Below the pieces are notes generated by a model. The model saw nothing but the letters and a program-made list of their open reading frames with translations. It had not been told where the DNA came from and did not search any database. Below, piece after piece: positions 1 to 64,000 of a DNA stretch of 64,000 bases (its first letter is position 1; each line of letters begins with the position of its first letter). The translations under genes were made by a program, and so were the position numbers. This DNA comes from Chitinophagaceae bacterium (GTDB taxonomy: Bacteria > Bacteroidota > Bacteroidia > Chitinophagales > Chitinophagaceae). Location of the stretch: the NCBI GenBank assembly GCA_003168265.1, contig PMSV01000024.1, positions 310,001 through 374,000 on the forward strand. The letters are read 5' to 3'.

Positions 1-381
1 GTTCCCCCCTTGCTTATCCTGGGAGCGCTGATGACGCTGCCCGGTTATTTGGATTACAAAAACAGTGATCAGCTTCGAATTGACAGGGTATATTCTTTTG
101 ATATGTATCCGAATAAACTAAGGACGGAGGAAGTTCCTTTTATCAGGGGCATGATCGACCAACGTCAATATGTAATGGTAATGATGATCGTTTTAGCTGC
201 AGGGAGCCTGATCCTGTTGATTTATTTTCTTATGACTAACCGGGAGACCTATCGCTATGGCTTCGCACTTGCCTTATTATTGCTTTCAGGCCTGATGCTG
301 CTTTGGGTAAACCTGGACCTGACCCGTGAGAAAAATTATCTGAATTTACTTAATCAATGGGGCATTTTTCATGGTAATTGA
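1..381 (+). CDS. C-terminal part of a membrane protein of unknown function (5' partial)
   Basis: The reading frame is open from the first base of the window, so the gene starts upstream and only its last 126 codons are seen. The visible part has a hydrophobic start, a polar loop with several charged residues (about residues 15-50), and two membrane segments near residues 57-77 and 85-105 (window numbering). It ends with a short polar tail. I do not recognise the family. Its 3' end overlaps the 3' end of the convergent dusB gene by 32 bp, so the two transcripts run into each other and no terminator separates them. Confidence 0.6.
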   Translation, partial: VPPLLILGALMTLPGYLDYKNSDQLRIDRVYSFDMYPNKLRTEEVPFIRGMIDQRQYVMVMMIVLAAGSLILLIYFLMTNRETYRYGFALALLLLSGLMLLWVNLDLTREKNYLNLLNQWGIFHGN

Positions 382-1393
382 TCAATTCCAACCTGTTGGG
401 TTCAAATTCAAAACCCGTATAAACAGATTTTACCTCTTCCAATATATCAAGTATATCATCCATGCTTTTGAGAGTGACTAGTTTTTGCCTGTATTCCTTG
501 ATATTAGGAAGCCCTCTGAGATAATTTGCATAATGACGCCGCATCTCATTCACGCCCACTACATGGCCTTTCCATTCCACAGAGCGGAGCAAATGTTTTT
601 TACAAACTTTTATTCTTTGTTCGATATCGGGAGGGGGGAGATGTTCTCCGGTCCTGAAAAAGTATTTGATCTCATTGAAGATCCAGGGATAACCGATGGC
701 TGCCCTTCCGATCATGATCCCGTCTACGCCATAGCGGTTCTTATATTCCAGCGCTTTTTCAGGGCTGTCGATATCTCCATTTCCGAATATGGGGATATGG
801 ATGCGGGGATTGTTCTTCACTTTCCCGATCAGCGCCCAGTCTGCCTCTCCCTTATACATTTGCGTACGTGTACGGCCATGAATGGAAAGAGCCCGGATGC
901 CTATATCCTGCAACCTTTCGGCCGCTTCCTCAATATTCCTGGTTTGATCGTCCCAGCCCAGCCTAGTTTTCACAGTGACAGGCAGCGAGGTTGATCTAAT
1001 GACGGCATTTGTCAGCCGGACCATCAGATCAAGATCCCTGAGCACGCCCGCTCCTGCTCCCTTCAATGCCACTTTCTTAACAGGGCATCCATAATTGATA
1101 TCGAGCAGGTCCGGCTGGGTCACATCCACGATTTTTGCTGCGAGACCGAGACTTTCCTCATCTCCCCCGAATATCTGAATGCCGATGGGACGTTCGTAAT
1201 CAAAAATATCCAGTTTTCTCCTGCTCTTTATGGCATCACGGATCAATCCTTCACTGCTGATGAATTCAGTGTACATGAGATCGGCTCCATTGTCCTTGCA
1301 GACAGCGCGAAATGGCGGATCACTGACATCCTCCATGGGCGCGAGAAGCAGGGGGAAATCCGGTAAACTGATATGACCTATTTTGATGGACAT
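350..1393 (-). CDS. dusB: tRNA-dihydrouridine synthase, DusB type
   Basis: A flavoenzyme that reduces uridine to dihydrouridine in the D-loop of tRNA using NADPH. The 347-residue length is usual. The N-terminal TIM barrel starts with the FMN-binding LLAPMEDVSD segment (residues 16-25). The catalytic cysteine lies in DINYGCPVKK (Cys103), followed by a GAGAG loop and the VTVKTRLGWDD segment with the substrate-contacting Lys142. HGRTRTQMYKG and the GNGDI and GIMIGRAAIG FMN-phosphate motifs follow, and the C-terminal helical domain recognises tRNA. A perfect -7 promoter element (TAATTTTG on the minus strand) lies in the gap to the divergent CPBP gene. The subfamily call DusB over DusA/C rests on overall pattern and on this being the usual Bacteroidota Dus. 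Confidence 0.93.
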   Translation of the reverse strand: MSIKIGHISLPDFPLLLAPMEDVSDPPFRAVCKDNGADLMYTEFISSEGLIRDAIKSRRKLDIFDYERPIGIQIFGGDEESLGLAAKIVDVTQPDLLDINYGCPVKKVALKGAGAGVLRDLDLMVRLTNAVIRSTSLPVTVKTRLGWDDQTRNIEEAAERLQDIGIRALSIHGRTRTQMYKGEADWALIGKVKNNPRIHIPIFGNGDIDSPEKALEYKNRYGVDGIMIGRAAIGYPWIFNEIKYFFRTGEHLPPPDIEQRIKVCKKHLLRSVEWKGHVVGVNEMRRHYANYLRGLPNIKEYRQKLVTLKSMDDILDILEEVKSVYTGFEFEPNRLELINYHEKCPID

Positions 1394-1449
1394 TTTTTAA
1401 CTTTCCTTCTTGTATCTTGCGAGCCTGACCGGCCAGTTTCGAAAAGGGT

Positions 1450-1457
1450 CAAAATTA
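1450..1457 (-). promoter_or_regulatory. -7 promoter element for dusB
   Basis: TAATTTTG on the minus strand matches the Bacteroidota -7 consensus TAnnTTTG and lies 56 nt upstream of the dusB start codon. No clear TTTG (-33) box was found at the usual distance. Confidence 0.4.
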
Positions 1458-1469
1458 ATTGATTTTTCA

Positions 1470-2432
1470 ATGAGAAGCTATCTCCGCATACATTCACCCT
1501 GGTCTCAGTTGGCCCTTTTGCTCGTATTGATGGGGGCTGGTCTTATCGTGTACGGAGAATTGACTCAAATCATACTTAAGATCAATGGAATGTCTCTGGG
1601 CGATATTTCTACCTGGAAACTAAGCGACCCCAGGCAATTGAATATTCTGAAATTTCTTCAGGCCATCTCCTCAGTCATTATTTTCATGCTGACCTCCCTG
1701 GCCTTTGCCCTTTTCACCTTCAGGTTCAAACATTATCATTATCTGGGATTCAGGAAAATAGAAAAAGCCTCATTCCTGATTTATGCTATCTTATTGACCT
1801 GTCTCTCTTTTCCAATGGTTGCGTGGCTTGGAGAATTGAACCAGCACCTGCCGCTCAGCAAATCCATGGCCGATTCGGAAAAGGAAATAAATCGGCAATT
1901 GGAGGCTTTCCTCAGCATTCATCATCCCTATGATACCGTAATAAACCTGTTATTAATCGCCTTATTGCCCGCCATCTGCGAAGAATTGTTTTTCCGGGGC
2001 GTCATACAGCGGATTCTCATCTTCCTATTCAAAAGCCCCTGGCAAGGCATCCTGGTTACTGCCGCGCTGTTCTCGGCCTTTCATTTCGAGTTCTCTGGTT
2101 TTTTTCCACGTATGTTTTTGGGTGTGATCTTAGGCGCCTTATATTGGTATGCCAATAGCCTATGGCCTGTTATCCTTTCTCATTTTCTGTTCAACGGTTT
2201 GCAGGTAATCGCAGCGGAATATTATGCTCCCTCGCTGGTGGATACCAATCCCCATATACCTTGGGCGGCCGCCCTGTTGAGCGGACTGGCTGTTGCCGGC
2301 CTTCTTTTCAATTTGCGCAGAATATCCTCCGTCCGATTTGCACAGGTATATGAAACAGGTTGGGATGGCGCTCCTTATGGCTCTCTGACGGAGCCGGAAA
2401 ACCGGCCGGAATTTTCTCATAAAAGAAATTAA
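1470..2432 (+). CDS. CPBP family intramembrane metalloprotease (CAAX protease-like)
   Basis: A multi-pass inner-membrane protein of the CPBP/Abi family, related to Rce1 prenyl-protein proteases. The conserved motifs are present: EELFFRG (EExxxR) near residues 171-177, HFEF near 205 (FHxE-type), and LSHFLFN with the third-motif His near 238. About seven or eight hydrophobic segments surround them. I start it at the ATG at 1470, since the upstream TTG extension adds 20 polar residues running back towards dusB. It is followed 3 bp later by cdsA and is probably co-transcribed with it. The substrate is unknown. In bacteria such proteins act in bacteriocin maturation or immunity, or in membrane protein processing. 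Confidence 0.85.
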   Translation: MRSYLRIHSPWSQLALLLVLMGAGLIVYGELTQIILKINGMSLGDISTWKLSDPRQLNILKFLQAISSVIIFMLTSLAFALFTFRFKHYHYLGFRKIEKASFLIYAILLTCLSFPMVAWLGELNQHLPLSKSMADSEKEINRQLEAFLSIHHPYDTVINLLLIALLPAICEELFFRGVIQRILIFLFKSPWQGILVTAALFSAFHFEFSGFFPRMFLGVILGALYWYANSLWPVILSHFLFNGLQVIAAEYYAPSLVDTNPHIPWAAALLSGLAVAGLLFNLRRISSVRFAQVYETGWDGAPYGSLTEPENRPEFSHKRN

Positions 2433-2435
2433 ATC

Positions 2436-3314
2436 ATGGCACTTAATCTGTCGGTATTCAGGACCCGCGCTCTTAGCGCACTCCTTTTTGTCATTGTTAT
2501 GTTGGCAGGCCTTCTTTGGAATTTCTGGACTTTTTTTATCCTCATCTCTATAATTCATTTTGGATGCTGGCTTGAATACCAGGAAATCATGCAAAAGATC
2601 GATCCGGGTTACCGGGAGATGAGCAAATTGCAAAAACTGAACGAAATGTTAGCCGGCTGGAGCCTGATGATTTTTTTTATTGGGGAAACTTATACGCTGT
2701 TCGGCCTTCCGATGAAACTTATCGGATATTGGATGGGATTGTTCTTCTGGTTTGTATTGCCGATCGCGGAGATCCTCATTTCCAGAAGATTGCATTTTCG
2801 AAACATGGGCTATTCTTTATTGGGGCTGCTTTATATTTCCTTGAGCCTGGGCTTGTTGATGAATCTCCGGACAAGGGATGACCGGGAATTTCTCGGGGAA
2901 ATGATCGGTAAACTGACTATCATTATCCTGATCGCCAGTATCTGGATAAATGACACCATGGCCTATTTGGTAGGGTCCTGGTTAGGCAGGACCCAGTTGA
3001 CTAAGATTTCTCCCAAAAAGACCTGGGAAGGGACCGTTGGAGGGATCATTCTTTCCGTCATTGTCATGGGCCTGATCGGTTATTTTTCAAACAGAGAAGT
3101 GGACTGGGACATGATCACAAAAATCATGATGATTGCCGGAGTGGCTTCCGTAACAGGGACATTCGGCGATCTGCTGGAAAGCAAATTAAAAAGGTTGGCC
3201 CAGGTAAAAGACAGTGGCCACCTCATGCCGGGACATGGAGGTTATCTGGACAGATTCGACTCGCTCTTAATAGCAACCCCCTTTGTATGGATTTGCATCC
3301 TCCTTTTTGGGTAA
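2436..3314 (+). CDS. cdsA: Phosphatidate cytidylyltransferase
   Basis: Makes CDP-diacylglycerol from phosphatidic acid and CTP, the branch point for phosphatidylethanolamine and acidic phospholipids. It is an integral inner-membrane protein of 292 residues with about eight membrane segments. The CdsA signature is near the C-terminus: SKLKRLAQVKDSGHLMPGHG then GYLDRFDS, with the Lys-Asp pair and the GHGG...DRFDS metal/CTP-binding residues. Upstream, SPKKTWEG is the usual KKT(W/I)EG motif of the family. It sits between a CPBP gene and psd, so two steps of phospholipid synthesis are together here. Confidence 0.95.
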   Translation: MALNLSVFRTRALSALLFVIVMLAGLLWNFWTFFILISIIHFGCWLEYQEIMQKIDPGYREMSKLQKLNEMLAGWSLMIFFIGETYTLFGLPMKLIGYWMGLFFWFVLPIAEILISRRLHFRNMGYSLLGLLYISLSLGLLMNLRTRDDREFLGEMIGKLTIIILIASIWINDTMAYLVGSWLGRTQLTKISPKKTWEGTVGGIILSVIVMGLIGYFSNREVDWDMITKIMMIAGVASVTGTFGDLLESKLKRLAQVKDSGHLMPGHGGYLDRFDSLLIATPFVWICILLFG

Positions 3315-3348
3315 AACTTAATAAGCAAGGGGGAATCGCTAAAGAAAC

Positions 3349-3356
3349 TATTTTTG
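3349..3356 (+). promoter_or_regulatory. -7 promoter element for psd
   Basis: TATTTTTG is a perfect match to TAnnTTTG, 13 nt ahead of the psd ATG, in the 55-bp gap after cdsA. It suggests psd can be transcribed separately with a very short leader. Confidence 0.45.
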
Positions 3357-3369
3357 TGATTTAATCAAT

Positions 3370-4029
3370 ATGATGACTATTCACAAAGAAGGATATAAAA
3401 CCATCGCGATCGGGTTCATCATGTTCGCAGGGATCAATTTGCTTTCTTTTTATTTTATCAGCTTCCATTTTCCCTGGCTTAGCTGGCTGATCTTTATCAT
3501 TACCCTTTTTCTGGCTCTCTTCCTCGTCTCCTTTTTCCGTGTACCGCAAAGAAAATTGACTACTGGCGACAATTACATCGTTTGCCCTGCGGATGGCAAG
3601 GTGGTTGTGATAGAAGAGACCTTCGATCAGGAATATTTTAAAGCGAATCGCCTTCAGATTTCGATATTCATGAGCCCGGCAAATGTCCATCAGAACAGGG
3701 TCCCGGTCGCGGGTGAAGTGATCTACAATCAATACCATAAAGGAAAATACCTGGTAGCCTGGGATCCCAAATCTTCAACACAGAATGAACGCCATAGCGT
3801 GGTCATTAACAACCTTAAAGGAGATGTGCTTGTAAAACAGATTGCGGGGGCATTGGCAAAAAGAATTGTCAATTATCTGGCTATCGGTCAGAAAGTGGAG
3901 CAGAGCGCGGAGATGGGGTTCATTAAATTCGGATCCAGGGTGGATCTCTTGCTTCCTCCGGGAACAAAAGTGAAGGTAGGCCTTAAGCAGGCTGTGCAGG
4001 GCGGGGTTACTGTGCTGGCGGAATGGTAA
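3370..4029 (+). CDS. psd: Phosphatidylserine decarboxylase, short form
   Basis: Converts phosphatidylserine to phosphatidylethanolamine. The protein is a 219-residue proenzyme of the short Bacteroidota/archaeal type. Two N-terminal membrane segments (about residues 11-31 and 36-56) anchor it. CPADGKVVV (72-80), MSPANVHQNRVP (101-112) with His107, and ERHSVV are family landmarks. Self-cleavage should occur between Gly188 and Ser189 in IKFGSRVDLL, giving the pyruvoyl group on the small alpha chain. This GS pair is intact, so the enzyme should be active. It lies directly after cdsA, and the next gene converges on it. Confidence 0.95.
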   Translation: MMTIHKEGYKTIAIGFIMFAGINLLSFYFISFHFPWLSWLIFIITLFLALFLVSFFRVPQRKLTTGDNYIVCPADGKVVVIEETFDQEYFKANRLQISIFMSPANVHQNRVPVAGEVIYNQYHKGKYLVAWDPKSSTQNERHSVVINNLKGDVLVKQIAGALAKRIVNYLAIGQKVEQSAEMGFIKFGSRVDLLLPPGTKVKVGLKQAVQGGVTVLAEW

Positions 4030-4037
4030 CGGACCCT

Positions 4038-4733
4038 TTAAAAAATGGCTTCTAATTCTTTCAGGGAATGAACAATGAAGGTTGGATTCATGTTTACAGG
4101 CCCATTCTGATAATTGACAAAGACCTGGTCTATCCCAAAATCCATGGCTCCCTTAATATCTACTTCCTCGCTGTCTCCGATCATTATGCTTTCCTCAGGT
4201 CGAGCTCCTGTTTTCTTTAGTGCAAATTCAAAAATCTCCTTATTCGGCTTCAGGCTATTGGAGTTTTCAGAAGTAATGACCTCGGTGAAGAAATGATCGA
4301 TGCCTGAATTTCTTATCTTGCTGTGCTGTGTTTTCTCAAATCCATTGGTGAGCAGGTGCAGCTTGTAGTTCTTTTTCAGAAGGTAGCTTAATATTTCAAT
4401 AGTATGGGGAAACAATATTTTTCTTTCCGGCAGCAGTTCCAGGAAGATATGTCCCATTTCCCTTGCCAGGGCTTCGTCTCCGATCCTAAATTCAAGCAAA
4501 CTAAGCCACATTCTTTTCCATCTCAACTCTTCCACCTTGACAAAACCCTTCCTGTATTTGTCCCAGAGCTTCTCATTATGCACCAGGTAGATCTTATGGA
4601 AGCGCTCAAAATCATCCACCCCTCTCTCGCTTAGCTTGAGCATCAAGTAAATATCCTGCAGGGTCAACCGGCTATTTGATTCAAAATCCCAGAGGGTATG
4701 ATCGAGGTCGAAGAAAAGATGCTTATATTTCAT
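4038..4733 (-). CDS. YjjG-like HAD-family nucleotidase/phosphatase
   Basis: A haloacid dehalogenase superfamily hydrolase of 231 residues, of the YjjG group that dephosphorylates nucleoside monophosphates, including non-canonical pyrimidines. Motif I is FFDLDHTLWDF, with Asp9 as nucleophile and Asp11 as acid/base. Motif II is LLTNGF, motif III is a Lys in SLKPNKEIF, and motif IV is MIGDSEEVDIKGA. The helical cap lies between residues 15 and 90. The region directly upstream of its start codon carries one of the four copies of a conserved leader described separately. The exact substrate cannot be told from sequence. Confidence 0.88.
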   Translation of the reverse strand: MKYKHLFFDLDHTLWDFESNSRLTLQDIYLMLKLSERGVDDFERFHKIYLVHNEKLWDKYRKGFVKVEELRWKRMWLSLLEFRIGDEALAREMGHIFLELLPERKILFPHTIEILSYLLKKNYKLHLLTNGFEKTQHSKIRNSGIDHFFTEVITSENSNSLKPNKEIFEFALKKTGARPEESIMIGDSEEVDIKGAMDFGIDQVFVNYQNGPVNMNPTFIVHSLKELEAIF

Positions 4734-4812
4734 CTGAATATTTATAGTTTTATCTGTTTGCCAGATTGAACCTCAGGTATTCATTACCCTGTGTGCGGTA
4801 AAACTAAAATGC
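4734..4812 (-). promoter_or_regulatory. Conserved leader element, copy 1 (upstream of the yjjG-like gene)
   Basis: Read on the minus strand, this stretch ends in AACTATAAATATTCAG directly before ATG and contains the core GAGGTTCAATCTGGCAAACA. The same arrangement precedes three other genes here (12111, 14134, 32496). The flanks GTTT...CC and GG...AAAC could pair around the core. A weak -7 (TAAATTTA) lies further upstream at 4827-4834. Function unknown; it is either a cis-regulatory RNA or a dispersed repeat. Confidence 0.55.
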
Positions 4813-4865
4813 TCGGTTTCATCCTGTAAATTTAAAATAAGATAAGTGAAGCAAAATCTTAAATC

Positions 4866-5585
4866 ATGCCCAGTATAGTCATCACGGGAGCCTCAAGGGG
4901 TTTGGGTAAGGCCATTGCGGAGCTATTCGCAAAATACCAGAACAGGCTTTTTTTATCTGCAAAAAATAATGAATCTCTCGACCGGACGGTGAAGGACCTG
5001 ATTTCCCGCTACCCGGAATTGGAAATAAGCTCTAAAGCTTTTGACCTGGGCAAAAGTGAAGGGGCCAGGGCCCTGGGGGATTGGGTGCTTGAACATGAAA
5101 GCCGGGTCGATGTCCTGGTAAACAATGCGGGCAGTTTTATTCCGGGGAATATATTGGATGAGGCAGAGGGAAACCTGGAAACCCTATTACAGGTAAATCT
5201 GGGGAGCGCCTACCATCTAAGCAGAAAATTATTGCCTGCAATGATGGCTCAACCGATTGTGAAGGGTACAAGGGGCCATATCTTCAATATCTGTTCTATT
5301 GCCTCCCTTCAGGCCTATCCACAGGGGGGGTCCTACAGCATCAGTAAATTTGCATTGGCGGGTTTTTCAAAAAATCTCCGGGAAGAACTCAAACAATCGG
5401 CAATCAAAGTAACCGCGGTCTATCCGGGGGCCATATTTACAGATTCCTGGGCAGGCACCGTGGTAGATGAAAGCAGGATCCTGGAGGCTGCGGATATTGC
5501 CGCAATGATCTATGCAGCTTGCAACCTTTCCCCGCAGGCGGCGGTGGAGGAAATTCTGATCCGCCCCCAATTAGGGGATCTCTAG
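4866..5585 (+). CDS. Short-chain dehydrogenase/reductase (SDR)
   Basis: A classical SDR oxidoreductase of 239 residues with an N-terminal Rossmann fold. The cofactor loop is TGASRGLGKAIAEL (residues 7-20), the structural motif is NNAGSF, the catalytic serine lies in ICSIASLQ, and the catalytic pair is YSISK. The Arg after the glycine motif suggests NADP(H) preference, which is an inference. The substrate is unknown. It is the nearest gene to the YjjG-like one, transcribed divergently, with a 132-bp gap that holds leader copy 1. Confidence 0.9.
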   Translation: MPSIVITGASRGLGKAIAELFAKYQNRLFLSAKNNESLDRTVKDLISRYPELEISSKAFDLGKSEGARALGDWVLEHESRVDVLVNNAGSFIPGNILDEAEGNLETLLQVNLGSAYHLSRKLLPAMMAQPIVKGTRGHIFNICSIASLQAYPQGGSYSISKFALAGFSKNLREELKQSAIKVTAVYPGAIFTDSWAGTVVDESRILEAADIAAMIYAACNLSPQAAVEEILIRPQLGDL

Positions 5586-5639
5586 GGATGCTCATTCAAA
5601 CTTAACTGGGTTTTAACCCTTTGTGGAAGTCACAGTTTT

Positions 5640-5647
5640 TATCTTTG
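5640..5647 (+). promoter_or_regulatory. -7 promoter element for batD
   Basis: TATCTTTG matches TAnnTTTG exactly. A TTTG lies at 5620-5623, 16 bp upstream, slightly closer than usual. This placement makes an upstream GTG start at 5623 for batD unlikely. Confidence 0.45.
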
Positions 5648-5670
5648 TATTCTGGAATAGTGAGATGTTC

Positions 5671-7608
5671 ATGAAACGTTCAGTTATAAAATCAATTGGT
5701 ATCAGGATAATTTTACGCTCCTCATTTGTTACCGGCCTGATCTGCTTCTCCTCAATGTTCCTAAACGGGCAGCAGGTGAAGTTCACCACTGCTGTGAGCA
5801 GTAAACAGATTGGAAGGGGAGACTATTTGCAGGTAGAATACCTCGTGGAAAACGCCAAACAAATCGAAAACCTGGATTTGCCTGGCTTTCCCGATTTCCG
5901 AATCATCGAAGGACCCATGCAATCCAGCGGCATGTCGGTGGTGAATGGAAATATGACACAATACAAGGGTGTCTCCTATATTCTTCAGCCTATTAATTCC
6001 GGAACATTCAAAATCCCGGGAGCTATAGCGGACGTGGATGGCCAGCACATGCATTCTGAAACGGTTTCCGTTGAAGTGATAGCCGGTTCCACCGGTCGTT
6101 CGGGAAATATCAATCCCATGCTGCTGCAACCCAACCTCGCCCCCGAGGCTCCTGAAGTAGGTGATAGAGAATACCTGCTCAAGCCGGGAGAGGATATCGG
6201 AGAAAAAACCCGTAAGAACATTTTTGTAAGACTTAATGTGGACAAGACCAGTTGTTATGTCGGTGAACCCATTGTCGCCACCTACAAATTATATTCCCGC
6301 GTGCATTCTGAATCCAGGGTTACCAAAAATCCATCCCTTAACGGTTTCAGCGTTTATGATATGGTGGATCCCAATAACGATGTAGCTACTGTGGAAAATT
6401 TAAATGGGAAACCTTTTAACGTGCATGTTATCAGGAAGGCGCAATTGATTCCCCTTCAACCGGGACCGGTGGAATTGAGCGAAGCCGAAGTGGAAAATAC
6501 GGTGCATTACCGGAAGCCCTCCGAAAAGCCAAGGCAATCCCGGGATGCCTTGCAGGACCTCTTTGATCAATTGTCAGATGAAGGGGGGGAAGAGGTGCAG
6601 CAGCATATCACATTAACCAGCAAGCCCCTCACTATTCAGGTCAAATCCCTTCCCGACATCAATAAGCCTTCTGATTTCAACGGGGCTGTTGGGGATTTCC
6701 GCATTGAATCTACAGTTGACAAAAAGCAGGTGGAAGCCCAGGATGCGGTGAAGCTTAAAGTCAAACTGAGCGGCAGCGGCAATCTGCCCATTGTAGATGC
6801 CCCTCTGGTGTCGTGGCCTTCCGGCATCGATTCCTATGGTACATCGGCAACGGAGGATATTGACAGGAGCGTTGCTCCGATGAAAGGCTCCAAGACATTT
6901 ATATATACCTTCATGCCCGTAAAACCGGGGGTATATGATATTCCTTCTATACAGTTCAGCTATTTCGATCCATCATCGGCTACCTATAAAAGCATCTCCA
7001 CTCAGGCATTGCAGTTGACTGCTTCCCCTGCGCGCAAATCATCTTCCCATTCCATATTTAGAAGCCTCTCATCTGGCAACCAGGGAGGAATTCTTTTGGA
7101 CCTGAAAAGATTATTGGCAGACCATCTGGAATGGATTGTTGCTCTAATCTTTTTGACTCTTGGAGGCATTATGATCTTGAAATACAATGCCCGGGCACTG
7201 AAAAGGGAGGATGCATCAAGAAGGTCGAAGGAAGATGAATCTCTTTCATTAGCCATTGCAGAGGAGAAAAATCCGCCGGCCTATTTATCCACGCCGGAAT
7301 TTTCCTTGCTTTCAAGCGTCAAAAGAACGATGGAACAGGGAAACCAGAGAGATTTTTATGCCGGGCTGAACCGTGCAATCTGGGAAGCCTTATCCGAAAA
7401 ATTGCATTTGCCTGGCAGTGAAATGAATAAATATCAGATATCCATGCATCTGAGACGAAAGGGCTGGGACGAGATCATTATTATGCAATTAGAGGACCTG
7501 CTTAATCAATGTGAGATCAATCTGTATTCGCCTGACCATCGTACTGCCGATATGGAATTGCTATTTCGCCAGGGTGAACAAATCATAAAATATATCCAGG
7601 GAGTTTGA
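5671..7608 (+). CDS. batD: BatD-like protein (oxygen tolerance / Bat complex)
   Basis: A large envelope protein of the BatD family, named from Bacteroides aerotolerance operons. From the ATG at 5671 it has an N-terminal hydrophobic signal (IRIILRSSFVTGLICFSSMF), then several beta-rich domains starting with KFTTAVSSKQIGRGDYLQVE, a typical BatD opening. A single membrane helix follows near residues 492-510 (LEWIVALIFLTLGGIMIL), with a cytoplasmic helical tail of about 130 residues. The usual batA/batB/batC partners are not next to it here. An ATG at 5665 is equally possible. The -7 element at 5640 supports this start region over the longer reading. Confidence 0.85.
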   Translation: MKRSVIKSIGIRIILRSSFVTGLICFSSMFLNGQQVKFTTAVSSKQIGRGDYLQVEYLVENAKQIENLDLPGFPDFRIIEGPMQSSGMSVVNGNMTQYKGVSYILQPINSGTFKIPGAIADVDGQHMHSETVSVEVIAGSTGRSGNINPMLLQPNLAPEAPEVGDREYLLKPGEDIGEKTRKNIFVRLNVDKTSCYVGEPIVATYKLYSRVHSESRVTKNPSLNGFSVYDMVDPNNDVATVENLNGKPFNVHVIRKAQLIPLQPGPVELSEAEVENTVHYRKPSEKPRQSRDALQDLFDQLSDEGGEEVQQHITLTSKPLTIQVKSLPDINKPSDFNGAVGDFRIESTVDKKQVEAQDAVKLKVKLSGSGNLPIVDAPLVSWPSGIDSYGTSATEDIDRSVAPMKGSKTFIYTFMPVKPGVYDIPSIQFSYFDPSSATYKSISTQALQLTASPARKSSSHSIFRSLSSGNQGGILLDLKRLLADHLEWIVALIFLTLGGIMILKYNARALKREDASRRSKEDESLSLAIAEEKNPPAYLSTPEFSLLSSVKRTMEQGNQRDFYAGLNRAIWEALSEKLHLPGSEMNKYQISMHLRRKGWDEIIIMQLEDLLNQCEINLYSPDHRTADMELLFRQGEQIIKYIQGV

Positions 7609-7615
7609 AGGGAAG

Positions 7616-8323
7616 CTATTCTGAAAATTTATAACCGACCCCCCTTACGGATTGAAAATGCTTTGGGCTTCGGCTGTCTTCTTCGAAGTATTTACGGAAA
7701 TTGAGAATGAAATTATCGATGGTACGCGTAGTGGGATAGACATTATAACCCCAGACAGCCTGAAGGATTTTTTCCCGGGTGACCACTTCGTTTTTATTTT
7801 CGATCAGTAATCTAAGCAGCATTGCTTCTTTTTTGCTCAGAGCAATGAAGCTGCCTTTTGCGTTGATCGCTTCCTGCGCCTTGAAATCGATGCTGTTCTT
7901 GTTGAAGATGTATTTATCGCCGATCGCATTCTTCCCTTCGATCCTCCTGCTTTTTTCAACCAGTTTATGAATTCTCAGCAATAATTCTTCCAGGTTAAAA
8001 GGTTTGGTGAGATAATCATCCGCTCCCTTTTTAAGACCCAGCACACGGTCTGCACCTGAGTCCCTGGCGCTTAGGATCAAAATAGGTACATCATTATTTT
8101 GAACACGGATACTTTCGGTAACGGATATGCCATCCAGGCCTGGCAGCATGACATCCAGTATGATTAAATCGAAATATTCCTGTTCCACTGCTTTAAGCGC
8201 GGCGACTCCATCAAAGGCTGAAGTGATCTCATAACCTTGCATCACCAGGTTCAACTTCAGTGCTTCATGCAGATTCTCTTCGTCTTCTACGAGGAGAACG
8301 GATATTTTCTTTTCCTGACTCAT
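7616..8323 (-). CDS. Response regulator, OmpR/PhoB family
   Basis: A two-component response regulator of 235 residues. The receiver domain (about 7-120) has the acidic pocket VEDEEN, the phosphorylated Asp57 in LIILDVMLPGLDG, the switch SARDS, and Lys107 in YLTKPF. The winged-helix DNA-binding domain (about 140-233) ends with TTRTIDNFILNFRKYFEED and VRGVGYKF. Its start overlaps the histidine kinase stop by 4 bp (ATGA), so they form an operon with the kinase first. The signal is not evident. Nothing in the sequence ties it to phosphate control, although the family is that of PhoB. Confidence 0.92.
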   Translation of the reverse strand: MSQEKKISVLLVEDEENLHEALKLNLVMQGYEITSAFDGVAALKAVEQEYFDLIILDVMLPGLDGISVTESIRVQNNDVPILILSARDSGADRVLGLKKGADDYLTKPFNLEELLLRIHKLVEKSRRIEGKNAIGDKYIFNKNSIDFKAQEAINAKGSFIALSKKEAMLLRLLIENKNEVVTREKILQAVWGYNVYPTTRTIDNFILNFRKYFEEDSRSPKHFQSVRGVGYKFSE

Positions 8324-9294
8324 GAAAATTTTACTGCAAAAATACTTCCGGCCGGTGAATTATCAGTGACGGTGATGCGGGCTCCATGGTCTGCGGCAAT
8401 CTTATTGCACAGATAGAGTCCAAGTCCAGTGCCGGGAGCAACCCGGGTGGACTCATTGCCAACCCGGTAAAACCGCTCGAATATTTTTTTCTTTTCTTCT
8501 GTCGGGATTCCATAACCCTCATCCAGAATACGGAACAGGACCCCATCCCTTTCTCTTTCAAGTTCCAGACGGATCAAGGAATTCTTTTGCGAATATTTGA
8601 CCGAATTTTCCACGAGATTGCTGATCAGCACACGCAATAAAACAGAATCACCCCTTATGCCGATATCCGGCTGCACGGATGCCTCCCATTTTCTATCAGG
8701 GAAGCGATGCCGGTATTCTTCTGCCATTTGGATGATCGTATCCGAAAATGGAAATTCTTCTTTGGCTGGAATATAGTTCCCTCCCTCTAGCTGGGAGGAT
8801 ATCAGGATATTGCTCGAAAGATTATTGAGGCGGTTGATCTCCTGAAGGGCGGAGACGAGCATTCTGTTACGCTTCTCCTCGTCCAGGCTATACCTCTGTA
8901 AAGTTTCCAGGTTAAGTTTGGCCACAGCAATGGGTGTCTTTAGCTCATGTGTGACGGCCATCATGAAATTTTGCTGTTGCTGCTGTACCCTGAATTGTCT
9001 CCTGACGACCCGGTACACGAAAACAGCTCCGACAAGGATCAATAAAAGAAAAGTGCTGCCTTCTGAGATATATTGGACCGTTCTCCTTTGCGCTTCCTTT
9101 TGAACGAGATGGTATAGCGTCGAAAAATCAGCATTTTCCGGATGGAGCTGGATCAGCCGCAGTTTCATCATCTGCATGTTCAGTCTTTGAAGCGAGATAA
9201 ACCACCAAATCAGAGCCGCTACCATATAGAAAAGCAGGAACCAGTAAACGGTAGTGGCCAGCTTCAGGGTTTTTCGCTGGAAGATCTCAGCCAT
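8320..9294 (-). CDS. Sensor histidine kinase
   Basis: A membrane histidine kinase of 324 residues with two membrane helices (about 14-33 and 80-96) enclosing a short periplasmic loop of roughly 45 residues, so it lacks a large sensor domain. The HisKA domain has the phosphorylated His116 in AVTHELKTPIAV. The ATPase domain has the N box (LISNLVENSVKYS), DEGYGIP, and GTGLGLYLCNKI. It is the first gene of a two-gene operon with the downstream OmpR-type regulator. The tiny loop suggests the signal is sensed in or at the membrane, or through a partner protein. Confidence 0.92.
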   Translation of the reverse strand: MAEIFQRKTLKLATTVYWFLLFYMVAALIWWFISLQRLNMQMMKLRLIQLHPENADFSTLYHLVQKEAQRRTVQYISEGSTFLLLILVGAVFVYRVVRRQFRVQQQQQNFMMAVTHELKTPIAVAKLNLETLQRYSLDEEKRNRMLVSALQEINRLNNLSSNILISSQLEGGNYIPAKEEFPFSDTIIQMAEEYRHRFPDRKWEASVQPDIGIRGDSVLLRVLISNLVENSVKYSQKNSLIRLELERERDGVLFRILDEGYGIPTEEKKKIFERFYRVGNESTRVAPGTGLGLYLCNKIAADHGARITVTDNSPAGSIFAVKFS

Positions 9295-9365
9295 CGGCTT
9301 GGTTTATTATTTGCATTATTTAGAAGGCCGGATGCATTCATTCATCCGCAGTCTGCGGCCCAATA

Positions 9366-9839
9366 TTACATTTCCTTTTCAACCCTGACTCCCACATTTA
9401 GAACATGCCGGAGGGGATCTTCACGCATGACCTGCTGGAGGCTGAAAATATAATCACCAGGCCGGTTGAATTTGGTTTGAGATTGGATCAGGATGCGGCT
9501 TTCATAAATATCATCCATGGCAACACCCAGCCATCCGTTTTGATTTGTCGCCAGGGAAAGGTCATATCGCTGGCTATGGCTGCCGGGATCTCCCGGTTGT
9601 TGCACTGTAGCCCGGACCCAGATATTATTGAAATTGTAAGCGTCAGTATGCCTGATGACAATATAAATATTGTAGCGTGCGCTGGTATCCCGGATGGAAA
9701 AAACGATCTGTGGCCGGAAACCGCTTTCCCACTGCTGGTGAGGCAAGGCAACGTCTTTTTCAAAAACGTCCAGGGAGGGCATGCAGGAAGGAAGGAGGAG
9801 GATAAAAAAACAAATAACGGGGAGCCAATATCTTTTCAA
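9366..9839 (-). CDS. gldH: Gliding motility lipoprotein GldH
   Basis: A 157-residue lipoprotein with signal peptide and lipobox LLPSC (Cys19). The mature part resembles GldH: FEKDVALPHQQW near the start, YNIYIVIRHTDAYNFNNIWV in the middle, and a C-terminal half ending FSLQQVMREDPLRHVLNVGV. GldH is needed for gliding and type IX secretion-linked motility in Flavobacterium and is conserved across Bacteroidota, including non-gliding species. It sits just after yicC on the same strand. The call is by pattern recognition and is moderately strong. Confidence 0.8.
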   Translation of the reverse strand: MKRYWLPVICFFILLLPSCMPSLDVFEKDVALPHQQWESGFRPQIVFSIRDTSARYNIYIVIRHTDAYNFNNIWVRATVQQPGDPGSHSQRYDLSLATNQNGWLGVAMDDIYESRILIQSQTKFNRPGDYIFSLQQVMREDPLRHVLNVGVRVEKEM

Positions 9840-9906
9840 TGCGTTTTTTTTACAAAAGTAAATAATTGGATATTGAGAACTGCCGTTTTCTTAACCGGGG
9901 AATGAG

Positions 9907-10782
9907 TCAAAGCACATTCAGGATTTGTTCCTTTGCTTTTTCCAGTTCATCTTTCATGAGGACCACGACTTTTTGTATGGTGCTGTCATAGGCCTTGGAT
10001 CCCGTGGTATTGATTTCTCTTCCGATTTCCTGCAATATGAAAGAAAGTTTCTTGCCCTTGCTATCATCGCCTTCCTGCAAAACGCTCTTGAAATAATCGC
10101 AATGATTCTTCAAACGGACTTGTTCTTCGCTTATATCGATCTTCTCAATATAATAGATGATCTCCTGCTCCAGCCTGTTTTCATCGTAGTTCTCCTTACC
10201 GACGGACTCTTCCAGCATTTTTCTGAGACCTTCTTTTATTTTTTGCTGGCGCAGCGGCTCCAGCCGGATTACTTCTATTTGTTGCCTGAGAATATTATCG
10301 ATACGAAGCAATAAGTCCTGTTCGAGCGATTTTCCTTCATCCAGCCTGTGCAGATTGAGGTCATCGATGGCCGATTGAATGACCTTCTCGAACTCCTGCC
10401 ATTCTTCGTCCGATAGGGTATCGCTGGTCGGAGTGATCACTTCGGGCAATTTGACCAGCGTACTCAGGATATTTGAAGGATCGATATTCAACTCCGAAGA
10501 AAGCTCGGCCAGAGCCTGATAATAGGCTTTGGCAAGATCGGTGTTGATGGTAACCGGTTTGGCATTACCAGTCTGTTTCAGGCTAATGGTGCAATCCAGT
10601 GTGCCCCTGCCCAGCTTTTCGGAAATGAGTTTTCGGATCTGAAATTCAAATGGCTTGAGAAAACCGGGCAACTTCAACTGCAATTCAAATTGCTTTCCGT
10701 TCAGTGATTTGATGTCCACCAGGAAAGTTTTTCCTCCCACTGTCTGTTCTGCCCTTCCGAAGCCGGTCATGGATTTCAGCAT
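9907..10782 (-). CDS. yicC: YicC/YloC-family endoribonuclease
   Basis: The YicC family is implicated in RNA decay, and members have endoribonuclease activity. I start it at 10782 (MLKSMTGFGRAEQ), which restores the family's invariant N-terminus; the longer reading adds 20 unrelated residues. The protein of 291 residues has the DIKSLNGKQFELQLKLP motif and ends with the conserved NTTGSKAYDSTIQKVVVLMK and a helix (DELEKAKEQILNVL) typical of the family. It is likely co-transcribed with the downstream gldH, 67 bp away. Confidence 0.92.
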   Translation of the reverse strand: MLKSMTGFGRAEQTVGGKTFLVDIKSLNGKQFELQLKLPGFLKPFEFQIRKLISEKLGRGTLDCTISLKQTGNAKPVTINTDLAKAYYQALAELSSELNIDPSNILSTLVKLPEVITPTSDTLSDEEWQEFEKVIQSAIDDLNLHRLDEGKSLEQDLLLRIDNILRQQIEVIRLEPLRQQKIKEGLRKMLEESVGKENYDENRLEQEIIYYIEKIDISEEQVRLKNHCDYFKSVLQEGDDSKGKKLSFILQEIGREINTTGSKAYDSTIQKVVVLMKDELEKAKEQILNVL

Positions 10783-10887
10783 TCTTGATATTTTACGGGA
10801 AAGATAAGGAAATAGTACTGAGTAAAATCCCGGGATCCACATATACTGCCACAGCCAATGTTAAATCTGATCAGGATTGTCTGACCT

Positions 10888-11523
10888 TTATTTTGAAAGG
10901 CTTCTCCCATCAGGCATGCTGCTGAAAAGAAGCCGGTATATTTTATCCGCATCAAGTTCCAGCATATCTCCGGGTTGGAGTCCTTCGGCATTCAATCCGC
11001 TGATCCTGTAGCGGATCAGTCGAAGCGTCGGAAAACCGGCAGCCGCACACATTTTTCTGACCTGCCTGTTTTTACCTTCTTCAAGGATCAATTTGATCCA
11101 GCTTGTCGGGATTTGCTTTCTGAAACGGATTGGTGGATTTCTCTCGGCCACCGGAGGCAATTGATTAAAAAGGATGGCCTGGCATTTTTTTGTTTTATAA
11201 TTTTTTCCATCGACCTGGATCTCCAAACCGTTCTCCAGTTTTTTCAGGGCAGCATCATCGATCGCGCCTTCCACCTGCACCCAGTATTCCCGTTTATGGG
11301 AAAATGCCGGATGCAGCAACCGGTAATTGATATTTTTATCATTGCTGAGGATCAGGAGCCCTTCACTTTCGTAGTCGAGCCTACCCACTGAATAGACGTC
11401 ATTTCGAACATCAAAAAAATCTTTCAGGCATTTCTTATCGGGGACCGAAGTGAATTGGCAGAGTGCCTGATAAGGTTTATACACGATGAAATACTGATGA
11501 ACAGGGCGTTTTAACCTTTCCAA
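10888..11523 (-). CDS. 23S/16S rRNA pseudouridine synthase, RsuA/RluE-like
   Basis: A pseudouridine synthase of the RsuA/RluB/RluE/RluF family with no N-terminal S4 domain, as in RluE. The catalytic aspartate is Asp50 in VGRLDYESEGLLIL. KRPVHQYFIVYKP opens the domain, KREYWVQVEG is typical of the family, and KLILEEGKNRQVRKMCAAAG is the conserved C-terminal segment. The 211-residue length suits RluE (U2457 of 23S rRNA in E. coli), but the target site here cannot be told. An unusual intrinsic terminator with a short Trp-rich reading frame lies directly upstream. Confidence 0.88.
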   Translation of the reverse strand: MERLKRPVHQYFIVYKPYQALCQFTSVPDKKCLKDFFDVRNDVYSVGRLDYESEGLLILSNDKNINYRLLHPAFSHKREYWVQVEGAIDDAALKKLENGLEIQVDGKNYKTKKCQAILFNQLPPVAERNPPIRFRKQIPTSWIKLILEEGKNRQVRKMCAAAGFPTLRLIRYRISGLNAEGLQPGDMLELDADKIYRLLFSSMPDGRSLSK

Positions 11524-11559
11524 TGGTTTGATTTTTTTTTATTGCGATGGGTGAAAAAT

Positions 11560-11638
11560 AAAAAATCCCGCAAAGAAGCGAGACTTTTTAATATATGGAT
11601 GGGTTAGTAAGTACCAGGAAAATAAATTCCCACCACAA
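11560..11638 (-). promoter_or_regulatory. Possible attenuator: short Trp-Trp reading frame plus intrinsic terminator ahead of the rluE-like gene
   Basis: On the minus strand AAAAAGTCTCGC (from 11589) and GCGGGATTTTTT (to 11560) pair around a TTCTTT loop into a 12-bp hairpin (two G-U pairs) followed by a T run, a convincing intrinsic terminator. Just before it, a TTG-started frame of 16 codons (11638 to 11588) encodes two adjacent Trp residues and stops inside the 5' arm of the terminator. A second hairpin (GGTGGG with CCCATCC) lies within that frame. Only the terminator is well supported. The peptide and the attenuation role are inference. Confidence 0.4.
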
Positions 11639-12001
11639 TATTAAAAATAATTTTCCCTATCTAAAAAAATATTTTCACAAAAATTGTTCACATTTTAATT
11701 CCTATTGTGGAAAATCCAAACACAAACAGGCATTTACTCCCAGGTTGTAAAATGCCTTTCAGAGATTTATCATCAATGCGCATTATGCATTGCTATGATG
11801 AAACATGCATGAATAGAGGTCTTCAGGGAATTTAATTTTATACAGGCGATGAATCCGATGGAATACCGACCCAATTCAATCAAAAATCAGCAAACTTTAC
11901 GGGCCTTTAAAAACCAACTCTTTGCCGAAAACCGGAAATCAACCGAAACTTTTCCAAACGGTGATTGCCGGCTCCTCCGGAATTCCGGTTCATTAGTTCC
12001 G

Positions 12002-12009
12002 TAGGTTTG
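12002..12009 (+). promoter_or_regulatory. -7 promoter element for the lpxD-like gene
   Basis: TAGGTTTG matches TAnnTTTG. Transcription from here would give a leader of about 95 nt that contains the whole conserved leader element. No clear -33 box. Confidence 0.4.
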
Positions 12010-12029
12010 TAGAAATTTGTGTTATGGAG

Positions 12030-12110
12030 CCTGGCATGCTCATTTTCCCTTAACAGGATAATTTATCTGCGAGGTTCCACCTGCGTACAGAATAAACTAA
12101 AAATATACAG
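12030..12110 (+). promoter_or_regulatory. Conserved leader element, copy 2 (upstream of the lpxD-like gene)
   Basis: Contains GCGAGGTTCCACCTGCG and ends ACTAAAAATATACAG directly before ATG, matching copies at 4734, 14135 and 32497. It is the most divergent copy: the outer arms are ATGC and GCGT rather than TTTGCC and GGCAAA. It is the only copy on the plus strand. Confidence 0.5.
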
Positions 12111-13076
12111 ATGAAATTTCCCTCTCCCGTGCCTCTTCCATGGTTATCCGATTTGATCGAAGCCAGGCTGGTGGGCGATAAACAAAATATGGCCACAGGT
12201 ATCAATGAGATACATCGCGTAGAGCAGGGTGATCTGGTTTTCGTTGATCATCCCAAGTATTATCGCAAATGCCTCGATTCAGAGGCTAGCTTCATCATCA
12301 TTAACCAGGAAGTGGAATGTCCGGAGGGAAAGGCTTTGTTGATCTGTAAAAACCCATTCGAAGCCTATCTGAAGATCGTGAGGCATTTCAGGCCCTTCGA
12401 GCCGGCAAAAAGCATGATCAGTGCAACGGCACAGATCGGAGAAGGAACCTATATTTATCCGGGAGCCTTTATCGGCCACCACGTAAGTATTGGCAAAAAC
12501 TGCCTTATACATCCCAATGTATCCATTCTAGATCATTGTGTGATCGGGAACCATGTCACTATTCAGGCAGGAACCGTAATAGGTTCCGATGCTTTCTATT
12601 ATAACACAAAAAAAGACCGCCCTGTCTGGTATAAGAAAATGGAAAGCTGCGGTCTCGTGGTGGTCGAAGACTATGTTGAGATTGGCGCCAATTGTACCAT
12701 CGACCGAGGAGTCAGCAATAAGACGTTTATCGGAAGCGGAACCAAATTGGATAACCTGGTTCATATCGGTCATGACACAATGATCGGCAAGAATTGTCTG
12801 CTTGCAGGACAGGTGGGAATTGCAGGGGCTGCCGAGATCGGTGATGGGGTGATATTGTGGGGTCAGGTAGGAGTGAGCAAAACGCTTCGGATCGGAGACA
12901 ATGCGGTCCTTTATGCGCAAAGCGGCGTGCATGCTTCGCTGGAAGGAAATCAGACCTATTTCGGGTCTCCTGCAGAGCCGGCAAAAGAAAAAATGAAGGA
13001 ATTGGTCTGGGTGAAAAGAATTCCGGAAATCTGGAAAAAGATCACTCAAAAGGAAGGGCCTCATTCCGGTTCATAA
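12111..13076 (+). CDS. LpxD-like UDP-3-O-acylglucosamine N-acyltransferase
   Basis: An acyltransferase of the LpxD family, third step of lipid A synthesis, or a close paralogue. An N-terminal domain of about 100 residues precedes a left-handed beta-helix of hexapeptide repeats (about 105-290) with IGEGTYIYPGAFIG, IGKNCLIHPNVSIL and similar turns. The catalytic histidine is expected in NLVHIGHDTMIG (His221, with His218 nearby). IDRGVSNKTFIGSGTKLDN is highly typical of LpxD. The 321-residue length is slightly short. Bacteroidota often have two LpxD-like genes, and this short form may be the second one. Its 3' end overlaps the convergent gene by 16 bp. Confidence 0.82.
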   Translation: MKFPSPVPLPWLSDLIEARLVGDKQNMATGINEIHRVEQGDLVFVDHPKYYRKCLDSEASFIIINQEVECPEGKALLICKNPFEAYLKIVRHFRPFEPAKSMISATAQIGEGTYIYPGAFIGHHVSIGKNCLIHPNVSILDHCVIGNHVTIQAGTVIGSDAFYYNTKKDRPVWYKKMESCGLVVVEDYVEIGANCTIDRGVSNKTFIGSGTKLDNLVHIGHDTMIGKNCLLAGQVGIAGAAEIGDGVILWGQVGVSKTLRIGDNAVLYAQSGVHASLEGNQTYFGSPAEPAKEKMKELVWVKRIPEIWKKITQKEGPHSGS

Positions 13077-14134
13077 TCATAGGGCAGCAGTTCCGCCAAT
13101 TTTTTCCAGGCCCAATATCCAAGGTTCGTCACTTCTGATTGTTCATAGAAATATCCGTTTTCTTCAATGATGAAACCGTCCTGGATATCCAGCGCCGAGA
13201 TCTGTTTCTCGGTCGTCATCGGAAATTTGTTCTGTTCCAGGTATTTTCTGTCGGGAACATGTTCGCTGTAATTGACACGTAATTTCCCTTTTATATTAAT
13301 GACCACGTCCCCGCTGTCTATGGAATAAAATTTATTGTCATAGGGGTCCTTCAAGGAGGTGGGTTGGTTTGCGCTGTCCAGCAATTCCAGGGAAAAGCCC
13401 TCTTGTTGAAGGGTGCTGTCAAAATAGCAACGCATGAAATGGAGTCTTGAACCGATATAGGTATTGAAACGATTTTTCTTCCAGTTCTCTTCCTCTGCGA
13501 CAGTCCCCTTCATTTCTTCGAAAAGGGGAAAGCCGGTATAACTGCTGATATTTGTGTTATAGTCATAGACAAAGGAATCCAACTGGTATTTGATTTTGTA
13601 TCCGAGCGCCTGATTGACAACGACAAGGTCCCCGGCCGCCTTTACCCTTAATTTGTTTCTTTTTTTATAGAAATAAAATTTAAGCGCTTCTTTGTTTTGC
13701 AATTGACAAAGGGCTGCATTTGGAGTAGTTCCGATGAAATGATCCAAAAAAAAGCTCCCGTATTTCTCCCAACCGTCCGTTACTTCCAGGCTGCCTGTCA
13801 CCACAACTTCATTCAGGCTCTTGTCCTTTTCTTTCAATTCGATGCCGATGCTATCATTGCCAGGACCCCCGTTGCTGATCCTCGAGGTCCTGGTTTCATA
13901 ACCCGTATAGGAGATTACCAGGTCATAACCTCCGTTTGTAAGGCGAAGGAAAAATTTTCCATCATTGTTGGTGATGGTGCCGATTGTGGTGTTTTCACAA
14001 AATACGGAAGCGCCCGGCAGCGGTAATTTTGTTTTCTCGTCCGTCACCACACCGGTAACAGTGAAAGTCTTTTCTTGGGAGCTGGCGAATGTGCCGGCCA
14101 ATACCAAAATGCAAAACAGGGAAATGGCTTTCAT
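13061..14134 (-). CDS. Secreted protein with CarboxypepD_reg-like (DUF4480-type) domain, unknown function
   Basis: From the ATG at 14134 the protein (357 residues) has a signal peptide (MKAISLFCILVLAGTFASSQ) and then a beta-sandwich domain of the carboxypeptidase regulatory type: FTVTGVVTDEKTKLPLPGAS, TNNDGKFFLRL and ISYTGYETR, the same fold that opens SusC-type receptors. It then reads LNEVVVTGSLE but no receptor barrel follows; about 230 residues of unknown fold complete it. It is probably periplasmic or on the outer membrane. The longer reading from 14209 runs through the conserved leader element (copy 3) and is unlikely. Function unknown. Confidence 0.8.
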   Translation of the reverse strand: MKAISLFCILVLAGTFASSQEKTFTVTGVVTDEKTKLPLPGASVFCENTTIGTITNNDGKFFLRLTNGGYDLVISYTGYETRTSRISNGGPGNDSIGIELKEKDKSLNEVVVTGSLEVTDGWEKYGSFFLDHFIGTTPNAALCQLQNKEALKFYFYKKRNKLRVKAAGDLVVVNQALGYKIKYQLDSFVYDYNTNISSYTGFPLFEEMKGTVAEEENWKKNRFNTYIGSRLHFMRCYFDSTLQQEGFSLELLDSANQPTSLKDPYDNKFYSIDSGDVVINIKGKLRVNYSEHVPDRKYLEQNKFPMTTEKQISALDIQDGFIIEENGYFYEQSEVTNLGYWAWKKLAELLPYDYEPE

Positions 14135-14210
14135 CTGAAAATATTTAGTTTTTTCTGTTTGCCGGATGGAACCTCGCCAATACCCTTGACTATGTATGGC
14201 AAAATGCACC
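14135..14210 (-). promoter_or_regulatory. Conserved leader element, copy 3 (upstream of the CarboxypepD_reg-like gene)
   Basis: On the minus strand it contains TTTTGCC, then GGCGAGGTTCCATCCGGCAA, then an A-rich run ending AAATATTTTCAG directly before ATG. TTTGCC and GGCAAA can pair and enclose the core. Nearly identical in layout to the rfbA copy. Confidence 0.55.
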
Positions 14211-14281
14211 TACTCGGATTCATATTGACTCTTGGGTAGGTTTCTAACGTGGAAAATAGTTGAAAATTATGGCTGTCTTTG

Positions 14282-15286
14282 CTATCCTGCCTTATTTAGC
14301 ATTTCTTTCATATAGGACTGGCATGCCTTGTAAACGGTGTTCTTAATGGGATTAAAACGATATCCAGGCAAGGCCTCCAGGATCTTCCCGTTATCGAAAA
14401 CTGTTTTGGAAAGGGCAATTCTAGCGCTTTCCCTCGTAATCAGAGGCGGGTGTTTGCTGAAAAGTGATTTCAGTTTTTCCACGCGCCAGGCGATGGCTGC
14501 CAGAAACGGGGTTGCTTCGAGATAGGGTGGTTTTTTGCCGAATGCTTCGGCAATTAGCCGGAACAGGTCTGAAAAACAAAGAGTCTCCCCCGATAAAATA
14601 AAGCGCTCTGAATGGATAGATGATTCCATTAAACGGACGATGATCGATGCTACATCTTCAACATCTACGAAGCCGTTTATTCCGTGGGTGTACCAGGGGT
14701 AACCTTCATAAACGCTTCTGAATATGGCGCTGCTCGATTGGTTCCAATCTCCGAATCCAAGGATGGTGGCCGGATTCACGATAACGGCATTCAGGCCTTC
14801 GGCGATGGCTCGCCAAACTTCCATTTCTGCCAAATGTTTGCTGATCCCATATTGGCTGTTTAAGGAATTGTCGATCCATTGACTCTTTTCATCTACCCTT
14901 TCTCCTTCTTTTCTCCTTCCCAGCGCTGCAACTGAACTCACATACACCATCCTGGGGATATTCCTTTCAATAGCAGTATTAACGACATTGGCGGTTCCTT
15001 CTACATTGGCCTGAAACATGGCCTTTCGCTCGGAATCAAGAAAACTGACCTTGGCGGCTGCGTGGATTACTGCATCAGCATCCCGCATCCCTTCTTCAAC
15101 CGAATAAGGATCCAGTATGTCACCATTCATCCATTCGACACGGCCGGCCACCCCTTCCGGCATAAATAAAGGAATCTTATTCGTTCTGCAGAGCGCTCTG
15201 ACCCGGTAATTCTTATCAAGAAGTTCTTTGATAAGATAAGTCCCTAAAAAGCCGGAACCTCCTGTTATGAAGATGAGATTCGACAA
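14282..15286 (-). CDS. NAD-dependent epimerase/dehydratase family protein (extended SDR)
   Basis: An extended short-chain dehydrogenase of 334 residues. The Rossmann motif is FITGGSGFLGTYLIKEL (residues 6-22), followed by HAAAKVSF, VYVSSVAALG and the catalytic YGISKHLAE (YxxxK). NPATILGFGD and the C-terminal substrate-binding region follow. This pattern is closest to dihydroflavonol-4-reductase-like or sterol-dehydrogenase-like proteins common in Bacteroidota. The substrate is unknown. It is read in the same direction as the next three upstream genes, 32 bp after the 3-hydroxyacyl-CoA dehydrogenase gene, so likely part of one transcript. Confidence 0.88.
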   Translation of the reverse strand: MSNLIFITGGSGFLGTYLIKELLDKNYRVRALCRTNKIPLFMPEGVAGRVEWMNGDILDPYSVEEGMRDADAVIHAAAKVSFLDSERKAMFQANVEGTANVVNTAIERNIPRMVYVSSVAALGRRKEGERVDEKSQWIDNSLNSQYGISKHLAEMEVWRAIAEGLNAVIVNPATILGFGDWNQSSSAIFRSVYEGYPWYTHGINGFVDVEDVASIIVRLMESSIHSERFILSGETLCFSDLFRLIAEAFGKKPPYLEATPFLAAIAWRVEKLKSLFSKHPPLITRESARIALSKTVFDNGKILEALPGYRFNPIKNTVYKACQSYMKEMLNKAG

Positions 15287-15318
15287 GTTTTTGAATAAAG
15301 GTAATCGTTATAGCCCGC

Positions 15319-16164
15319 TCAGGGATAAAGGTAATATCCCTTCCCGGTTTTCTTACCTAGTTCGTTATTCAAGGTCATTTCTTTCTGAAGACCTGAAGGC
15401 TCAAGGCGAGGTGGCCTGCCCATGGCTTCATAGACTGAGCAACTAACCGCATAATTAGTATCGTTTCCGATCAGGTCCATAAGTCGAAAGGGACCAAGGC
15501 GGAATCCGGCCGATTCCATTATCTGATCGATCGTCTCGAAGGAAACAGTACCAGTTTCTGCCAGGCGTAAGGCTTCAAGGTAATAAGACCGGGCAACCCG
15601 ATTGACGATGAAACCCGGAAGATCCCTGCATAGAACCGGTTTCTTGCCGAGTTGAAGCGCCAGTTGCCGGAATTTGATCGAAACTTCTTCACTGGTTTTG
15701 GGAGTCCTTATCAGTTCAACAAGCGGCATAACCGTTGCAGGATTGAAAAAATGCATTCCCATGAATCGCTCGGGATGGGGAATGGTCTCTGATAAGCTGG
15801 TGACTGAAAGAGAAGAAGTATTGGTGGCGAATAAACTTTCTTTCGTATTGACTTCTGCAAGGCGGATGAACAAACCCTTTTTGGCTGCTGCTTCCTCCAC
15901 AATGGCTTCGATGATAACCCCTGCGCCGCATTCTGAGATATCGGAACTGAATTGCAGCCTTTTCAAAATTTCCGCCCGCTCAGCTATATTGATTTTTTTT
16001 CTCTCCAGCAGCAGGGCTAATTCTTTATCAATGCGGACCTTACCCTTCTCCAGCCAATCGGGGTGCAGATCGTAAATCAAGGTGTCAAATCCGTTTTTCG
16101 CGCATAATAAGGCAATTCCTGCCCCCATGGTTCCTGCTCCGCAAACGCAGATCCTGTCTTTCAT
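15319..16164 (-). CDS. 3-hydroxyacyl-CoA (3-hydroxybutyryl-CoA) dehydrogenase
   Basis: An NAD-dependent dehydrogenase acting on 3-hydroxyacyl-CoA in fatty acid or butanoate metabolism. The N-terminal Rossmann motif is CVCGAGTMGAGIALLCAKNG. ATNTSSLSVTSL and MGMHFFNPATVMPLVELI carry the catalytic His and Glu. PGFIVNRVARSYYLEAL opens the C-terminal dimerisation domain, and the end is GKKTGKGYY. The 281-residue length is that of the short (PaaH/HbdA-like) form. It overlaps the stop codon of the glutathione peroxidase gene by 4 bp. Confidence 0.92.
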   Translation of the reverse strand: MKDRICVCGAGTMGAGIALLCAKNGFDTLIYDLHPDWLEKGKVRIDKELALLLERKKINIAERAEILKRLQFSSDISECGAGVIIEAIVEEAAAKKGLFIRLAEVNTKESLFATNTSSLSVTSLSETIPHPERFMGMHFFNPATVMPLVELIRTPKTSEEVSIKFRQLALQLGKKPVLCRDLPGFIVNRVARSYYLEALRLAETGTVSFETIDQIMESAGFRLGPFRLMDLIGNDTNYAVSCSVYEAMGRPPRLEPSGLQKEMTLNNELGKKTGKGYYLYP

Positions 16165-16751
16165 TTTTCTAAGGCTTTTTTAATTACGTTATCGGTGGGT
16201 GATATCCCAGGTTCAAAATAATTCCGGAGAATCCCGTTTTCATCAACCAGGTATTTGGAGAAATTCCAGGTCGGCGCCTGGTCATTCCAACCGTTTGTAC
16301 TCTTATTGCTTAACCATTTGAAAACCGGGTTCTGATCGGCTGTTTTGATCACCTGGCTCTTTTTTGCCAGCGGAAAACTCACGCCGAAATTGATCTTGCA
16401 GAATTCAGCAATGGATTCATCACTCCCCTTTTCCTGATGTCCGAAATCGTTGGCCGGGAAGCCGATAATAACCAGCCTGTCCTCGTAATTTTCATAAAGC
16501 TTTTGCAATGCATCATATTGGGGGGTGTATCCGCATTCGGAGGCTGTGTTTACGAGCATCACTTTTTTCCCGCGCAAGCTATCCATTTTCAGAATGGATC
16601 CATTGTTTAACCGGACCTCCAGATCATAAAAGGATTTGGGTGGTTTAACCTGTGCTTCGTTAGCCAGCATACTAACATTCTTCCGGAACAAGCGGGTTAT
16701 AAACATCAGAAAAGGATAGATGGCTTTTAGTATTTTATGTTTTCTGGTCAT
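16161..16751 (-). CDS. Glutathione peroxidase-family thiol peroxidase
   Basis: A thioredoxin-fold peroxidase of 196 residues with an N-terminal hydrophobic stretch (about residues 8-22) that may anchor it or serve as a signal. The peroxidatic cysteine is Cys73 in NTASECGYTPQY. The catalytic-tetrad partners are visible as Gln in FGHQEKG, Trp in APTWNFSKYLV and the following Asn. The second family motif reads GFPANDFG where thioredoxin-dependent members have a Cys in the PCNQF segment, so the usual resolving cysteine position is Ala. It is in a run of minus-strand genes with ALDH directly upstream (0-bp gap). Confidence 0.9.
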   Translation of the reverse strand: MTRKHKILKAIYPFLMFITRLFRKNVSMLANEAQVKPPKSFYDLEVRLNNGSILKMDSLRGKKVMLVNTASECGYTPQYDALQKLYENYEDRLVIIGFPANDFGHQEKGSDESIAEFCKINFGVSFPLAKKSQVIKTADQNPVFKWLSNKSTNGWNDQAPTWNFSKYLVDENGILRNYFEPGISPTDNVIKKALEK

Positions 16752-18122
16752 TTATTTAATTAACCATTTGAATAATTTCAACCTCCCTTTGAAAGGAGGA
16801 TACCTGAAATCCGGATCGAACCAACTGGGGGTTTTAAGTATGGATTTGGCATTACTGAAACAAAGAAAACTTGATTTGCCATGATATCCTCCGATCCCGC
16901 TTTTGCCGATTCCGCCAAAAGAAAAATGAGGGTTGGTAAACTGGTAGGCTGCATTATTTATGCATCCTCCTCCGAAAGCCAGAGAATCGATCCATTCCTT
17001 TCCCCTTTTCGCGTCTTCAGTAAATATATAAAACGCGAGTGGATTGGGATTAAGATCGATGATCGACAGGGCATCCTTCCTGTCAACAAATCCAAGGACC
17101 GGTAAAATGGGCCCAAATATTTCCTCCCTCATGATCTCATCTTCCGGGCCGATACCGGTAAGAACAGTCGGAGCGATAAATAGTTTGGAGTGGTCATGCT
17201 CACCACCTATAAGGGTTTCTCCCTTATTCAGCAAACTGATCAGCCGGTCAAACTGTTTTGCATTGATAATTCTTCCATAGCTATCGCTTTCTGATGGTTG
17301 CTCACCGTAAAAGCGTGTAATGACCTGCTTCAACTTTTCGACAAAAGCGGTTTTTACGGATTCCTGTACCAGAACATAATCTGGCGCAACACAGGTTTGA
17401 CCTGCATTAATGAATTTTCCAAGAGCGATCCGCCGTGCCGCTATTTCCAGGTTGGCATCAGCTTCCACCACGGAAGGGCTCTTGCCCCCAAGTTCCAGCG
17501 TTACAGGTATCAAATCACTGGCTGCCATTTTATAAATGCTTTTTCCGACAGAAGTGCTTCCTGTGTAAAAAATGTGATCGAAACGGAATTCCTTCATTAG
17601 TGCTGGTACTACGATAGATCCTTCGCCCGGAACGACCCGGACATATTCTTTTGGAAAAGCTTCACCGATTATTTTCTCCAATAAGGTTGCTGTCGCGGGT
17701 GCAAGCTCAGAAGGTTTCAACACGACCGAGTTTCCGGCAGCGATCGCCCCTAACAGCGGAATCATCGACAGTTGGAAAGGATAATTCCAGGGGGCAATGA
17801 CCAGGACTACTCCCTTGGGTTCATAATAGATCCGGCTGGAGGAGGGAAGGTTGAGAATATTGGTGGAAACCCGGACGGGCCGGGACCATTTGCGTAGACT
17901 TTGAAGGGCCAGATTTATTTCTATCAGCGTCAGACCGATTTCAGTAGCATAGGCTTCTTCCTTTCCTTTACCAAGGTCCTTCCGGAGCGCATCATAGATA
18001 GATTCTTCATGGCGGACTATTGAATTTTTCAAAGCTTTGAGTTGCTGTCTGCGAAAGGACAAATCCCTGCTGACAGCAGCTTGAAAATAATTCCTCATGG
18101 GTTCCAATGCAAATATGCTCAT
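16752..18122 (-). CDS. Aldehyde dehydrogenase family protein (class 3-like)
   Basis: An NAD(P)-dependent aldehyde dehydrogenase. From the ATG at 18122 it has 457 residues, near the class 3 / fatty-aldehyde dehydrogenase length. Landmarks are APWNYPFQL, VVLKPSELAP, FYTGSTSVGKSIYKMA, the catalytic Glu210 in LELGGKSP and the catalytic Cys244 in NAGQTCVAPDYV. EEIFGPILPVL and FSFGGIGKSGIGGYHGK close the domain. The C-terminus is basic and hydrophobic. The upstream extension to 18281 would overlap tadA on the other strand and is rejected. It is divergent from tadA across only 39 bp, so both promoters are packed together. Confidence 0.92.
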   Translation of the reverse strand: MSIFALEPMRNYFQAAVSRDLSFRRQQLKALKNSIVRHEESIYDALRKDLGKGKEEAYATEIGLTLIEINLALQSLRKWSRPVRVSTNILNLPSSSRIYYEPKGVVLVIAPWNYPFQLSMIPLLGAIAAGNSVVLKPSELAPATATLLEKIIGEAFPKEYVRVVPGEGSIVVPALMKEFRFDHIFYTGSTSVGKSIYKMAASDLIPVTLELGGKSPSVVEADANLEIAARRIALGKFINAGQTCVAPDYVLVQESVKTAFVEKLKQVITRFYGEQPSESDSYGRIINAKQFDRLISLLNKGETLIGGEHDHSKLFIAPTVLTGIGPEDEIMREEIFGPILPVLGFVDRKDALSIIDLNPNPLAFYIFTEDAKRGKEWIDSLAFGGGCINNAAYQFTNPHFSFGGIGKSGIGGYHGKSSFLCFSNAKSILKTPSWFDPDFRYPPFKGRLKLFKWLIK

Positions 18123-18161
18123 CTTGTGACTTAAGAATCCTAAATTAATTAACTTAGATAA

Positions 18162-18629
18162 ATGACGGATGAATATTATATGTTGCAAGCACTTAAAGAA
18201 GCCCGTCGTGCATTTGAATCCGGGGAAGTACCCGTCGGCGCTATGGTCGCATTGGGAGGTCGAATCATTGCCCGGGGGCATAACCAGGTCGAGAAACTGA
18301 ATGATTCAAGCGCACATGCAGAAATGATCGCGCTTTCTTCCGCCTTCAATTTTCTTGGAAGCAAATACCTGCCGGAAGCCACTATTTACATCACCGTCGA
18401 ACCCTGCCTGATGTGCGCCGGAGCCCTTTTTTGGAGTAAGATCGGCCGCGTGGTCTATGGAGCCGATGATGAAAAGAACGGGTATAAGAAATATGTAATC
18501 CCGCTGCCTTCCATAGGAATTGCCGGAGTGGGTCCATGGCCCTTCCATCCCAAAACAGAATTGGTCAGCGGCGTTCTGAAAGAGGAATGCGCGTTGATGA
18601 TGAAAGAGTTTTTTCGGACAAAAAGGTGA
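18162..18629 (+). CDS. tadA: tRNA-specific adenosine deaminase TadA-like nucleoside deaminase
   Basis: A zinc-dependent deaminase of 155 residues. The zinc and catalytic residues are His52 and Glu54 in AHAEMIAL, and Cys82 and Cys85 in VEPCLMCAGALFWSKIGRVVYG. GEVPVGAMVA is the usual upstream motif. Deamination of A34 to inosine in tRNA-Arg is the expected role, since this pattern is that of the single TadA homologue of Bacteroidota. A guanine or cytosine deaminase role is possible but less likely. The ALDH gene is divergent and the DUF1080 gene converges. Confidence 0.9.
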   Translation: MTDEYYMLQALKEARRAFESGEVPVGAMVALGGRIIARGHNQVEKLNDSSAHAEMIALSSAFNFLGSKYLPEATIYITVEPCLMCAGALFWSKIGRVVYGADDEKNGYKKYVIPLPSIGIAGVGPWPFHPKTELVSGVLKEECALMMKEFFRTKR

Positions 18630-18635
18630 ATGATC

Positions 18636-19346
18636 TCAGTGTTTCCTAAGCTTTATATTCTTAAACCAGATGCCGCCTCCATGGTCCTGCAAGGCGATAA
18701 AGCCTGAGTGAGCCAGTCCATAATCCGGATAATCCTTCCATTTCCCCTGCATTTTTAGTTTTTCCCATTCGGGTGTCCAGGCATGAAAATCTGCGACCAG
18801 CACCCCGTTCAGCCAGTGTTGAACATGATCGCCCTGGACAAGTATCCTGGTATGGTTGTATTCCCCTATGGGTTTGTAAGCCTTTTTCAAAGGAGGATGC
18901 ATGGCATAATCAGCCCCGGTCTTTTGCCATTCCTCCAGTTTTTCCGGAAATCCGACATCGTCGATCAGTTGGTATTCCGGTCCGGTCTCATAAGATGCAT
19001 GATGGGTTTCCTGAACATGGTAGAGGATCCCGCTATTCGTCCCGCTGATGATCTTCCAGTCTGCCTGTAACTCAAAACTTCCATATTCATCGGTCGTGAT
19101 GAGGTCTGCTCTTTTTTTCACTCCGTCCTTTTTGCAGTAGAGCGTGCCATCGGATACTTCCCAACTGTCATTTGGCTGGTTTTGGTAAGTACGCCATCCT
19201 TCGAGAGATTTTCCGTTGAACAGAAGTATCCAACCTGCTTTTTTCTCAGCCGGGCTCAGGGAATTGTCTGGATTTTCTATCGGAGAATGAAAGGAAAAGA
19301 CAGAAAAGGCAAAAACAACGACCAGTAAAAATGAAAACTCTCTCAT
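18636..19346 (-). CDS. DUF1080 / 3-keto-disaccharide hydrolase domain protein, secreted
   Basis: A 236-residue protein with a signal peptide (FSFLLVVVFAFSVFSF) and one DUF1080 domain, a concanavalin-like jelly roll. Typical motifs are GWILLFNGKSLEGWRTYQNQ, WEVSDGTLYCKKDGVKK, ADLITTDEYGSFELQADWKI, SGILYHVQE, ETGPEYQLIDD and the ending ALQDHGGGIWFKNIKL. The domain occurs in carbohydrate-processing and 3-keto-glycoside hydrolase proteins. Location is likely periplasmic or extracellular. It lies 10 bp downstream of the alpha/beta hydrolase gene on the same strand, so an operon is likely. Confidence 0.88.
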   Translation of the reverse strand: MREFSFLLVVVFAFSVFSFHSPIENPDNSLSPAEKKAGWILLFNGKSLEGWRTYQNQPNDSWEVSDGTLYCKKDGVKKRADLITTDEYGSFELQADWKIISGTNSGILYHVQETHHASYETGPEYQLIDDVGFPEKLEEWQKTGADYAMHPPLKKAYKPIGEYNHTRILVQGDHVQHWLNGVLVADFHAWTPEWEKLKMQGKWKDYPDYGLAHSGFIALQDHGGGIWFKNIKLRKH

Positions 19347-19356
19347 GGTATTATTA

Positions 19357-20241
19357 TTAATAGAATCTGGTTTCTCCCTTTATTTCGCGATAGGGTTGGG
19401 AAAAGAACCGGTCAACCGTTTCATTGAATTCATCCTTATAGACGACCGGTGTGCTATGGCCTGAATTAGGCAAAATCCAAAGGTAGGCATGGGGGATATT
19501 CTCAAAGATCAGCAGGGTATGAGAAGGTTTGAGAATATCATGGTCTCCTCCGATGACCAGGGTTGGGTTTTGGATATGCTGCAGATCGCTAATCGGAATA
19601 TGCGGTTCTTCCATCAACAACCTCAGCAGATTTATCTGCCTCTTTTCAGCCTCAGTAGGGCTGGCCTTTTTCTTTATGGATTCGTAATAAGGCATGATCA
19701 TATTGATCACGTCCTGGTTCACTGCGCTCGTGTCTGGCGTCAGATTGGCGCCTGTTACAGCAAGTTTCTGCACTTTTTCCGGATGCCGTATCGCAAGAAG
19801 AAGGCCATTGATTCCTCCGTCACTCCAACCGATCACATAGGCCGAATCGATTTTCAAGGCGCCGAGCAGGGCGGCATAATCGTCCGCCATCATCTCGTAG
19901 GAAAGCGAATCGCCACCAGAAGTTGATTTACCCTGACCCCGGCTGTCTGCGATGATGACCTTGTATTTTTTAGAGAAATAGGGAATCTGGTAAATAAAGT
20001 TATTGATCGACCCTCCGTTGCCGTGGATGACCAGGAGCGGATGTCCTTCACCATAGATCTCGCAGTACATGCGAAATCCCCGGATCTCATAATATTTTCC
20101 TGCAGCCGGATTGTTTCCATAGATTTGTTGGGGATCGCTGAGCTTTTGCTCGAATTCCTTTCGGATTTGATTCACGTCCTGGGCTGAAGCCTGGGGAAAA
20201 AAAAGGCAAACAAGGGCTGCCGCAGTCAGAATTGATTTCAT
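19357..20241 (-). CDS. Alpha/beta hydrolase, secreted
   Basis: From the ATG at 20241 the protein (294 residues) starts with a signal peptide (MKSILTAAALVCLFFPQASA). The hydrolase fold shows the oxyanion strand LLVIHGNGGS, ADSRGQGKS, and the nucleophile elbow GWSDGG (Ser140). The acid Asp lies in GGDHDILK and the His in NSGHSTPV, so the triad is complete. The substrate is unknown. It is first in a two-gene unit with the DUF1080 gene. The 232-bp gap to mreB upstream holds the divergent promoters. Confidence 0.87.
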   Translation of the reverse strand: MKSILTAAALVCLFFPQASAQDVNQIRKEFEQKLSDPQQIYGNNPAAGKYYEIRGFRMYCEIYGEGHPLLVIHGNGGSINNFIYQIPYFSKKYKVIIADSRGQGKSTSGGDSLSYEMMADDYAALLGALKIDSAYVIGWSDGGINGLLLAIRHPEKVQKLAVTGANLTPDTSAVNQDVINMIMPYYESIKKKASPTEAEKRQINLLRLLMEEPHIPISDLQHIQNPTLVIGGDHDILKPSHTLLIFENIPHAYLWILPNSGHSTPVVYKDEFNETVDRFFSQPYREIKGETRFY

Positions 20242-20379
20242 GATCAAGTTTATAAAGGTTGGCTCTCTCTGGTCAGGGTGAAAGCCCATTTAAAAGATAG
20301 CAATATAGAGCAATACAATCTAATTATTGTCGTTTCTAAAGCATTTACCTGCTTTTGGAAATACTAGACAGTTAACATA

Positions 20380-20413
20380 TTGCAAACGCTATCCGGCCTG
20401 AAATGCTACTTTG
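20380..20413 (+). promoter_or_regulatory. Candidate promoter of the mreB operon
   Basis: TTG at 20380 and TACTTTG at 20407 lie 24 bp apart and roughly fit the Bacteroidota -33/-7 pattern, with one base missing from the TAnnTTTG spacer. The mreB start is about 60 bp downstream. Confidence 0.35.
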
Positions 20414-20473
20414 TTAATTCCGAATATTTACTCCAATTTTGCAGGCATTACTTAAAATCTGATTCTCCACAAA

Positions 20474-21499
20474 ATGGGCCTATTCAACTTCCTGACTCAA
20501 GAAATCGCAATGGACCTTGGTACTGCGAACACTCTCATTATACATGATGACGAAATTGTGGTAAACGAACCTAGCATAGTGGCCCTTGACCGCAATAATC
20601 CCAAGACTGTTCTGGCAGTTGGAAAGAGGGCGTTAATGATGCATGAAAAGACCCACGAAAGCATTCGTACAGTGCGGCCCCTGAAAGACGGGGTGATCGC
20701 CGATTTCAATGCAGCAGAACTGATGATCCGGGAAATGATCAAAATGATCTATCCGAAAAAACCGCTGTTTCCGCCGAGCTGGAGAATGATGATCTGCATT
20801 CCTTCCAGCATAACCGAAGTGGAAAAAAGGGCTGTCCGCGATAGCGCGGAACAGGCAGGGGCCAAGGAAGTCTACCTGATCCATGAACCGATGGCAGCGG
20901 CGCTGGGTATCGGCATTGATGTCGAAGAGCCCGTTGGCAATATGATCATCGATATTGGCGGAGGTACTACCGGGATCACGGTAATCGCCCTGGCAGGGAT
21001 CGTTTGTGACCAATCCATTCGTATTGCAGGGGATGAGTTCACTGCGGATATCATGGAAGCCCTCAGAAGATACCATAGCCTGCTGATCGGGGAAAGGACG
21101 GCGGAGCAAATTAAAATTCAGGTAGGCGCGGCCATGAAGGACCTGGAGAATCCACCTGACGATTTCCCGGTAAATGGAAGGGATCTAGTTACCGGTATTC
21201 CGAAACAGATAATGGTCAGTTGCCAGGAAATCGCCGAAGCCCTAGATAAAAGCATATTTAAGATCGAAGAAGCCATTTTGAAGGCACTTGAAACAACGCC
21301 TCCTGAATTGGCGGGTGATATTTACCGTCGCGGGCTTTATCTGACAGGAGGAGGCGCCTTACTCCGTGGCCTGGACAAGAGACTGAGCCAGAAAATTAAG
21401 TTGCCGGTCCATATCGCGGACGATCCCCTCAAAAGTGTTGTTCGCGGCACGGGCATTTCACTGAAAAACTATGATAGGTATCCATTCGTGATGCGCTGA
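20474..21499 (+). CDS. mreB: Rod shape-determining protein MreB
   Basis: The bacterial actin that directs lateral wall synthesis under the inner membrane. Its 341 residues match the family. It opens MGLFNFLTQEIAMDLGTANT with the phosphate-1 loop, then VGKRALMMHEKTHESIRTVR, PLKDGVIADF, HEPMAAALGIG, the phosphate-2 loop IIDIGGGTT, and LTGGGALLRGLD. It starts the mreB-mreC-mreD-pbp2-rodA cluster. The following 119-bp gap before mreC holds no obvious terminator, so co-transcription is likely. Confidence 0.98.
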   Translation: MGLFNFLTQEIAMDLGTANTLIIHDDEIVVNEPSIVALDRNNPKTVLAVGKRALMMHEKTHESIRTVRPLKDGVIADFNAAELMIREMIKMIYPKKPLFPPSWRMMICIPSSITEVEKRAVRDSAEQAGAKEVYLIHEPMAAALGIGIDVEEPVGNMIIDIGGGTTGITVIALAGIVCDQSIRIAGDEFTADIMEALRRYHSLLIGERTAEQIKIQVGAAMKDLENPPDDFPVNGRDLVTGIPKQIMVSCQEIAEALDKSIFKIEEAILKALETTPPELAGDIYRRGLYLTGGGALLRGLDKRLSQKIKLPVHIADDPLKSVVRGTGISLKNYDRYPFVMR

Positions 21500-21618
21500 T
21501 TAAATCCAAGCTCGAAAACAGAGCGCCCGAGAATTAAACGAAACCAAATCCGGCTTTAACCCGGTGCCGGGAGATAGGGAACCGCGCAACGGATTCCGAA
21601 TCTTAAAAATTTGCACAA

Positions 21619-22476
21619 TTGCGTAATGTTTTTCTCTTCATTCGAAGATATTTTAATTTCCTTTTCTTTCTGACTTTGGAGATCATTTCCCTAATCATGC
21701 TTTTCCGCTACAATAAATTCCACGAGGCCGCTTTTGCTTCGGTTGCCGGAGAATTCACAGGAAGGATCGATCAGAAATACAATAATATCGAGTATTATTT
21801 CAAGCTCAAAGGCACAAACGAGGATTTGGTAAAGGAAAACCTGCGCTTAAGGCAACTGTTGAAAGAAAACTATGAAAGTCCGGTACAACGCAATCATCTC
21901 TTCTATGACACGATCCTGGACGATTCCGTGAAAAAGATCCAGCGTTTCCTTTATCTCGAGGCCAAAGTGGTTGGCAGTGCCGTCTCTACCCAGACCAATT
22001 ACCTGACTTTGCACCGTGGTTCCAACCAGCAGATCCATCCCAATATGGGAGTAGTCGGACCCTCGGGCATAGTGGGAAGAATAATCAGCGTCAGTCAGAA
22101 TTTTTCGGTGGTCATGAGCATGCTTAACCGCCATTTTACGGTGATCGTGAAACTAAAAAATACGGGAGAAAGAGGGAAGGTGGAATGGGACGGAGTCAGT
22201 CCGGATTATGTCCTACTCAAGGACATTCCGAAAAGCGCTCCCCTCAACAAAGGTGACAGCATTCTTACCAGCGAGACCTCTACGCTCTTTCCGCCAGGGG
22301 TCCTTGTAGGGACCGTTCACGAAATCATCGAAGACCCTAGCAGCGGTTTTTATACTGCCCGCCTCAAAACGGCGACGAACTTTTACAATATCCAGTATGT
22401 GTATGTTACTGAAAATACACAATACGATGAACAAAAAGCATTAGAGGATTCTGTAAAGAAAAAATTAAATGAGTGA
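21619..22476 (+). CDS. mreC: Rod shape-determining protein MreC
   Basis: A 285-residue bitopic inner-membrane protein with one N-terminal helix (about 11-29), a coiled coil (about 45-80, including NEDLVKENLRLRQLLKENYE) and a periplasmic beta-domain. YLTLHRGSNQQIHPNMGVVG followed by GIVGRIISVSQNFSVVMSML are classic MreC motifs. The start is a TTG (21619), because the family N-terminus MRNVFLFIRRYFNFLFF needs it; the next in-frame ATG would remove the membrane helix. Its end overlaps mreD by 8 bp. Confidence 0.95.
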   Translation: MRNVFLFIRRYFNFLFFLTLEIISLIMLFRYNKFHEAAFASVAGEFTGRIDQKYNNIEYYFKLKGTNEDLVKENLRLRQLLKENYESPVQRNHLFYDTILDDSVKKIQRFLYLEAKVVGSAVSTQTNYLTLHRGSNQQIHPNMGVVGPSGIVGRIISVSQNFSVVMSMLNRHFTVIVKLKNTGERGKVEWDGVSPDYVLLKDIPKSAPLNKGDSILTSETSTLFPPGVLVGTVHEIIEDPSSGFYTARLKTATNFYNIQYVYVTENTQYDEQKALEDSVKKKLNE

Positions 22477-23002
22477 TCTGCTGAAAAATATTATCCGCTT
22501 TGCATTGTTTATCCTGGTACAGGTCTTTGTGCTTAACCAGGTGCCCCCATTGCACCGCTTTGTTGTACCCTACCTCTATTATCTGTTCATACTCTGGCTT
22601 CCCTTTACCCTGCCCCGGGTCTGGCTTAGCTTTATCAGCTTTTTATTCGGCCTGACCCTGGATTATTTCATGAACACCCCGGGTCTGCATGCTGCAGCCT
22701 GCACCCTTATCGCATATATTCGCCCCTTCACCATCAATCTGCTGATCTCACAGGATGGATCGGATAAGAACTATCCGTCACCTTCCGTTACCAGCATGGG
22801 TTTTGCACCATATGGAACCTATGTCCTCATACTCACCCTTTTTCACCACGGCCTGCTGATATTCCTCGAATGGATGAGCTTCGGTTCTTTCCTGTTTTTC
22901 ATCGGGAAACTATTGGCTACCACCGGGGTCAGCCTCTTGCTGATCTTTTTGACTGAACTGCTATTCTTCCGAAAGGAACCTTTCCGGACAAATACGGCCT
23001 AA
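22469..23002 (+). CDS. mreD: Rod shape-determining protein MreD
   Basis: A 177-residue inner-membrane protein with about five membrane segments. It is poorly conserved in sequence but in the expected place between mreC and pbp2. FGLTLDYFMNTPGLHAAACT is the characteristic segment with the Asp in a membrane helix. It overlaps the mreC stop codon, so translation is probably coupled. Confidence 0.92.
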   Translation: MSDLLKNIIRFALFILVQVFVLNQVPPLHRFVVPYLYYLFILWLPFTLPRVWLSFISFLFGLTLDYFMNTPGLHAAACTLIAYIRPFTINLLISQDGSDKNYPSPSVTSMGFAPYGTYVLILTLFHHGLLIFLEWMSFGSFLFFIGKLLATTGVSLLLIFLTELLFFRKEPFRTNTA

Positions 23003-23058
23003 GTATTTCTAAAATCTTTTTGAAATTGTTATGAAGGGCCGTTCTCTCGGTTTATCTT

Positions 23059-23066
23059 TACTTTTG
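23059..23066 (+). promoter_or_regulatory. Possible internal -7 promoter element before pbp2
   Basis: TACTTTTG in the 98-bp gap between mreD and pbp2 matches TAnnTTTG. No -33 box at the usual distance, so weight is low. Confidence 0.3.
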
Positions 23067-23100
23067 TTTCTGAACATAAGTTGAAAATCGTATTTCCTGC

Positions 23101-25200
23101 ATGCCTGTTTTCAATCAATCCCGCAGCAATATCATCCGTCTCATTTTTGCAGCCATGTTTCTCGTAATTGCGGCTCAGCTTTTCAATTTGCAGGTCATTT
23201 CAAGCAAATACCGGAAACTGGCTCAGGAAAATGCCTTATTTCCCAAAAGGATTTACCCAAACCGGGGTATCATATTCGACCGCAATAACAAAGCCATTCT
23301 GAACAATGCCATATTATATGACCTGATGGTTACCCCTTCCCAGGTTAAAAACATTGATACGAATTATTTCTGTCAGATCATGGATATCGATACGGCTGAG
23401 TTCCGTGACCGGATCCAGGACGTAAAGTATAAAAACGGAGGCTCCTTCAGACCGGGTATCTTCCAGGACCTGCTTGCGCCGGATCTTTATGCCAAGCTGG
23501 TGGAAAATATCTGGCAATTTTCAGGTTTCAATTTGCAGGAGAGGCCGGTTCGAGTTTATCCTTACAATGCGGCAGCCCATATCCTCGGATATATCGGAGA
23601 GGTCGATTCGGCTATCATACATCGTTACAGCGGCTACCAGTTGGGGGACTATGTAGGCAGGACGGGATTGGAACAATACTATGAAAAACAGCTAATGGGA
23701 AGAAGGGGCATTGAATTCTGGATAAAGGACAACAAAAACCGCCTTGTAGGACATTACGAAAACAAGGCAGATGATACCCCGTCCGTCGCAGGCAGGAACC
23801 TTCGCACATATATAGATGTGAACCTCCAGCAATTTGCCGAAAAGCTGATGGCAAACAAAGTGGGAGCGGTGGTCGCCATCGAGCCGAAAACAGGAGGCAT
23901 TATTGCCATGGTATCCAGTCCTGACTTTGATCCCAATAGCCTGACAGGGCCGGAGAAAAAGAAAAATTATGCCAAACTCAACTTGGATGTTTCGGCTCCC
24001 CTCCTCAACCGGGCCATCAAGGGCCTGTATCAGCCAGGTTCGGCTTATAAGCCTATTGGAGCGTTGATCGGCCTGGATGAGGGAGTGATTACCCCTGCCA
24101 GCGGCTATGATTGCCGTGGGGTCTATCTCGCCTGCAACCATCCTGTGAAATGCGAGCACAAGGATCCTGGTCATGCCCGAACCATGCGCATTGCCATTGC
24201 CCATTCCTGCAATTCTTTTTTTTGCAACACCTTCCGTCTCACACTCGACAATCCGGAAATCCACAGCGTTCGGAGAGGATTGATGAAATGGAAAGAATAT
24301 GTGAATGCATTTGGTCTTGGGCACCGGATTGGAATTGACCTTCCCAGTGAAGACGGTGGAAACATCCCGGATACGGCATCCTATGACAAAGAATACAATC
24401 ATTCCTGGAATTCCTGTACAATGGTCACGATGGGCATCGGGCAGGACAAGATGGAAGTGACTCCTTTGCAAATGGCCAATGCCATGTGCATAGTCGCTAA
24501 TAAAGGCTCCTTTTTCACCCCGCATTTTGTGAAAAGCATAGACGGCCATTCTCAAGATGACACCGTGCTTGACAAATTCAGTGTAAAACATGAAGTTCTC
24601 ACCCATATTCCTGATGATGTCTATGAAGATGTTATCAGCGGTATGCAGGACGTGACCGAGATCGGAACTGCTTCCGCCGTCCGGATACCGGGAATCAATA
24701 TGTGCGCTAAGACAGGCACGGCCGAAAACTATCTTACTGTAGATCACCGAAGGACGAAGCTGCGGAACAATGCCATATTCGTCTGTTTTGCCCCAAGGGA
24801 GAACCCGAAAATTGCGATAGCGGTGGTCGTTCAGAATGCAGGCTTTGGTGCGGTCTGGGCTGCGCCCATTGGATCCCTTCTCGTGGAGAAATACCTGAAC
24901 GATTCCCTTCGCCCGGAGAGCCAGAAAAAAGCTGAGGAAGTAGCCAATGCAGACCTGGTCCCCAAATACCTGGTTCGGGTGCAGTTTTTGCAGGATTCCA
25001 CGAATGCAGCCAGGCACGCGATCCGCACCCATGACAGCAGTTCGCTCATGAAATACATAATTCCTTCGTCCAGGGCGGCCTTGCTGGATACTTTTAAGAA
25101 AGTCACGATATTGCCAAGACTGAGCGGCCCGTCAATAAAACAAAACATGCTAAAGCCGAAGGACACAGCAAAAGTCATCAAACCCGATTCAACCAGATGA
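23101..25200 (+). CDS. mrdA: Penicillin-binding protein 2
   Basis: The elongasome-specific peptidoglycan transpeptidase. The protein has an N-terminal membrane helix (about 9-30), a PBP dimer domain (RGIIFDRNNKAILNN, GRTGLEQYYEKQLMG), and a transpeptidase domain. The active-site serine is Ser314 in the SAYK motif, the second motif is SCN in AIAHSCNSFF, and the third is KTGT (537-540). SAYK instead of the more common STFK is a mild variation. The C-terminal tail of about 70 residues is polar and basic. It overlaps the rodA start by 4 bp. Confidence 0.96.
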   Translation: MPVFNQSRSNIIRLIFAAMFLVIAAQLFNLQVISSKYRKLAQENALFPKRIYPNRGIIFDRNNKAILNNAILYDLMVTPSQVKNIDTNYFCQIMDIDTAEFRDRIQDVKYKNGGSFRPGIFQDLLAPDLYAKLVENIWQFSGFNLQERPVRVYPYNAAAHILGYIGEVDSAIIHRYSGYQLGDYVGRTGLEQYYEKQLMGRRGIEFWIKDNKNRLVGHYENKADDTPSVAGRNLRTYIDVNLQQFAEKLMANKVGAVVAIEPKTGGIIAMVSSPDFDPNSLTGPEKKKNYAKLNLDVSAPLLNRAIKGLYQPGSAYKPIGALIGLDEGVITPASGYDCRGVYLACNHPVKCEHKDPGHARTMRIAIAHSCNSFFCNTFRLTLDNPEIHSVRRGLMKWKEYVNAFGLGHRIGIDLPSEDGGNIPDTASYDKEYNHSWNSCTMVTMGIGQDKMEVTPLQMANAMCIVANKGSFFTPHFVKSIDGHSQDDTVLDKFSVKHEVLTHIPDDVYEDVISGMQDVTEIGTASAVRIPGINMCAKTGTAENYLTVDHRRTKLRNNAIFVCFAPRENPKIAIAVVVQNAGFGAVWAAPIGSLLVEKYLNDSLRPESQKKAEEVANADLVPKYLVRVQFLQDSTNAARHAIRTHDSSSLMKYIIPSSRAALLDTFKKVTILPRLSGPSIKQNMLKPKDTAKVIKPDSTR

Positions 25201-26540
25201 GCCAACGCAATCCCGGCATATCAAAAGGCGTCGATTGGCCCCTTGTATGGATTTGGACCGCTTTATGCTTCATCGGCATTTCCTGCATTTTTGCCGCTAC
25301 CTACCGGGAAGGAGATAATGTATTGCAAGGATTTCTTTCACTTAAGACGGATTATAGCAGGGAATTGCTTTATTTTCTGCTGGCAGCCGTTGCAGGGGTA
25401 TTCATCCTTCTGATCGACAGCAAATTCTTTACTGCCACCGCGAATCTCTCTTACGCTTTAGGATTATTCCTGCTCCTGCTCGTCTTCCCCTTTCACTCAC
25501 GTGTGAAAGGAACGGAATCGATCATAAGATTCGGAAACGCTTTTCAGTTGCAACCTGCTGAACTATGCACTGTGTTTGTGAACCTGGCCCTTGCCAAGTA
25601 TTTATCGAGGATCGAAACGGATTTCTACAAGCCGCGTTCCCAATTGGTTGCCGCTTCCATCGCTCTGATCCCAGCTTTTTTTTCCATTCTTCAGAATGAG
25701 ACCGGCCTTGCCCTTGTTTACTTTTCCTTTTTCCTGGTGATGTTCCGTGAAGGCCTCTCCCCGGCCGTGCTCGTCATGGGCTTCTCATTTGCAGCCCTGG
25801 TAGTGGCGACCCTGTTGCTTGAAAAAAACCTCCTGGCCCTGATCCTTACCGGGATTGCGGCATTTGTGATTTATATCTTGAGAAAACAGATCAAAAGAAG
25901 GAAGGGGATCCTGCTTGCGATCGTCGGGATTTGGTTTATCTGTGTGGGTGTCCAGCGTTTTGTAGTACCCTTTATGTTTGACCATGTATTCAAAGCCTAC
26001 CAGGTAAAACGGATGTATGATGCGATAGGGAAGGAATATATTCCCAAGAATGCAGAAGCCGTGCAGGAAATAGAAAAAAAGGCGGGCGGAAAAAAAACAG
26101 ACAATAATTACAATGTTTCCCAAAGTAAAATTGCTATCGGTAGCGGAAGCATAATGGGAAAAGGACTGCTTAAGGGAACCCAGACCAGGTATGAATTCGT
26201 GCCTGAACAAAGCACTGATTTCATTTTCTGTACCATCGGGGAAGGTTTCGGTTTTGTGGGCAGCATCCTTTTTCTTGGGATCTACCTGGTTTTGTTGTAT
26301 AGAATGGTTACGATCGCCGAACGGCAACGAAGTACATTCAGTCGCTGTTTTGCTTATGGCGTCGCTTCCGTATATTTTTTCCATATTTCGGTCAATGTAT
26401 GCATGACTATCGGACTGGCCCCGGTCATCGGAATACCTCTTCCATTCATGAGCTATGGCGGTACCTCCCTGCTGACCTTTTCGATCATGCTTTTCATTCT
26501 GATCCGTCTGGATGCTGACCGGCAAATGGTATTGCGATAA
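25197..26540 (+). CDS. rodA: Peptidoglycan glycosyltransferase RodA (SEDS family)
   Basis: The SEDS glycan polymerase partner of PBP2. The protein has 447 residues with about ten membrane helices. Landmarks are RGLSP-like REGLSPAVLV, SKIAIGSGSIMGKGLLKGTQ, VPEQSTDFIFCTIGEGFGF and LPFMSYGGTSLLTF. The extracellular loop between about residues 262 and 305 is longer than in E. coli and rich in Lys/Glu/Asn, as is common in Bacteroidota. It is translationally coupled to pbp2. Confidence 0.95.
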   Translation: MSQRNPGISKGVDWPLVWIWTALCFIGISCIFAATYREGDNVLQGFLSLKTDYSRELLYFLLAAVAGVFILLIDSKFFTATANLSYALGLFLLLLVFPFHSRVKGTESIIRFGNAFQLQPAELCTVFVNLALAKYLSRIETDFYKPRSQLVAASIALIPAFFSILQNETGLALVYFSFFLVMFREGLSPAVLVMGFSFAALVVATLLLEKNLLALILTGIAAFVIYILRKQIKRRKGILLAIVGIWFICVGVQRFVVPFMFDHVFKAYQVKRMYDAIGKEYIPKNAEAVQEIEKKAGGKKTDNNYNVSQSKIAIGSGSIMGKGLLKGTQTRYEFVPEQSTDFIFCTIGEGFGFVGSILFLGIYLVLLYRMVTIAERQRSTFSRCFAYGVASVYFFHISVNVCMTIGLAPVIGIPLPFMSYGGTSLLTFSIMLFILIRLDADRQMVLR

Positions 26541-26561
26541 ACTGCAATTAATTTTTTTATC

Positions 26562-27323
26562 ATGCAAATCATACCTCTCAGCGAAGGAGCTTTTTCAGTT
26601 GGGAAAACAAAAATTTTTTATCCATTTAATGTTGGAATTGACAATCTGCTGCAAAGAGAACCAGGAAGTTTACTAGTGGAGATCCAGCCCTTTCTCATCA
26701 TCACTTCAAGGGATACGCTGCTCATCGATGCCGGGCTCGGTTACCAGACTGAAGAAGGCCTGCAAATCTATCAGAACCTCTCCAGGGTTGGGGTGGATCC
26801 TGCCGAGATAACCAAAGTCCTGATGAGTCATCTACATAAGGATCATTCCGGAGGTGTAAGCAGATTACTGGCTGGGGGTTCTTCCGGCAGACGGCAATTA
26901 TCCTTTCCCAATGCAAGCTATTATGTTCAGGGAATGGAATTGCGCTATGCCTTCGAAAAAGGGTTTCCCTCCTATATTACTCAGGATTTGGAAGCACTTG
27001 AACACAATGACAGGGTCGTGCTGCTCCAGGGAGATGGACTGATTGATGGTTATATCCATTATGAGATTTCCGGTGCGCATTGTCCATATCACCAGGTTTT
27101 TTTTATCGAAGATGAAGGTGAAAAGATTTTTTTTGGAGGCGATGTAGCTCCTCAGTTGCAGCAGATGAGAACCCGTTTCATCGCCAAATACGATTTTGAC
27201 GGAAAAAAATGTATGGAATTACGGAAACAATGGTGGGAAAGAGGTGAGCGTGAAGCCTGGACCTTTTTATTCTATCACGATATCAAGACGCCGGTCTGGC
27301 GATTTGCAGAAAAAGGGTCATAA
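26562..27323 (+). CDS. MBL-fold metallo-hydrolase
   Basis: A metallo-beta-lactamase-fold hydrolase of 253 residues. The metal site is HLHKDH with ligands His90, His92, Asp94 and His95; AHCPYHQ and FFGGDVAPQ supply later ligands. The N-terminal EIQPFLIITSRDTLLIDAGL resembles lactonase-like or glyoxalase II-like enzymes. The substrate is unknown. It follows rodA by 21 bp and may be part of the same transcript, although its function has no clear link to wall synthesis. Confidence 0.87.
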   Translation: MQIIPLSEGAFSVGKTKIFYPFNVGIDNLLQREPGSLLVEIQPFLIITSRDTLLIDAGLGYQTEEGLQIYQNLSRVGVDPAEITKVLMSHLHKDHSGGVSRLLAGGSSGRRQLSFPNASYYVQGMELRYAFEKGFPSYITQDLEALEHNDRVVLLQGDGLIDGYIHYEISGAHCPYHQVFFIEDEGEKIFFGGDVAPQLQQMRTRFIAKYDFDGKKCMELRKQWWERGEREAWTFLFYHDIKTPVWRFAEKGS

Positions 27324-27351
27324 AAAAGGCCTGCCCTTAAAAGAGCGGGCC
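27322..27351 (-). terminator. Intrinsic terminator of the ECF sigma operon (minus strand)
   Basis: Read on the minus strand, GGCCCGC and GCAGGCC arms form a 7-bp GC-rich stem (one G-U) followed by TTTTTT. It lies just beyond the convergent MBL gene and about 98 nt after the last gene of the sigma-factor operon. Confidence 0.7.
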
Positions 27352-27448
27352 GTTGCTAACCTATGAAAAACACCAATGCCAAATATCGCTGATTGCGAAC
27401 TTTCAGATAAAATAAATCGGTAAACGGGGGAAATCTTGGGGTTTATTA

Positions 27449-27886
27449 TTAGGGCCTCATTCCATGCCTTTGCTGCTGCATTATGCGATTCTCTCTGCGT
27501 TCCATGAGTTCCCTGTTCACATATTGGCCGAATTGCTTTTCTGCCTTGAAGAAATCATTGGCGCGTCCGGAGCCCAGGGCCTTGACGAAATCACCATTAT
27601 ACTTTTTACGAATGTTTAGCACCTTTTCTTCCGTATTGATCTCCGATTCTCCGCTTTGTTTGGCATTTTGCCTTGTTTCCCGGATTTCGTTGGAATATTG
27701 ATTGTAGACCGGCCAGAATCTTTGCGCTTCCTCCGGTGAAAGATTGAGCATTTTAGTCAGATAGGCGATCTTATATGCTTCCAGTCTTCCGCCGCTGGCC
27801 TGTTGACTATTGGGCTCATTGCTCTGGGCGGCAGCCGAAAGGCCGATACCGCAGATCATCACGGATATATATATAATCTTTTTCAT
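27449..27886 (-). CDS. Small periplasmic Spy/CpxP-like helical protein (sensor of ECF sigma type)
   Basis: A 145-residue protein with a signal peptide (MKKIIYISVMICGIGLSAAA) and then mostly charged helices. YLTKMLNLSPEEAQRFWPVY is the LTxxQ/EAxxFWPVY-type motif of the Bacteroidota family usually named sensor of ECF-type sigma factor, related in size and composition to Spy/CpxP/CnrX. The C-terminus is rich in Arg, Gln and Met (ENRIMQQQRHGMRP). It lies 2 bp after the membrane regulator in a three-gene operon with the sigma factor and probably feeds envelope stress into it. This role is inferred from context. Confidence 0.78.
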   Translation of the reverse strand: MKKIIYISVMICGIGLSAAAQSNEPNSQQASGGRLEAYKIAYLTKMLNLSPEEAQRFWPVYNQYSNEIRETRQNAKQSGESEINTEEKVLNIRKKYNGDFVKALGSGRANDFFKAEKQFGQYVNRELMERRENRIMQQQRHGMRP

Positions 27887-27888
27887 TT

Positions 27889-28812
27889 TCAGTTGATTGT
27901 CTGCTCTTTTGAGCCCGTATAATCATCCAGGTATTGCTGCAATTCAGAATCAGAAATATCGGCAAGCATGCCTCCCATCTCATCCCCGCTTTCCAGGCCT
28001 AGCTGGGCCAGGCTTTCAGAGGAATCCGGAACTGGAAGGTTATGGCTCTGCAAATAATCCATCATATCCTTCTCATTCGCATTGTGCAGGCTGTCTGCCA
28101 GTTGTTTTTCGTTCAGGCTGGCCATATACCTTGGCACCGGACCATGATTTTGGAACAGGAATACCGAAGTGGTGGCGATCGCTCCGATAATGACTGCTGC
28201 TGCGGCATACCTCATCCATTGGAATCGGCTGTTTATCGAAATGACACGCGCCGATTTCGGGGATATAATTTTAGCCATGATTTCTCCGCTCAGTTCCTCG
28301 AAATAACCGGCGGGAATCCAAAAAGGATTTCTCTCTTTCAGGGAATCAAGCAGTGGTGAGAATGGTTCATCTTTATAGCCAAATTCCTTTGATCCGGCAA
28401 GTGCATTATCCGGAAATTTGTCAAAGTAATCGGAAGCCACGCTAAAAGGCGACTTTCTCTCTAGTTTGCTGAGCAGGGGGGAAAGGGTTTCCAATTCATC
28501 GTCGACCGAAACAGGTTCCGGATTTTTGACCTTATTGTGAATTTTATTCAGCAAACCGGAAGCAAGACCCTCAAAATAACCTGCGGGTACGCTAAACAAT
28601 TGTTCTTTACCTGCAGAACCAATTAGAGAAGAAATACTGTTCAACTCACCGGAGGAAGAAGGATTTTCTCCTGCGCGGATAAGAGAAAGGGTATCGGCGG
28701 CAAATGCATCGAAATAACCTGGAGCCACCTGAAATACTTCAATAGGTTCCAGCTTCGCGAGCAAGGGGCTGATCTCCTTCAATTCATTCCATATTTCCTT
28801 CCTGTTTACCAC
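27889..28812 (-). CDS. Membrane protein with four internal repeats, probable anti-sigma-type regulator
   Basis: A 307-residue protein with one membrane helix near residues 200-217 (MRYAAAAVIIGAIATTSVFL). The part before it carries four copies of a motif of about 35 residues with the pattern LSPLLxxLxxxxPFxVPxGYFexL: VFQVAPGYFDAF, LFSVPAGYFEGL, PFSVASDYFDKF and PFWIPAGYFEEL mark them. The part after it is acidic and Ser-rich. Position between the ECF sigma factor and the Spy-like gene suggests an anti-sigma factor, with the N-terminal repeats in the cytoplasm. I do not recognise a standard zinc anti-sigma domain. Confidence 0.72.
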   Translation of the reverse strand: MVNRKEIWNELKEISPLLAKLEPIEVFQVAPGYFDAFAADTLSLIRAGENPSSSGELNSISSLIGSAGKEQLFSVPAGYFEGLASGLLNKIHNKVKNPEPVSVDDELETLSPLLSKLERKSPFSVASDYFDKFPDNALAGSKEFGYKDEPFSPLLDSLKERNPFWIPAGYFEELSGEIMAKIISPKSARVISINSRFQWMRYAAAAVIIGAIATTSVFLFQNHGPVPRYMASLNEKQLADSLHNANEKDMMDYLQSHNLPVPDSSESLAQLGLESGDEMGGMLADISDSELQQYLDDYTGSKEQTIN

Positions 28813-28842
28813 GGTTTTGAGACTGTTTTTGTTAATGAAAGT

Positions 28843-29406
28843 TTAATGATTCAGCATAAAATCTTCAATTTTCTTGACTGCATGGTGATAGGAGGCCTTC
28901 AATGCTCCTTCGGAAGTATCCAATACCCGGCTCATCTCTTCATAAGGCATTTCGTCATAATATCTTAAATTAAACACAATTCGTTGTTTTTCAGGTAGTT
29001 GTTGCATTGCCAATTGCAATTTCCATTCCAGTTTGTTGGCGTCGAAATTGCTATCGGCCTTGATTTTATTGCTCAGTCCGCTTTCTACCTCACTAAGGGA
29101 GACTGAAGCTCTCCTTTTTAGCTGGTCCAGAAAGGTGAGGCTTTCATTGGTGGCGATCCGGTAAAGCCAGGTATAAAGCTGGGCATCTTCCCGGAAATTC
29201 TCCAGACCGTTCCAAACCCGGATAAACATATTTTGCAATACATCATTGGTATCCTCATGGTCCACCACCATACGCCGGATATGCCAATAAAGCTTTTCCT
29301 GGTATTTTTTTATAATGGCAGTATAAGCCCTCTCCTTAGTTGCAGGGTCTTTGAACTGAACCAGCAATTCGGCATCAGAATTCGGTACCGCCATAAGGTT
29401 AGCCAT
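28843..29406 (-). CDS. RNA polymerase sigma factor, ECF subfamily
   Basis: A 187-residue ECF sigma factor. Region 2 includes YQEKLYWHIRRMVVDHEDTN, then DVLQNMFIRVWNGLENFRED and TWLYRIATNESL. Region 4 includes LPEKQRIVFNLRYYDEMPYE followed by EMSRVLDTSEGALKASYHHA. It is the first gene of an operon with the repeat-containing membrane protein (30 bp on) and the Spy-like protein. The regulon is unknown. ECF groups often control their own operon. Confidence 0.93.
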   Translation of the reverse strand: MANLMAVPNSDAELLVQFKDPATKERAYTAIIKKYQEKLYWHIRRMVVDHEDTNDVLQNMFIRVWNGLENFREDAQLYTWLYRIATNESLTFLDQLKRRASVSLSEVESGLSNKIKADSNFDANKLEWKLQLAMQQLPEKQRIVFNLRYYDEMPYEEMSRVLDTSEGALKASYHHAVKKIEDFMLNH

Positions 29407-29522
29407 TGATTTTGCTATTGAAATTAGGTAAAAAAATCATTCAGAAGTTTAATCTAAGGTTTGTTAAAATTATACCGCTTCACGGATCAGATGGCTCCAA
29501 AAACCACAAAGCCCTATGCAGT

Positions 29523-30485
29523 CTATTTCTTTCTGGAAATAACTTTTTCAACGGCCTGAACGATATGCTCCGCTGTAAGCCCATATTTTTCCAGCAATTG
29601 GTCTGGAGTTCCGCTTTCCCCAAAAGTGTCATTGGTGCCAATCCATTCGATGGGAACGGGCATATTCCTTCCTGCAATCTGGGCTATGCTGTCCCCAAGG
29701 CCTCCGATGATATTGTGTTCCTCAGCCGTAACGGCGCAACGGGTCTTGTTGATGGAGCGTATCACCGCATCTTCATCGATGGGCTTGATTGTGTGGATAT
29801 TAATGAGATCGACGGAGATTCCTTTTTCCTGCAGGATCTTAGCTGCTTCAATTGCCTTCCAGACAAGATGGCCGCAGGCAAAGACCGACACATCCGAACC
29901 TTCGGAAAAAACCTGGGCCTTCCCAATCTCAAAAGGGACTTCTGAAGTGAAGATGGGCCATACAGGTCTTCCGAAACGCAGGTAGACCGGTCCTTTATAA
30001 TCTGCGACAGCCAGAGTGGCTGCCTTTGTCTGTGCATAATCACAGGGAACAATGACGGTCATGCCGGGTAGCATTTTCATCATCCCGATATCTTCAAGTA
30101 TCTGATGGGTGGCGCCATCTTCCCCCAGGGTCAATCCGGCATGGGAAGCGCAAATCTTTACATTCTTTCCCGAGTAGGCAATGGATTGCCGGATCTGATC
30201 ATAAACCCTTCCGGTTGAAAAATTGGCAAAAGTCGTTGTGAATGGGATCTTGCCGCCAATTGTAAGACCGGCTGCGATGCTCATCATATTTGCTTCTGCA
30301 ATTCCGCACTGAAAAAACCTATCCGGAAATTCTTTTATAAATTGCTGTAATTTGAGAGAGCCGGCCAGATCGGCCGTCAAGGCAACTATTTCACTGTTTT
30401 TCCTGGCTGCTTCCACAATTCCATCCCCGAACCCGCTTCTTGTGTCTTTTTTCCCGGTAACCTGAATTTCCTGTAATGAGTTCAT
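29523..30485 (-). CDS. Transketolase C-terminal subunit (split transketolase)
   Basis: The C-terminal half of a two-subunit transketolase. From the ATG at 30485 the 320-residue protein has the pyrimidine-binding domain (KDTRSGFGDGIVEAARKN, FFQCGIAEANMMSIAAGLTI) with the cofactor-activating Glu in AEANM, and a C-terminal domain (LINIHTIKPIDEDAVI, EEHNIIGGLGDSIAQI). The N-terminal pyrophosphate-binding half is not beside it: the next gene upstream is galE. It has its own strong promoter match at 30507-30538. A role in a 1-deoxyxylulose-5-phosphate synthase-like reaction is less likely. Confidence 0.88.
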   Translation of the reverse strand: MNSLQEIQVTGKKDTRSGFGDGIVEAARKNSEIVALTADLAGSLKLQQFIKEFPDRFFQCGIAEANMMSIAAGLTIGGKIPFTTTFANFSTGRVYDQIRQSIAYSGKNVKICASHAGLTLGEDGATHQILEDIGMMKMLPGMTVIVPCDYAQTKAATLAVADYKGPVYLRFGRPVWPIFTSEVPFEIGKAQVFSEGSDVSVFACGHLVWKAIEAAKILQEKGISVDLINIHTIKPIDEDAVIRSINKTRCAVTAEEHNIIGGLGDSIAQIAGRNMPVPIEWIGTNDTFGESGTPDQLLEKYGLTAEHIVQAVEKVISRKK

Positions 30486-30506
30486 TGTCTTGAAAGCTTT
30501 GAGGGG

Positions 30507-30538
30507 CAAATGTAATCGTTTCAGACTTTCTGAACAAA
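30507..30538 (-). promoter_or_regulatory. Promoter of the transketolase C-subunit gene
   Basis: On the minus strand TTTG (30538-30535), 20 bp, then TACATTTG (30514-30507) fit the Bacteroidota TTTG-N19/20-TAnnTTTG consensus very well. The start codon at 30485 lies 22 nt downstream, and the alternative upstream start at 30509 would fall inside the -7 box. Confidence 0.65.
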
Positions 30539-30567
30539 GAGGATGAATAGGTCGTTTGGGTTAAATT

Positions 30568-31626
30568 CTAATTGAACTGCGAAAATTTTCCATTATAGAA
30601 TTTTTCATCGATTTTGAGTTTTTGTTCCCATTTCCAGGCGGTCAGCATCATGTCCTCGAGGGAATAATTTGGACTCCAGCCAAGTTTGGTACGGGCCAGG
30701 TTATTATCAGCATAGATTGCGATCACATCACCCGGCCGGCGGGGCCCGATGGTATAATTCAATTCCAGGCCACTCACTTTTTCAAAAGCCTTTATCGCTT
30801 CAAGGACTGTCACTCCGTTGCCGAGGCCCAGGTTAAATACCTCACAGGGAAACTGGTTTTTGTTGTTGACCAGGTATTCGATCGCGAGGGTATGGGCATG
30901 GGCGATATCGCTTACATGTACATAATCGCGGACGCAGGAACCATCGCGCGTAGGATAGTCGTCCCCGTGAACATACATCTGAGGCAGCTTGCCGATGGCG
31001 GTTTGGGTGATGACGGGAACCAAATTTGCAGGCTTCCCTACGGGCAATTCCCCGATCAGCGTACTCGGATGGGCCCCTACGGGGTTAAAATAACGCAGCA
31101 ATATGCAATGAAGGGGAATGGATTTAAACAATTCATTGATAATCTGCTCTCCCATCTGTTTGGTGTAACCGTAGGGGGATTCCGCCGGCTTCGGAGGCGT
31201 TTTTTCAGTGACCGGGACCTCATCCGGGTTTCCGTAAACAGTGCAGGAACTGGAAAACACAAAATGGGGCAATTGGAATTCCTGCACACATTTGAGCAAA
31301 TTGATCAGCGAAACAAGGTTATTCTCGAAATACATTAGTGGGTTTTCAACAGACTCCCCAACAGCTTTGTAAGCGGCAAAATGAATGATGCCTGAAATAT
31401 CTTCGTTTTCCTGGAAAATAGCATAGGTGTCGTCGAAATTGCAAAGATCCACCTTATAATTCTTCACTTTTTTGCCCGTTATTTTTTCGACCCCTTCCAT
31501 GATCCTTGGATTGGAGCGTGAATTATTATCCACTGAAACAACTTCAAATCCATTTTCCAGCAAATCCACAATGGTATGGGAACCGATATAACCACAGCCA
31601 CCTGTTACGAGAATCTTTTTTGACAT
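30568..31626 (-). CDS. galE: UDP-glucose 4-epimerase
   Basis: Interconverts UDP-glucose and UDP-galactose with bound NAD, supplying sugars for surface polysaccharides. The 352 residues show the Rossmann motif VTGGCGYIGSHTIVDL, SVDNNSRSNP, HFAAYKAVGESV, FSSSCTVYG, the catalytic SPYGYTKQMGEQ (YxxxK), and LRYFNPVGAHPS. YDVSD-type VHVSDIAHAH is also present. It follows rfbA by 3 bp, so the two nucleotide-sugar genes form an operon. Confidence 0.95.
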   Translation of the reverse strand: MSKKILVTGGCGYIGSHTIVDLLENGFEVVSVDNNSRSNPRIMEGVEKITGKKVKNYKVDLCNFDDTYAIFQENEDISGIIHFAAYKAVGESVENPLMYFENNLVSLINLLKCVQEFQLPHFVFSSSCTVYGNPDEVPVTEKTPPKPAESPYGYTKQMGEQIINELFKSIPLHCILLRYFNPVGAHPSTLIGELPVGKPANLVPVITQTAIGKLPQMYVHGDDYPTRDGSCVRDYVHVSDIAHAHTLAIEYLVNNKNQFPCEVFNLGLGNGVTVLEAIKAFEKVSGLELNYTIGPRRPGDVIAIYADNNLARTKLGWSPNYSLEDMMLTAWKWEQKLKIDEKFYNGKFSQFN

Positions 31627-31629
31627 CTT

Positions 31630-32496
31630 TTATTTGTTGTTAATCATTTGAAGTAAATATTCCCCATATCCGCTCTTGATCAGAGGTTTGGCCATGGCCT
31701 CCACCTGTTCCTTATTAATAAACCCTTTCCGGTAGGCAATTTCCTCGATGCAGGCGATCTTAATTCCCTGCCTTTGCTCGATGACCTGAACAAATTGGGA
31801 AGCCTGCATCAGGGAATCAAATGTTCCCGTGTCGAGCCAGGCAGTGCCCCTGTCCATAATAGATACTTTTAACTTTCCCCTTCTCAGGTATTCCTTATTC
31901 ACATCCGTGATTTCATATTCGCCCCTGGGTGAAGGTTGAAGTTCTTTGACGATTTGGACCACTTCATTGTCATAAAAATAAAGGCCCGGAACCGCATAAT
32001 TGCTCTTGGGCCTGGCAGGCTTTTCTTCAATGGAAATTGCAATCATATCCGTATCGAAATCCACCACCCCGTACCGTTCCGGATCGCTTACGTGATAGGC
32101 ATATACGATTCCCCCCTCAGGCCGGGTATTCTGTTCCAATTGCTCGCCCAGGCCTGCCCCGTAGAAAATATTATCCCCCAGCACCAGCGCTACATGATCT
32201 TTTCCAATGAATGATTCTCCAATTACGAAAGCCTGCGCAAGACCGTTAGGTCTGGCTTGTTCGGCATAGGTCAGTTCCAATCCCAATTGCTTGCCATCCC
32301 CCAGTAATTTTTTAAAAAGCGGCAGGTCATAAGGTGTGGAAATCACGAGGATTTCCCGAATTCCAGCCAGCATCAGAGTCGAAAGCGGATAATAAATCAT
32401 GGGTTTGTCATAGACAGGCATGATTTGCTTACTGATAGCATAAGTTATGGGATGAAGCCTTGTACCCGATCCGCCTGCAAGTATGATTCCTTTCAT
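31630..32496 (-). CDS. rfbA: Glucose-1-phosphate thymidylyltransferase
   Basis: Makes dTDP-glucose, the first step to dTDP-rhamnose for O-antigen and other surface glycans. From the ATG at 32496 the protein has 288 residues and the signature start [20 protein letters not shown], then [29 protein letters not shown], and [20 protein letters not shown]. The start at 32547 would run back through conserved leader copy 4 and is rejected. rfbB, C and D are not in the window. Co-transcribed with galE. Confidence 0.96.
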
Positions 32497-32575
32497 CTGA
32501 ATATTTATAGTTTTTTCTTTTTGCCTGATGGAACTTCGCCTATCCATTTCCCCCTGAGCGGCAAATTGCTCAAGT
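32497..32575 (-). promoter_or_regulatory. Conserved leader element, copy 4 (upstream of rfbA)
   Basis: On the minus strand it has TTTGCC, then GGCGAAGTTCCATCAGGCAA, then an A-rich stretch and AACTATAAATATTCAG directly before ATG. TTTGCC/GGCAAA and ATGGA/TCCAT can both pair. It matches copies 1-3 in layout and distance to the start codon. Confidence 0.55.
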
Positions 32576-32649
32576 CCGGTTTCAAGGTTTGATTAATCGA
32601 AGGCCAAAGTAGTAAAGATTGTCGAATATCAGAAAACTGACAGGCGGCC

Positions 32650-33681
32650 TTAAAAAGGCAAATGATGGTTGATCAGATGAAAGATCAGGTAATATATCGC
32701 TGCCAAAATCGCGCTCACTGGAATGGTAAGTATCCATGCCCAGAGCAGATTGATGGTCACTCCCCAGCGTACGGCAGACAAACGTCTAGTAGCTCCGACT
32801 CCTATGATGGAACCTGTGATCGTATGGGTGGTGCTCACTGGAACGCCGAGTTTCTCGGTCAGAAAAAGGGTCAGGGCACCTGCTGTTTCGGCGCTCACTC
32901 CTTCCAGCGGAGTCACTTTGGTAATGCGGGTTCCCATGGTCTTGACAATTTTCCAGCCACCGCTCATGGTCCCAAGGCCGATGGCAGTGAAACAGGCGAA
33001 TGGCACCCAGTTGGGTACATCCTGAAGGCTTTTGAGATCGCCATGGGCAACCATGGCTGCTGCAATAATTCCCAATACCTTTTGAGCATCATTTCCCCCA
33101 TGGCCAAGGCTGAATAGCGCGGATGAAACCAATTGCAACCGCCTGAACCAATTATCTGCCTTATAGGGATTGGCCCTTCGGCAAATATTGATAATGATGA
33201 CAGAAATCACATAGCCAAAGATCATCCCGATAATCGGAGCCAGAAAGATGAACAGGAAGGTTGGGATCACTTTGGAATAATTGATTACTTCCTGGCCATT
33301 TTTTGCCCATTGGCCGGCATGGGTAAGGGCCGCACCCATAAAGCCGCCCAGCAAAGTATGGGAGGAGCTCGAAGGAATCCCGAACCACCAGGTGAGCAAA
33401 TTCCAGGAAATGGCAGCCATCAGGCCAGAGAAGATCACGGAAAGGGTGATAAATTGCTCGTTGACGGATTTGGCGATCGTATTGCCGATCTTGAATTCTC
33501 CAAAATAATATTTGGCAATGAAAAATGCCGCAAAATTAAAAAGTGCTGCCCATAATACCGCTTGAAACGGAGTCAGAACCTTGGTAGAAACGATGGTGGC
33601 GATGGAATTGGCCGCATCATGGAAACCGTTGATATAGTCGAAAACCAAAGCAAGGGCTATGATGACAACCAAAAAACTCAT
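32650..33681 (-). CDS. pitA: Inorganic phosphate transporter, PiT family
   Basis: A low-affinity, ion-coupled phosphate permease of 343 residues from the ATG at 33681, with about ten membrane helices. The two inverted PiT signatures are visible: YINGFHDAANSIAT near the N-terminus and LGHGGNDAQKVLGI in the second half. It lies 68 bp downstream of the DUF47 gene on the same strand, the usual PiT partner. No Pho-box-like array precedes this pair, so it may be constitutive while pst answers starvation. Confidence 0.93.
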   Translation of the reverse strand: MSFLVVIIALALVFDYINGFHDAANSIATIVSTKVLTPFQAVLWAALFNFAAFFIAKYYFGEFKIGNTIAKSVNEQFITLSVIFSGLMAAISWNLLTWWFGIPSSSSHTLLGGFMGAALTHAGQWAKNGQEVINYSKVIPTFLFIFLAPIIGMIFGYVISVIIINICRRANPYKADNWFRRLQLVSSALFSLGHGGNDAQKVLGIIAAAMVAHGDLKSLQDVPNWVPFACFTAIGLGTMSGGWKIVKTMGTRITKVTPLEGVSAETAGALTLFLTEKLGVPVSTTHTITGSIIGVGATRRLSAVRWGVTINLLWAWILTIPVSAILAAIYYLIFHLINHHLPF

Positions 33682-33749
33682 ATATGTGCAATTAGCTTTA
33701 GTGATGGGCAAGGTTCAGCTTTGATCCGGGGGATCGGGGCTGCAGCTTT

Positions 33750-34397
33750 TCAGGCATATTTGATTATGATCGATTCAATGACATTGGCGGCATCTTCACA
33801 TTTGTCTGTAACGATTTCCATTACCTGGTAAATCTCCCTTTTTTTGATCACTTCCTTGGCATCCGGTTCAGTATCGAATAATCTTTCAATGCTCATGTCA
33901 AAAATATCGTCCGCCTGGTTTTCAATGCTGTTCACTTTGACCAAAGCATCGGTAATATTTCGCATATTTCGCATATTGCGAAGCTCTCTGACTGCGATCC
34001 TGATTTGTTCAGCGCTCTGCTCGATGAGATCCGCCATTTTCTGAATACCAATATCATTGGGATTCACTTTATAAAAGTTGATCTTCTTGGCAGAAGCATG
34101 GATATAGTCACAGATATCATCGAGTGAGGTTGCCAGGTAATGTATATCCTCCCTATCGAAAGGGGTGATGAAATTTCTGCCCAGTTCTGTGAATATCCGG
34201 TGGGTGAGATCGTCGTTCACATGCTCCTGGTCTTCCACACGGGCCACAATGGTTGCTCTCTTGTCATAATCTGCTTCTGCTACTAGTTCCTTCATCAGTT
34301 TCCCCATGACCGAAACGCCTTCGGCGACTTCTTCAAATAATGAATAGAAGACCCGGTCCTTGGGTATAAATATTTTCATGATCGAACTTAGAGACAT
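33750..34397 (-). CDS. DUF47 family PhoU-like protein, PiT accessory
   Basis: A 215-residue all-helical protein of the DUF47/TIGR00153 family, distantly related to PhoU. The N-terminus MSLSSIMKIFIPKDRVFYSL matches the usual DUF47 opening, which supports the start at 34397. The middle has DREDIHYLATSLDDICDYIH, a conserved metal-binding-type segment. It is encoded directly upstream of the PiT transporter and is thought to regulate it in other bacteria. Confidence 0.92.
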   Translation of the reverse strand: MSLSSIMKIFIPKDRVFYSLFEEVAEGVSVMGKLMKELVAEADYDKRATIVARVEDQEHVNDDLTHRIFTELGRNFITPFDREDIHYLATSLDDICDYIHASAKKINFYKVNPNDIGIQKMADLIEQSAEQIRIAVRELRNMRNMRNITDALVKVNSIENQADDIFDMSIERLFDTEPDAKEVIKKREIYQVMEIVTDKCEDAANVIESIIIKYA

Positions 34398-34774
34398 GTA
34401 CCGGATTTTGAGGTAAATATAAAGGTTGTCAATGATATACCTATTTTACAAAAAAATAGCTCACTAAATATTTTTGTTTTTATGGCATAGATTCCTTGCC
34501 TCAAACTGGATCACGGAGGGATAAAAATGTTCACTAGTCATTCTTTGGAAAGTCCTTTATGATTTTGACAGGCACCTTTAATCATTTTTTGGGGAGTTAT
34601 TCCAGGTTCAAAAGCAAAAAAACTCATCCTACTCTAGCCGACAAAAGTTAACAGAACCTTAATTCACCGAATTGCCGAATTTCGCCTAGCAGAGCGGGTT
34701 CAAAAACCGAATTCAGGCTTGCTGAATTATCCATGTTTCTTTCAAAATAAGCATTGAAAACAAAATAGCTTAGA
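34398..34774. other. Intergenic stretch between the DUF47 gene and a membrane protein gene
   Basis: No gene was found. A 7-bp perfect inverted repeat AATTCAG/CTGAATT lies at 34710-34728 and, on the minus strand, is followed after two or three bases by TTTTT. It may be a weak terminator for the gene at 34775. The rest is AT-rich and must hold the promoter of the DUF47-pitA pair. Confidence 0.45.
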
Positions 34775-35371
34775 CTAAACTCTCTTTAAGGCCGTACGCG
34801 TTCTCATCATTATACCAACACTATCGACGGCAGCCCCAGCTGCGCATCCGTAAGCTACCAATGTGTTCGCGTAATAGTCTGGCATTGTTCCGGAAATTAT
34901 CAACAGATAGCCGGCAAAAGCCAACAGGCAGACCCAGACGCCAAGGAAGTAATAGGAGTTCTGGCGGATCAACCTCGCCAAAGGAAAAAAATGTAGACCG
35001 GCGATCAGGGCAAAGCTGGATATCAACCAATTATAATGGCCGAACTCATGCAGCAATGTCCAGGTTACAAGGATAGCCACACCTTCAAAGACAATAATAA
35101 GCAGATAAAAACGGTCCCGCTTAAATTGTTTCAACTCATCTGCATCTGAAGCATCTGCGTTAAGATTATCCTCCAGATCGTACAGCTTTATTGAATACAA
35201 GGCAACACGTACAACGATTACCAAAATAAGCCCTGCGCCGAGAATATAGTCTCTGTAGTCTAATGAGTATTCCCCGATCAAAGCCCAGGCCATAGCGAAA
35301 AGGATCATATGGTACAATTCACCCCTTATTCCTTCCACATCACTTTTGGTCAACTCTTTCATTTTTTTCAT
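34775..35371 (-). CDS. Membrane protein of unknown function, six predicted helices
   Basis: A 198-residue integral membrane protein. Hydrophobic segments lie near residues 20-35, 43-60, 88-106, 113-130, 140-160 and 165-185, with a charged cytoplasmic-type loop (DLEDNLNADASDADELKQFK) between the second and third. The motif LLHEFGHYNW includes HEFGH, which resembles a metalloprotease HExxH (here H-E-F-G-H), but no other protease feature is seen. Unknown family. It sits at the edge of an accessory-looking segment. Confidence 0.65.
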   Translation of the reverse strand: MKKMKELTKSDVEGIRGELYHMILFAMAWALIGEYSLDYRDYILGAGLILVIVVRVALYSIKLYDLEDNLNADASDADELKQFKRDRFYLLIIVFEGVAILVTWTLLHEFGHYNWLISSFALIAGLHFFPLARLIRQNSYYFLGVWVCLLAFAGYLLIISGTMPDYYANTLVAYGCAAGAAVDSVGIMMRTRTALKRV

Positions 35372-35444
35372 GGTAACAAAATATTAAACAGATTGTGCGA
35401 AAATAAAAGCAAAATGCTCATGTTAGTGATGAGCAATAGTCTGA

Positions 35445-35997
35445 TCACGGGTGGCTGCCAGAGTACCCACCTCCTCCGCCGAAATTAATCGCGTGTTGGA
35501 AATTCCGGGTACTGACCGTTCCCCCGACATGCATCTGGCGCTGCTGCTCCAATCCTTTGTCGGCACCGGCATTTAAAGGAGACCAATTCCGACCTTTGCT
35601 CTCATTTCCCCTGCTCGCCGCGCCGGTAAATATTTCCCACCCTGTCCGAAAAGATTTTATTTCCTCCAAGCGAACGAAAGTCATTGGTCCCGCGAAGTCC
35701 ATTGTTGCCTGTAAAACCTCTGGCATTGTTCCTTTCACCGGGTATGTCGCCTTGCTTGCTACTGTATACTTTGTTATTAAAGCGCACATGCATATGAGCA
35801 TCCCATTGATGGTCGTACTGTGCAGTTCTTGATTTCAAGGTGTTTCCGGAGAAGGACTCCCCCTGGGGCTGATAGGTGTTGATGACTGTGCCATCTGCAG
35901 CGGTAATGGATTCCGGCCATTCAGCCTGGGCATGGCAGAGGGGTACATTTAAAAAAATGGAAACCGAAAAGATGAGTTTAAACAAATATGATTTCAC
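35445..35997 (-). pseudogene. Decayed secreted-protein gene (carbohydrate-binding family V/XII type), deleted and frameshifted
   Basis: The 5' part encodes a signal peptide (FKLIFSVSIFLNVPLCHAQA) and then WPESITAADGTVINTYQPQG followed by ESFSGNTLKSR, the N-terminus of a large Bacteroidota secreted protein of several hundred residues. After about 55 residues it jumps to sequence like the Asn/Arg-rich C-terminus of the same family (NKIFSDRVGNIYRR). The frame then ends at a stop, but the next frame continues (GNESKGRNWSPLN) through a Gln/Arg/Gly-rich tail to 35445. One extra base in the GGGGAAA run near 35607-35613 explains the shift. The family link is from memory. Confidence 0.6.
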
Positions 35998-36007
35998 AAT
36001 GAAAGTT

Positions 36008-36688
36008 TTATGGATAAGCCGAACTATTTTTTATTGAACTCCTGGTAATATTCACATAAATTTCAGCATTGCTCCATTGTGCCCTGCTGATATCTCCGAC
36101 CGGCACAAGTACTTGTCTCTGACGAAACATCTTGTGCATTTCAACAACCAAATACTGCAATTTCCATGCGTCATCGGTAACGATAAAGTCTTTCGCATGT
36201 CCGATCTCTCCATCTGTTGCGTGAACGCGATATCCTGTCAAGTGAAGAATGCTTTGCAAATGCAGATCAGCAGTTGGTTGATTATCTTTTTTAAAGACCT
36301 TTTTAATTATCTGTCGATCAGAGACAATTGAAGTATTAGCCACGCCGCTTTTACACGCTACTTTTCCCCAATAATCCAATCCTGGATAATATTCAGCCAG
36401 TTGAATTTCCTGCTGGCGATAGACCGGTTTGTCCATATTGATATCGGGGCTATTGCGTATTTGTTCCTTTGTGAGACTTACAATGAATGATGCGGGCTTT
36501 CCGGTCTTATTTACCAGAGAAAGTGGTGAAATGAGAACTTTCCGGCCAGATAACCAATCCCCGGTTTTTAAAATCAGATATCGTATGATCCAGGTTTGAT
36601 CATCGAAATAGAAGTCTTGTACGACTCCAATCTCTGCATCCGCCGCTGTCATGCTTAAGCCTATTAAACTGCTGATATATAGCTGCAT
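36008..36688 (-). CDS. Protein with two PRC-barrel domains
   Basis: From the ATG at 36688 the protein has 226 residues and two PRC-barrel domains. The first is residues 1-80 (SLIGLSMTAADAEIGVVQDF, FDDQTWIIRYLIL, GRKVLISPLSLV). The second is about residues 137-210 (TGYRVHATDGEIGHAKDFIV, DDAWKLQYLVVE, RQVLVPVGDIS). Such proteins are common near stress and desiccation genes; the role is unknown. The start is backed by a strong Shine-Dalgarno sequence (GGAGG, 4 nt before ATG), which is rare in Bacteroidota. It lies 34 bp downstream of the RND adaptor gene. Confidence 0.85.
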   Translation of the reverse strand: MQLYISSLIGLSMTAADAEIGVVQDFYFDDQTWIIRYLILKTGDWLSGRKVLISPLSLVNKTGKPASFIVSLTKEQIRNSPDINMDKPVYRQQEIQLAEYYPGLDYWGKVACKSGVANTSIVSDRQIIKKVFKKDNQPTADLHLQSILHLTGYRVHATDGEIGHAKDFIVTDDAWKLQYLVVEMHKMFRQRQVLVPVGDISRAQWSNAEIYVNITRSSIKNSSAYP

Positions 36689-36702
36689 AAAACCTCCTTT
36701 TT
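36689..36702 (-). promoter_or_regulatory. Shine-Dalgarno sequence of the PRC-barrel gene
   Basis: Minus strand reads AAAAGGAGGTTTT directly before ATG. This GGAGG decides the start at 36688 and stands out in a genome whose other genes lack such sites. Confidence 0.6.
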
Positions 36703-36722
36703 TGTATAGCCTTTTAATAGGC

Positions 36723-37802
36723 CTAACGTATAATATTGATTCCTTCTTTGATTTCATCGTTGCCAACCGCGATTACTGTATCACCCGGATTCAGATTCCC
36801 AAAAACTTCTATCAGGGAAGTCGATTGATTCCCGGTTGATACATCCACTCTTTTTGTCAGCCCATTCTTCACTACTATCACATATTTCCTTTCCGTAGAG
36901 GTCACAACTGCAGCAAGGGGGACCGCAAATGCATTGGGGTTGCCTTTGGACTCGAAGACAATGTGGGCATACATCCCGGGTTCCAGCAATTCATTCGGGT
37001 TGGGTATATCCAACTCGATCCTTTCGGAACGGTATTTTGTTGAGATATTCATGGATTTCCGGGCGATAGGTCCCGTCATTTTTTTTCCTGGAAAAGCACT
37101 AAGATAAAAGGACAGTGTATCATTTTGCCGGAGGTCGGCGGCGATATTTTCCGGGATGTCGACCTGGAGGCGAAGGTGGTCCACCTCTTTGAGCTCCAAC
37201 ATAGGGGCGGCGTCTTTGCTTTCTGCACTAACCAAGGCGCCGGGATGAACGTTGCGAACAGTGATAATGCCCGTAAAGGGAGCGGTTACCCTTAAATAGG
37301 AGGACATTGTCAACTGCATTTTCCAATAGGACATTGCTGCGTTGGATAGTGCGCTATCTGCTTCAGCCTTTGCCCCGGCCGCATCCAGTTGCATGGGGGA
37401 TACGGCGCCGCGGGTTGCAGCAGCCTCTTTCAAACGCTCATAATCTTCTTTGGCGATGGTAAAATCAGCTTTGGCACGAGCATAATTTTCTTTTGCCTGT
37501 GAACTGGCCTGATCCAGCTCAGGGGCTACAATGACCATCAATAACTGTCCTTGCCGTACATGGGAGCCGATATCGACCAACATTGTTTGGACATATCCGT
37601 TTTCTTTTGGGAAGATATTCACCTGCTGGTATGCGACTAATTGACCAGGCAATTGTTCGATCTCGTCTACACCAGTCTCTTGTATTATTGCTAGAGGATA
37701 ATGCGGGACATAATTGACGACAGGCTTTGGATCAGCTTCTTTAGAATGCATGCAGGCATTGAGCAATAGGACAACAGCAAGCAAAAGAGTTAATCGATTC
37801 AT
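36723..37802 (-). CDS. RND efflux periplasmic adaptor (membrane fusion) lipoprotein
   Basis: The membrane-fusion protein of a tripartite RND pump, 359 residues. A signal peptide with lipobox LLNAC (Cys17) anchors it in the membrane. IFPKENGYVQTMLVDIGSHV then RQGQLLMVIVAPELD form the first lipoyl half, followed by a helical hairpin (SSQAKENYARAKADFTIAKE), VTAPFTGIITVRNVHPGALV as the second lipoyl half, and beta-barrel and membrane-proximal domains. It is the third gene of the operon TolC-permease-adaptor, an uncommon order. Confidence 0.9.
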   Translation of the reverse strand: MNRLTLLLAVVLLLNACMHSKEADPKPVVNYVPHYPLAIIQETGVDEIEQLPGQLVAYQQVNIFPKENGYVQTMLVDIGSHVRQGQLLMVIVAPELDQASSQAKENYARAKADFTIAKEDYERLKEAAATRGAVSPMQLDAAGAKAEADSALSNAAMSYWKMQLTMSSYLRVTAPFTGIITVRNVHPGALVSAESKDAAPMLELKEVDHLRLQVDIPENIAADLRQNDTLSFYLSAFPGKKMTGPIARKSMNISTKYRSERIELDIPNPNELLEPGMYAHIVFESKGNPNAFAVPLAAVVTSTERKYVIVVKNGLTKRVDVSTGNQSTSLIEVFGNLNPGDTVIAVGNDEIKEGINIIR

Positions 37803-37806
37803 GAAT

Positions 37807-40800
37807 TTAGTTTTCTTTAGTATTATTTTGCTCAGTTACATCATCTTCAGGCAATAACGAAAGCGTTTTAAATTCTTTTTTCTGTTGGACCCAACCATAT
37901 ACAAGAGGAACCATGAGCAAGGCGGAAACCGTTGAAGCCGCCAGACCTCCTATGACGGCACGTCCCAGGGGTGCTGTCTGATCTCCGGATTCACCCAGCC
38001 CACTAGCCATGGGGATCATCCCCACAATCATGGCTGCACTGGTCATTAAGATAGGCCTTAATCGAAGACCGGCGCTCACAATGGCTGCTTTGAAAGGGTC
38101 CTTAAAATCAAGTCTCAGTTTTTCCGCATTGGTAACGATCAACAACGCATTGGCTACGGATACGCCTATGGACATAATAATACCCATGTAGGATTGGAGG
38201 TTCAGCGTAGCTCCGGTAGCCAGCAACATCAGCAGGGAGCCCAGCAAAACAGCAGGCACCGTGGCTAACACGCAAATGGCTGTTCCAAAAGATTGGTAAT
38301 TGGCTGCCAGCAAGATGAAAATTACCACAACGGCCGCCATCAGTCCGGTTTGCAGAGAATTAAGGGTTTCTGTCAGCAAGGACGACATGCCTTTGATTTC
38401 GGGCACCAAACCCATAGGTGGGGTTCCAAGGGAGCTTAATGCAGCCCGAACGGCGGTAGTGGCAGAGCCAAGGTCCTTTTTATATGTGTTAGCACTGACC
38501 GTCACGAAGCGACGGGGGCCGCTGCGATCATATTCCCCGGGCAGCGTATCCAAGCTTATCGATGCCACGTCTTCGAGCACCGGCCGCATTTGTCCCTGTA
38601 TAAGCGGAGATGCTTTCAAATCCTCCACCGAAGTCATCATATATTCTGGCACTTCCACCTGGGTTTGATAAGTATATGCGTCTTTGTGATCAAGCCAGAG
38701 GTTCTTGTTGGTAAACCGGCTGGATGAAGTGACATCTGTAATGCTCCTTGATACGTCGTCGATCGTGAGTCCCATTACAGAGAGGCGTTCCCTGTCCACA
38801 TTAATGTTAACGACGGGATATTTCAGGGGTTGCGCAATCTGGACATCCCTCAGGATAGACATCCTTTTAAGCGTATCTACCAGTCTGTCTGCATATTCTT
38901 CGATATCGGACATATTCTTCCCGGCAACCTGCACTTCGATAGGCGTGGAGGCGCCCTGGGACATGATTTTTGCAGTTAATTCGATTGGTTCGAAAGACAT
39001 GTGCAACTCCGGGAAGCGTTTCTGGATATTGAGCCGAAGTTTTTCTTTAAGGTCTTCGATATTCCCTTTATATTTCTTATCCAGCTCCACCTGGATAACA
39101 GCTTCCTGTGTGCCGCTATTGAAGATATAGAGGTTACTGGTGCCGAAGCTGCTGGGTACCAGCCCTACATAGGCGGAAGTAATGCCAATATGATGGTCAA
39201 CCGTGGAATCCAGGATGGCAAGTACGCCCTTCGTGGCTGCCTCTGTTACTGTAAGGCGTGTCCCGTCCGGTTCCCGGATACGTAACTGCAACTGGCCGAC
39301 ATTACTGACTGGTAGCAAGTCTTTCCCGATGATGGCAAAGCAGGTGCCCGCTCCGGCAAAGGCGATCAGCAGATAGATCAGAACCACCGCTTTTCTTTTG
39401 GGCATCCATTTTTCGAGCCGGCTTGCAAGGGTTCGTTTAATACGCTGAAAGTATCCCTCTTTTTCTTTTTGCCCGGCATTCACATGGGTAGATTGATATT
39501 TATCAGTCTTTAACAACTTATTGGATAGCACGGGTACCAGGGTCTGTGCCGCAACATAGGACACGATCATGGCAAATCCAATGGACAGGGACAACGGCAG
39601 GAACATCGCCTTGGGAACACCCTCCATAATAAAAGCTGGCGCAAACACGGCAAGGATACACAACAAAATCAGTAATTCCGGGAAAGCTACCTCCATACAG
39701 GCATCCAGGATGGAAAGTTTTTTGTCCTTCCCCATTTCCAGGTGTTGGTGGATGTTCTCGATAGTCACCGTCGCCTGGTCGACCAACACCCCGATAGCCA
39801 GGGAGAGACCGCTGAGCGTCATAATATTAATGGTCTGTCCGGCGACGTTCAGGAAAAAAACAGCACCCATTATGGAGACAGGTATGGTGATCACGACCAC
39901 CAAGCTGCTGCGCCAGTCCCTGAGGAAGAGCAGTACTGTCAACCCGGTGAGAATGGCCCCCAGTATTCCTTCTGTCATCAGGCTCGTGGCAGCATTGATA
40001 ACGAACACCGACTGATCGAATTCATATTCAACCTTTACGTCGGCGGGAAGCAGGCTTTTCATCTCCGGGATGCGAGCCTTTAGCAGGTCCACTACTGTAA
40101 GAGTAGATGCATCGGGGGTTTTTACGATGGGCATGTACACTGACCTTATACCATTCACCAGGGCATAGTCCACAGTAATATCCGCCCCATCTTCCACCTT
40201 GGCCACGTCACGGATAAAGACTGTTGTCGCACCCTCACTTTTGATAGGGATGTTTCCAAACTGCCGTATGCTATCTTCCAATGAATTGACACTCGTTACA
40301 TACATCATGTTGCCTACACGCAGGTTGCCCGAAGGCGTCATGGCATTGTTTTTGGTAATGGCAGCCACCACTTCGTCCGGAGACAGGTTATAGGCCAACA
40401 GCTTTTCCGGGTCTATGTTAATGATGACTGTCCGGGCATTGGATCCAAATGGCGGTGGGGCAGTGAGACCCGGTATAGTGGCGAACAATGGCCTGATCCT
40501 GGTCATGGCTAGGTCGAAGATGTCTGCCAGGTTTCTTGTTTTACTGCTGAAAACCAGTTCCCCCACTGGCAGGGAGGAGGCATCGAAACGGATAACCTGG
40601 GGAGGTAACGCCCCTGGGGGGAAAAAGGCCATGGTCCGGTTCACCTGGAGGGCCACTTCCGCGGAAGCCTCCGCCATATCCGTACTGGCATAAAAAGTAA
40701 GTTTGATCAGCGATAGCCCTTGGATGTTCTTACTTTCTATGTTTTTCATCCCGTTAACATACAAGAACTGATCCTGCATACGAGTGGAGAAAAACCCTTC

Positions 40801-40971
40801 CATCTGTTCAGCCGACATACCCCCATATTGTTCGATTACGTAAATGACAGGCAGGTTCAGTTTGGGGAATATGTCTATCGGGATAGACCGGAGAGCCATG
40901 ATAGAAAACAATACTAGCCCCCCAAATAACACCATTATCGTGAAAGGTCTTTTTAACGCTGCGCGTATCAT
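37807..40971 (-). CDS. RND efflux transporter permease
   Basis: An inner-membrane RND permease of 1054 residues with the usual twelve helices and two large periplasmic loops. The first helix is ALKRPFTIMVLFGGLVLFSI. In helix 4 the AcrB-type relay Asp-Asp reads LVDQATVTIENIH, and in helix 10 the segment that carries the relay Lys in AcrB reads IGVSVANALLIV, so only one of the three classic relay residues is kept. This fits a subgroup of RND pumps in Bacteroidota and Acidobacteria rather than decay, since the rest is intact. Substrate unknown. It lies 8 bp after the TolC gene. Confidence 0.93.
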   Translation of the reverse strand: MIRAALKRPFTIMVLFGGLVLFSIMALRSIPIDIFPKLNLPVIYVIEQYGGMSAEQMEGFFSTRMQDQFLYVNGMKNIESKNIQGLSLIKLTFYASTDMAEASAEVALQVNRTMAFFPPGALPPQVIRFDASSLPVGELVFSSKTRNLADIFDLAMTRIRPLFATIPGLTAPPPFGSNARTVIINIDPEKLLAYNLSPDEVVAAITKNNAMTPSGNLRVGNMMYVTSVNSLEDSIRQFGNIPIKSEGATTVFIRDVAKVEDGADITVDYALVNGIRSVYMPIVKTPDASTLTVVDLLKARIPEMKSLLPADVKVEYEFDQSVFVINAATSLMTEGILGAILTGLTVLLFLRDWRSSLVVVITIPVSIMGAVFFLNVAGQTINIMTLSGLSLAIGVLVDQATVTIENIHQHLEMGKDKKLSILDACMEVAFPELLILLCILAVFAPAFIMEGVPKAMFLPLSLSIGFAMIVSYVAAQTLVPVLSNKLLKTDKYQSTHVNAGQKEKEGYFQRIKRTLASRLEKWMPKRKAVVLIYLLIAFAGAGTCFAIIGKDLLPVSNVGQLQLRIREPDGTRLTVTEAATKGVLAILDSTVDHHIGITSAYVGLVPSSFGTSNLYIFNSGTQEAVIQVELDKKYKGNIEDLKEKLRLNIQKRFPELHMSFEPIELTAKIMSQGASTPIEVQVAGKNMSDIEEYADRLVDTLKRMSILRDVQIAQPLKYPVVNINVDRERLSVMGLTIDDVSRSITDVTSSSRFTNKNLWLDHKDAYTYQTQVEVPEYMMTSVEDLKASPLIQGQMRPVLEDVASISLDTLPGEYDRSGPRRFVTVSANTYKKDLGSATTAVRAALSSLGTPPMGLVPEIKGMSSLLTETLNSLQTGLMAAVVVIFILLAANYQSFGTAICVLATVPAVLLGSLLMLLATGATLNLQSYMGIIMSIGVSVANALLIVTNAEKLRLDFKDPFKAAIVSAGLRLRPILMTSAAMIVGMIPMASGLGESGDQTAPLGRAVIGGLAASTVSALLMVPLVYGWVQQKKEFKTLSLLPEDDVTEQNNTKEN

Positions 40972-40979
40972 CAGGACTA

Positions 40980-42377
40980 TTATTTAATGCGTTGAATGAA
41001 TTGATCAAGGTAGCCGGTGGCCGTCGCTTTATCCAGGTTGCCAAGGAACCAGTTGTTGAGCGTTTCCACATAAGATATCTGTGCGGTATAAAGGACATAG
41101 GAAGCCTCTGTCAGGTCCACAAGATTAATAAGTCCCGCTTTGTATTGGGCTACCTTCTGGTTATAGGCCTCCGAAGCGGCCTGCATCTGAATCGGGATCT
41201 CGCGGAGGTTATTTTCGGCTTCTTTTATGACCTCCCTGGCCTGGGCGGCGTCGGAATTCAATGTGAGCTTCTGCTGCTGTAAATCATAACCGCTAGCCTG
41301 CGTCTCAAATCGAGCCTGGGCAACCTTGTCCTTTCTGTGCACCGGGTCAAACAAATCATAAGCAAACGTAAGCCCCACCATATAATTGAACCGTTGAAAA
41401 TCAATCCCGGAAGCCAGGTCTTTATATTGTTCTGTGTAATCGATGCTCGATCCCCTTCCCCAAGCTCCGCTTGAAAGCACAATTTTCGGCAGGTAGCTTT
41501 TGCTGACCAGATTTTCGGCGGATTGGTAATACTGCTTTTGTTTCTGATAGTAGTCGATCAATGGGTTGTTGAGAGGATCGGTGATATTTCTTAACAAGGC
41601 CGGATCCGGGAGGATAAATGACCGGCCTGTCGTATCGACAGCGACCTGCTCGGCCGGTATGCCTGTCAGCCAGGACAATTGCTGGGTCAACTGCCCGAGC
41701 TTGCCCAATTGTTCATTATAGGCGACGCGCGCCTTTGATAACTCGGCTTTCGCAAAGGAAGAATCGACACCAGGGCGGATACCGCTTAAAGTAAGCGCAA
41801 TGATAACTGTATCGATCGTATTATAACGTAGGATATTCTGTAGTTCCACGCCCAGTTGGTACTCGGTCTTTAATAAATTGAAATAGAGTTTCCCGATCTG
41901 TGCTTTTATCAGATAAGTCTGTCTATTCAGATCAGCCTGTTGCACGCCCACTACGGATTGCGCATCCCGGACCGTCGCATTGCGTAATCCGAATGTGATG
42001 AGTTCATATTCACTGTATAGGATCGCAATATCCCCCGTAGCTGCCCGGTAATTATTGCTTCCGCTCACACTACTGCTGACGGAAGGAATTATGCCGAAGG
42101 ATTCATAGGCCCCAGGGAGGGAATTGGCGGAGGCAATGTTCAGTTCATCAATGGCGTTAAGCGTAGGCAGAAAAGTATGGCGTGCGTCAACTACGCCTGC
42201 TTTGGCGCTGTTTACAAAGGCCTTTCTCTGGAGGAGTATTGGTAGATGGCGGGTCGCTGCATCCACAAAATCCGATAGGGAATGATTTACGGTTTGGGCG
42301 AAGGAAGAGTATACCAATAAAAGCAACGACGTCAATATAATCAAAAGACCTGAAATCCTATTATTTAAATGGGCCAT
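40980..42377 (-). CDS. TolC-family outer membrane efflux protein
   Basis: A 465-residue outer-membrane channel with a signal peptide (ISGLLIILTSLLLLVYSSFA) and two TolC-type helical repeats. Typical features are NHSLSDFVDAATRHLPILLQ, KSYLPKIVLSSGAWGRGSSI, and the long helices with LNSDAAQAREVIKEAENNLR and YNQKVAQYKAGLINLVDLTE. It is the first gene of the efflux operon, so the outer-membrane component is translated first here. Confidence 0.9.
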   Translation of the reverse strand: MAHLNNRISGLLIILTSLLLLVYSSFAQTVNHSLSDFVDAATRHLPILLQRKAFVNSAKAGVVDARHTFLPTLNAIDELNIASANSLPGAYESFGIIPSVSSSVSGSNNYRAATGDIAILYSEYELITFGLRNATVRDAQSVVGVQQADLNRQTYLIKAQIGKLYFNLLKTEYQLGVELQNILRYNTIDTVIIALTLSGIRPGVDSSFAKAELSKARVAYNEQLGKLGQLTQQLSWLTGIPAEQVAVDTTGRSFILPDPALLRNITDPLNNPLIDYYQKQKQYYQSAENLVSKSYLPKIVLSSGAWGRGSSIDYTEQYKDLASGIDFQRFNYMVGLTFAYDLFDPVHRKDKVAQARFETQASGYDLQQQKLTLNSDAAQAREVIKEAENNLREIPIQMQAASEAYNQKVAQYKAGLINLVDLTEASYVLYTAQISYVETLNNWFLGNLDKATATGYLDQFIQRIK

Positions 42378-42414
42378 ATTAACCGTATTGCCAGATAAAA
42401 TGCAAATTTTTCTA

Positions 42415-43152
42415 TTACATCTTATGTGTGGGAAATTTCAGGTGAAGGGATTCAAGGTGCCTGGTTAAAACCTTAGCGACCGCGTAATTGCGATACCATC
42501 GCTTGTCCGCCGGTATGATGTGCCATTTCGGGCAGTTGCAGGTGTTGACAATCATATTGTATACTTCCATGTAATCCTCCCACTGATGTGCTACCGCGGT
42601 ATCGTTTTTTGTATATTTCCATCGTTTGTGCGGTTGGGTCAATCGTTCCTTTATGCGTATCTTCTGTTCTTCGCTGGAAACGTGCAAAAAGAATTTAAGC
42701 ACATGCGTTCCGCTTGCTTCCAGATGTTCTTCTATGCGGTTGATTAACTCGCAACGATGATGCAGCTGATCTTTTGAAAGTTCCTTTTTGATAGAAGGAA
42801 CAATAATATCTTCATAATGAGAGCGGTTGAATACTTCAATCGTCCCTTTGGCGGGGAAATGTGGATATATACGCCATAGAAAATCGTGTTTCAACTCTTC
42901 CGGCGTCGGCTGCTTAAAGGAGTTGACATGTACTCCCATTGGATTCATGCAGGACATTACATGTCGGATGGAACCGTCTTTTCCTGCTGTATCAAGTGCC
43001 TGGAAAACGACGACCATTGAAAAACGGCTATCAGCGTAAAAGACATTTTGCAATTCAAAGAGTTTATTATGAAATGTCTTCATTTCCTTATTGCATTCTT
43101 CTTTTGAGAATTCATCTTTCGGTATCGTCGCAATATCTCTAAGTTCTATCAT
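42415..43152 (-). CDS. Polyphosphate kinase 2 family protein
   Basis: A single-domain PPK2 of 245 residues, which transfers phosphate between polyphosphate and nucleotides. The Walker A motif is FQALDTAGKDGSIRHV (Lys58), the Walker B-like segment is VFNRSHYED, and the lid has the Arg/Lys-rich RIKERLTQPHKRWKYTKND. AHQWEDYMEVYNMIVNTCN and WHIIPADKRWYRNYAVAKVL are conserved family segments. The ALDTAGKDG variant fits class III enzymes able to use AMP and ADP, which is an inference. It is outside the main phosphate cluster but in the same half of the window. Confidence 0.9.
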   Translation of the reverse strand: MIELRDIATIPKDEFSKEECNKEMKTFHNKLFELQNVFYADSRFSMVVVFQALDTAGKDGSIRHVMSCMNPMGVHVNSFKQPTPEELKHDFLWRIYPHFPAKGTIEVFNRSHYEDIIVPSIKKELSKDQLHHRCELINRIEEHLEASGTHVLKFFLHVSSEEQKIRIKERLTQPHKRWKYTKNDTAVAHQWEDYMEVYNMIVNTCNCPKWHIIPADKRWYRNYAVAKVLTRHLESLHLKFPTHKM

Positions 43153-43593
43153 GGGTAATAATCTCTTTGCTTACTTTCATAGGCAGTTTTTATCCCAAAG
43201 ATCGACAGAAGTCCATCCGTATCTGTTATATTATTTACAAATTCGTTGTAAAATTCACACATTACCAGATTTATTAGTGATCCCAAAAATGTCCTGAGAA
43301 AATTTCAAAAGTCATCATTAAAAGCCGATCGATGCTCGAAGGAAAATGATCGTCGACCAATGCGGGATTATTTAAGGGCAGAATTTTACCGATCTCTTCA
43401 AAAGATTGAATAATTCAACTAATGGAGATATGGGTATTTTAAAGCTGATGCATTCAATGCCATTAGAATACCAATTTAATTTTTCGCAAAGACAGGATTT
43501 TATCTCCGCCAAAATGGTAAAATTGATTCTGAGAAACAAGGTACCTTTATTAGAGATTATTGAATTAAATTCTATATTCATAAAATAATTACG
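43153..43593. other. AT-rich stretch with a possible small or remnant reading frame
   Basis: No confident gene was found. A plus-strand frame open from about 43371 to 43588 reads GILKLMHSMPLEYQFNFSQ and ends 5 bp before the DUF202 start. It begins without a clear start codon (TTG at 43406 or ATG at 43430), and an overlapping frame from ATG 43360 has only 17 codons. It could be a short gene, a leader, or the end of a broken gene. The AT content is visibly higher than in the neighbouring efflux genes. Confidence 0.4.
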
Positions 43594-43971
43594 ATGGATG
43601 ATGGTAAGATGAAGAATATTAGCGATCGGCTTGCTAATGAAAGGACTTTTCTTGCCTGGATAAGAACCTGCATTGGCATTATGGCATTTGGATTTGTGGT
43701 TGTTAAATTTTCATTATTTGTCAAGCAACTTGGTTTGCTCCTGGGAAAACGGCCCGAAATACAGCAGAAAGGATATTCATCTGTAATGGGCATTGCTTTG
43801 GTTGCATTCGGTACAATAATTTCACTTTTAGCATATATACGTTACAAGAAGACAGAAAAAGAAATTTTAATAGATTCCTATGAAGGTTCTTCATTACTTA
43901 TATCATTTCTCGCAGGGTTTATTTTTTTAATCAGCATGCTGTTGCTTGCTTACTTACTCAAGAGCACATGA
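43594..43971 (+). CDS. DUF202 (YidH-like) membrane protein
   Basis: A 125-residue inner-membrane protein with three membrane segments (about 26-46, 68-86 and 100-120). The N-terminus has the conserved DUF202 motif LANERTFLAWIRTCIGIMAF. The function of the family is unknown. In eukaryotes and bacteria it is found alone or fused to SPX/VTC polyphosphate proteins, an interesting coincidence given the PPK2 gene next door, but no direct link is shown here. Confidence 0.9.
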   Translation: MDDGKMKNISDRLANERTFLAWIRTCIGIMAFGFVVVKFSLFVKQLGLLLGKRPEIQQKGYSSVMGIALVAFGTIISLLAYIRYKKTEKEILIDSYEGSSLLISFLAGFIFLISMLLLAYLLKST

Positions 43972-44073
43972 AATTGCCAATGATATTGAAGATTCCGTCT
44001 CAATGTAACAGTTGATTGCAAGTTGGTGCGCTCCGTGTATAAATGTAAAGATAAATTGAACAATTCTGACCGA

Positions 44074-45555
44074 TCATTCTTTTCTTTTAAAGCTAAAATC
44101 TGATCCATTCTGATGCAATTTTATGCTGATAGGATTACCGGCCTCGTTCATGATGAAACTTCCTTCAGCAGGCACTTCAAATAAAAAAAAGTCGCTATTG
44201 GACGTGAAGAATATTTGCAATCCGGAATTGCCGTTTTGGAAAACATATAAGTGGTCCCCATTTCTTTTAATAGAAAGTGTAATATCATTCATTGCATAAA
44301 CTCCTGCATATTTATTTAGAATCTCTGCAGGCACCTGCACAATATTTTTTATCGAGGGTTGATAAAAGTTTTTCCAGCCGTAAACCTTAGCTACACTGTT
44401 TATAATCTCTTGTATAATTTGACCATTATCTGAATTCACCATAACCACCACCCCATCTCCCCCCTCAAAACTTCCGTAATACTGGCTTCTGAACCCTTCA
44501 TTTGCCCCCCCATGGCCGAAATAGGTTCGGTCACCTTTCTTTTCTATAAATACTCCCAAGCCAGCGTTTGTATTGGGAAGATAAGGAGTAAGCATGAGTT
44601 GAGCCATTTTTTTTGAAAGCACTTTATCCGATTTGCCGTTATATGCATTCTGCATTTCAATAATGAAAGAAGAAAGATCAGTTGGATTTGTCCAAAGACC
44701 GGCTGCAGCCATTTCAGGATAGATATGGAATTTACCTTTAACTTCACTTCCGTCTTCATGATAACCGGTGGCCAAAAAAGGCAATATTTTGTCCGGAGGT
44801 GGTTGAGTATAAAAGCTTCTTACCATGCCCATTGGCTCTAATACATTATTCCATTGGTATAGATCGTAATGTTCATCGGTAACATCCATTACAATCAATT
44901 GTGACAGGGTAATACCCCCGCCGGAATACTCTACTCTGGTTCCGGGAGCATATTGGGATTTAACGGCAACATTATTGGCAGGCCGCTCACCCTGAATAAC
45001 TTCAAATATACTTGGTATCGGCTCCCCCTTTTCATATCCTGCGAATCCATGTACTGTCAGGCCTGCTGTATGACTAAGCAAATTGCCGATGGTAATTTTT
45101 TTGAAATCACTATTACTGTCTGAAGGGAATTTGAACGTTTTGAAATAATGATTTATATCATCGGATAAGCTTACCCGCCCCGCCTGAACCAGTCTTAAGA
45201 TGCCTACCGCATTTAACGATTTTGATATTGATGCTGCCTGGAAAAGTGTTAGCGTATTAACAGTGCGTTGGTCAGCGAAATCAGCAAATCCATATCCCCG
45301 TGCCCATTCAAGTTTGAAATTGTTGATGACAGCTATACTTAATCCCTGTATTTTGTAAAATTTCATTCTTTCCGCCAATCGATATTGCATTGAGGAATCA
45401 GACAATTGCACCCATCCGCTTAAATTATTTTCAACCTGGCTTATTTTATTTTCTACAGCTCCGGAGTATTTTGGCTGGGATACCTGAGCAAGGATCCTAA
45501 AATTTAAAAAAATAATTAGCGCTAAAGCAATTGAATATGGATAATAGTGTTTCAT
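44074..45555 (-). CDS. Serine hydrolase of the beta-lactamase/class C (PBP4*-like) family
   Basis: A 493-residue secreted hydrolase with a signal peptide (YSIALALIIFLNFRILAQ). The active-site motif SISK (Ser109-Lys112) lies in LFQAASISKSLNAVG. The second motif is a Tyr in VEYSGGGITL, and the third is HGG in YFGHGGANEGF. A C-terminal lipocalin-like beta-domain (DUF3471 type, about 390-490) follows. These proteins act as esterases or D-aminopeptidases rather than true beta-lactamases. It is monocistronic, in AT-rich DNA. Confidence 0.9.
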   Translation of the reverse strand: MKHYYPYSIALALIIFLNFRILAQVSQPKYSGAVENKISQVENNLSGWVQLSDSSMQYRLAERMKFYKIQGLSIAVINNFKLEWARGYGFADFADQRTVNTLTLFQAASISKSLNAVGILRLVQAGRVSLSDDINHYFKTFKFPSDSNSDFKKITIGNLLSHTAGLTVHGFAGYEKGEPIPSIFEVIQGERPANNVAVKSQYAPGTRVEYSGGGITLSQLIVMDVTDEHYDLYQWNNVLEPMGMVRSFYTQPPPDKILPFLATGYHEDGSEVKGKFHIYPEMAAAGLWTNPTDLSSFIIEMQNAYNGKSDKVLSKKMAQLMLTPYLPNTNAGLGVFIEKKGDRTYFGHGGANEGFRSQYYGSFEGGDGVVVMVNSDNGQIIQEIINSVAKVYGWKNFYQPSIKNIVQVPAEILNKYAGVYAMNDITLSIKRNGDHLYVFQNGNSGLQIFFTSNSDFFLFEVPAEGSFIMNEAGNPISIKLHQNGSDFSFKRKE

Positions 45556-45799
45556 GCAAATTCATTAAGACATTGAAGTTAGCCTTTTTAACCCTACAAG
45601 TTTTTTTACCTCCATTTGCAGTATTAATAATTTTTGGCTAGTCTGAAACTTAAGGACAGTTGTTTTAATAAATATTGAGTATGCCGGAAAACTATTTCTT
45701 ATTGTATATTGGTTCTTCAGAAATCTGATGCAGCCTGTCTGAAACATCATCAAGGGGAGCTAACAAGAACAGGTTAGCAGCTGGCATCACAGGATAAAT

Positions 45800-46033
45800 T
45801 TATCCGACGGAGAGCCAGATTTCCATCCTTGACTTTTCCAAATGATCCTTTGCTTTGTTTGCTTCTGGTGTCCCCCTTTCAAAATCCCAGTATCTGGCCT
45901 GTAAAGATGAACAATGATAAGTAAACTAATGGTTATCATGATCAGTGGCATAGAGCCGGGCACCACAGATTATACAGGAAAAAGTTGGATGAAATTCCAT
46001 TTCCTGGCCGTTCGTTGTTTGTTCTTTTTGCAT
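45800..46033 (-). pseudogene. Small zinc-ribbon protein gene interrupted by an amber stop
   Basis: On the minus strand an ATG at 46033 opens a frame with FSCIICGARLYATDHDNH, then an in-frame TAG (45928-45926), then continues FTYHCSSLQARYWDFERGTP and EANKAKDHLEKSRMEIWLSV to a TAA at 45800. The whole is 78 codons. Together the halves look like one small Bacteroidota zinc-ribbon protein with CxxC, a later Cys and the ARYWDFERGT segment; the stop breaks it after residue 35. The family resemblance is from memory. A sequencing error or an active short form from a downstream start cannot be excluded. Confidence 0.5.
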
Positions 46034-46046
46034 ATGATCAACATTT

Positions 46047-46394
46047 ATGAGCTGGTTGCCCGGCTGGCACTCCGATGAAAAACCTTGGGATAATCAGCAA
46101 AAAGAACGTGGATTTTTAATAACCTATACAAAATACAAGGCCAGCGGTTGCCACATCTGTCCTTTGTGTGAAGCTTGCTATAAGCAAAAAGGCAACCGAA
46201 TAGCGACTATGGCTGTTATACCTGCAATGGATTCCCATTTGGACATTTTCAAGGATGGGAGTCCCTGCTGGAGAACCAGAGTTCCTTCTTTAACATCTGC
46301 ATTAACACTAAATTCTTCCAAAACACCGTTTAAGGAAACGGTAAGTGGCGGGAAAGATTCGGCAGGATATCAAGTATCGGCGTTAGACATTTGA
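46047..46394 (+). mobile_element. Transposase fragment, IS1182-like
   Basis: The frame from 46047 contains QQKERGFLITYTKYKASGCH then ICPLCEACYKQKGNR (to about 46198). This resembles the Cys-rich segment of IS1182-family DDE transposases (YxAKNCxGCPLRxxCxKAKGNR). Neither the upstream catalytic part nor the downstream end is present, and the sequence after KGNRI no longer looks like the family. It is a remnant, too short to define ends or inverted repeats. Confidence 0.45.
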
Positions 46395-46425
46395 CCATGA
46401 TACGGTAGCGATTTATACCGAATAT

Positions 46426-46481
46426 ATAACGCTAAGATAACTATTCAATAAGCTTAAAGATACATTGCCGGATTACCTTTG
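46426..46481 (+). promoter_or_regulatory. Pho-box-like array and promoter of the alkaline-phosphatase-like gene
   Basis: Three direct repeats with an 11-bp period start at 46426, 46437 and 46448 (ATAACGCTAAG, ATAACTATTCA, ATAAGCTTAAA). A perfect -7 element TACCTTTG follows at 46474-46481, 26 bp after the start of the last repeat, and the gene starts 14 nt further. There is no TTTG at -33, as expected if an activator replaces it. The same layout occurs at 47696, 55793 and, on the minus strand, 55729. Confidence 0.55.
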
Positions 46482-46495
46482 TAAAACCACTTAAA

Positions 46496-47611
46496 ATGAA
46501 ATCTGCTTTCATCCTTTTCCTTTTCCTTTCCCTGTTTATTTCGGCTAAAGCCCAAAACCCCGCCCAGGCAGAGAACATTTTCATAATCACTACAGACGGA
46601 TTCCGGTGGCAGGAACTTTTTTCCGGTGCGGATTCCCTCCTGATCAGTAATTCTCAATACGTAGAAGACATTTCCATAGCCAGGCAGCTTTTTTGGGATC
46701 AGGACCCGATGGAAAGAAGACGCCTGCTCATGCCCTTTTTCTGGAATGTAATTTCAAAGAGCGGTCAGATTTACGGAAACAGGGCTCTTGGAAATAAATC
46801 CAATGCAGCCAATCCCTACAAGATATCTTACCCAGGTTACAACGAGATCTTAACCGGTTATATAGATCCTTTTATCATCATCAATTATCCCAAGCTCAAT
46901 CCCAATACTAATATATTGGAATACCTGAACAACGAAGGAGAATATCATGGTAAGGTCGTAGCTTTCAGTTCCTGGTCTGTATTCCCCTCTATTTTAAACA
47001 ACCACCGAAATAATCTCCCGGTGAATAGCGGATGGCAGAACATGGAGGAAGAAAACAATGACAGCGTTTATGACCTGATCAATAAGGTTCAGGATGGAGT
47101 ACCTATAAAAAATAATACCCGATATGACTGGCTCACCTACCTGAATGCAAAAGAGTATATAACACAACACCATCCCCGCATCGTTTTCATCGGCCTGGGA
47201 GAAACAGATGAATTCGCTCACGAAGGCCATTATGACAAATACCTTCAGCATGCCAATGCTGTGGACAAAATGATCGGGGATTTATGGTATTTTGTTCAAA
47301 CCCAGCCCTGCTACAGGAACAAGACCACTTTCATCATCACCACGGATCACGGCAGGGGAAAAAAGGTTTATAACTGGAGCAATCACAGCCTGTTTACAGA
47401 CGGCTCGGCCCAAACCTGGCTGGCCATGATCGGGCCCGGCATCGAACCGCTTGGCGAGATGAAGGGGAAACAGCAGATCTACCAAAAGCAAATTGCAGCT
47501 ACTATTGCTAATTTATTGGGTCAGCCCTTCAAATCCGAGCACAGGATCGGGCAAGCAATCAATCTTCCCCCCGTTCAACAGATGGCTGATGCCACTGTTG
47601 GAAGCAAATAA
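46496..47611 (+). CDS. Alkaline phosphatase superfamily protein (phosphodiesterase/phosphoglyceromutase-like), secreted
   Basis: A 371-residue protein with signal peptide (SAFILFLFLSLFISAKAQ). It belongs to the alkaline phosphatase superfamily: the N-terminal metal site is IFIITTDGFRWQELFSGAD, and the C-terminal sites are GLGETDEFAHEGHYDKYLQ and FIITTDHGRGKKVYNWSNHS with Asp, His and His ligands. It is likely periplasmic and releases phosphate from an organic ester; the exact substrate is unknown. A Pho-box-like array sits directly upstream, and the porin-pst operon follows, so a phosphate-scavenging role is likely. Confidence 0.82.
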   Translation: MKSAFILFLFLSLFISAKAQNPAQAENIFIITTDGFRWQELFSGADSLLISNSQYVEDISIARQLFWDQDPMERRRLLMPFFWNVISKSGQIYGNRALGNKSNAANPYKISYPGYNEILTGYIDPFIIINYPKLNPNTNILEYLNNEGEYHGKVVAFSSWSVFPSILNNHRNNLPVNSGWQNMEEENNDSVYDLINKVQDGVPIKNNTRYDWLTYLNAKEYITQHHPRIVFIGLGETDEFAHEGHYDKYLQHANAVDKMIGDLWYFVQTQPCYRNKTTFIITTDHGRGKKVYNWSNHSLFTDGSAQTWLAMIGPGIEPLGEMKGKQQIYQKQIAATIANLLGQPFKSEHRIGQAINLPPVQQMADATVGSK

Positions 47612-47695
47612 GATGACCATTCTTTCATAAAAATTTGTCCCGGATAACTGGGAACTACTTCGCTTTGGTGATAATCAACTAGATAGAGATATCAG

Positions 47696-47751
47696 TTAAC
47701 ACTAAGGTAATATTGGCTTAACATTCCGATCAATTTGCAGTTCTTCTTTTG
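47696..47751 (+). promoter_or_regulatory. Pho-box-like array and promoter of the porin-pst operon
   Basis: Direct repeats with an 11-bp period start at 47696, 47707 and 47718 (TTAACACTAAG, GTAATATTGGC, TTAACATTCCG). A -7-like TTCTTTTG (one mismatch) is at 47744-47751, again exactly 26 bp after a repeat start. The porin gene starts 26 nt downstream. Confidence 0.6.
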
Positions 47752-47777
47752 CATTCCAAACACACAACTAATAATTT

Positions 47778-49148
47778 ATGAGAAGAATTGGTTCAATCAA
47801 ATTCCTACTTACAACGATTGTTGTTTTATTAATCTCTCTTGGATCAGCGACTGCACAATACGTGTGGAATTCTGATTCTGCTTTCAGGGCGGGAGCTCCC
47901 GGTTCCGGAAGAATCTGGGGATATGTATTCGGCGATTTCTATTATAAGGGACATAGCGATTCCCTGAATCGGGGCGGCAATAACCAGTATACAGGCATCC
48001 CCCAGGGAAGGAACGCATTCCAGTTCCGTCGTCTTTATCTCGGTTATGATTACAACCTGAGTCAAAAATTTTCTGCAGAATTATTACTTGCAGCAGAAGA
48101 CAATTTTCCGGCTTTCAACCCACCTTCTTCAAGTGCAGCAAGCGGTGACCAACTTTTGAACAACAAGGAATCCTTTTTCATCAAATATGCCGATGTGAAG
48201 TGGAAGAATATCTGGAAAGGAACCGACCTCATTGTAGGAGAGCAGCCCACCCCGGCCTTCCCCTTCATCACAGAAAGAATCTGGGCTTATCGCTCGAGTG
48301 AAAGAACGATTTCCGATATCAGGCGTACACCTTCTTACGATATGGGCGCAGGTCTGCGCGGCACATTCGATCCTTCAACAAAGAATTTCGGATACGATCT
48401 GCTGGTAGGCAATGGAACAAGCGACAAACCGCCCACTAACAGTTTCAAATGGTTTTACGGGGATGTTTATGCCTATCTGTTAAAAAAGCAGTTGGTACTC
48501 GATCTCTATGCCGATTACCAAAGGCTGAACTGGCAACCGGGTTGGCACCATGATCGCCAGATGGTCAAGGGATATATCGCCTATAGCTTTCCGACCACGG
48601 AAAAATATTATCCCGGTCTGACCATCGGCGTGGAAGGATTCGTGAATAATTTGCGGGGTGATACTAAAGGATACATGTATAAATCCTCAGGCTTACCCAA
48701 TGATACCCTGGCAACTGTTGCAGAAGGAATTTCATTCTATATTCACGGAGATATTATCAAAGAAAAACTCCGCTTTTTCGCCCGTATCGACATGTACAAT
48801 CCGAACAAAAACATAGGCAAAAATCTGCAGGATTCTGCATTTGCGGGTCTCTCCTCTCCCAGCGGTTACAATACGCCCGGGTATAAGATGACCTATAGCG
48901 CCAGCACCGGAACACCGACTGCGGCAACCAGCACAGGCGATATCTCCTCCAAAGAAACATTTATGAACATTGGATTGGACTTTACTCCGATAAAAGGCGT
49001 CCATTTTATGCCCAATATCTGGTATAACCATTATAACTCCCAGTTGCCGAATCCTCCAGGAGTGGCTCCTGGAACATCGAATGCCAATTATGACCTGGTA
49101 TACCGTATAACATTTTATTTTGTTTTCGGTAAGAGAGAGCTTCTGTAA
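47778..49148 (+). CDS. Outer-membrane porin (phosphate-selective porin O/P-like)
   Basis: A 456-residue outer-membrane beta-barrel protein with a signal peptide (RIGSIKFLLTTIVVLLISLG). It has alternating beta-strand patterns (FRRLYLGYDYNLSQKFSAEL, YDLVYRITFYFVFGKRELL at the end) with a C-terminal aromatic/Leu strand. It is first in an operon with pstSCAB-phoU, so it most likely carries phosphate or phosphate esters across the outer membrane, as do OprO/OprP-like porins. Selectivity itself is not visible from sequence. Confidence 0.82.
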   Translation: MRRIGSIKFLLTTIVVLLISLGSATAQYVWNSDSAFRAGAPGSGRIWGYVFGDFYYKGHSDSLNRGGNNQYTGIPQGRNAFQFRRLYLGYDYNLSQKFSAELLLAAEDNFPAFNPPSSSAASGDQLLNNKESFFIKYADVKWKNIWKGTDLIVGEQPTPAFPFITERIWAYRSSERTISDIRRTPSYDMGAGLRGTFDPSTKNFGYDLLVGNGTSDKPPTNSFKWFYGDVYAYLLKKQLVLDLYADYQRLNWQPGWHHDRQMVKGYIAYSFPTTEKYYPGLTIGVEGFVNNLRGDTKGYMYKSSGLPNDTLATVAEGISFYIHGDIIKEKLRFFARIDMYNPNKNIGKNLQDSAFAGLSSPSGYNTPGYKMTYSASTGTPTAATSTGDISSKETFMNIGLDFTPIKGVHFMPNIWYNHYNSQLPNPPGVAPGTSNANYDLVYRITFYFVFGKRELL

Positions 49149-49196
49149 AGAGCAGGGTTCTTAAAGTGAATTTCAACACTCCTACAATCAATAAAG

Positions 49197-50288
49197 ATGA
49201 AAATCAGATTTCACAATTTGAAAAGCACCCTGACCCTGGGTGTTTTTTTTGCTATTCTGACAATAAGCGCATGCGGAGATGGAGGCAATGGGACAACAGG
49301 GAGTTCGGGAGATGACAATACCCTGATTGGTGCGGGCAGTTCGTTTGACAATCCGCTTTTCTCAAAAATGTTTTCTGAATACAACAAGGCGAATGGATTA
49401 AGAGTCAATTATCAATCCATTGGTTCAGGAGCGGGTATTTCCCAACTTACGAATAAGACCGTGGATTTCGGAGCCTCGGACGCACCAATGAACTCCAAAC
49501 AGGATTCTGCAGCATCCGCTGCCATTCTACATATTCCGGTGACAGCCGGTGCAGTTGCTTTAAGTTACAACCTGCCGGAAGTAAAGGATACCCTGCGCTT
49601 GACTCCTACGGTTTTGGCTGGTATCTTCCTCGGAAAGATCAGCAGATGGGATGATCCCCAGATCGCATCTATAAATAAGGGAATTAAGCTGCCTTCAACG
49701 GGGATCGTGGTTGCCCATCGTTCGGATGGCAGTGGTACTACAAATATTTTCTCAACCTATCTTTCCAAGGTGAGCGAGGATTGGAATGCAAAAGTGGGTA
49801 AGGGTTCTTCTGTGAATTGGCCCGTCGGCCTCGGCGGTAAAGGAACAGAAGGGGTAGCCGGTTTGGTCAAACAAACCCCTGGCGCCATCGGGTATATTGA
49901 GCTGGCCTATGCCATTCAAAATAATATGGCCTATGCAAAAATCCAGAACAAATCGGGCAGTTTCATTGCGCCCAGCATTGCCAGTGTAACTGCTGCCGCA
50001 AACGTCAACATTCCTCAGGATTCGAAGATCTCCCTGACCAATACCGATGCATCTGACGGTTACCCGATTTCTGGTTTTTCCTGGGTTTTGATCTATAAGG
50101 AACAGAAATACAATAATCGTAGGTCGGACAGGGCAGCAAAACTTCTGAAACTTATATCCTGGATGATACATGACGGTCAGCAATTCAGCGGCCCTCTGAC
50201 TTATGCTCCTTTATCAACGGCAGCCGCCACTGTAGGCGATGCGATTTTAAAAACCGCAACCTACGATGGCAAACCAATCCTCCCTTAA
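49197..50288 (+). CDS. pstS: Phosphate ABC transporter substrate-binding lipoprotein PstS
   Basis: The periplasmic phosphate-binding protein. The signal peptide ends in a lipobox (TISACGDGG), so it is a lipoprotein. LIGAGSSFDNPLFSKMFSEY, YQSIGSGAGISQLTNKTVDF and GASDAP are the typical N-terminal ligand loops, followed by VVAHRSDGSGTTNIFSTYLS (SGT phosphate loop) and GAIGYIELAYA. The 363-residue length fits PstS. It is the second gene of the pst operon, 48 bp after the porin. Confidence 0.97.
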   Translation: MKIRFHNLKSTLTLGVFFAILTISACGDGGNGTTGSSGDDNTLIGAGSSFDNPLFSKMFSEYNKANGLRVNYQSIGSGAGISQLTNKTVDFGASDAPMNSKQDSAASAAILHIPVTAGAVALSYNLPEVKDTLRLTPTVLAGIFLGKISRWDDPQIASINKGIKLPSTGIVVAHRSDGSGTTNIFSTYLSKVSEDWNAKVGKGSSVNWPVGLGGKGTEGVAGLVKQTPGAIGYIELAYAIQNNMAYAKIQNKSGSFIAPSIASVTAAANVNIPQDSKISLTNTDASDGYPISGFSWVLIYKEQKYNNRRSDRAAKLLKLISWMIHDGQQFSGPLTYAPLSTAAATVGDAILKTATYDGKPILP

Positions 50289-50333
50289 TAAACTGAAAAG
50301 CAAATGGGAACCAGGTGAGTAAAGAATATTTTT

Positions 50334-51320
50334 ATGAGTGAAGCGACCATAGAAAATAAAGGAATTGCCCTCAGTGACTCGAAGCTGGGGGTAATTAATT
50401 CTGATCTGGCGCTAATTCAGTCAAAAAAAGGGGTCAGACGACTCAACAGACAGATCCGAACGGAAAATACTTTCAGGAAAATGTTATTGTTGATGGGTCT
50501 GATAATGATCCTGCTTGTGATCGGAATCTTATTCACCTTGCTGCTTGAATCCATTCCCTCTTTGAAAGCCCTGGGGCTTAAATATCTTTGGGGTAAGACT
50601 TGGGATCCGGTTCAGGATATCTATGGAGCCTATCCATTTCTTCTGGGAACACTGCTCACTTCATTTCTTGCCCTCATCATATCCATTCCCTTTTCAATTG
50701 CCATTGCAGTTTTTCTGGGAGAATATTATCCCAAGGGCTGGATTCCGGATTTTCTAAAAAACACTGTGGAGTTGATCGCTGCTGTGCCTTCAGTAATCTA
50801 CGGGTTCTGGGGCTTAGCTGTATTGGTTCCAATGGTCAGGAGTCTGGAAACAACGCTGCATGTGGATCCTTACGGGGTTGGGATCTTTACAAGTTCCCTT
50901 ATTCTGGCGGTCATGATCATTCCTTATGCGGCCTCCCTGGGTCGATCCGTCATTCAAATGGTCCCTTCCTCCCTTAAAGAAGGGGCCTATGCGCTTGGGG
51001 CTACCCGATGGGAAGTCATCCGTTCCGTGATCATTCCCTATACCAAGTCCGGTTTGTTTGCCGGCATCCTGCTTTCACTAGGCAGGGCCCTGGGCGAGAC
51101 CATGGCCGTTACGATGGTGATCGGTAATACAAGCATTATTCCGAAAAGCATTTTTGCTCCTGGCAATACGATGGCCAGCGTCATTGCAAATGAATTCACA
51201 GAGGCCGATAAGCCGGTTTATTTGTCCGCCCTGATAGAACTGGGATTGGTGCTTTTTCTTGTTACTGTGGTTATAAACATGATTGGTAAAAGGGTGATCC
51301 GCCGGTTTACAAATGAATAA
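50334..51320 (+). CDS. pstC: Phosphate ABC transporter permease PstC
   Basis: An inner-membrane permease of 328 residues with a polar N-terminal extension of about 45 residues and six membrane helices. IAVFLGEYYPKGWIPDFLKN and VELIAAVPSVIYGFWGLAVL are PstC motifs, and EGAYALGATRWEVIRSVIIP is the cytoplasmic coupling loop (EAA) that contacts PstB. It lies 45 bp after pstS and 3 bp before pstA. Confidence 0.96.
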   Translation: MSEATIENKGIALSDSKLGVINSDLALIQSKKGVRRLNRQIRTENTFRKMLLLMGLIMILLVIGILFTLLLESIPSLKALGLKYLWGKTWDPVQDIYGAYPFLLGTLLTSFLALIISIPFSIAIAVFLGEYYPKGWIPDFLKNTVELIAAVPSVIYGFWGLAVLVPMVRSLETTLHVDPYGVGIFTSSLILAVMIIPYAASLGRSVIQMVPSSLKEGAYALGATRWEVIRSVIIPYTKSGLFAGILLSLGRALGETMAVTMVIGNTSIIPKSIFAPGNTMASVIANEFTEADKPVYLSALIELGLVLFLVTVVINMIGKRVIRRFTNE

Positions 51321-51323
51321 AAT

Positions 51324-52169
51324 ATGAGCCAGAGCGTTCAATACAGAATTGGAATAAGCCGGATCGTCCGAGTTATTACTATAGTGTTGGCTTTTGCTTG
51401 CATTCTCCCCTTATTTGCCATCCTTTTCTACATTATCAAGGCAGGTATAACCAGAGTGAATTGGAGTTTTTTGGTCAATGTCCCCAAGCCGGTTGGTGAA
51501 AAAGGGGGAGGCATTGCCAATGCATTACTGGGAACTTTTCTGATCATCATTGTGGCGTCCTTGATTGCAATACCAGTCGGAATAATGTGCGGTGTGTTCT
51601 TAAGCGAAAACAGGAAGAGCAGACTGGCTTATTGGAGCAGGCTCTGTGTGGACATCCTCCAGGGGGTTCCTTCGATCGTTATAGGTATCATCGCCTATTT
51701 CTGGCTGGTCAAACCATTAGGTGGTTTTTCCGCATTATCTGGCAGTGTGGCACTGGCTATCATGATGCTTCCGATAGTGATCCGGTCAACGGAAGAAACC
51801 TTAAAGCTGCTCCCTGACTCACTGAAGGAAGCGGCGTTTGCACTAGGCATGCCCTTTCACAGGGTTATTCTGAAGGTGATCGTTCCTTGCGGGATCAGCG
51901 GGATCCTCTCCGGAGTGATGCTTTCGATAGCAAGGGTAGCGGGGGAAACCGCTCCTCTTTTGTTCACTGCCTTCGGGAACCCTTATTTGTCAGCCAATAT
52001 AACCAAACCCATGCAAAGCCTCCCTTTGCTGATTTTCAATTATGCTACGAGTCCTTATAACGACTGGCATGACCTTGCCTGGGGAGCATCCGTGATATTG
52101 CTCGTCTTCGTACTCCTTTTAAATATTTCTACTAAGCTGATTACCAAAAGATGGAAAGTACAATTGTAA
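51324..52169 (+). CDS. pstA: Phosphate ABC transporter permease PstA
   Basis: The second permease of the high-affinity phosphate importer, 281 residues with six helices. [58 protein letters not shown] and the coupling loop [20 protein letters not shown] are typical of PstA. Its 3' end overlaps pstB by 19 bp in another frame, so the two are tightly coupled. Confidence 0.96.
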
Positions 52170-52909
52170 AATCGGTCGATTATAATGCCTATTTCGGAGA
52201 TAATCACGTTGTGAAAAACGTGAACATTTCAATACCCAGAAATCATGTTATTGCCGTCATGGGGCCATCCGGTTGTGGGAAAACGACTTTTTTGAGAGGG
52301 ATCAACCGCATGCATGAATTGATACCGAATGCCACGGCGAACGGACAGATTCTGCTTAACAATGAGGATGTGATGCAAATGCATCCCATTTTTGTCCGCC
52401 TGAAGATCGGAATGGTCTTTCAGCGTCCCAATCCCTTCCCCAATCTCAGTATTTACGATAATGTCATCGCGGGATACAAACTGAATGGCATTAGTTTAGC
52501 CAGGATGGACAGGGACCGGATCGTGGAGGAATCGCTCAGCAAAGTGGCTTTATGGAAGGAGGTTAAGGATTCCCTCACAAAAAAGGGCACTTTTCTTTCA
52601 GGCGGCCAGCAACAAAAGCTTTGCATAGCCCGGGCAGTGGCAATGCAACCCGAGGTCCTGCTCTTCGACGAACCGACCAGCGCTCTGGATCCGATTTCCA
52701 CTTCCTCAGTAGAAGAGCTTTTCCATGACTTGAAAAAAAATTATACCTTAATCATTGTCACGCACAATATGCAGCAGGCAGCAAGGGTTAGTGACCAGAC
52801 TGCCTTCTTCTATCTGGGCGAACTGGTGGAATTCGACGACACAAAAAAAATGTTTACCAATCCAAAGGACAAAAGGACCCAAAATTATATAACGGGCCGA
52901 TTCAGCTAA
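52151..52909 (+). CDS. pstB: Phosphate ABC transporter ATPase PstB
   Basis: The ATPase that drives phosphate import, 252 residues. Walker A is [11 protein letters not shown], the Q loop [18 protein letters not shown] (the RPNPFP segment is diagnostic for PstB), the signature [15 protein letters not shown], Walker [15 protein letters not shown], and the H loop [16 protein letters not shown]. It starts inside the end of pstA. Confidence 0.97.
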
Positions 52910-52939
52910 TCCCATACAGAATCTTAAATATCAAGGATC

Positions 52940-53602
52940 ATGACACAGCTAGAAACAGAATTGCATTTACTTAAAAAAGAAGTCATCAATATGTGGGACC
53001 TCGTGCGGTCGCAGTTGGTCAAAGCAAGGAGCGCCATGCTGAATTTCGATAAGGATCTGGCAAGGGAAGTGATACTGAAAGAACGAAGGGTGAATGGCTC
53101 TGAATTGAAAATCGACCGGGACTGCGAGAATATTTTTGCCCTGCTCACCCCAGTGGCAGTGGACCTGCGCTTCGTACTTGCAGTATTGAAGATCAATTCA
53201 AACCTGGAGCGGATCGGCGATATTGCCGAAGGCATTGCAAAATATGTACTGAGCATTGAGATTCCCTTTCACAGGCCCCTGCTGGAAGAAACCTTAGTGA
53301 TAAGAATGTATGATGAATCCGTCAATATTTTCGAGGATGCCCTGACTGCTTTTGAAAATGAAGACACCCTTCTGGCCCGGAGCATTTTTAAGAAAGATGA
53401 ATATCTCGACGATATCAATCTGAGGGCCAATGATCTGATAGAAAAATACCTTAACTCCCATCCCCAGGACCTGAATCAGGCACTTTATATTCTCTCCGTG
53501 ATCCGGAAATTGGAGCGCGTGGGAGATCAATCAAAGAATATCTCCGAGGAGATCATCTTCTACTTGGAAGCCAAAGTGCTCAAGCACAGGCATACTCATT
53601 AG
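52940..53602 (+). CDS. phoU: Phosphate signalling complex protein PhoU
   Basis: Two three-helix bundles (about 220 residues) with the metal-binding motifs of PhoU: INSNLERIGDIAEGIAKYVL in the first half and ILSVIRKLERVGDQSKNISE in the second (E-x-x-x-D type). It links the transport state of PstSCAB to the phosphate two-component system and represses the regulon when phosphate is plentiful. It is the last gene of the operon and is followed by a clear terminator. Confidence 0.95.
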   Translation: MTQLETELHLLKKEVINMWDLVRSQLVKARSAMLNFDKDLAREVILKERRVNGSELKIDRDCENIFALLTPVAVDLRFVLAVLKINSNLERIGDIAEGIAKYVLSIEIPFHRPLLEETLVIRMYDESVNIFEDALTAFENEDTLLARSIFKKDEYLDDINLRANDLIEKYLNSHPQDLNQALYILSVIRKLERVGDQSKNISEEIIFYLEAKVLKHRHTH

Positions 53603-53722
53603 TAACAAAGCGATAATGTAAGGATAAGAGGGGGTTAATAGAGCGAAATTATCTTGCAGCAAATTTGCAGTTGTTAACAGTGGTCTTATAAGCAACGCAA
53701 GAATTTCTCATGCAGCAAAATC

Positions 53723-53755
53723 AGCCACCTCATTTCCATGCGGTGGCTTTTTATT
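53723..53755 (+). terminator. Intrinsic terminator of the porin-pst-phoU operon
   Basis: AGCCACC (53723-53729) and GGTGGCT (53742-53748) form a 7-bp stem followed by TTTTTATT. It lies about 120 nt after phoU and just beyond the convergent glycosyltransferase gene, which ends at 53785. Confidence 0.8.
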
Positions 53756-53784
53756 GATTCCTAACGATTAAATGATTGTAATAA

Positions 53785-54822
53785 TTAATTAATGGTAAGC
53801 TCAGGATAGAGCAGATCCAGCTTTTTGTTCCTGCCATGAGCACAATGCATCATCAAAAAACTGATGGCAGCTTCAGTAGAAAAATCAATGGTATAATGAA
53901 TCCTCTTTATATCACTGATCCAATCTTTGAACTGGCTCCCAAAATGGTTATCGACCGCTTTAAGGCATTTTACGCCCATTTGCTGCAAAGCCGCAGCATT
54001 GCAATGTTGTTCATATTGCCCCCTGATGGGTATTGCCATGAGTTTTTTGCCCAGGTAAAGGGCTTCGGCCGGTGTTTCGAAGCCTGCATTACTGATCAGG
54101 GCCTTGCAATTGATCAGGCTTTTATTGAATCTTTCCTTGCAAACTGGTATCAGGGTCACATTTTGGAGGATTGTGGGTTGGTTAACTTCCTTGGAAAAGA
54201 CCTCAAAGCGAAAATCCTTTAAGAGGAAAAACTGTTTGCAGATGATCTCGTCACAATAGGAGGGTAGATATACCGTAATATGCCCCTTATCGGTAGGTTC
54301 CGCCAGCAGGATATCCCGTTTGATGATCGGAGGCAGAATAAATTCATCGTAGCTTTTAAAATGGAGCCCGATATATTGAGAAGCCCTTGCATAGTTATGC
54401 AGGACCCATTCGCCGAAGAAATCCTTTCTTCCTGGCCGGGGTACCCGCTCAGACTGGAAACTGGCCTGGTGTCCGAAATTGACAGAAGGGACTTTTTTGA
54501 TAGCACAGGCCAGGGAGGTGATGCTCTCAAAATCATTGATCACGAGGTCGTATTTTTCAACAGGCAGTTCGCGGGCCTCGCGCAGTGCCCTGAGAGGAGA
54601 GAATTCCTTTACCGTGTCGACATAATTCAGTCCGCCGGTACTCGTATAAAAAAAGCAGAGGCCTTTGCTTCGGTATTTGACCGGCGCATTAAGGGGCAAT
54701 GTGCTATTCGAACCGCTCAGGAAGATATCTACTGTTCCATATCGTGATAAAAATGGGAGGATTTCCATGGCCCTGCTGATATGTCCGTTTCCGGTGGCCT
54801 GTACTGCGTAGAAGATTTTCAT
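53785..54822 (-). CDS. Glycosyltransferase (GT-B, MurG/UGT-like), possible glycolipid synthase
   Basis: A 345-residue GT-B glycosyltransferase of the family that opens YAVQATGNGHISRAMEILPF (GxGH loop). The C-terminal donor-binding part reads NCKALISNAGFETPAEALYL followed by GKKLMAIPIRGQYEQHCNAA, as in MurG and UDP-glycosyltransferases. No signal peptide, so it is cytoplasmic or membrane-associated. It lies 12 bp after a metallophosphoesterase gene resembling the phospholipase PlcP, next to pst-phoU, so it may glycosylate the diacylglycerol released by that enzyme (an Agt-like role). This role is inferred from context, not from sequence. Confidence 0.72.
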   Translation of the reverse strand: MKIFYAVQATGNGHISRAMEILPFLSRYGTVDIFLSGSNSTLPLNAPVKYRSKGLCFFYTSTGGLNYVDTVKEFSPLRALREARELPVEKYDLVINDFESITSLACAIKKVPSVNFGHQASFQSERVPRPGRKDFFGEWVLHNYARASQYIGLHFKSYDEFILPPIIKRDILLAEPTDKGHITVYLPSYCDEIICKQFFLLKDFRFEVFSKEVNQPTILQNVTLIPVCKERFNKSLINCKALISNAGFETPAEALYLGKKLMAIPIRGQYEQHCNAAALQQMGVKCLKAVDNHFGSQFKDWISDIKRIHYTIDFSTEAAISFLMMHCAHGRNKKLDLLYPELTIN

Positions 54823-54834
54823 ATATTGTTTAAT

Positions 54835-55671
54835 TCAGATTGCCAGTGAACTGATATAAAAACTGATTTCGTCGGTGACCACATTTACTTCGGGCTGTAC
54901 CTCCGCTTTGTGAAGCAGGGGGAATTCCTTTTCGTCAAATTCATAAATGCTCCATTCATTCTGCTTGTATTCCAATGCCGTGCAATGCTCGACCCAATCC
55001 CCTGAGTTCAGATAGGTCACCTTACCTTTCTCGTTTTCCACTACTCTTTTCTGCGGTTTATGAATATGGCCGCAAATGACAAAATCGTATTTTTTTTCAA
55101 TCGCCAGCTCAGCGGCGATGGTTTCGAAATCATTGATCTTGCTGACCGCTTTATTCACTCCCGCCATCACCATCTTGGATATGGAAACCCTCTCCTGGCC
55201 AACTAGTTTTAGGAGGAAATTGATCAGGCGGTTAAACCTGATCAAAAGGTTATAGCCCTTGCTTCCCAGTTTCGCCAGAAATTTCGCACTGTTCCTGGTG
55301 GTATTGTCGAATACATCTCCATGGAAGACCCAGGTCATTTTGTTATCGATCTCAAGAACCAGCTTGTCGGTCAGCGTAAAGTTCCCAATCTGGGTATCGC
55401 TGTATTTGCGCATCATCTCATCATGGTTGCCAGTTATATAGAATACGCGGGTCCCCCGGGTGATCATTTGCATGACCTCTTTTATGACCTGCATATGGGT
55501 GGGAGGGAAGAAATGCTTGCTGAATTGCCAACAGTCGATAATATCGCCGTTGAGGATGAGAATATTCGGGGCAATGCTCTTGAGATAACTGACCAGTTCC
55601 TTTGCGCGGCATCCGTATGAACCCAGGTGCAAATCGGAGATCACCACTACATCCAGAGAACGTTTTTCCAT
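54835..55671 (-). CDS. Metallophosphoesterase, PlcP/LpxH-like (phospholipase C of phosphate-stress type)
   Basis: A 278-residue calcineurin-like phosphoesterase. The metal ligands are intact: Asp13 and His15 in ISDLHLG, Asp in LNGDIID (42-46), Asn82-His83-Asp84 in GNHDEM, His117 in FHGDVFD, and His202/His204 in CGHIHKP. The segments ISDLHLGSYGCRAKELVSYL and YLNSGDWVEHCTALEYKQ resemble PlcP (phosphate-starvation phospholipase C of rhizobia and marine bacteria) as closely as they do LpxH. Automated tools usually name this family UDP-2,3-diacylglucosamine diphosphatase. Location near pst-phoU and the upstream Pho-box-like array favour PlcP. Confidence 0.75.
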   Translation of the reverse strand: MEKRSLDVVVISDLHLGSYGCRAKELVSYLKSIAPNILILNGDIIDCWQFSKHFFPPTHMQVIKEVMQMITRGTRVFYITGNHDEMMRKYSDTQIGNFTLTDKLVLEIDNKMTWVFHGDVFDNTTRNSAKFLAKLGSKGYNLLIRFNRLINFLLKLVGQERVSISKMVMAGVNKAVSKINDFETIAAELAIEKKYDFVICGHIHKPQKRVVENEKGKVTYLNSGDWVEHCTALEYKQNEWSIYEFDEKEFPLLHKAEVQPEVNVVTDEISFYISSLAI

Positions 55672-55684
55672 TACAGAGGTTTTT

Positions 55685-55729
55685 CAAAGGTCCGAATTGA
55701 ATATTAACCATGGTTTACCCCGGTATTAA
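55685..55729 (-). promoter_or_regulatory. Pho-box-like array and promoter of the metallophosphoesterase-glycosyltransferase pair
   Basis: On the minus strand, repeats with an 11-bp period start at 55729, 55718 and 55707 (TTAATACCGGG, GTAAACCATGG, TTAATATTCAA). A -7-like GACCTTTG (one mismatch) starts at 55692, exactly 26 bp after the middle repeat. The gene starts 13 nt further. The same bases can also be read as a plus-strand array (TTAACCATGGT at 55704, TTACCCCGGTA, TTAACAAATTG). Confidence 0.5.
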
Positions 55730-55792
55730 CAAATTGTGAGCTTACTGTGAAGGGATTATTATGCGATTAAGAGACACAGTTAAAATATACTG

Positions 55793-55859
55793 TTAAAGGT
55801 TTCCTAACAATTCGATCATTAGCCGTTAATATTCCCTTAATAAGGCTACTCTATTTTCG
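55793..55859 (+). promoter_or_regulatory. Pho-box-like array and promoter of susCD
   Basis: An uninterrupted 11-bp register runs from 55793: TTAAAGGTTTC, CTAACAATTCG, ATCATTAGCCG (degenerate), TTAATATTCCC and TTAATAAGGCT. A -7-like TATTTTCG (one mismatch) starts at 55852, 26 bp after the fourth repeat. The SusC start codon lies 43 nt downstream. Confidence 0.5.
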
Positions 55860-55902
55860 CCAGACTCTTAGGCATCGAATCAAAAATTAAAACCTACTGT
55901 TT

Positions 55903-58900
55903 ATGTCAAAAAAGACTGCACTGCCCTATTGGGCGGTATTGCTGATACTTATTCTTTCTCCTTTATTCGGCTTGGCCCAAAAACTAATCTCAGGGCAGGT
56001 GCTTTCCAAGACAGACCAATCTCCGGTAGCCGGAGCCACCATCATTGTGAAAAGCTCCCGAGTTGGCGCATCTACGAATGAAGATGGTAAATTCATCATC
56101 CGTGCAAAACAAGGAGATATCCTGCAGATCTCAGGGATAGGGATTGTCAAAGAAGAATATACGGTTACAGATGGAACGGCGATCGTGATCAGGGTTTCTA
56201 CGGATGCCAAAAGCCTCAATGAGGTTGTCGTAACCGCAACTGGGATAAAGAAAGAGGCAAAACGTTTGGCCTATGCCATACAGACGGTGGATGCCAGCCT
56301 CTTTACGCAAGCGAGGGAAGCCAACCCGGTCAATGTGCTCAAAGGGAATGCTGCCGGTTTAGAAATTAACGTCAACTCCGAAATAGGACATGCTCCAGAC
56401 GTTATCATGCGTGGAGAAGGTCAGCCAGTATTTGTTATCGATGGAGTGCCGGTCAATTATGATACTTATAATGTAAACCCGGATGACATAGAAACATTTA
56501 CAATCTTAAAAGGCCCGAACGCAGCTGCGCTTTATGGTTCACAGGGTCAGGATGGGGCCATCATTATCACTACAAAGAAAGGAACAAAGAATAAAAGAGG
56601 GATTGCAATCGATTTGAATTCAAGCACCCAGTTCAATAAGGGTTTTATTGCACTTCCTAAATGGCAGGACCAATATGGTCCTGGGGATAACGGTAAATAT
56701 GCATTCGGTGGGGGAGGTTCAAGTGCTGCTTCCTATTTTGGCAGTGGGGCCGTTGGTGTTGGAATTAACGATTATGACTATGATATCTGGGGCCCTCAGT
56801 TCCGCGGCCAATTGCTTCCTCAATATGACGGAGCATATAATCCAAATCAAAATTATACAACCACTTTTGCAGATGGAAGCACTTATAGCGGACATGTTCA
56901 ACCTACACCTTGGGTGGCCCGTGGTGCAAATAATCTTAAGCGATATCTGCAATCTGGTCTGCTTTCAGTTAACGGCATAGCGGTTAGTTCTTCTACGGAT
57001 AAGACCGATTTCAGGCTTTCTGTAAGTAATTCCTACCAGCGTGGGATCGTTCCGAACACTGAAATGAACAATGGCAGTTTTACTACCAGTTTAGTTCACC
57101 GTTTTGACAACCATTTCAGCCTGACTGCTTATTTCAACTATGCGCGTCAGTCTACACCAAATGTACCGGATGTTCAATATGGCCCAAACAGCATGATCTA
57201 CAATATCATTATCTGGGGGGGTGCGGACTGGAACATTCAGGACCCAGCCATTAAATCTTACTGGCAACCGGGTAAAGTGGGTATTCAGCAGCTTTATGAG
57301 GAATACTACCGGTACAACAATCCATGGTTCATGTCCTATCAGTGGTTGAGATCCCACTATCAGAACAATGAATACGGTTATATATCATTAAACTATAAAT
57401 TGAATTCCGCGTTAGATTTCCAATTCAGACCTGCTCTTTCCACTTATGACATGTTTAATTCCGAAAAGATGCCTTATTCCGCAGGAGTATACGGCCGACC
57501 TTTGAGGCAGGGCGATTACAGGGAAGACAAGAGATCCCTTTTTGAATCCAATGAGGACCTGCAAGTACGTTTTCATCCCGGTCAGCTTTTTGGATTCCTG
57601 AATCTGCAAGCATTAGGCGGAGCTACGGCTAGAAATTTTTCCTTTAACTCAAGCTATACTTCCACCAACTACCTAAATGTACCCGGGATCTATGCATTCA
57701 CTAACTCTCTGAACCCCGTTCAGGCTACGGGATATACATCCAACATGATTGTTTTAAGTGCCTATTATTCAGTTGACCTGGGTTATAAATTTTTTGTCAC
57801 GGCAAATATTACGGGCCGAGAGGACAAATCCTCAGCTCTTCCAGTGAATTCTGATAGCTATTTTTACCCTTCCTTCAACCTTGCTTCGGTGGTTTCAGAC
57901 TATTTGAATATTCCACGACCCATCTCTTTTCTTAAAATAAAAGCGTCCTATTCTGAAAGCAAGAACGGAGGTACAACACCCCTTTTTACAGCAAACCTGG
58001 CGAATGTTCCAGCAGCTAATAACTACGGCTATTCCTGGACCTCTCCTTATAATGGCCCTACTTATCAATTCTCTCCAACCTATACCCTTGCCCCTACCTA
58101 TAGTAGTCAGTCAAGTGCTCAATACTCGGATCAGACCATCAGCCCCAAGATCTATACCGCAGACAGAAAAGCTGATGAATTCGGGCTCGATATTAGGTTC
58201 CTGGAAAACAAACTTGGATTGGATTTGACCCGATATCACTACCGCAATACGGGCATAGTTGCCCAGGGGATTTCTCCGGCTTCCGGCTATTCTTCCTATC
58301 TGACCAACGGAAATATTTATACCAACGATGGATGGGAGGCCGTGCTTACGGGAAAAGCGATCTCCAATCCTAACGGGTTTAGCTGGATTGTCACTGCGAA
58401 TTTCTTCACCTTTATCAGGAAATGGGTAAGCGATGCTAATCCGGACAACTGGCAACACAATGGTACCCGGATCGATCTCGTTTATGGGGACGCCTTCGAA
58501 AGGACCCCTGATGGAAAATTCGTCATTGATCCAAGCTCCGGCCTTTATAACCGCATCCAGGAAGAGGGAGGGACAAGCGCCAATAAGATTTTTGGGCATT
58601 CTGATCCCGATTGGCAATGGGGAGTAACCAACACGATCAGTTATAAGAACCTGAGCCTTCGTTTCCAGTTTGACGGAATAGTAGGTGGCGTAATACAGGA
58701 TTATGTAAGAAAGAAAACATTACAGGGAGGACGCCATGCTGAAACCGCTGAAGGAGCATATGGTGCAGCAAGGCCCAGCGATGAAGCCAATATACCCGCC
58801 TATACCGGCGTAGGGGTGAATCTCACAGGTGCTCCTATTCAACTCGATCCGGTATCTGGTGTGATCACCAACTACAAATCCTTGACTGAAACGGTGAATA

Positions 58901-59205
58901 CCACCAAGAGCTTGGTTCAGCCCTTTGTATATAATCTTTCCTCGGTACCCGATTTGGATATGATAAAGAAAACCTATGTCAAGCTCAGGGAATTGGTCCT
59001 GACCTATAATTTTTCTCCCAAGATTTTTGGTCCGAAGGCCTTTGTGCAGAAAGCCAGTTTTTCTTTCGTAGGTCGGAACCTGCTCTATTTTTTCCCGCAA
59101 CGATATAAAGATATCGATGTAGATCAATATACACAGGACAACGAATCCGGTCTTCAGACACCGACCACCCGCAACTTCGGATTCAACCTGAATTTTACTT
59201 TCTAA
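55903..59205 (+). CDS. SusC/RagA-family TonB-linked outer membrane receptor
   Basis: An 1100-residue TonB-dependent importer. A signal peptide ends near LFGLAQ, followed by a carboxypeptidase-like domain (KLISGQVLSKTDQSPVAGAT, TNEDGKFII) and the SusC-type TonB region LNEVVVTATGIKKEAKRLAY. The plug follows (NVLKGNAAGLEINVNSEIG, VIMRGEGQPVFVIDGVPVNY, ILKGPNAAALYGSQGQDGAI), then a 22-strand barrel ending FGFNLNFTF. It pairs with the SusD gene 19 bp downstream. A Pho-box-like array directly upstream suggests it serves phosphate-linked nutrient uptake rather than simple glycans. Substrate unknown. Confidence 0.95.
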   Translation: MSKKTALPYWAVLLILILSPLFGLAQKLISGQVLSKTDQSPVAGATIIVKSSRVGASTNEDGKFIIRAKQGDILQISGIGIVKEEYTVTDGTAIVIRVSTDAKSLNEVVVTATGIKKEAKRLAYAIQTVDASLFTQAREANPVNVLKGNAAGLEINVNSEIGHAPDVIMRGEGQPVFVIDGVPVNYDTYNVNPDDIETFTILKGPNAAALYGSQGQDGAIIITTKKGTKNKRGIAIDLNSSTQFNKGFIALPKWQDQYGPGDNGKYAFGGGGSSAASYFGSGAVGVGINDYDYDIWGPQFRGQLLPQYDGAYNPNQNYTTTFADGSTYSGHVQPTPWVARGANNLKRYLQSGLLSVNGIAVSSSTDKTDFRLSVSNSYQRGIVPNTEMNNGSFTTSLVHRFDNHFSLTAYFNYARQSTPNVPDVQYGPNSMIYNIIIWGGADWNIQDPAIKSYWQPGKVGIQQLYEEYYRYNNPWFMSYQWLRSHYQNNEYGYISLNYKLNSALDFQFRPALSTYDMFNSEKMPYSAGVYGRPLRQGDYREDKRSLFESNEDLQVRFHPGQLFGFLNLQALGGATARNFSFNSSYTSTNYLNVPGIYAFTNSLNPVQATGYTSNMIVLSAYYSVDLGYKFFVTANITGREDKSSALPVNSDSYFYPSFNLASVVSDYLNIPRPISFLKIKASYSESKNGGTTPLFTANLANVPAANNYGYSWTSPYNGPTYQFSPTYTLAPTYSSQSSAQYSDQTISPKIYTADRKADEFGLDIRFLENKLGLDLTRYHYRNTGIVAQGISPASGYSSYLTNGNIYTNDGWEAVLTGKAISNPNGFSWIVTANFFTFIRKWVSDANPDNWQHNGTRIDLVYGDAFERTPDGKFVIDPSSGLYNRIQEEGGTSANKIFGHSDPDWQWGVTNTISYKNLSLRFQFDGIVGGVIQDYVRKKTLQGGRHAETAEGAYGAARPSDEANIPAYTGVGVNLTGAPIQLDPVSGVITNYKSLTETVNTTKSLVQPFVYNLSSVPDLDMIKKTYVKLRELVLTYNFSPKIFGPKAFVQKASFSFVGRNLLYFFPQRYKDIDVDQYTQDNESGLQTPTTRNFGFNLNFTF

Positions 59206-59224
59206 AAACTTAAATTCAGAAAAA

Positions 59225-60844
59225 ATGAAATCATATAGATATATCTCAATTATCGCCTTAGTGGCTTTAATAGCATCTGCATGCAATAAAAAAATAGAAA
59301 GCCTGCAATCAAATCCCAATGCGCCGACCTCAGTACCGCCGGCCCTGATCTTGGGGACAGTGCTAACTGATATGTCAGGAACAGGGGACCAGGGATCCCT
59401 GGGTGGTATCAATTCCTGGGGCAATGTTGGTGACTGGAATCAATACCACTGTCAGAATTATAATTATTACGGAAACAACATTTATTCCTGGTCCAATGGC
59501 TCATATGACCCCTACCTTGTATTGAAGAACGTGATTCAAATGGAAAAAGAAGCGACTTCAAGAGGAGCGGCTGCAGTGAATCCTTATGAAGCTGTCGGAA
59601 GGTTTGTCCAGGCTTATTATTATTACAACATGACGATGCTTTTCGGTGATGTGCCTCAAGCGCAGGCGCTGAATACGAGCAATACAACACCTTCCTATAC
59701 CCCGCAGGAGCAGGTATTTGAATACGTGTTGAATCAATTGGACTCGGCCAATTCGGATTTTGCCACCCTGATCAGCAACAATGACAATTCTCTCTCATCA
59801 GGCCAGGACATCTATTACGGCGGGAATTTGACCAATTGGCAGAAACTGGTGAATTCATTCAAGTTGAGAGTGCTTATTGAACTGAGCAATAAGGCTTCAG
59901 ATGCTACTTTGAACGTGCCGGCCCAGTTTGCCAGTATATTCAATAATCCGACACAATATCCGATTTTCCAAAGCCAGTCGGATGATTTTGAAATGATCTA
60001 CAATCCGGGCGGATCGGACACCTATACCACCTATCCTTTCAATCCGAGTAATTTCGGTTCGATTGCTGCCCGATTCAATATGTCCTACACCTATGTCAAT
60101 GCATTGACAGCGATCAATGATCCCAGGGTCTTTATCACCTGTGAACCAGCCTGGGCCATTGTAGGAAGTGACACCGCCCACCCGGCGCAGTTTCAGTATT
60201 TTGTCGGAGCCAGCACAGGCCTTGACCTGGGTACCATGTATGCCAATGCCAGCGCCGGCGACTATTCCTTTATCAACCGCTATCGCTACTATTCCAATTT
60301 TACCGGCGAGCCGGATGTATTGGTGGGTTATAAGGAATTGCTTTTTAATATCGCTGAAGCGATCGAACTCGGATGGATCAGTGGAAATGCGGAAACCTAT
60401 TATAAGACTGGCATTAACGAGTCCATGAAATTCTATGGAATCGACACTACACAAAATAGTTTTACGGCCTATTTCCTGCCTCCTTCCGCCAATGCTGTGA
60501 CACAGGTTGCTCCCTATCCCTACAGCTTCACTTTTTCAAACTATTATGTGCAACTTTCTGTAAAACTTTCTTCCATTGAGGACTCTGCCATCCACCAGAT
60601 TGTATTGCAGAAATACATTGCCTGTTTTGAGAATTCAGGTTATGAAGGCTATTTCAATTACAGAAGGACAGGTGTTCCGGTATTCCAGGACGGTGTTGGG
60701 GTAGGAAACGATGGGATCATACCCCTACGCTGGAGCTATCCTTTGACCGAACAACAACAGAATTCAAAAAATTGGCAGGCCGCCTTAACCAACCAGGGGT
60801 TTTCCACTGACGATCTCAACCAGGTTATGTGGTTGTTGAAATGA
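59225..60844 (+). CDS. SusD/RagB-family nutrient-binding outer membrane lipoprotein
   Basis: A 539-residue surface lipoprotein with lipobox IASAC (Cys20) and the SusD-like helical fold. It opens NKKIESLQSNPNAPTSVPPA then LILGTVLTDMSG, which fits the SusD-like_2 subgroup (PF12771 type), and has NPYEAVGRFVQAYYYYNMTM in a TPR-like helix and GYEGYFNYRRTGVPVF near the C-terminus. It forms the lid of the SusC channel and binds the nutrient. No other genes of a glycan locus (glycoside hydrolases, SusR/HTCS) are nearby, which is unusual for a polysaccharide system. Confidence 0.92.
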   Translation: MKSYRYISIIALVALIASACNKKIESLQSNPNAPTSVPPALILGTVLTDMSGTGDQGSLGGINSWGNVGDWNQYHCQNYNYYGNNIYSWSNGSYDPYLVLKNVIQMEKEATSRGAAAVNPYEAVGRFVQAYYYYNMTMLFGDVPQAQALNTSNTTPSYTPQEQVFEYVLNQLDSANSDFATLISNNDNSLSSGQDIYYGGNLTNWQKLVNSFKLRVLIELSNKASDATLNVPAQFASIFNNPTQYPIFQSQSDDFEMIYNPGGSDTYTTYPFNPSNFGSIAARFNMSYTYVNALTAINDPRVFITCEPAWAIVGSDTAHPAQFQYFVGASTGLDLGTMYANASAGDYSFINRYRYYSNFTGEPDVLVGYKELLFNIAEAIELGWISGNAETYYKTGINESMKFYGIDTTQNSFTAYFLPPSANAVTQVAPYPYSFTFSNYYVQLSVKLSSIEDSAIHQIVLQKYIACFENSGYEGYFNYRRTGVPVFQDGVGVGNDGIIPLRWSYPLTEQQQNSKNWQAALTNQGFSTDDLNQVMWLLK

Positions 60845-60883
60845 TTTTTTTTGCGTTATAAGTTTTAATACGGTGGTTTTATC

Positions 60884-60914
60884 GAAAGGCGGTGCATGTA
60901 GACCGCCTTTCTTC
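60884..60914 (+). terminator. Intrinsic terminator after susCD
   Basis: GAAAGGCGGT (60884-60893) and ACCGCCTTTC (60902-60911) form a perfect 10-bp stem with an 8-nt loop, followed by a short T-rich stretch (TTC). It lies 40 nt after the susD stop and is symmetric enough to work in both directions. Confidence 0.65.
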
Positions 60915-61042
60915 ATAGGCTGAAGAATGTTGATAAAGATTAAGATTAATTAATTGAAAAATATAATGTGCAAGGCCGGAATAATACACTTAAGACCCAA
61001 CTTTGTCACAAACCCGGATAATCTGAATTCCTTTAATTTAAA

Positions 61043-62338
61043 ATGCAAAAATTCAAAGACCTCAATGTAACTGCAGGGCCCCAAAAAAGCCCGCCCTGGG
61101 TCGCAGTTTATGCAGCCCTGATCACCTTTCTGACCTATGCGACGGTTTATGGTTTTCGTAAAGGATTTACTGTTTGCACCTTTGAAGGGATCCGGTATGC
61201 CGGGATAGATTATAAAGTATGGCTGGTGATCAGCCAGATCCTCGGTTATACCTGTGCCAAGATCTATGGCATCCGCTTTATTGCGGAATTGAAGCGTTTC
61301 GGAAGAGGAAGGATCATTTTGTTGCTGACCTCCATTTCCTGGATTTCTCTTCTGTTGTTTGCCCTTGTGCCCGCGCCTTACAATATCCCCTTTATGTTCA
61401 TCAATGGGTTTCCGCTTGGCATGATCTGGGGCATTGTATTTTCCTATGTGGAAGGAAGAAAAGCGACCGATTTTATCGGCGCCTCTCTCGCTGTGAGCTT
61501 TATATTTTCTTCGGGCTTCGTAAAGACTGTTTCAGAATCTCTCCGTATCCATTTTCATATCAGTGAATTCTGGCTGCCCTTTGCCGCCGGGTTGGCTTTC
61601 TTCTTCCCGCTCCTGCTTTTTATTTATTTGCTGGAAAAAATTCCTCCGCCTTCCCCGGAGGATATTGTGCTTAGGAGCACAAGAGTTCCTATGTCGAAAG
61701 AAAAAAGAAAGGAATTCGTCAAATTATTCCTGCCCGGTCTGATCGCTGCCATTACCATCTATGTTTTTTCCACCCTATTCCGCGACATCCGGGACAATTT
61801 TATAGCTGATATGTGGAAGGAAATGGGCTATTCGAATCAGCCGTCCTTATTCACAAGGACCGAAACCCCAACGACGATCATCATACTGGTCCTGATCAGC
61901 GCAATGATCCTTATTAAGAATAATTTTATTGCCCTGCGGATTACCCATTTTTTCATCATGGCCGGATTCGCCATCACCGGAATAAGCACTTTTTTATTCA
62001 TTCACCATGAACTATCACCTCTTTGGTGGATGACCCTCGTGGGCCTGGGCCTCTATATGACCTATATACCTTTTAATTGTGTCTTTTTTGACCGCCTGAT
62101 CGCCACATTCCGCTATGCAGGCAATGTGGGTTTTCTGATCTATGTAGCCGATTCCTTTGGATATTTCGGAAGCGTGGTGGTTCTTATCTCCAAAGAGATC
62201 CTGCAAATCAAGCTGCAATGGGTGGAATTTTATTCCAGAGGGGTAATCGGATTATCCTTCCTTGGCATTCTGGGCGCTATTCTTTCGTTGATCTATTTTT
62301 CAAATAAGTACAAAAAGATTTTAATTGAACATGGTTAA
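61043..62338 (+). CDS. DUF5690 family membrane protein (MFS-like)
   Basis: A 431-residue protein with about twelve membrane helices. YAALITFLTYATVYGFRKGF is the characteristic opening of DUF5690, followed by FINGFPLGMIWGIVFSYVEG. It resembles the major facilitator fold and is probably a transporter or permease, perhaps for the substrate of the adjacent oxidoreductase. Its end overlaps that gene by 14 bp, so they are translated together. The function of the family is unknown. Confidence 0.85.
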   Translation: MQKFKDLNVTAGPQKSPPWVAVYAALITFLTYATVYGFRKGFTVCTFEGIRYAGIDYKVWLVISQILGYTCAKIYGIRFIAELKRFGRGRIILLLTSISWISLLLFALVPAPYNIPFMFINGFPLGMIWGIVFSYVEGRKATDFIGASLAVSFIFSSGFVKTVSESLRIHFHISEFWLPFAAGLAFFFPLLLFIYLLEKIPPPSPEDIVLRSTRVPMSKEKRKEFVKLFLPGLIAAITIYVFSTLFRDIRDNFIADMWKEMGYSNQPSLFTRTETPTTIIILVLISAMILIKNNFIALRITHFFIMAGFAITGISTFLFIHHELSPLWWMTLVGLGLYMTYIPFNCVFFDRLIATFRYAGNVGFLIYVADSFGYFGSVVVLISKEILQIKLQWVEFYSRGVIGLSFLGILGAILSLIYFSNKYKKILIEHG

Positions 62339-63461
62339 TCATTCAGCCATCGTGATCGGTGCCGGAATAGTGGGAATAGCCACGGCAAGGGCACTAGCAG
62401 AACAAGGTTATTCAGTTAGTGTTTTTGAAAGATCTGAAAGGGCCGTTGGAGCTTCGATCCGGAATTTCGGCATGGTATGGCCTATCGGACAGCCTTCCGG
62501 AGCATTGTATGATCGTGCAAGGCGAAGCAGGGAGATCTGGACTGATATTTCTTCCCTTGGGGATATTTGGAGCGACCCGGTTGGAAGTTTACACCTGGCT
62601 TATCATCCGGACGAATGGCAGGTTTTGGTGGAATTGTATGAGAATTTTTCAAAGGAGGGTAGAAACGTTTCATTGCTCAGTCCAAAAAAATTGGCTGAAA
62701 AATCAGAGGCAGCAGTACTGGAAAACCTGATTGGAGGCCTCTACAGCGCTGATGAATTGATCGTCGACCCACGCGAAGCCCTCTCAGTTCTCCCTCTTTG
62801 GCTGAAGGAAAAATACAAAGTGGATTTTCATTGGAAGAAATGTGTCTCCTATATTTCAGACCAGACCGCCTATGTGGGTAATGAAGAAGAATACGAGGCA
62901 GATCTTATATTTATCTGCAGCGGAGCTGATCTCGAAACTCTCTATCCGGAAGAATACGTGAAACTTCCCTTGACGAAATGCAAGTTGCAAATGATGCGCA
63001 TGACCGCTCAGCCGGATGACTGGCGGATCGGACCCGCACTCTGCGGCGGCCTTTCCCTTGTCCATTACAAAAGCTTTGAGGCCGCTTCCTCCCTTCCTGC
63101 TTTGAAAAAAAGGTATGATAGAGAAATGGCCGACTACCTTGATTGGGGAATACATGTCATGGTTTCTCAAAATGCGGCGGGAGAACTTACAGTGGGAGAT
63201 TCTCACGAATATGCTCATACGCATGATCCCTTCGACAATGAATTGATAAATAAGATGATACTGGATTATCTGAAAAAATTCGCCAGGTTTAAAGATGAAC
63301 GCATCATGCAAACGTGGAATGGCATCTATCCAATACTTACCAATGGGGGAACCGATTGCTTTATAAGTCCGGATAGCAGTGTATATATCATCAATGCTGT
63401 GGGGGGTGCAGGCATGACACTTTCCTTCGGCCTTGCTGAAGAATTGGTGTCCGGACTCTGA
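62325..63461 (+). CDS. TIGR03364-like FAD-dependent oxidoreductase
   Basis: A 378-residue FAD oxidoreductase of the DAO (glycine/D-amino-acid oxidase) superfamily. The dinucleotide-binding motif is AIVIGAGIVGIATARALAEQ (residues 6-25), and NFGMVWPIGQPSGALYDRAR then SREIW is the segment typical of the TIGR03364 group. That group is often found next to phosphonate (PhnX-like phosphatase) genes in other bacteria. The C-terminal GGAGMTLSFGLAEELV is the FAD-binding end. The start overlaps DUF5690, consistent with a two-gene unit. A role in aminophosphonate breakdown is inferred from known associations only. Confidence 0.82.
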   Translation: MNMVNHSAIVIGAGIVGIATARALAEQGYSVSVFERSERAVGASIRNFGMVWPIGQPSGALYDRARRSREIWTDISSLGDIWSDPVGSLHLAYHPDEWQVLVELYENFSKEGRNVSLLSPKKLAEKSEAAVLENLIGGLYSADELIVDPREALSVLPLWLKEKYKVDFHWKKCVSYISDQTAYVGNEEEYEADLIFICSGADLETLYPEEYVKLPLTKCKLQMMRMTAQPDDWRIGPALCGGLSLVHYKSFEAASSLPALKKRYDREMADYLDWGIHVMVSQNAAGELTVGDSHEYAHTHDPFDNELINKMILDYLKKFARFKDERIMQTWNGIYPILTNGGTDCFISPDSSVYIINAVGGAGMTLSFGLAEELVSGL

Positions 63462-63555
63462 AAGGGATTTCGAATCCTTGAAAAAGGGTTATTTATCGGC
63501 TCTTTCACTTTCAGCTATTAAAACTGCCAAAAGGGGCAACTTCCCGGTTTATTTA

Positions 63556-63563
63556 TACTTTTG
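63556..63563 (+). promoter_or_regulatory. -7 promoter element of the PAP2 gene
   Basis: TACTTTTG matches TAnnTTTG exactly, 30 nt before the ATG at 63594. There is no 11-bp array in front of it. Confidence 0.4.
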
Positions 63564-63593
63564 CAGCCTTAATCAACAATAGATCCCACTTAG

Positions 63594-64000
63594 ATGCAAA
63601 AGCCAGGGAGTATTTTTTTGGAAAACAGGATCTTCTTCACAGGTTATATATTGTTTCTGGCAATCTCCCTGTTTTTTTTGCTGATTTACGCCAAAGTCCC
63701 CGGGTTTTTTTTGCTCAATGGATACCATAGCGGACCCCTTGATATGTTTTTTCTGATCTATACGAATGTAGGGGATGGTTTGTTTTCCATCGGGATCTTC
63801 CTGTTCCTTCTTTGGCTTAGAAAACCATCGCCAGGCTGGGAAATCGTCTTTGCCTTTTTGCTTTCCGGGTTGGCTGTGCAGATATTGAAAAATGCTTTTC
63901 CCATGCCCCGGCCCAGAACCCTGATCGGTGACGAACATTACAATTATTTTATCAAGGAAGTCACACATGTCGGATACGCGAGTTTTCCATCCGGACATAC
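63594..64000 (+). CDS. PAP2-superfamily membrane phosphatase (3' partial)
   Basis: The gene starts at ATG 63594 and runs off the window after 135 codons. The visible part has membrane helices near 13-33, about 48-72 and 80-98, and two of the three phosphatase motifs: KNAFPMPRPR (Lys and Arg of motif 1) and FPSGHT (motif 2, its His at the very end). The enzyme removes phosphate from phosphatidate, undecaprenyl diphosphate or similar lipid phosphates in the membrane. Its neighbours in the phosphate region make a lipid-phosphate role plausible but do not prove it. Confidence 0.85.
   Translation, partial: MQKPGSIFLENRIFFTGYILFLAISLFFLLIYAKVPGFFLLNGYHSGPLDMFFLIYTNVGDGLFSIGIFLFLLWLRKPSPGWEIVFAFLLSGLAVQILKNAFPMPRPRTLIGDEHYNYFIKEVTHVGYASFPSGH

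Follow-up and report, generated by a model that had tools for sequence, protein, structure and literature searches.

We report five arrays of TTAACA-like half-sites, repeated with an 11-bp period and held in register with a -7 element, in a cluster of phosphate genes from a Chitinophagaceae bacterium (GCA_003168265.1). The stretch analyzed, here called the window, comprises 64,000 nucleotides (contig PMSV01000024.1, positions 310,001 to 374,000, forward strand). On sequence grounds, the arrays are very probably the Pho boxes of this lineage, to which PhoB is predicted to bind and through which the genes behind them would be activated at low phosphate. From the fifth array, a hitherto undescribed small RNA, common to relatives, appears to be driven.

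Promoter arrays

Four arrays and the genes behind them are as follows (window coordinates).

46426..46464, plus strand: array of the phosphatase gene (AP), half-sites at 46426, 46437, 46448, and 46459
46474..46481, plus strand: AP -7 element, TACCTTTG
46496..47611, plus strand: AP-superfamily phosphatase-like gene (AP; PF01676)
47696..47734, plus strand: array of the porin-pst operon, half-sites at 47696, 47707, 47718, and 47729
47744..47751, plus strand: porin-pst operon -7 element, TTCTTTTG
47778..53602, plus strand: porin-like gene, pstS, two permease genes, pstB, and phoU (Pfam)
53785..54822, minus strand: glycosyltransferase gene, downstream of plcP (PF13528)
54835..55671, minus strand: PlcP-like metallophosphoesterase gene (plcP; Pfam)
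55685..55692, minus strand: plcP -7 element, GACCTTTG
55702..55762, minus strand: plcP array, six phased half-sites at 55762, 55751, 55740, 55729, 55718, and 55707
55793..55842, plus strand: susC array, five half-sites at 55793, 55804, 55815, 55826, and 55837
55852..55859, plus strand: susC -7 element, TATTTTCG
55903..60844, plus strand: susC-susD pair, downstream of the susC array (Pfam)

The porin-like protein had no match in a Pfam search; the name "porin" is that of the preliminary description of this DNA. That description had placed phased repeats before four genes, and re-reading the window sequence returned the same coordinates, with a repeat 26 bp upstream of the -7 element in every case (46448/46474, 47718/47744, 55826/55852, and, on the minus strand, 55718/55692). 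The repeats that it gave are present, its lists for plcP and susC were incomplete, and its count of four overlooked the array at 53602-53657. Each of the four promoters has half-sites beginning 15, 26, 37, and 48 bp upstream of its -7 octamer, all in phase. An ordinary -33 box is absent, as had been claimed, because no TTG occurs 16 to 27 bp upstream of any of the four octamers. The proposed -7 consensus, TAnnTTTG, is perfect in AP (TACCTTTG) and imperfect in TTCTTTTG, TATTTTCG, and GACCTTTG. Likewise, the register described as strict is the optimum for plcP, pst, and AP, which lose 12 to 21 bits when the spacing is altered by one base; susC scores 28.5 at 25 bp versus 25.4 at 26 bp. Two characters of a Pho box are thus seen here: tandem 11-bp direct repeats, and an array replacing the -35/-33 element at a fixed distance from the -10/-7 element (susC slightly favoring 25 bp).

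A de novo motif search in 26 plcP promoters of other genera yielded three TTAAC-type half-sites, spaced at an 11-bp period, together with the -7 element. The first profile, trained on 26 plcP promoters from other genera, scored plcP at 49.2, susC at 20.7, AP at 17.4, and pst at 11.5, ranks 1 to 4 among 127,882 window positions; of these four, only plcP has its orthologs in the training set. A second profile was trained on 44 promoters from other genera only (26 plcP and 18 porin promoters, picked because an array was visible). Under leave-one-out scoring, 26/26 plcP and 17/18 porin training promoters reached at least 12, as did 23/26 and 17/18, respectively, when the profile was trained on one gene and scored on the other. 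With this profile, plcP (39.9), pst (39.5), susC (25.4), and AP (17.1) were the sole genes above 0 out of 51 in the window (ATG open reading frames of at least 150 amino acids, 300 bp upstream scored), the remaining 47 scoring -4.1 or lower.

Phosphate-acquisition genes are therefore favored, by the counts in the window, in 400 kb of the same genome, and by pst linkage (below), with exceptions such as dnaB; equal frequency before unrelated genes, named beforehand as a counterindication, was not seen among the 51 genes or in the 400 kb. The array was also said to be absent before the window's PiT gene, which scores -14.5. A weak array (E value, 0.54) does precede another PiT gene of the genome, C8:466021. 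In the search of the source genome itself (150 of 1,708 candidates scored), the AP array, the weakest of the four, was not listed, and the second-best match (E value, 0.0015) lay upstream of dnaB, a nonphosphate gene, where an in-register -7 element was not found by eye. The dnaB array is in G000; in G158, a DnaB-like gene 83% identical also stands behind an array, and a role of dnaB in the phosphate response is conceivable.

Conservation upstream of pst operons, the other check proposed beforehand, held within the family: among porin loci in whose flank PstS lies, 20 of 21 (own locus and two same-genus loci included) scored at least 9.7, versus 0 of 9 porin loci without pst linkage (best, 4.4). 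The pst-linked locus L015 has two half-sites only (-1.3), and L017, which is not pst linked, has an array-like stretch scoring 13.1 without a -7 element. Of two truncated loci, L106 is a porin locus, and L105 had no match to the compared genes.

Beyond the family, the fit of the profile is uneven. In Flavobacterium johnsoniae CI04, the top three of 28 genome-wide matches precede a DUF47-PiT pair, a TonB receptor gene, and a Porin_O_P gene, and the latter two, both boxed, flank phoBR. The counterpart of this receptor in strain DSM2064, Fjoh_0545, has a fold change of 8.02 (taken as log2) under phosphate depletion, according to passages of PMC8115612, which also report induction of plcP, glycosyltransferase, PF01676 phosphatase, and SusC/D-like (PusCD) genes. 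Although the box of the Porin_O_P gene is strong (25.9), the counterpart of this gene (OprP) is given there as not induced (fold change, -1.3). The highest fold change in those passages is that of PhoX (PF05787), for which a search of CI04 gave no match. The words "promoter" and "motif" have 0 occurrences in the main text of PMC8115612. In Flavobacterium, 3 of 13 plcP loci scored at least 17, 1 scored 11.4, and 9 scored below 8; in other groups outside the family, 5 of 12 loci scored at least 15. The start codon may be misplaced at some of these loci.

Regulator and alternative explanations

A PhoB-like regulator gene and a histidine kinase gene lie 3.6 to 5.4 kb beyond the window end; the source genome's PhoB gene has no box upstream (score, -7.9). 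The reading as a Pho box, put forward in the preliminary description, gains support from the specificity, the conservation at pst, the E. coli-like ladder, the nearby PhoB-like gene, and the blind search in F. johnsoniae that reached the phoBR cluster. The arrays might instead be bound by another member of the OmpR/PhoB family whose targets happen to be phosphate genes, given that the genome encodes seven such regulators and that similar motifs are recognized by others in the superfamily (passages of PMC9603813 name E. coli ArcA as similar). We regard this as quite improbable: one of the seven is PhoB-like and adjoins a histidine kinase near the phosphate cluster, the boxes flank phoBR in F. 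johnsoniae, and within the family the box tracks pst linkage. That AT-rich promoter DNA gave rise to the repeats incidentally, with phasing by chance, could be argued from half-sites that are short and A/T rich and from single arrays as degenerate as that of AP, but it is barely credible. The top score of the first profile in 60 simulated windows was 9.7, the maximum in 20 stretches of 20 kb from the same genome (400 kb) was 11.8, only 1 of 200 column-permuted profiles yielded any window match of at least 17, and the arrays are kept in nonorthologous promoters across genera.

We propose that PhoB would act through these Pho boxes as follows. On a drop in phosphate, the histidine kinase right of the window would phosphorylate PhoB, dimers of which would bind head to tail along the 11-bp half-sites, (T/G)TAA(C/T)A. 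The -33 box would be replaced by the half-sites that start 26 and 15 bp upstream of the -7 octamer, and PhoB would therefore recruit the housekeeping sigma factor there. PhoB would in this way turn on the AP phosphatase gene and the porin-pst-phoU genes, plcP and the glycosyltransferase gene (lipid remodeling), susCD, and the small RNA between the phoU and plcP genes. Half-site, period, and fixed -7 distance form an explicit promoter code for predicting phosphate starvation genes in the family and, with a less even fit, elsewhere in Bacteroidota, and show how an activator can work with a Bacteroidota -7 promoter.

Candidate small RNA

The fifth array and the features behind it are these.

53602..53657, plus strand: fifth array, at the end of phoU, with -7 element TATCTTGC; half-sites at 53602, 53613, 53624, and 53635
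53662..53752, plus strand: candidate Pho-controlled small RNA, about 90 nucleotides (5' end assumed)
53704-53715, plus strand: candidate RNA core, TTTCTCATGCAG
About 53724-53752, plus strand: intrinsic terminator of the candidate RNA

The array scores 11.2, or 16.6 with a spacing one base shorter, and G122 and G034 have arrays at the corresponding place. Among 36 usable RNA promoters, all outside any array-profile training and with arrays located without use of the -7 element, TTTG stands exactly 13 bp beyond the array end in 19 and at other offsets in 3. The core was present in 49 of 71 family matches examined, and a Pho box lay upstream of 34 of these 49 versus 0 of the 22 coreless matches; 10 of 18 core-bearing genera include a boxed member, relatives not being independent. 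This core definition was widened after a narrower one (31/42 versus 3/29 boxed) was seen to miss TTTCTCAT where different bases come after it. With an earlier RNA model, R2, boxes numbered 13/15 versus 0/14 at score 5 and 11/15 versus 0/14 at score 12. None of 500 shuffles reached the covariation seen in the terminator, whose helix was taken from the same alignment. Searches with Rfam 15 placed nothing on the candidate RNA in window positions 46000-56000 (4,227 models, E values up to 1) and nothing on the RNA at eight related loci (E values up to 0.5). A match to SNORA25 (E value, 0.52) was dismissed as chance.

An own promoter, a conserved core, and an intrinsic terminator, as expected of a trans-acting small RNA, are present as sequence features. 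The family's Pho regulon probably includes an undescribed small RNA family of about 75 to 105 nucleotides, with a near-invariant UUUCUCAUG core, then a covarying terminator, mostly its own in-register Pho box, and often a place beside phoU/plcP or a PhoB-like gene. Core-bearing siblings without a Pho box suggest a wider family, one branch of which was recruited to phosphate control. The UUUCUCAUG core is complementary to CAUGAGAAA, and the RNA may therefore act by pairing at start codons. If real, it would add to the phosphate response a small RNA arm open to direct testing.

The element after phoU might be just the terminator of the pst operon rather than a separately promoted RNA gene. An intrinsic terminator closes it, and its place is mostly between convergent operons; its own array is weak; in G122 and G410, a second terminator-like hairpin overlaps the last half-site and the -7 element; and the fold of the window copy is just moderately better than those of shuffled sequences (z score, -2.1). 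The unit runs along with phoU in the window but with the glycosyltransferase gene in G153 and G148, and in genera g9, g10, and g24 it lies near a PhoB-like gene; together with the confinement of upstream Pho boxes to core-bearing matches, this makes a mere terminator unlikely.

Comparison with known systems

The Pho box of E. coli pstS likewise consists of 11-bp direct repeats replacing the upstream promoter element. Its ladder stands 17, 28, 39, and 50 bp before the hexamer that we take to be the -10 element, versus 15, 26, 37, and 48 bp here, a 2-bp shift; its half-site is CTGTCA rather than TTAACA-like, and the partner here is the Bacteroidota -7 element. The PhoP box of Bacillus subtilis, with TT(A/C/T)A(C/T)A repeats, has nearly the half-site and period seen here, in another phylum and with another sigma factor. 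Riemerella anatipestifer belongs to the same phylum as the Chitinophagaceae. In passages on its PhoP, a PhoP/PhoB-type regulator, the best-conserved bases of the motif are given as TTTAACA, like the half-site here (PMC9603813). The preliminary description knew of no such motif for Bacteroidota; the half-site is not new, because this one is already in print, whereas for the spacing of array to -7 element no description was found in open-licence PMC among the matches listed. Unlike the geometry here, the Riemerella passages carry no spacing to a promoter, and "pst" appears nowhere in the main text of PMC9603813; the literature found for Bacteroidota, in the passages available, gives induced genes or in vitro binding rather than promoter geometry. 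The E. coli half-site CTGTCAT is not found in our arrays, but passages of PMC4415409 report that the Pho box consensus differs among species, and CTGTCAT therefore defines the E. coli box, not Pho boxes generally. Upstream of marine plcP clusters, too, Pho boxes have been predicted (passages of PMC4796936).

Four 11-bp-phased arrays of TTAACA-like half-sites, very probably Pho boxes for a PhoB-type regulator, precede the alkaline phosphatase (AP)-like gene, the pst operon, susC and plcP. On re-reading of the sequence, the preliminary description had placed all four arrays and their -7 elements correctly, and it had rightly noted the missing -33 box (no TTG at this position in any of the four promoters). 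Half-sites start 48, 37, 26 and 15 bp before the -7 octamer, with six in phase in total for plcP and five for susC.

Half-sites of the four arrays at 48, 37, 26 and 15 bp before the -7 octamer
AP: ATAACG, ATAACT, ATAAGC, GATACA
pst: TTAACA, GTAATA, TTAACA, ATCAAT
susC: CTAACA, ATCATT, TTAATA, TTAATA
plcP: CTCACA, TTAATA, GTAAAC, TTAATA

Genes 3' of the arrays encode, by Pfam, an AP-superfamily protein (PF01676), a PstS-type binding protein, two permeases, an ABC ATPase, PhoU, a glycosyltransferase, a PlcP-like metallophosphoesterase, SusC-type and SusD-type proteins and DUF5690. No Pfam match was obtained for the gene that opens the pst operon, described earlier as a porin.

Relatives of plcP were matched in 147/147 family genomes (E 0.001; clear orthologues to weak phosphoesterases), and 30 loci were taken, of which four were removed (own, two same-genus, one truncated). 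A motif search on the remaining 26 promoters (one site per promoter, 30 random starts) gave as its best motif (2/30 starts) an ungapped element of 60 bp in which columns 10-12, 21-23 and 32-34 read TAA and columns 50-53 read TTTG, recovering the 11-bp period and 26-bp register without any window sequence. Run on both window strands, this plcP-trained profile placed plcP, susC, AP and pst, in this order, in ranks 1 to 4. The profile was extended to 44 promoters (18 porin promoters added; 54 columns; the window's genus excluded). Leave-one-out scores were at least 12 for 26/26 plcP and 17/18 porin promoters, and training on one gene and testing on the other gave 23/26 and 17/18, respectively.

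With the 44-promoter profile, plcP, pst, susC and AP scored 39.9, 39.5, 25.4 and 17.1, respectively, and the next best separate match in the window lay directly after phoU (53604-53657; 11.2, or 16.6 with 25-bp spacing). Unrelated genes did not share the pattern at equal frequency: the other 47 of 51 window genes scored -4.1 or less, and 400 kb of own-genome background (20 stretches of 20 kb) peaked at 11.8. The 26-bp spacing claimed for all four arrays held for plcP, pst and AP, where a 1-bp gap change costs 12 to 21 bits, but susC prefers one base less, as does the array after phoU.

Conservation upstream of pst in relatives was borne out. The porin-like gene was found in 26/147 family genomes, and with the plcP-trained profile 20 of its 30 loci (own and two same-genus loci included) scored at least 9.7, two scored 4.2 to 4.4 and eight fell below zero. 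In 21 loci the fetched flank includes PstS, namely in the 20 high scorers and in L015, where the promoter shows two half-sites and a TTTG in register; the other nine had no PstS in the fetched flank and a top score of 4.4 (at least 9.7 in 20/21 versus 0/9).

Seven OmpR-type regulators are encoded in the own genome. One of them, L005 (L268:4737-5417), is located 4.7 kb beyond the right end of the window, adjoins a HisKA/HATPase kinase and begins DDEPDILEIV, as does Flavobacterium johnsoniae PhoB; its top-scoring relatives of solved structure are MtrA and RegX3. No Pho box was found upstream of its gene (best score, -7.9).

The own-genome search (150 of 1708 candidates scored) returned nine matches reaching E 10, and the AP array was not among them.

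Own-genome matches by E value
plcP: 2.5e-5
dnaB upstream: 0.0015
pst: 0.003
susC: 0.05
stretch without a detected downstream ORF: 0.17
TonB receptor-like gene: 0.35
PHO4-family phosphate transporter: 0.54
two weaker matches

The dnaB array (G000:C14:485044-485088) is 11-bp phased, with no in-register -7 by eye, and in relative G158 an array precedes a DnaB-like gene that is 83% identical; in Riemerella, one study lists DnaG among direct PhoP targets (PMC9603813). A weak array (G000:C8:466021-466054) lies 47 bp before the start of the PiT-type (PHO4) transporter, unlike the window PiT gene (32650-33681), which has none. From the genus search (20 genomes), 29 further loci were taken, with plcP (9), a plcP fragment (one), porin (5), the AP gene (1) or outer-membrane receptors (4, by Pfam) downstream; the other 10 were mixed or without assignment, one being DnaB-like. 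At G156:C55, the array precedes a plcP fragment (70 residues matched), then an intact-looking glycosyltransferase match; plcP there looks broken.

A blind profile search of F. johnsoniae CI04 gave 28 matches at E 10, led by a DUF47-PiT pair (0.0012), a TonB receptor (0.015) and a Porin_O_P gene (0.035), the latter two sitting either side of phoB and phoR. Weaker boxes in this cluster (8.5 and 9.4) precede a glycosyltransferase and a 405-residue protein. By order and family, the cluster would correspond to Fjoh_0541-0546 of DSM2064, for which PMC8115612 gives changes under phosphate depletion, taken as log2, of 5.42, -1.3 (not significant), 0.76, 3.06, 8.02 and 9.91. The box of the Porin_O_P gene beside phoR (L266:8724-10103) is strong (25.9), but the counterpart of this gene was not induced in those data (-1.3). 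The profile is a poor match to the plcP promoters of Flavobacterium (4/13 above 11), although GTAACC and ATAAAA can be made out by eye at distances of 37 and 26 bp upstream of the -7.

Between the phoU and plcP genes, the window carries (53602-53752, +):
53602-53657: fifth Pho box array
53662-53752, +: candidate small RNA gene (core and terminator)

Arrays occur at the equivalent place after phoU in G122 and G034, and downstream all three genomes have in common a block reading AATTT(T)CTCATGCAG, together with a terminator. This pattern is single copy in 8/33 genus genomes (none in a reversed control). Seven of the eight units adjoin both phoU and plcP-glycosyltransferase, G148 having no phoU nearby; in G153 and G148 the unit is oriented with the glycosyltransferase, not phoU. 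An upstream box of at least 11.2 accompanies 8/8 units, that of G409 ending 75 bp before the core.

A first model of the candidate family (R2; 8 sequences) matched 27/244 family genomes, with the core in 15/29 matches and a box of at least 5 in 13/15 with it versus 0/14 without. Its successor (R3; 18 sequences) reported 245/394 genomes at E 0.01; because many weak matches resemble plain terminators, analysis was restricted to 71 of the matches listed (E up to 9.4e-6). Among these, 49 have TTTCTCAT/A and 22 do not, and a Pho box of at least 8 lies just upstream in 34/49 (10/18 genera) versus 0/22. When arrays were placed without using the -7, TTTG lay exactly 13 bp further on in 19/36 RNA promoters. 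The 49 core-bearing matches have plcP or its glycosyltransferase nearby in 16 cases, phoU in 9 and a PhoB-like gene in 7 (genera g9, g10 and g24). Both sides of the terminator helix change in 7/10 pairs, and its covariation score was reached by 0/500 shuffles, the helix itself having been defined on that alignment. Five members had folding z-scores of -0.9 to -6.1 (own, -2.1), and an Rfam search on the candidate RNA gave no match.

A second terminator-RNA class (CTCTCATG without a preceding TTT; L329, L334, L335, L339-L341, L346, L347, L355, L358, L359, L364 and others) showed no Pho box in 20/20 matches, 18 of them near a glycosyltransferase or plcP (g3, g66, g69 and g83). In g83, paired terminator RNAs lie 268-419 bp apart (L337 in G083, L338 in G519 and L342 in G428), only one member having the TTTCTCAT core (Pho box scores, 13.1, 4.9 or 11.0).

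Bacteroides fragilis PhoB binds a 512-bp pstC promoter fragment (PMC3547664), and Pho boxes have been predicted at plcP clusters (PMC4796936). Among matches listed from the open-licence literature, we found no description in Bacteroidota of the array-to--7 geometry or of a Pho-controlled RNA. The earlier suggestion that the motif was undescribed in Bacteroidota therefore may stand for the geometry and not for the half-site, which was foreshadowed by the Riemerella PhoP motif (PMC9603813) as well as by the B. fragilis binding result and the plcP-cluster predictions: this kind of Pho box was already known, its array-to--7 geometry in Bacteroidota appears new, and the candidate RNA family, if confirmed, would be new as well.
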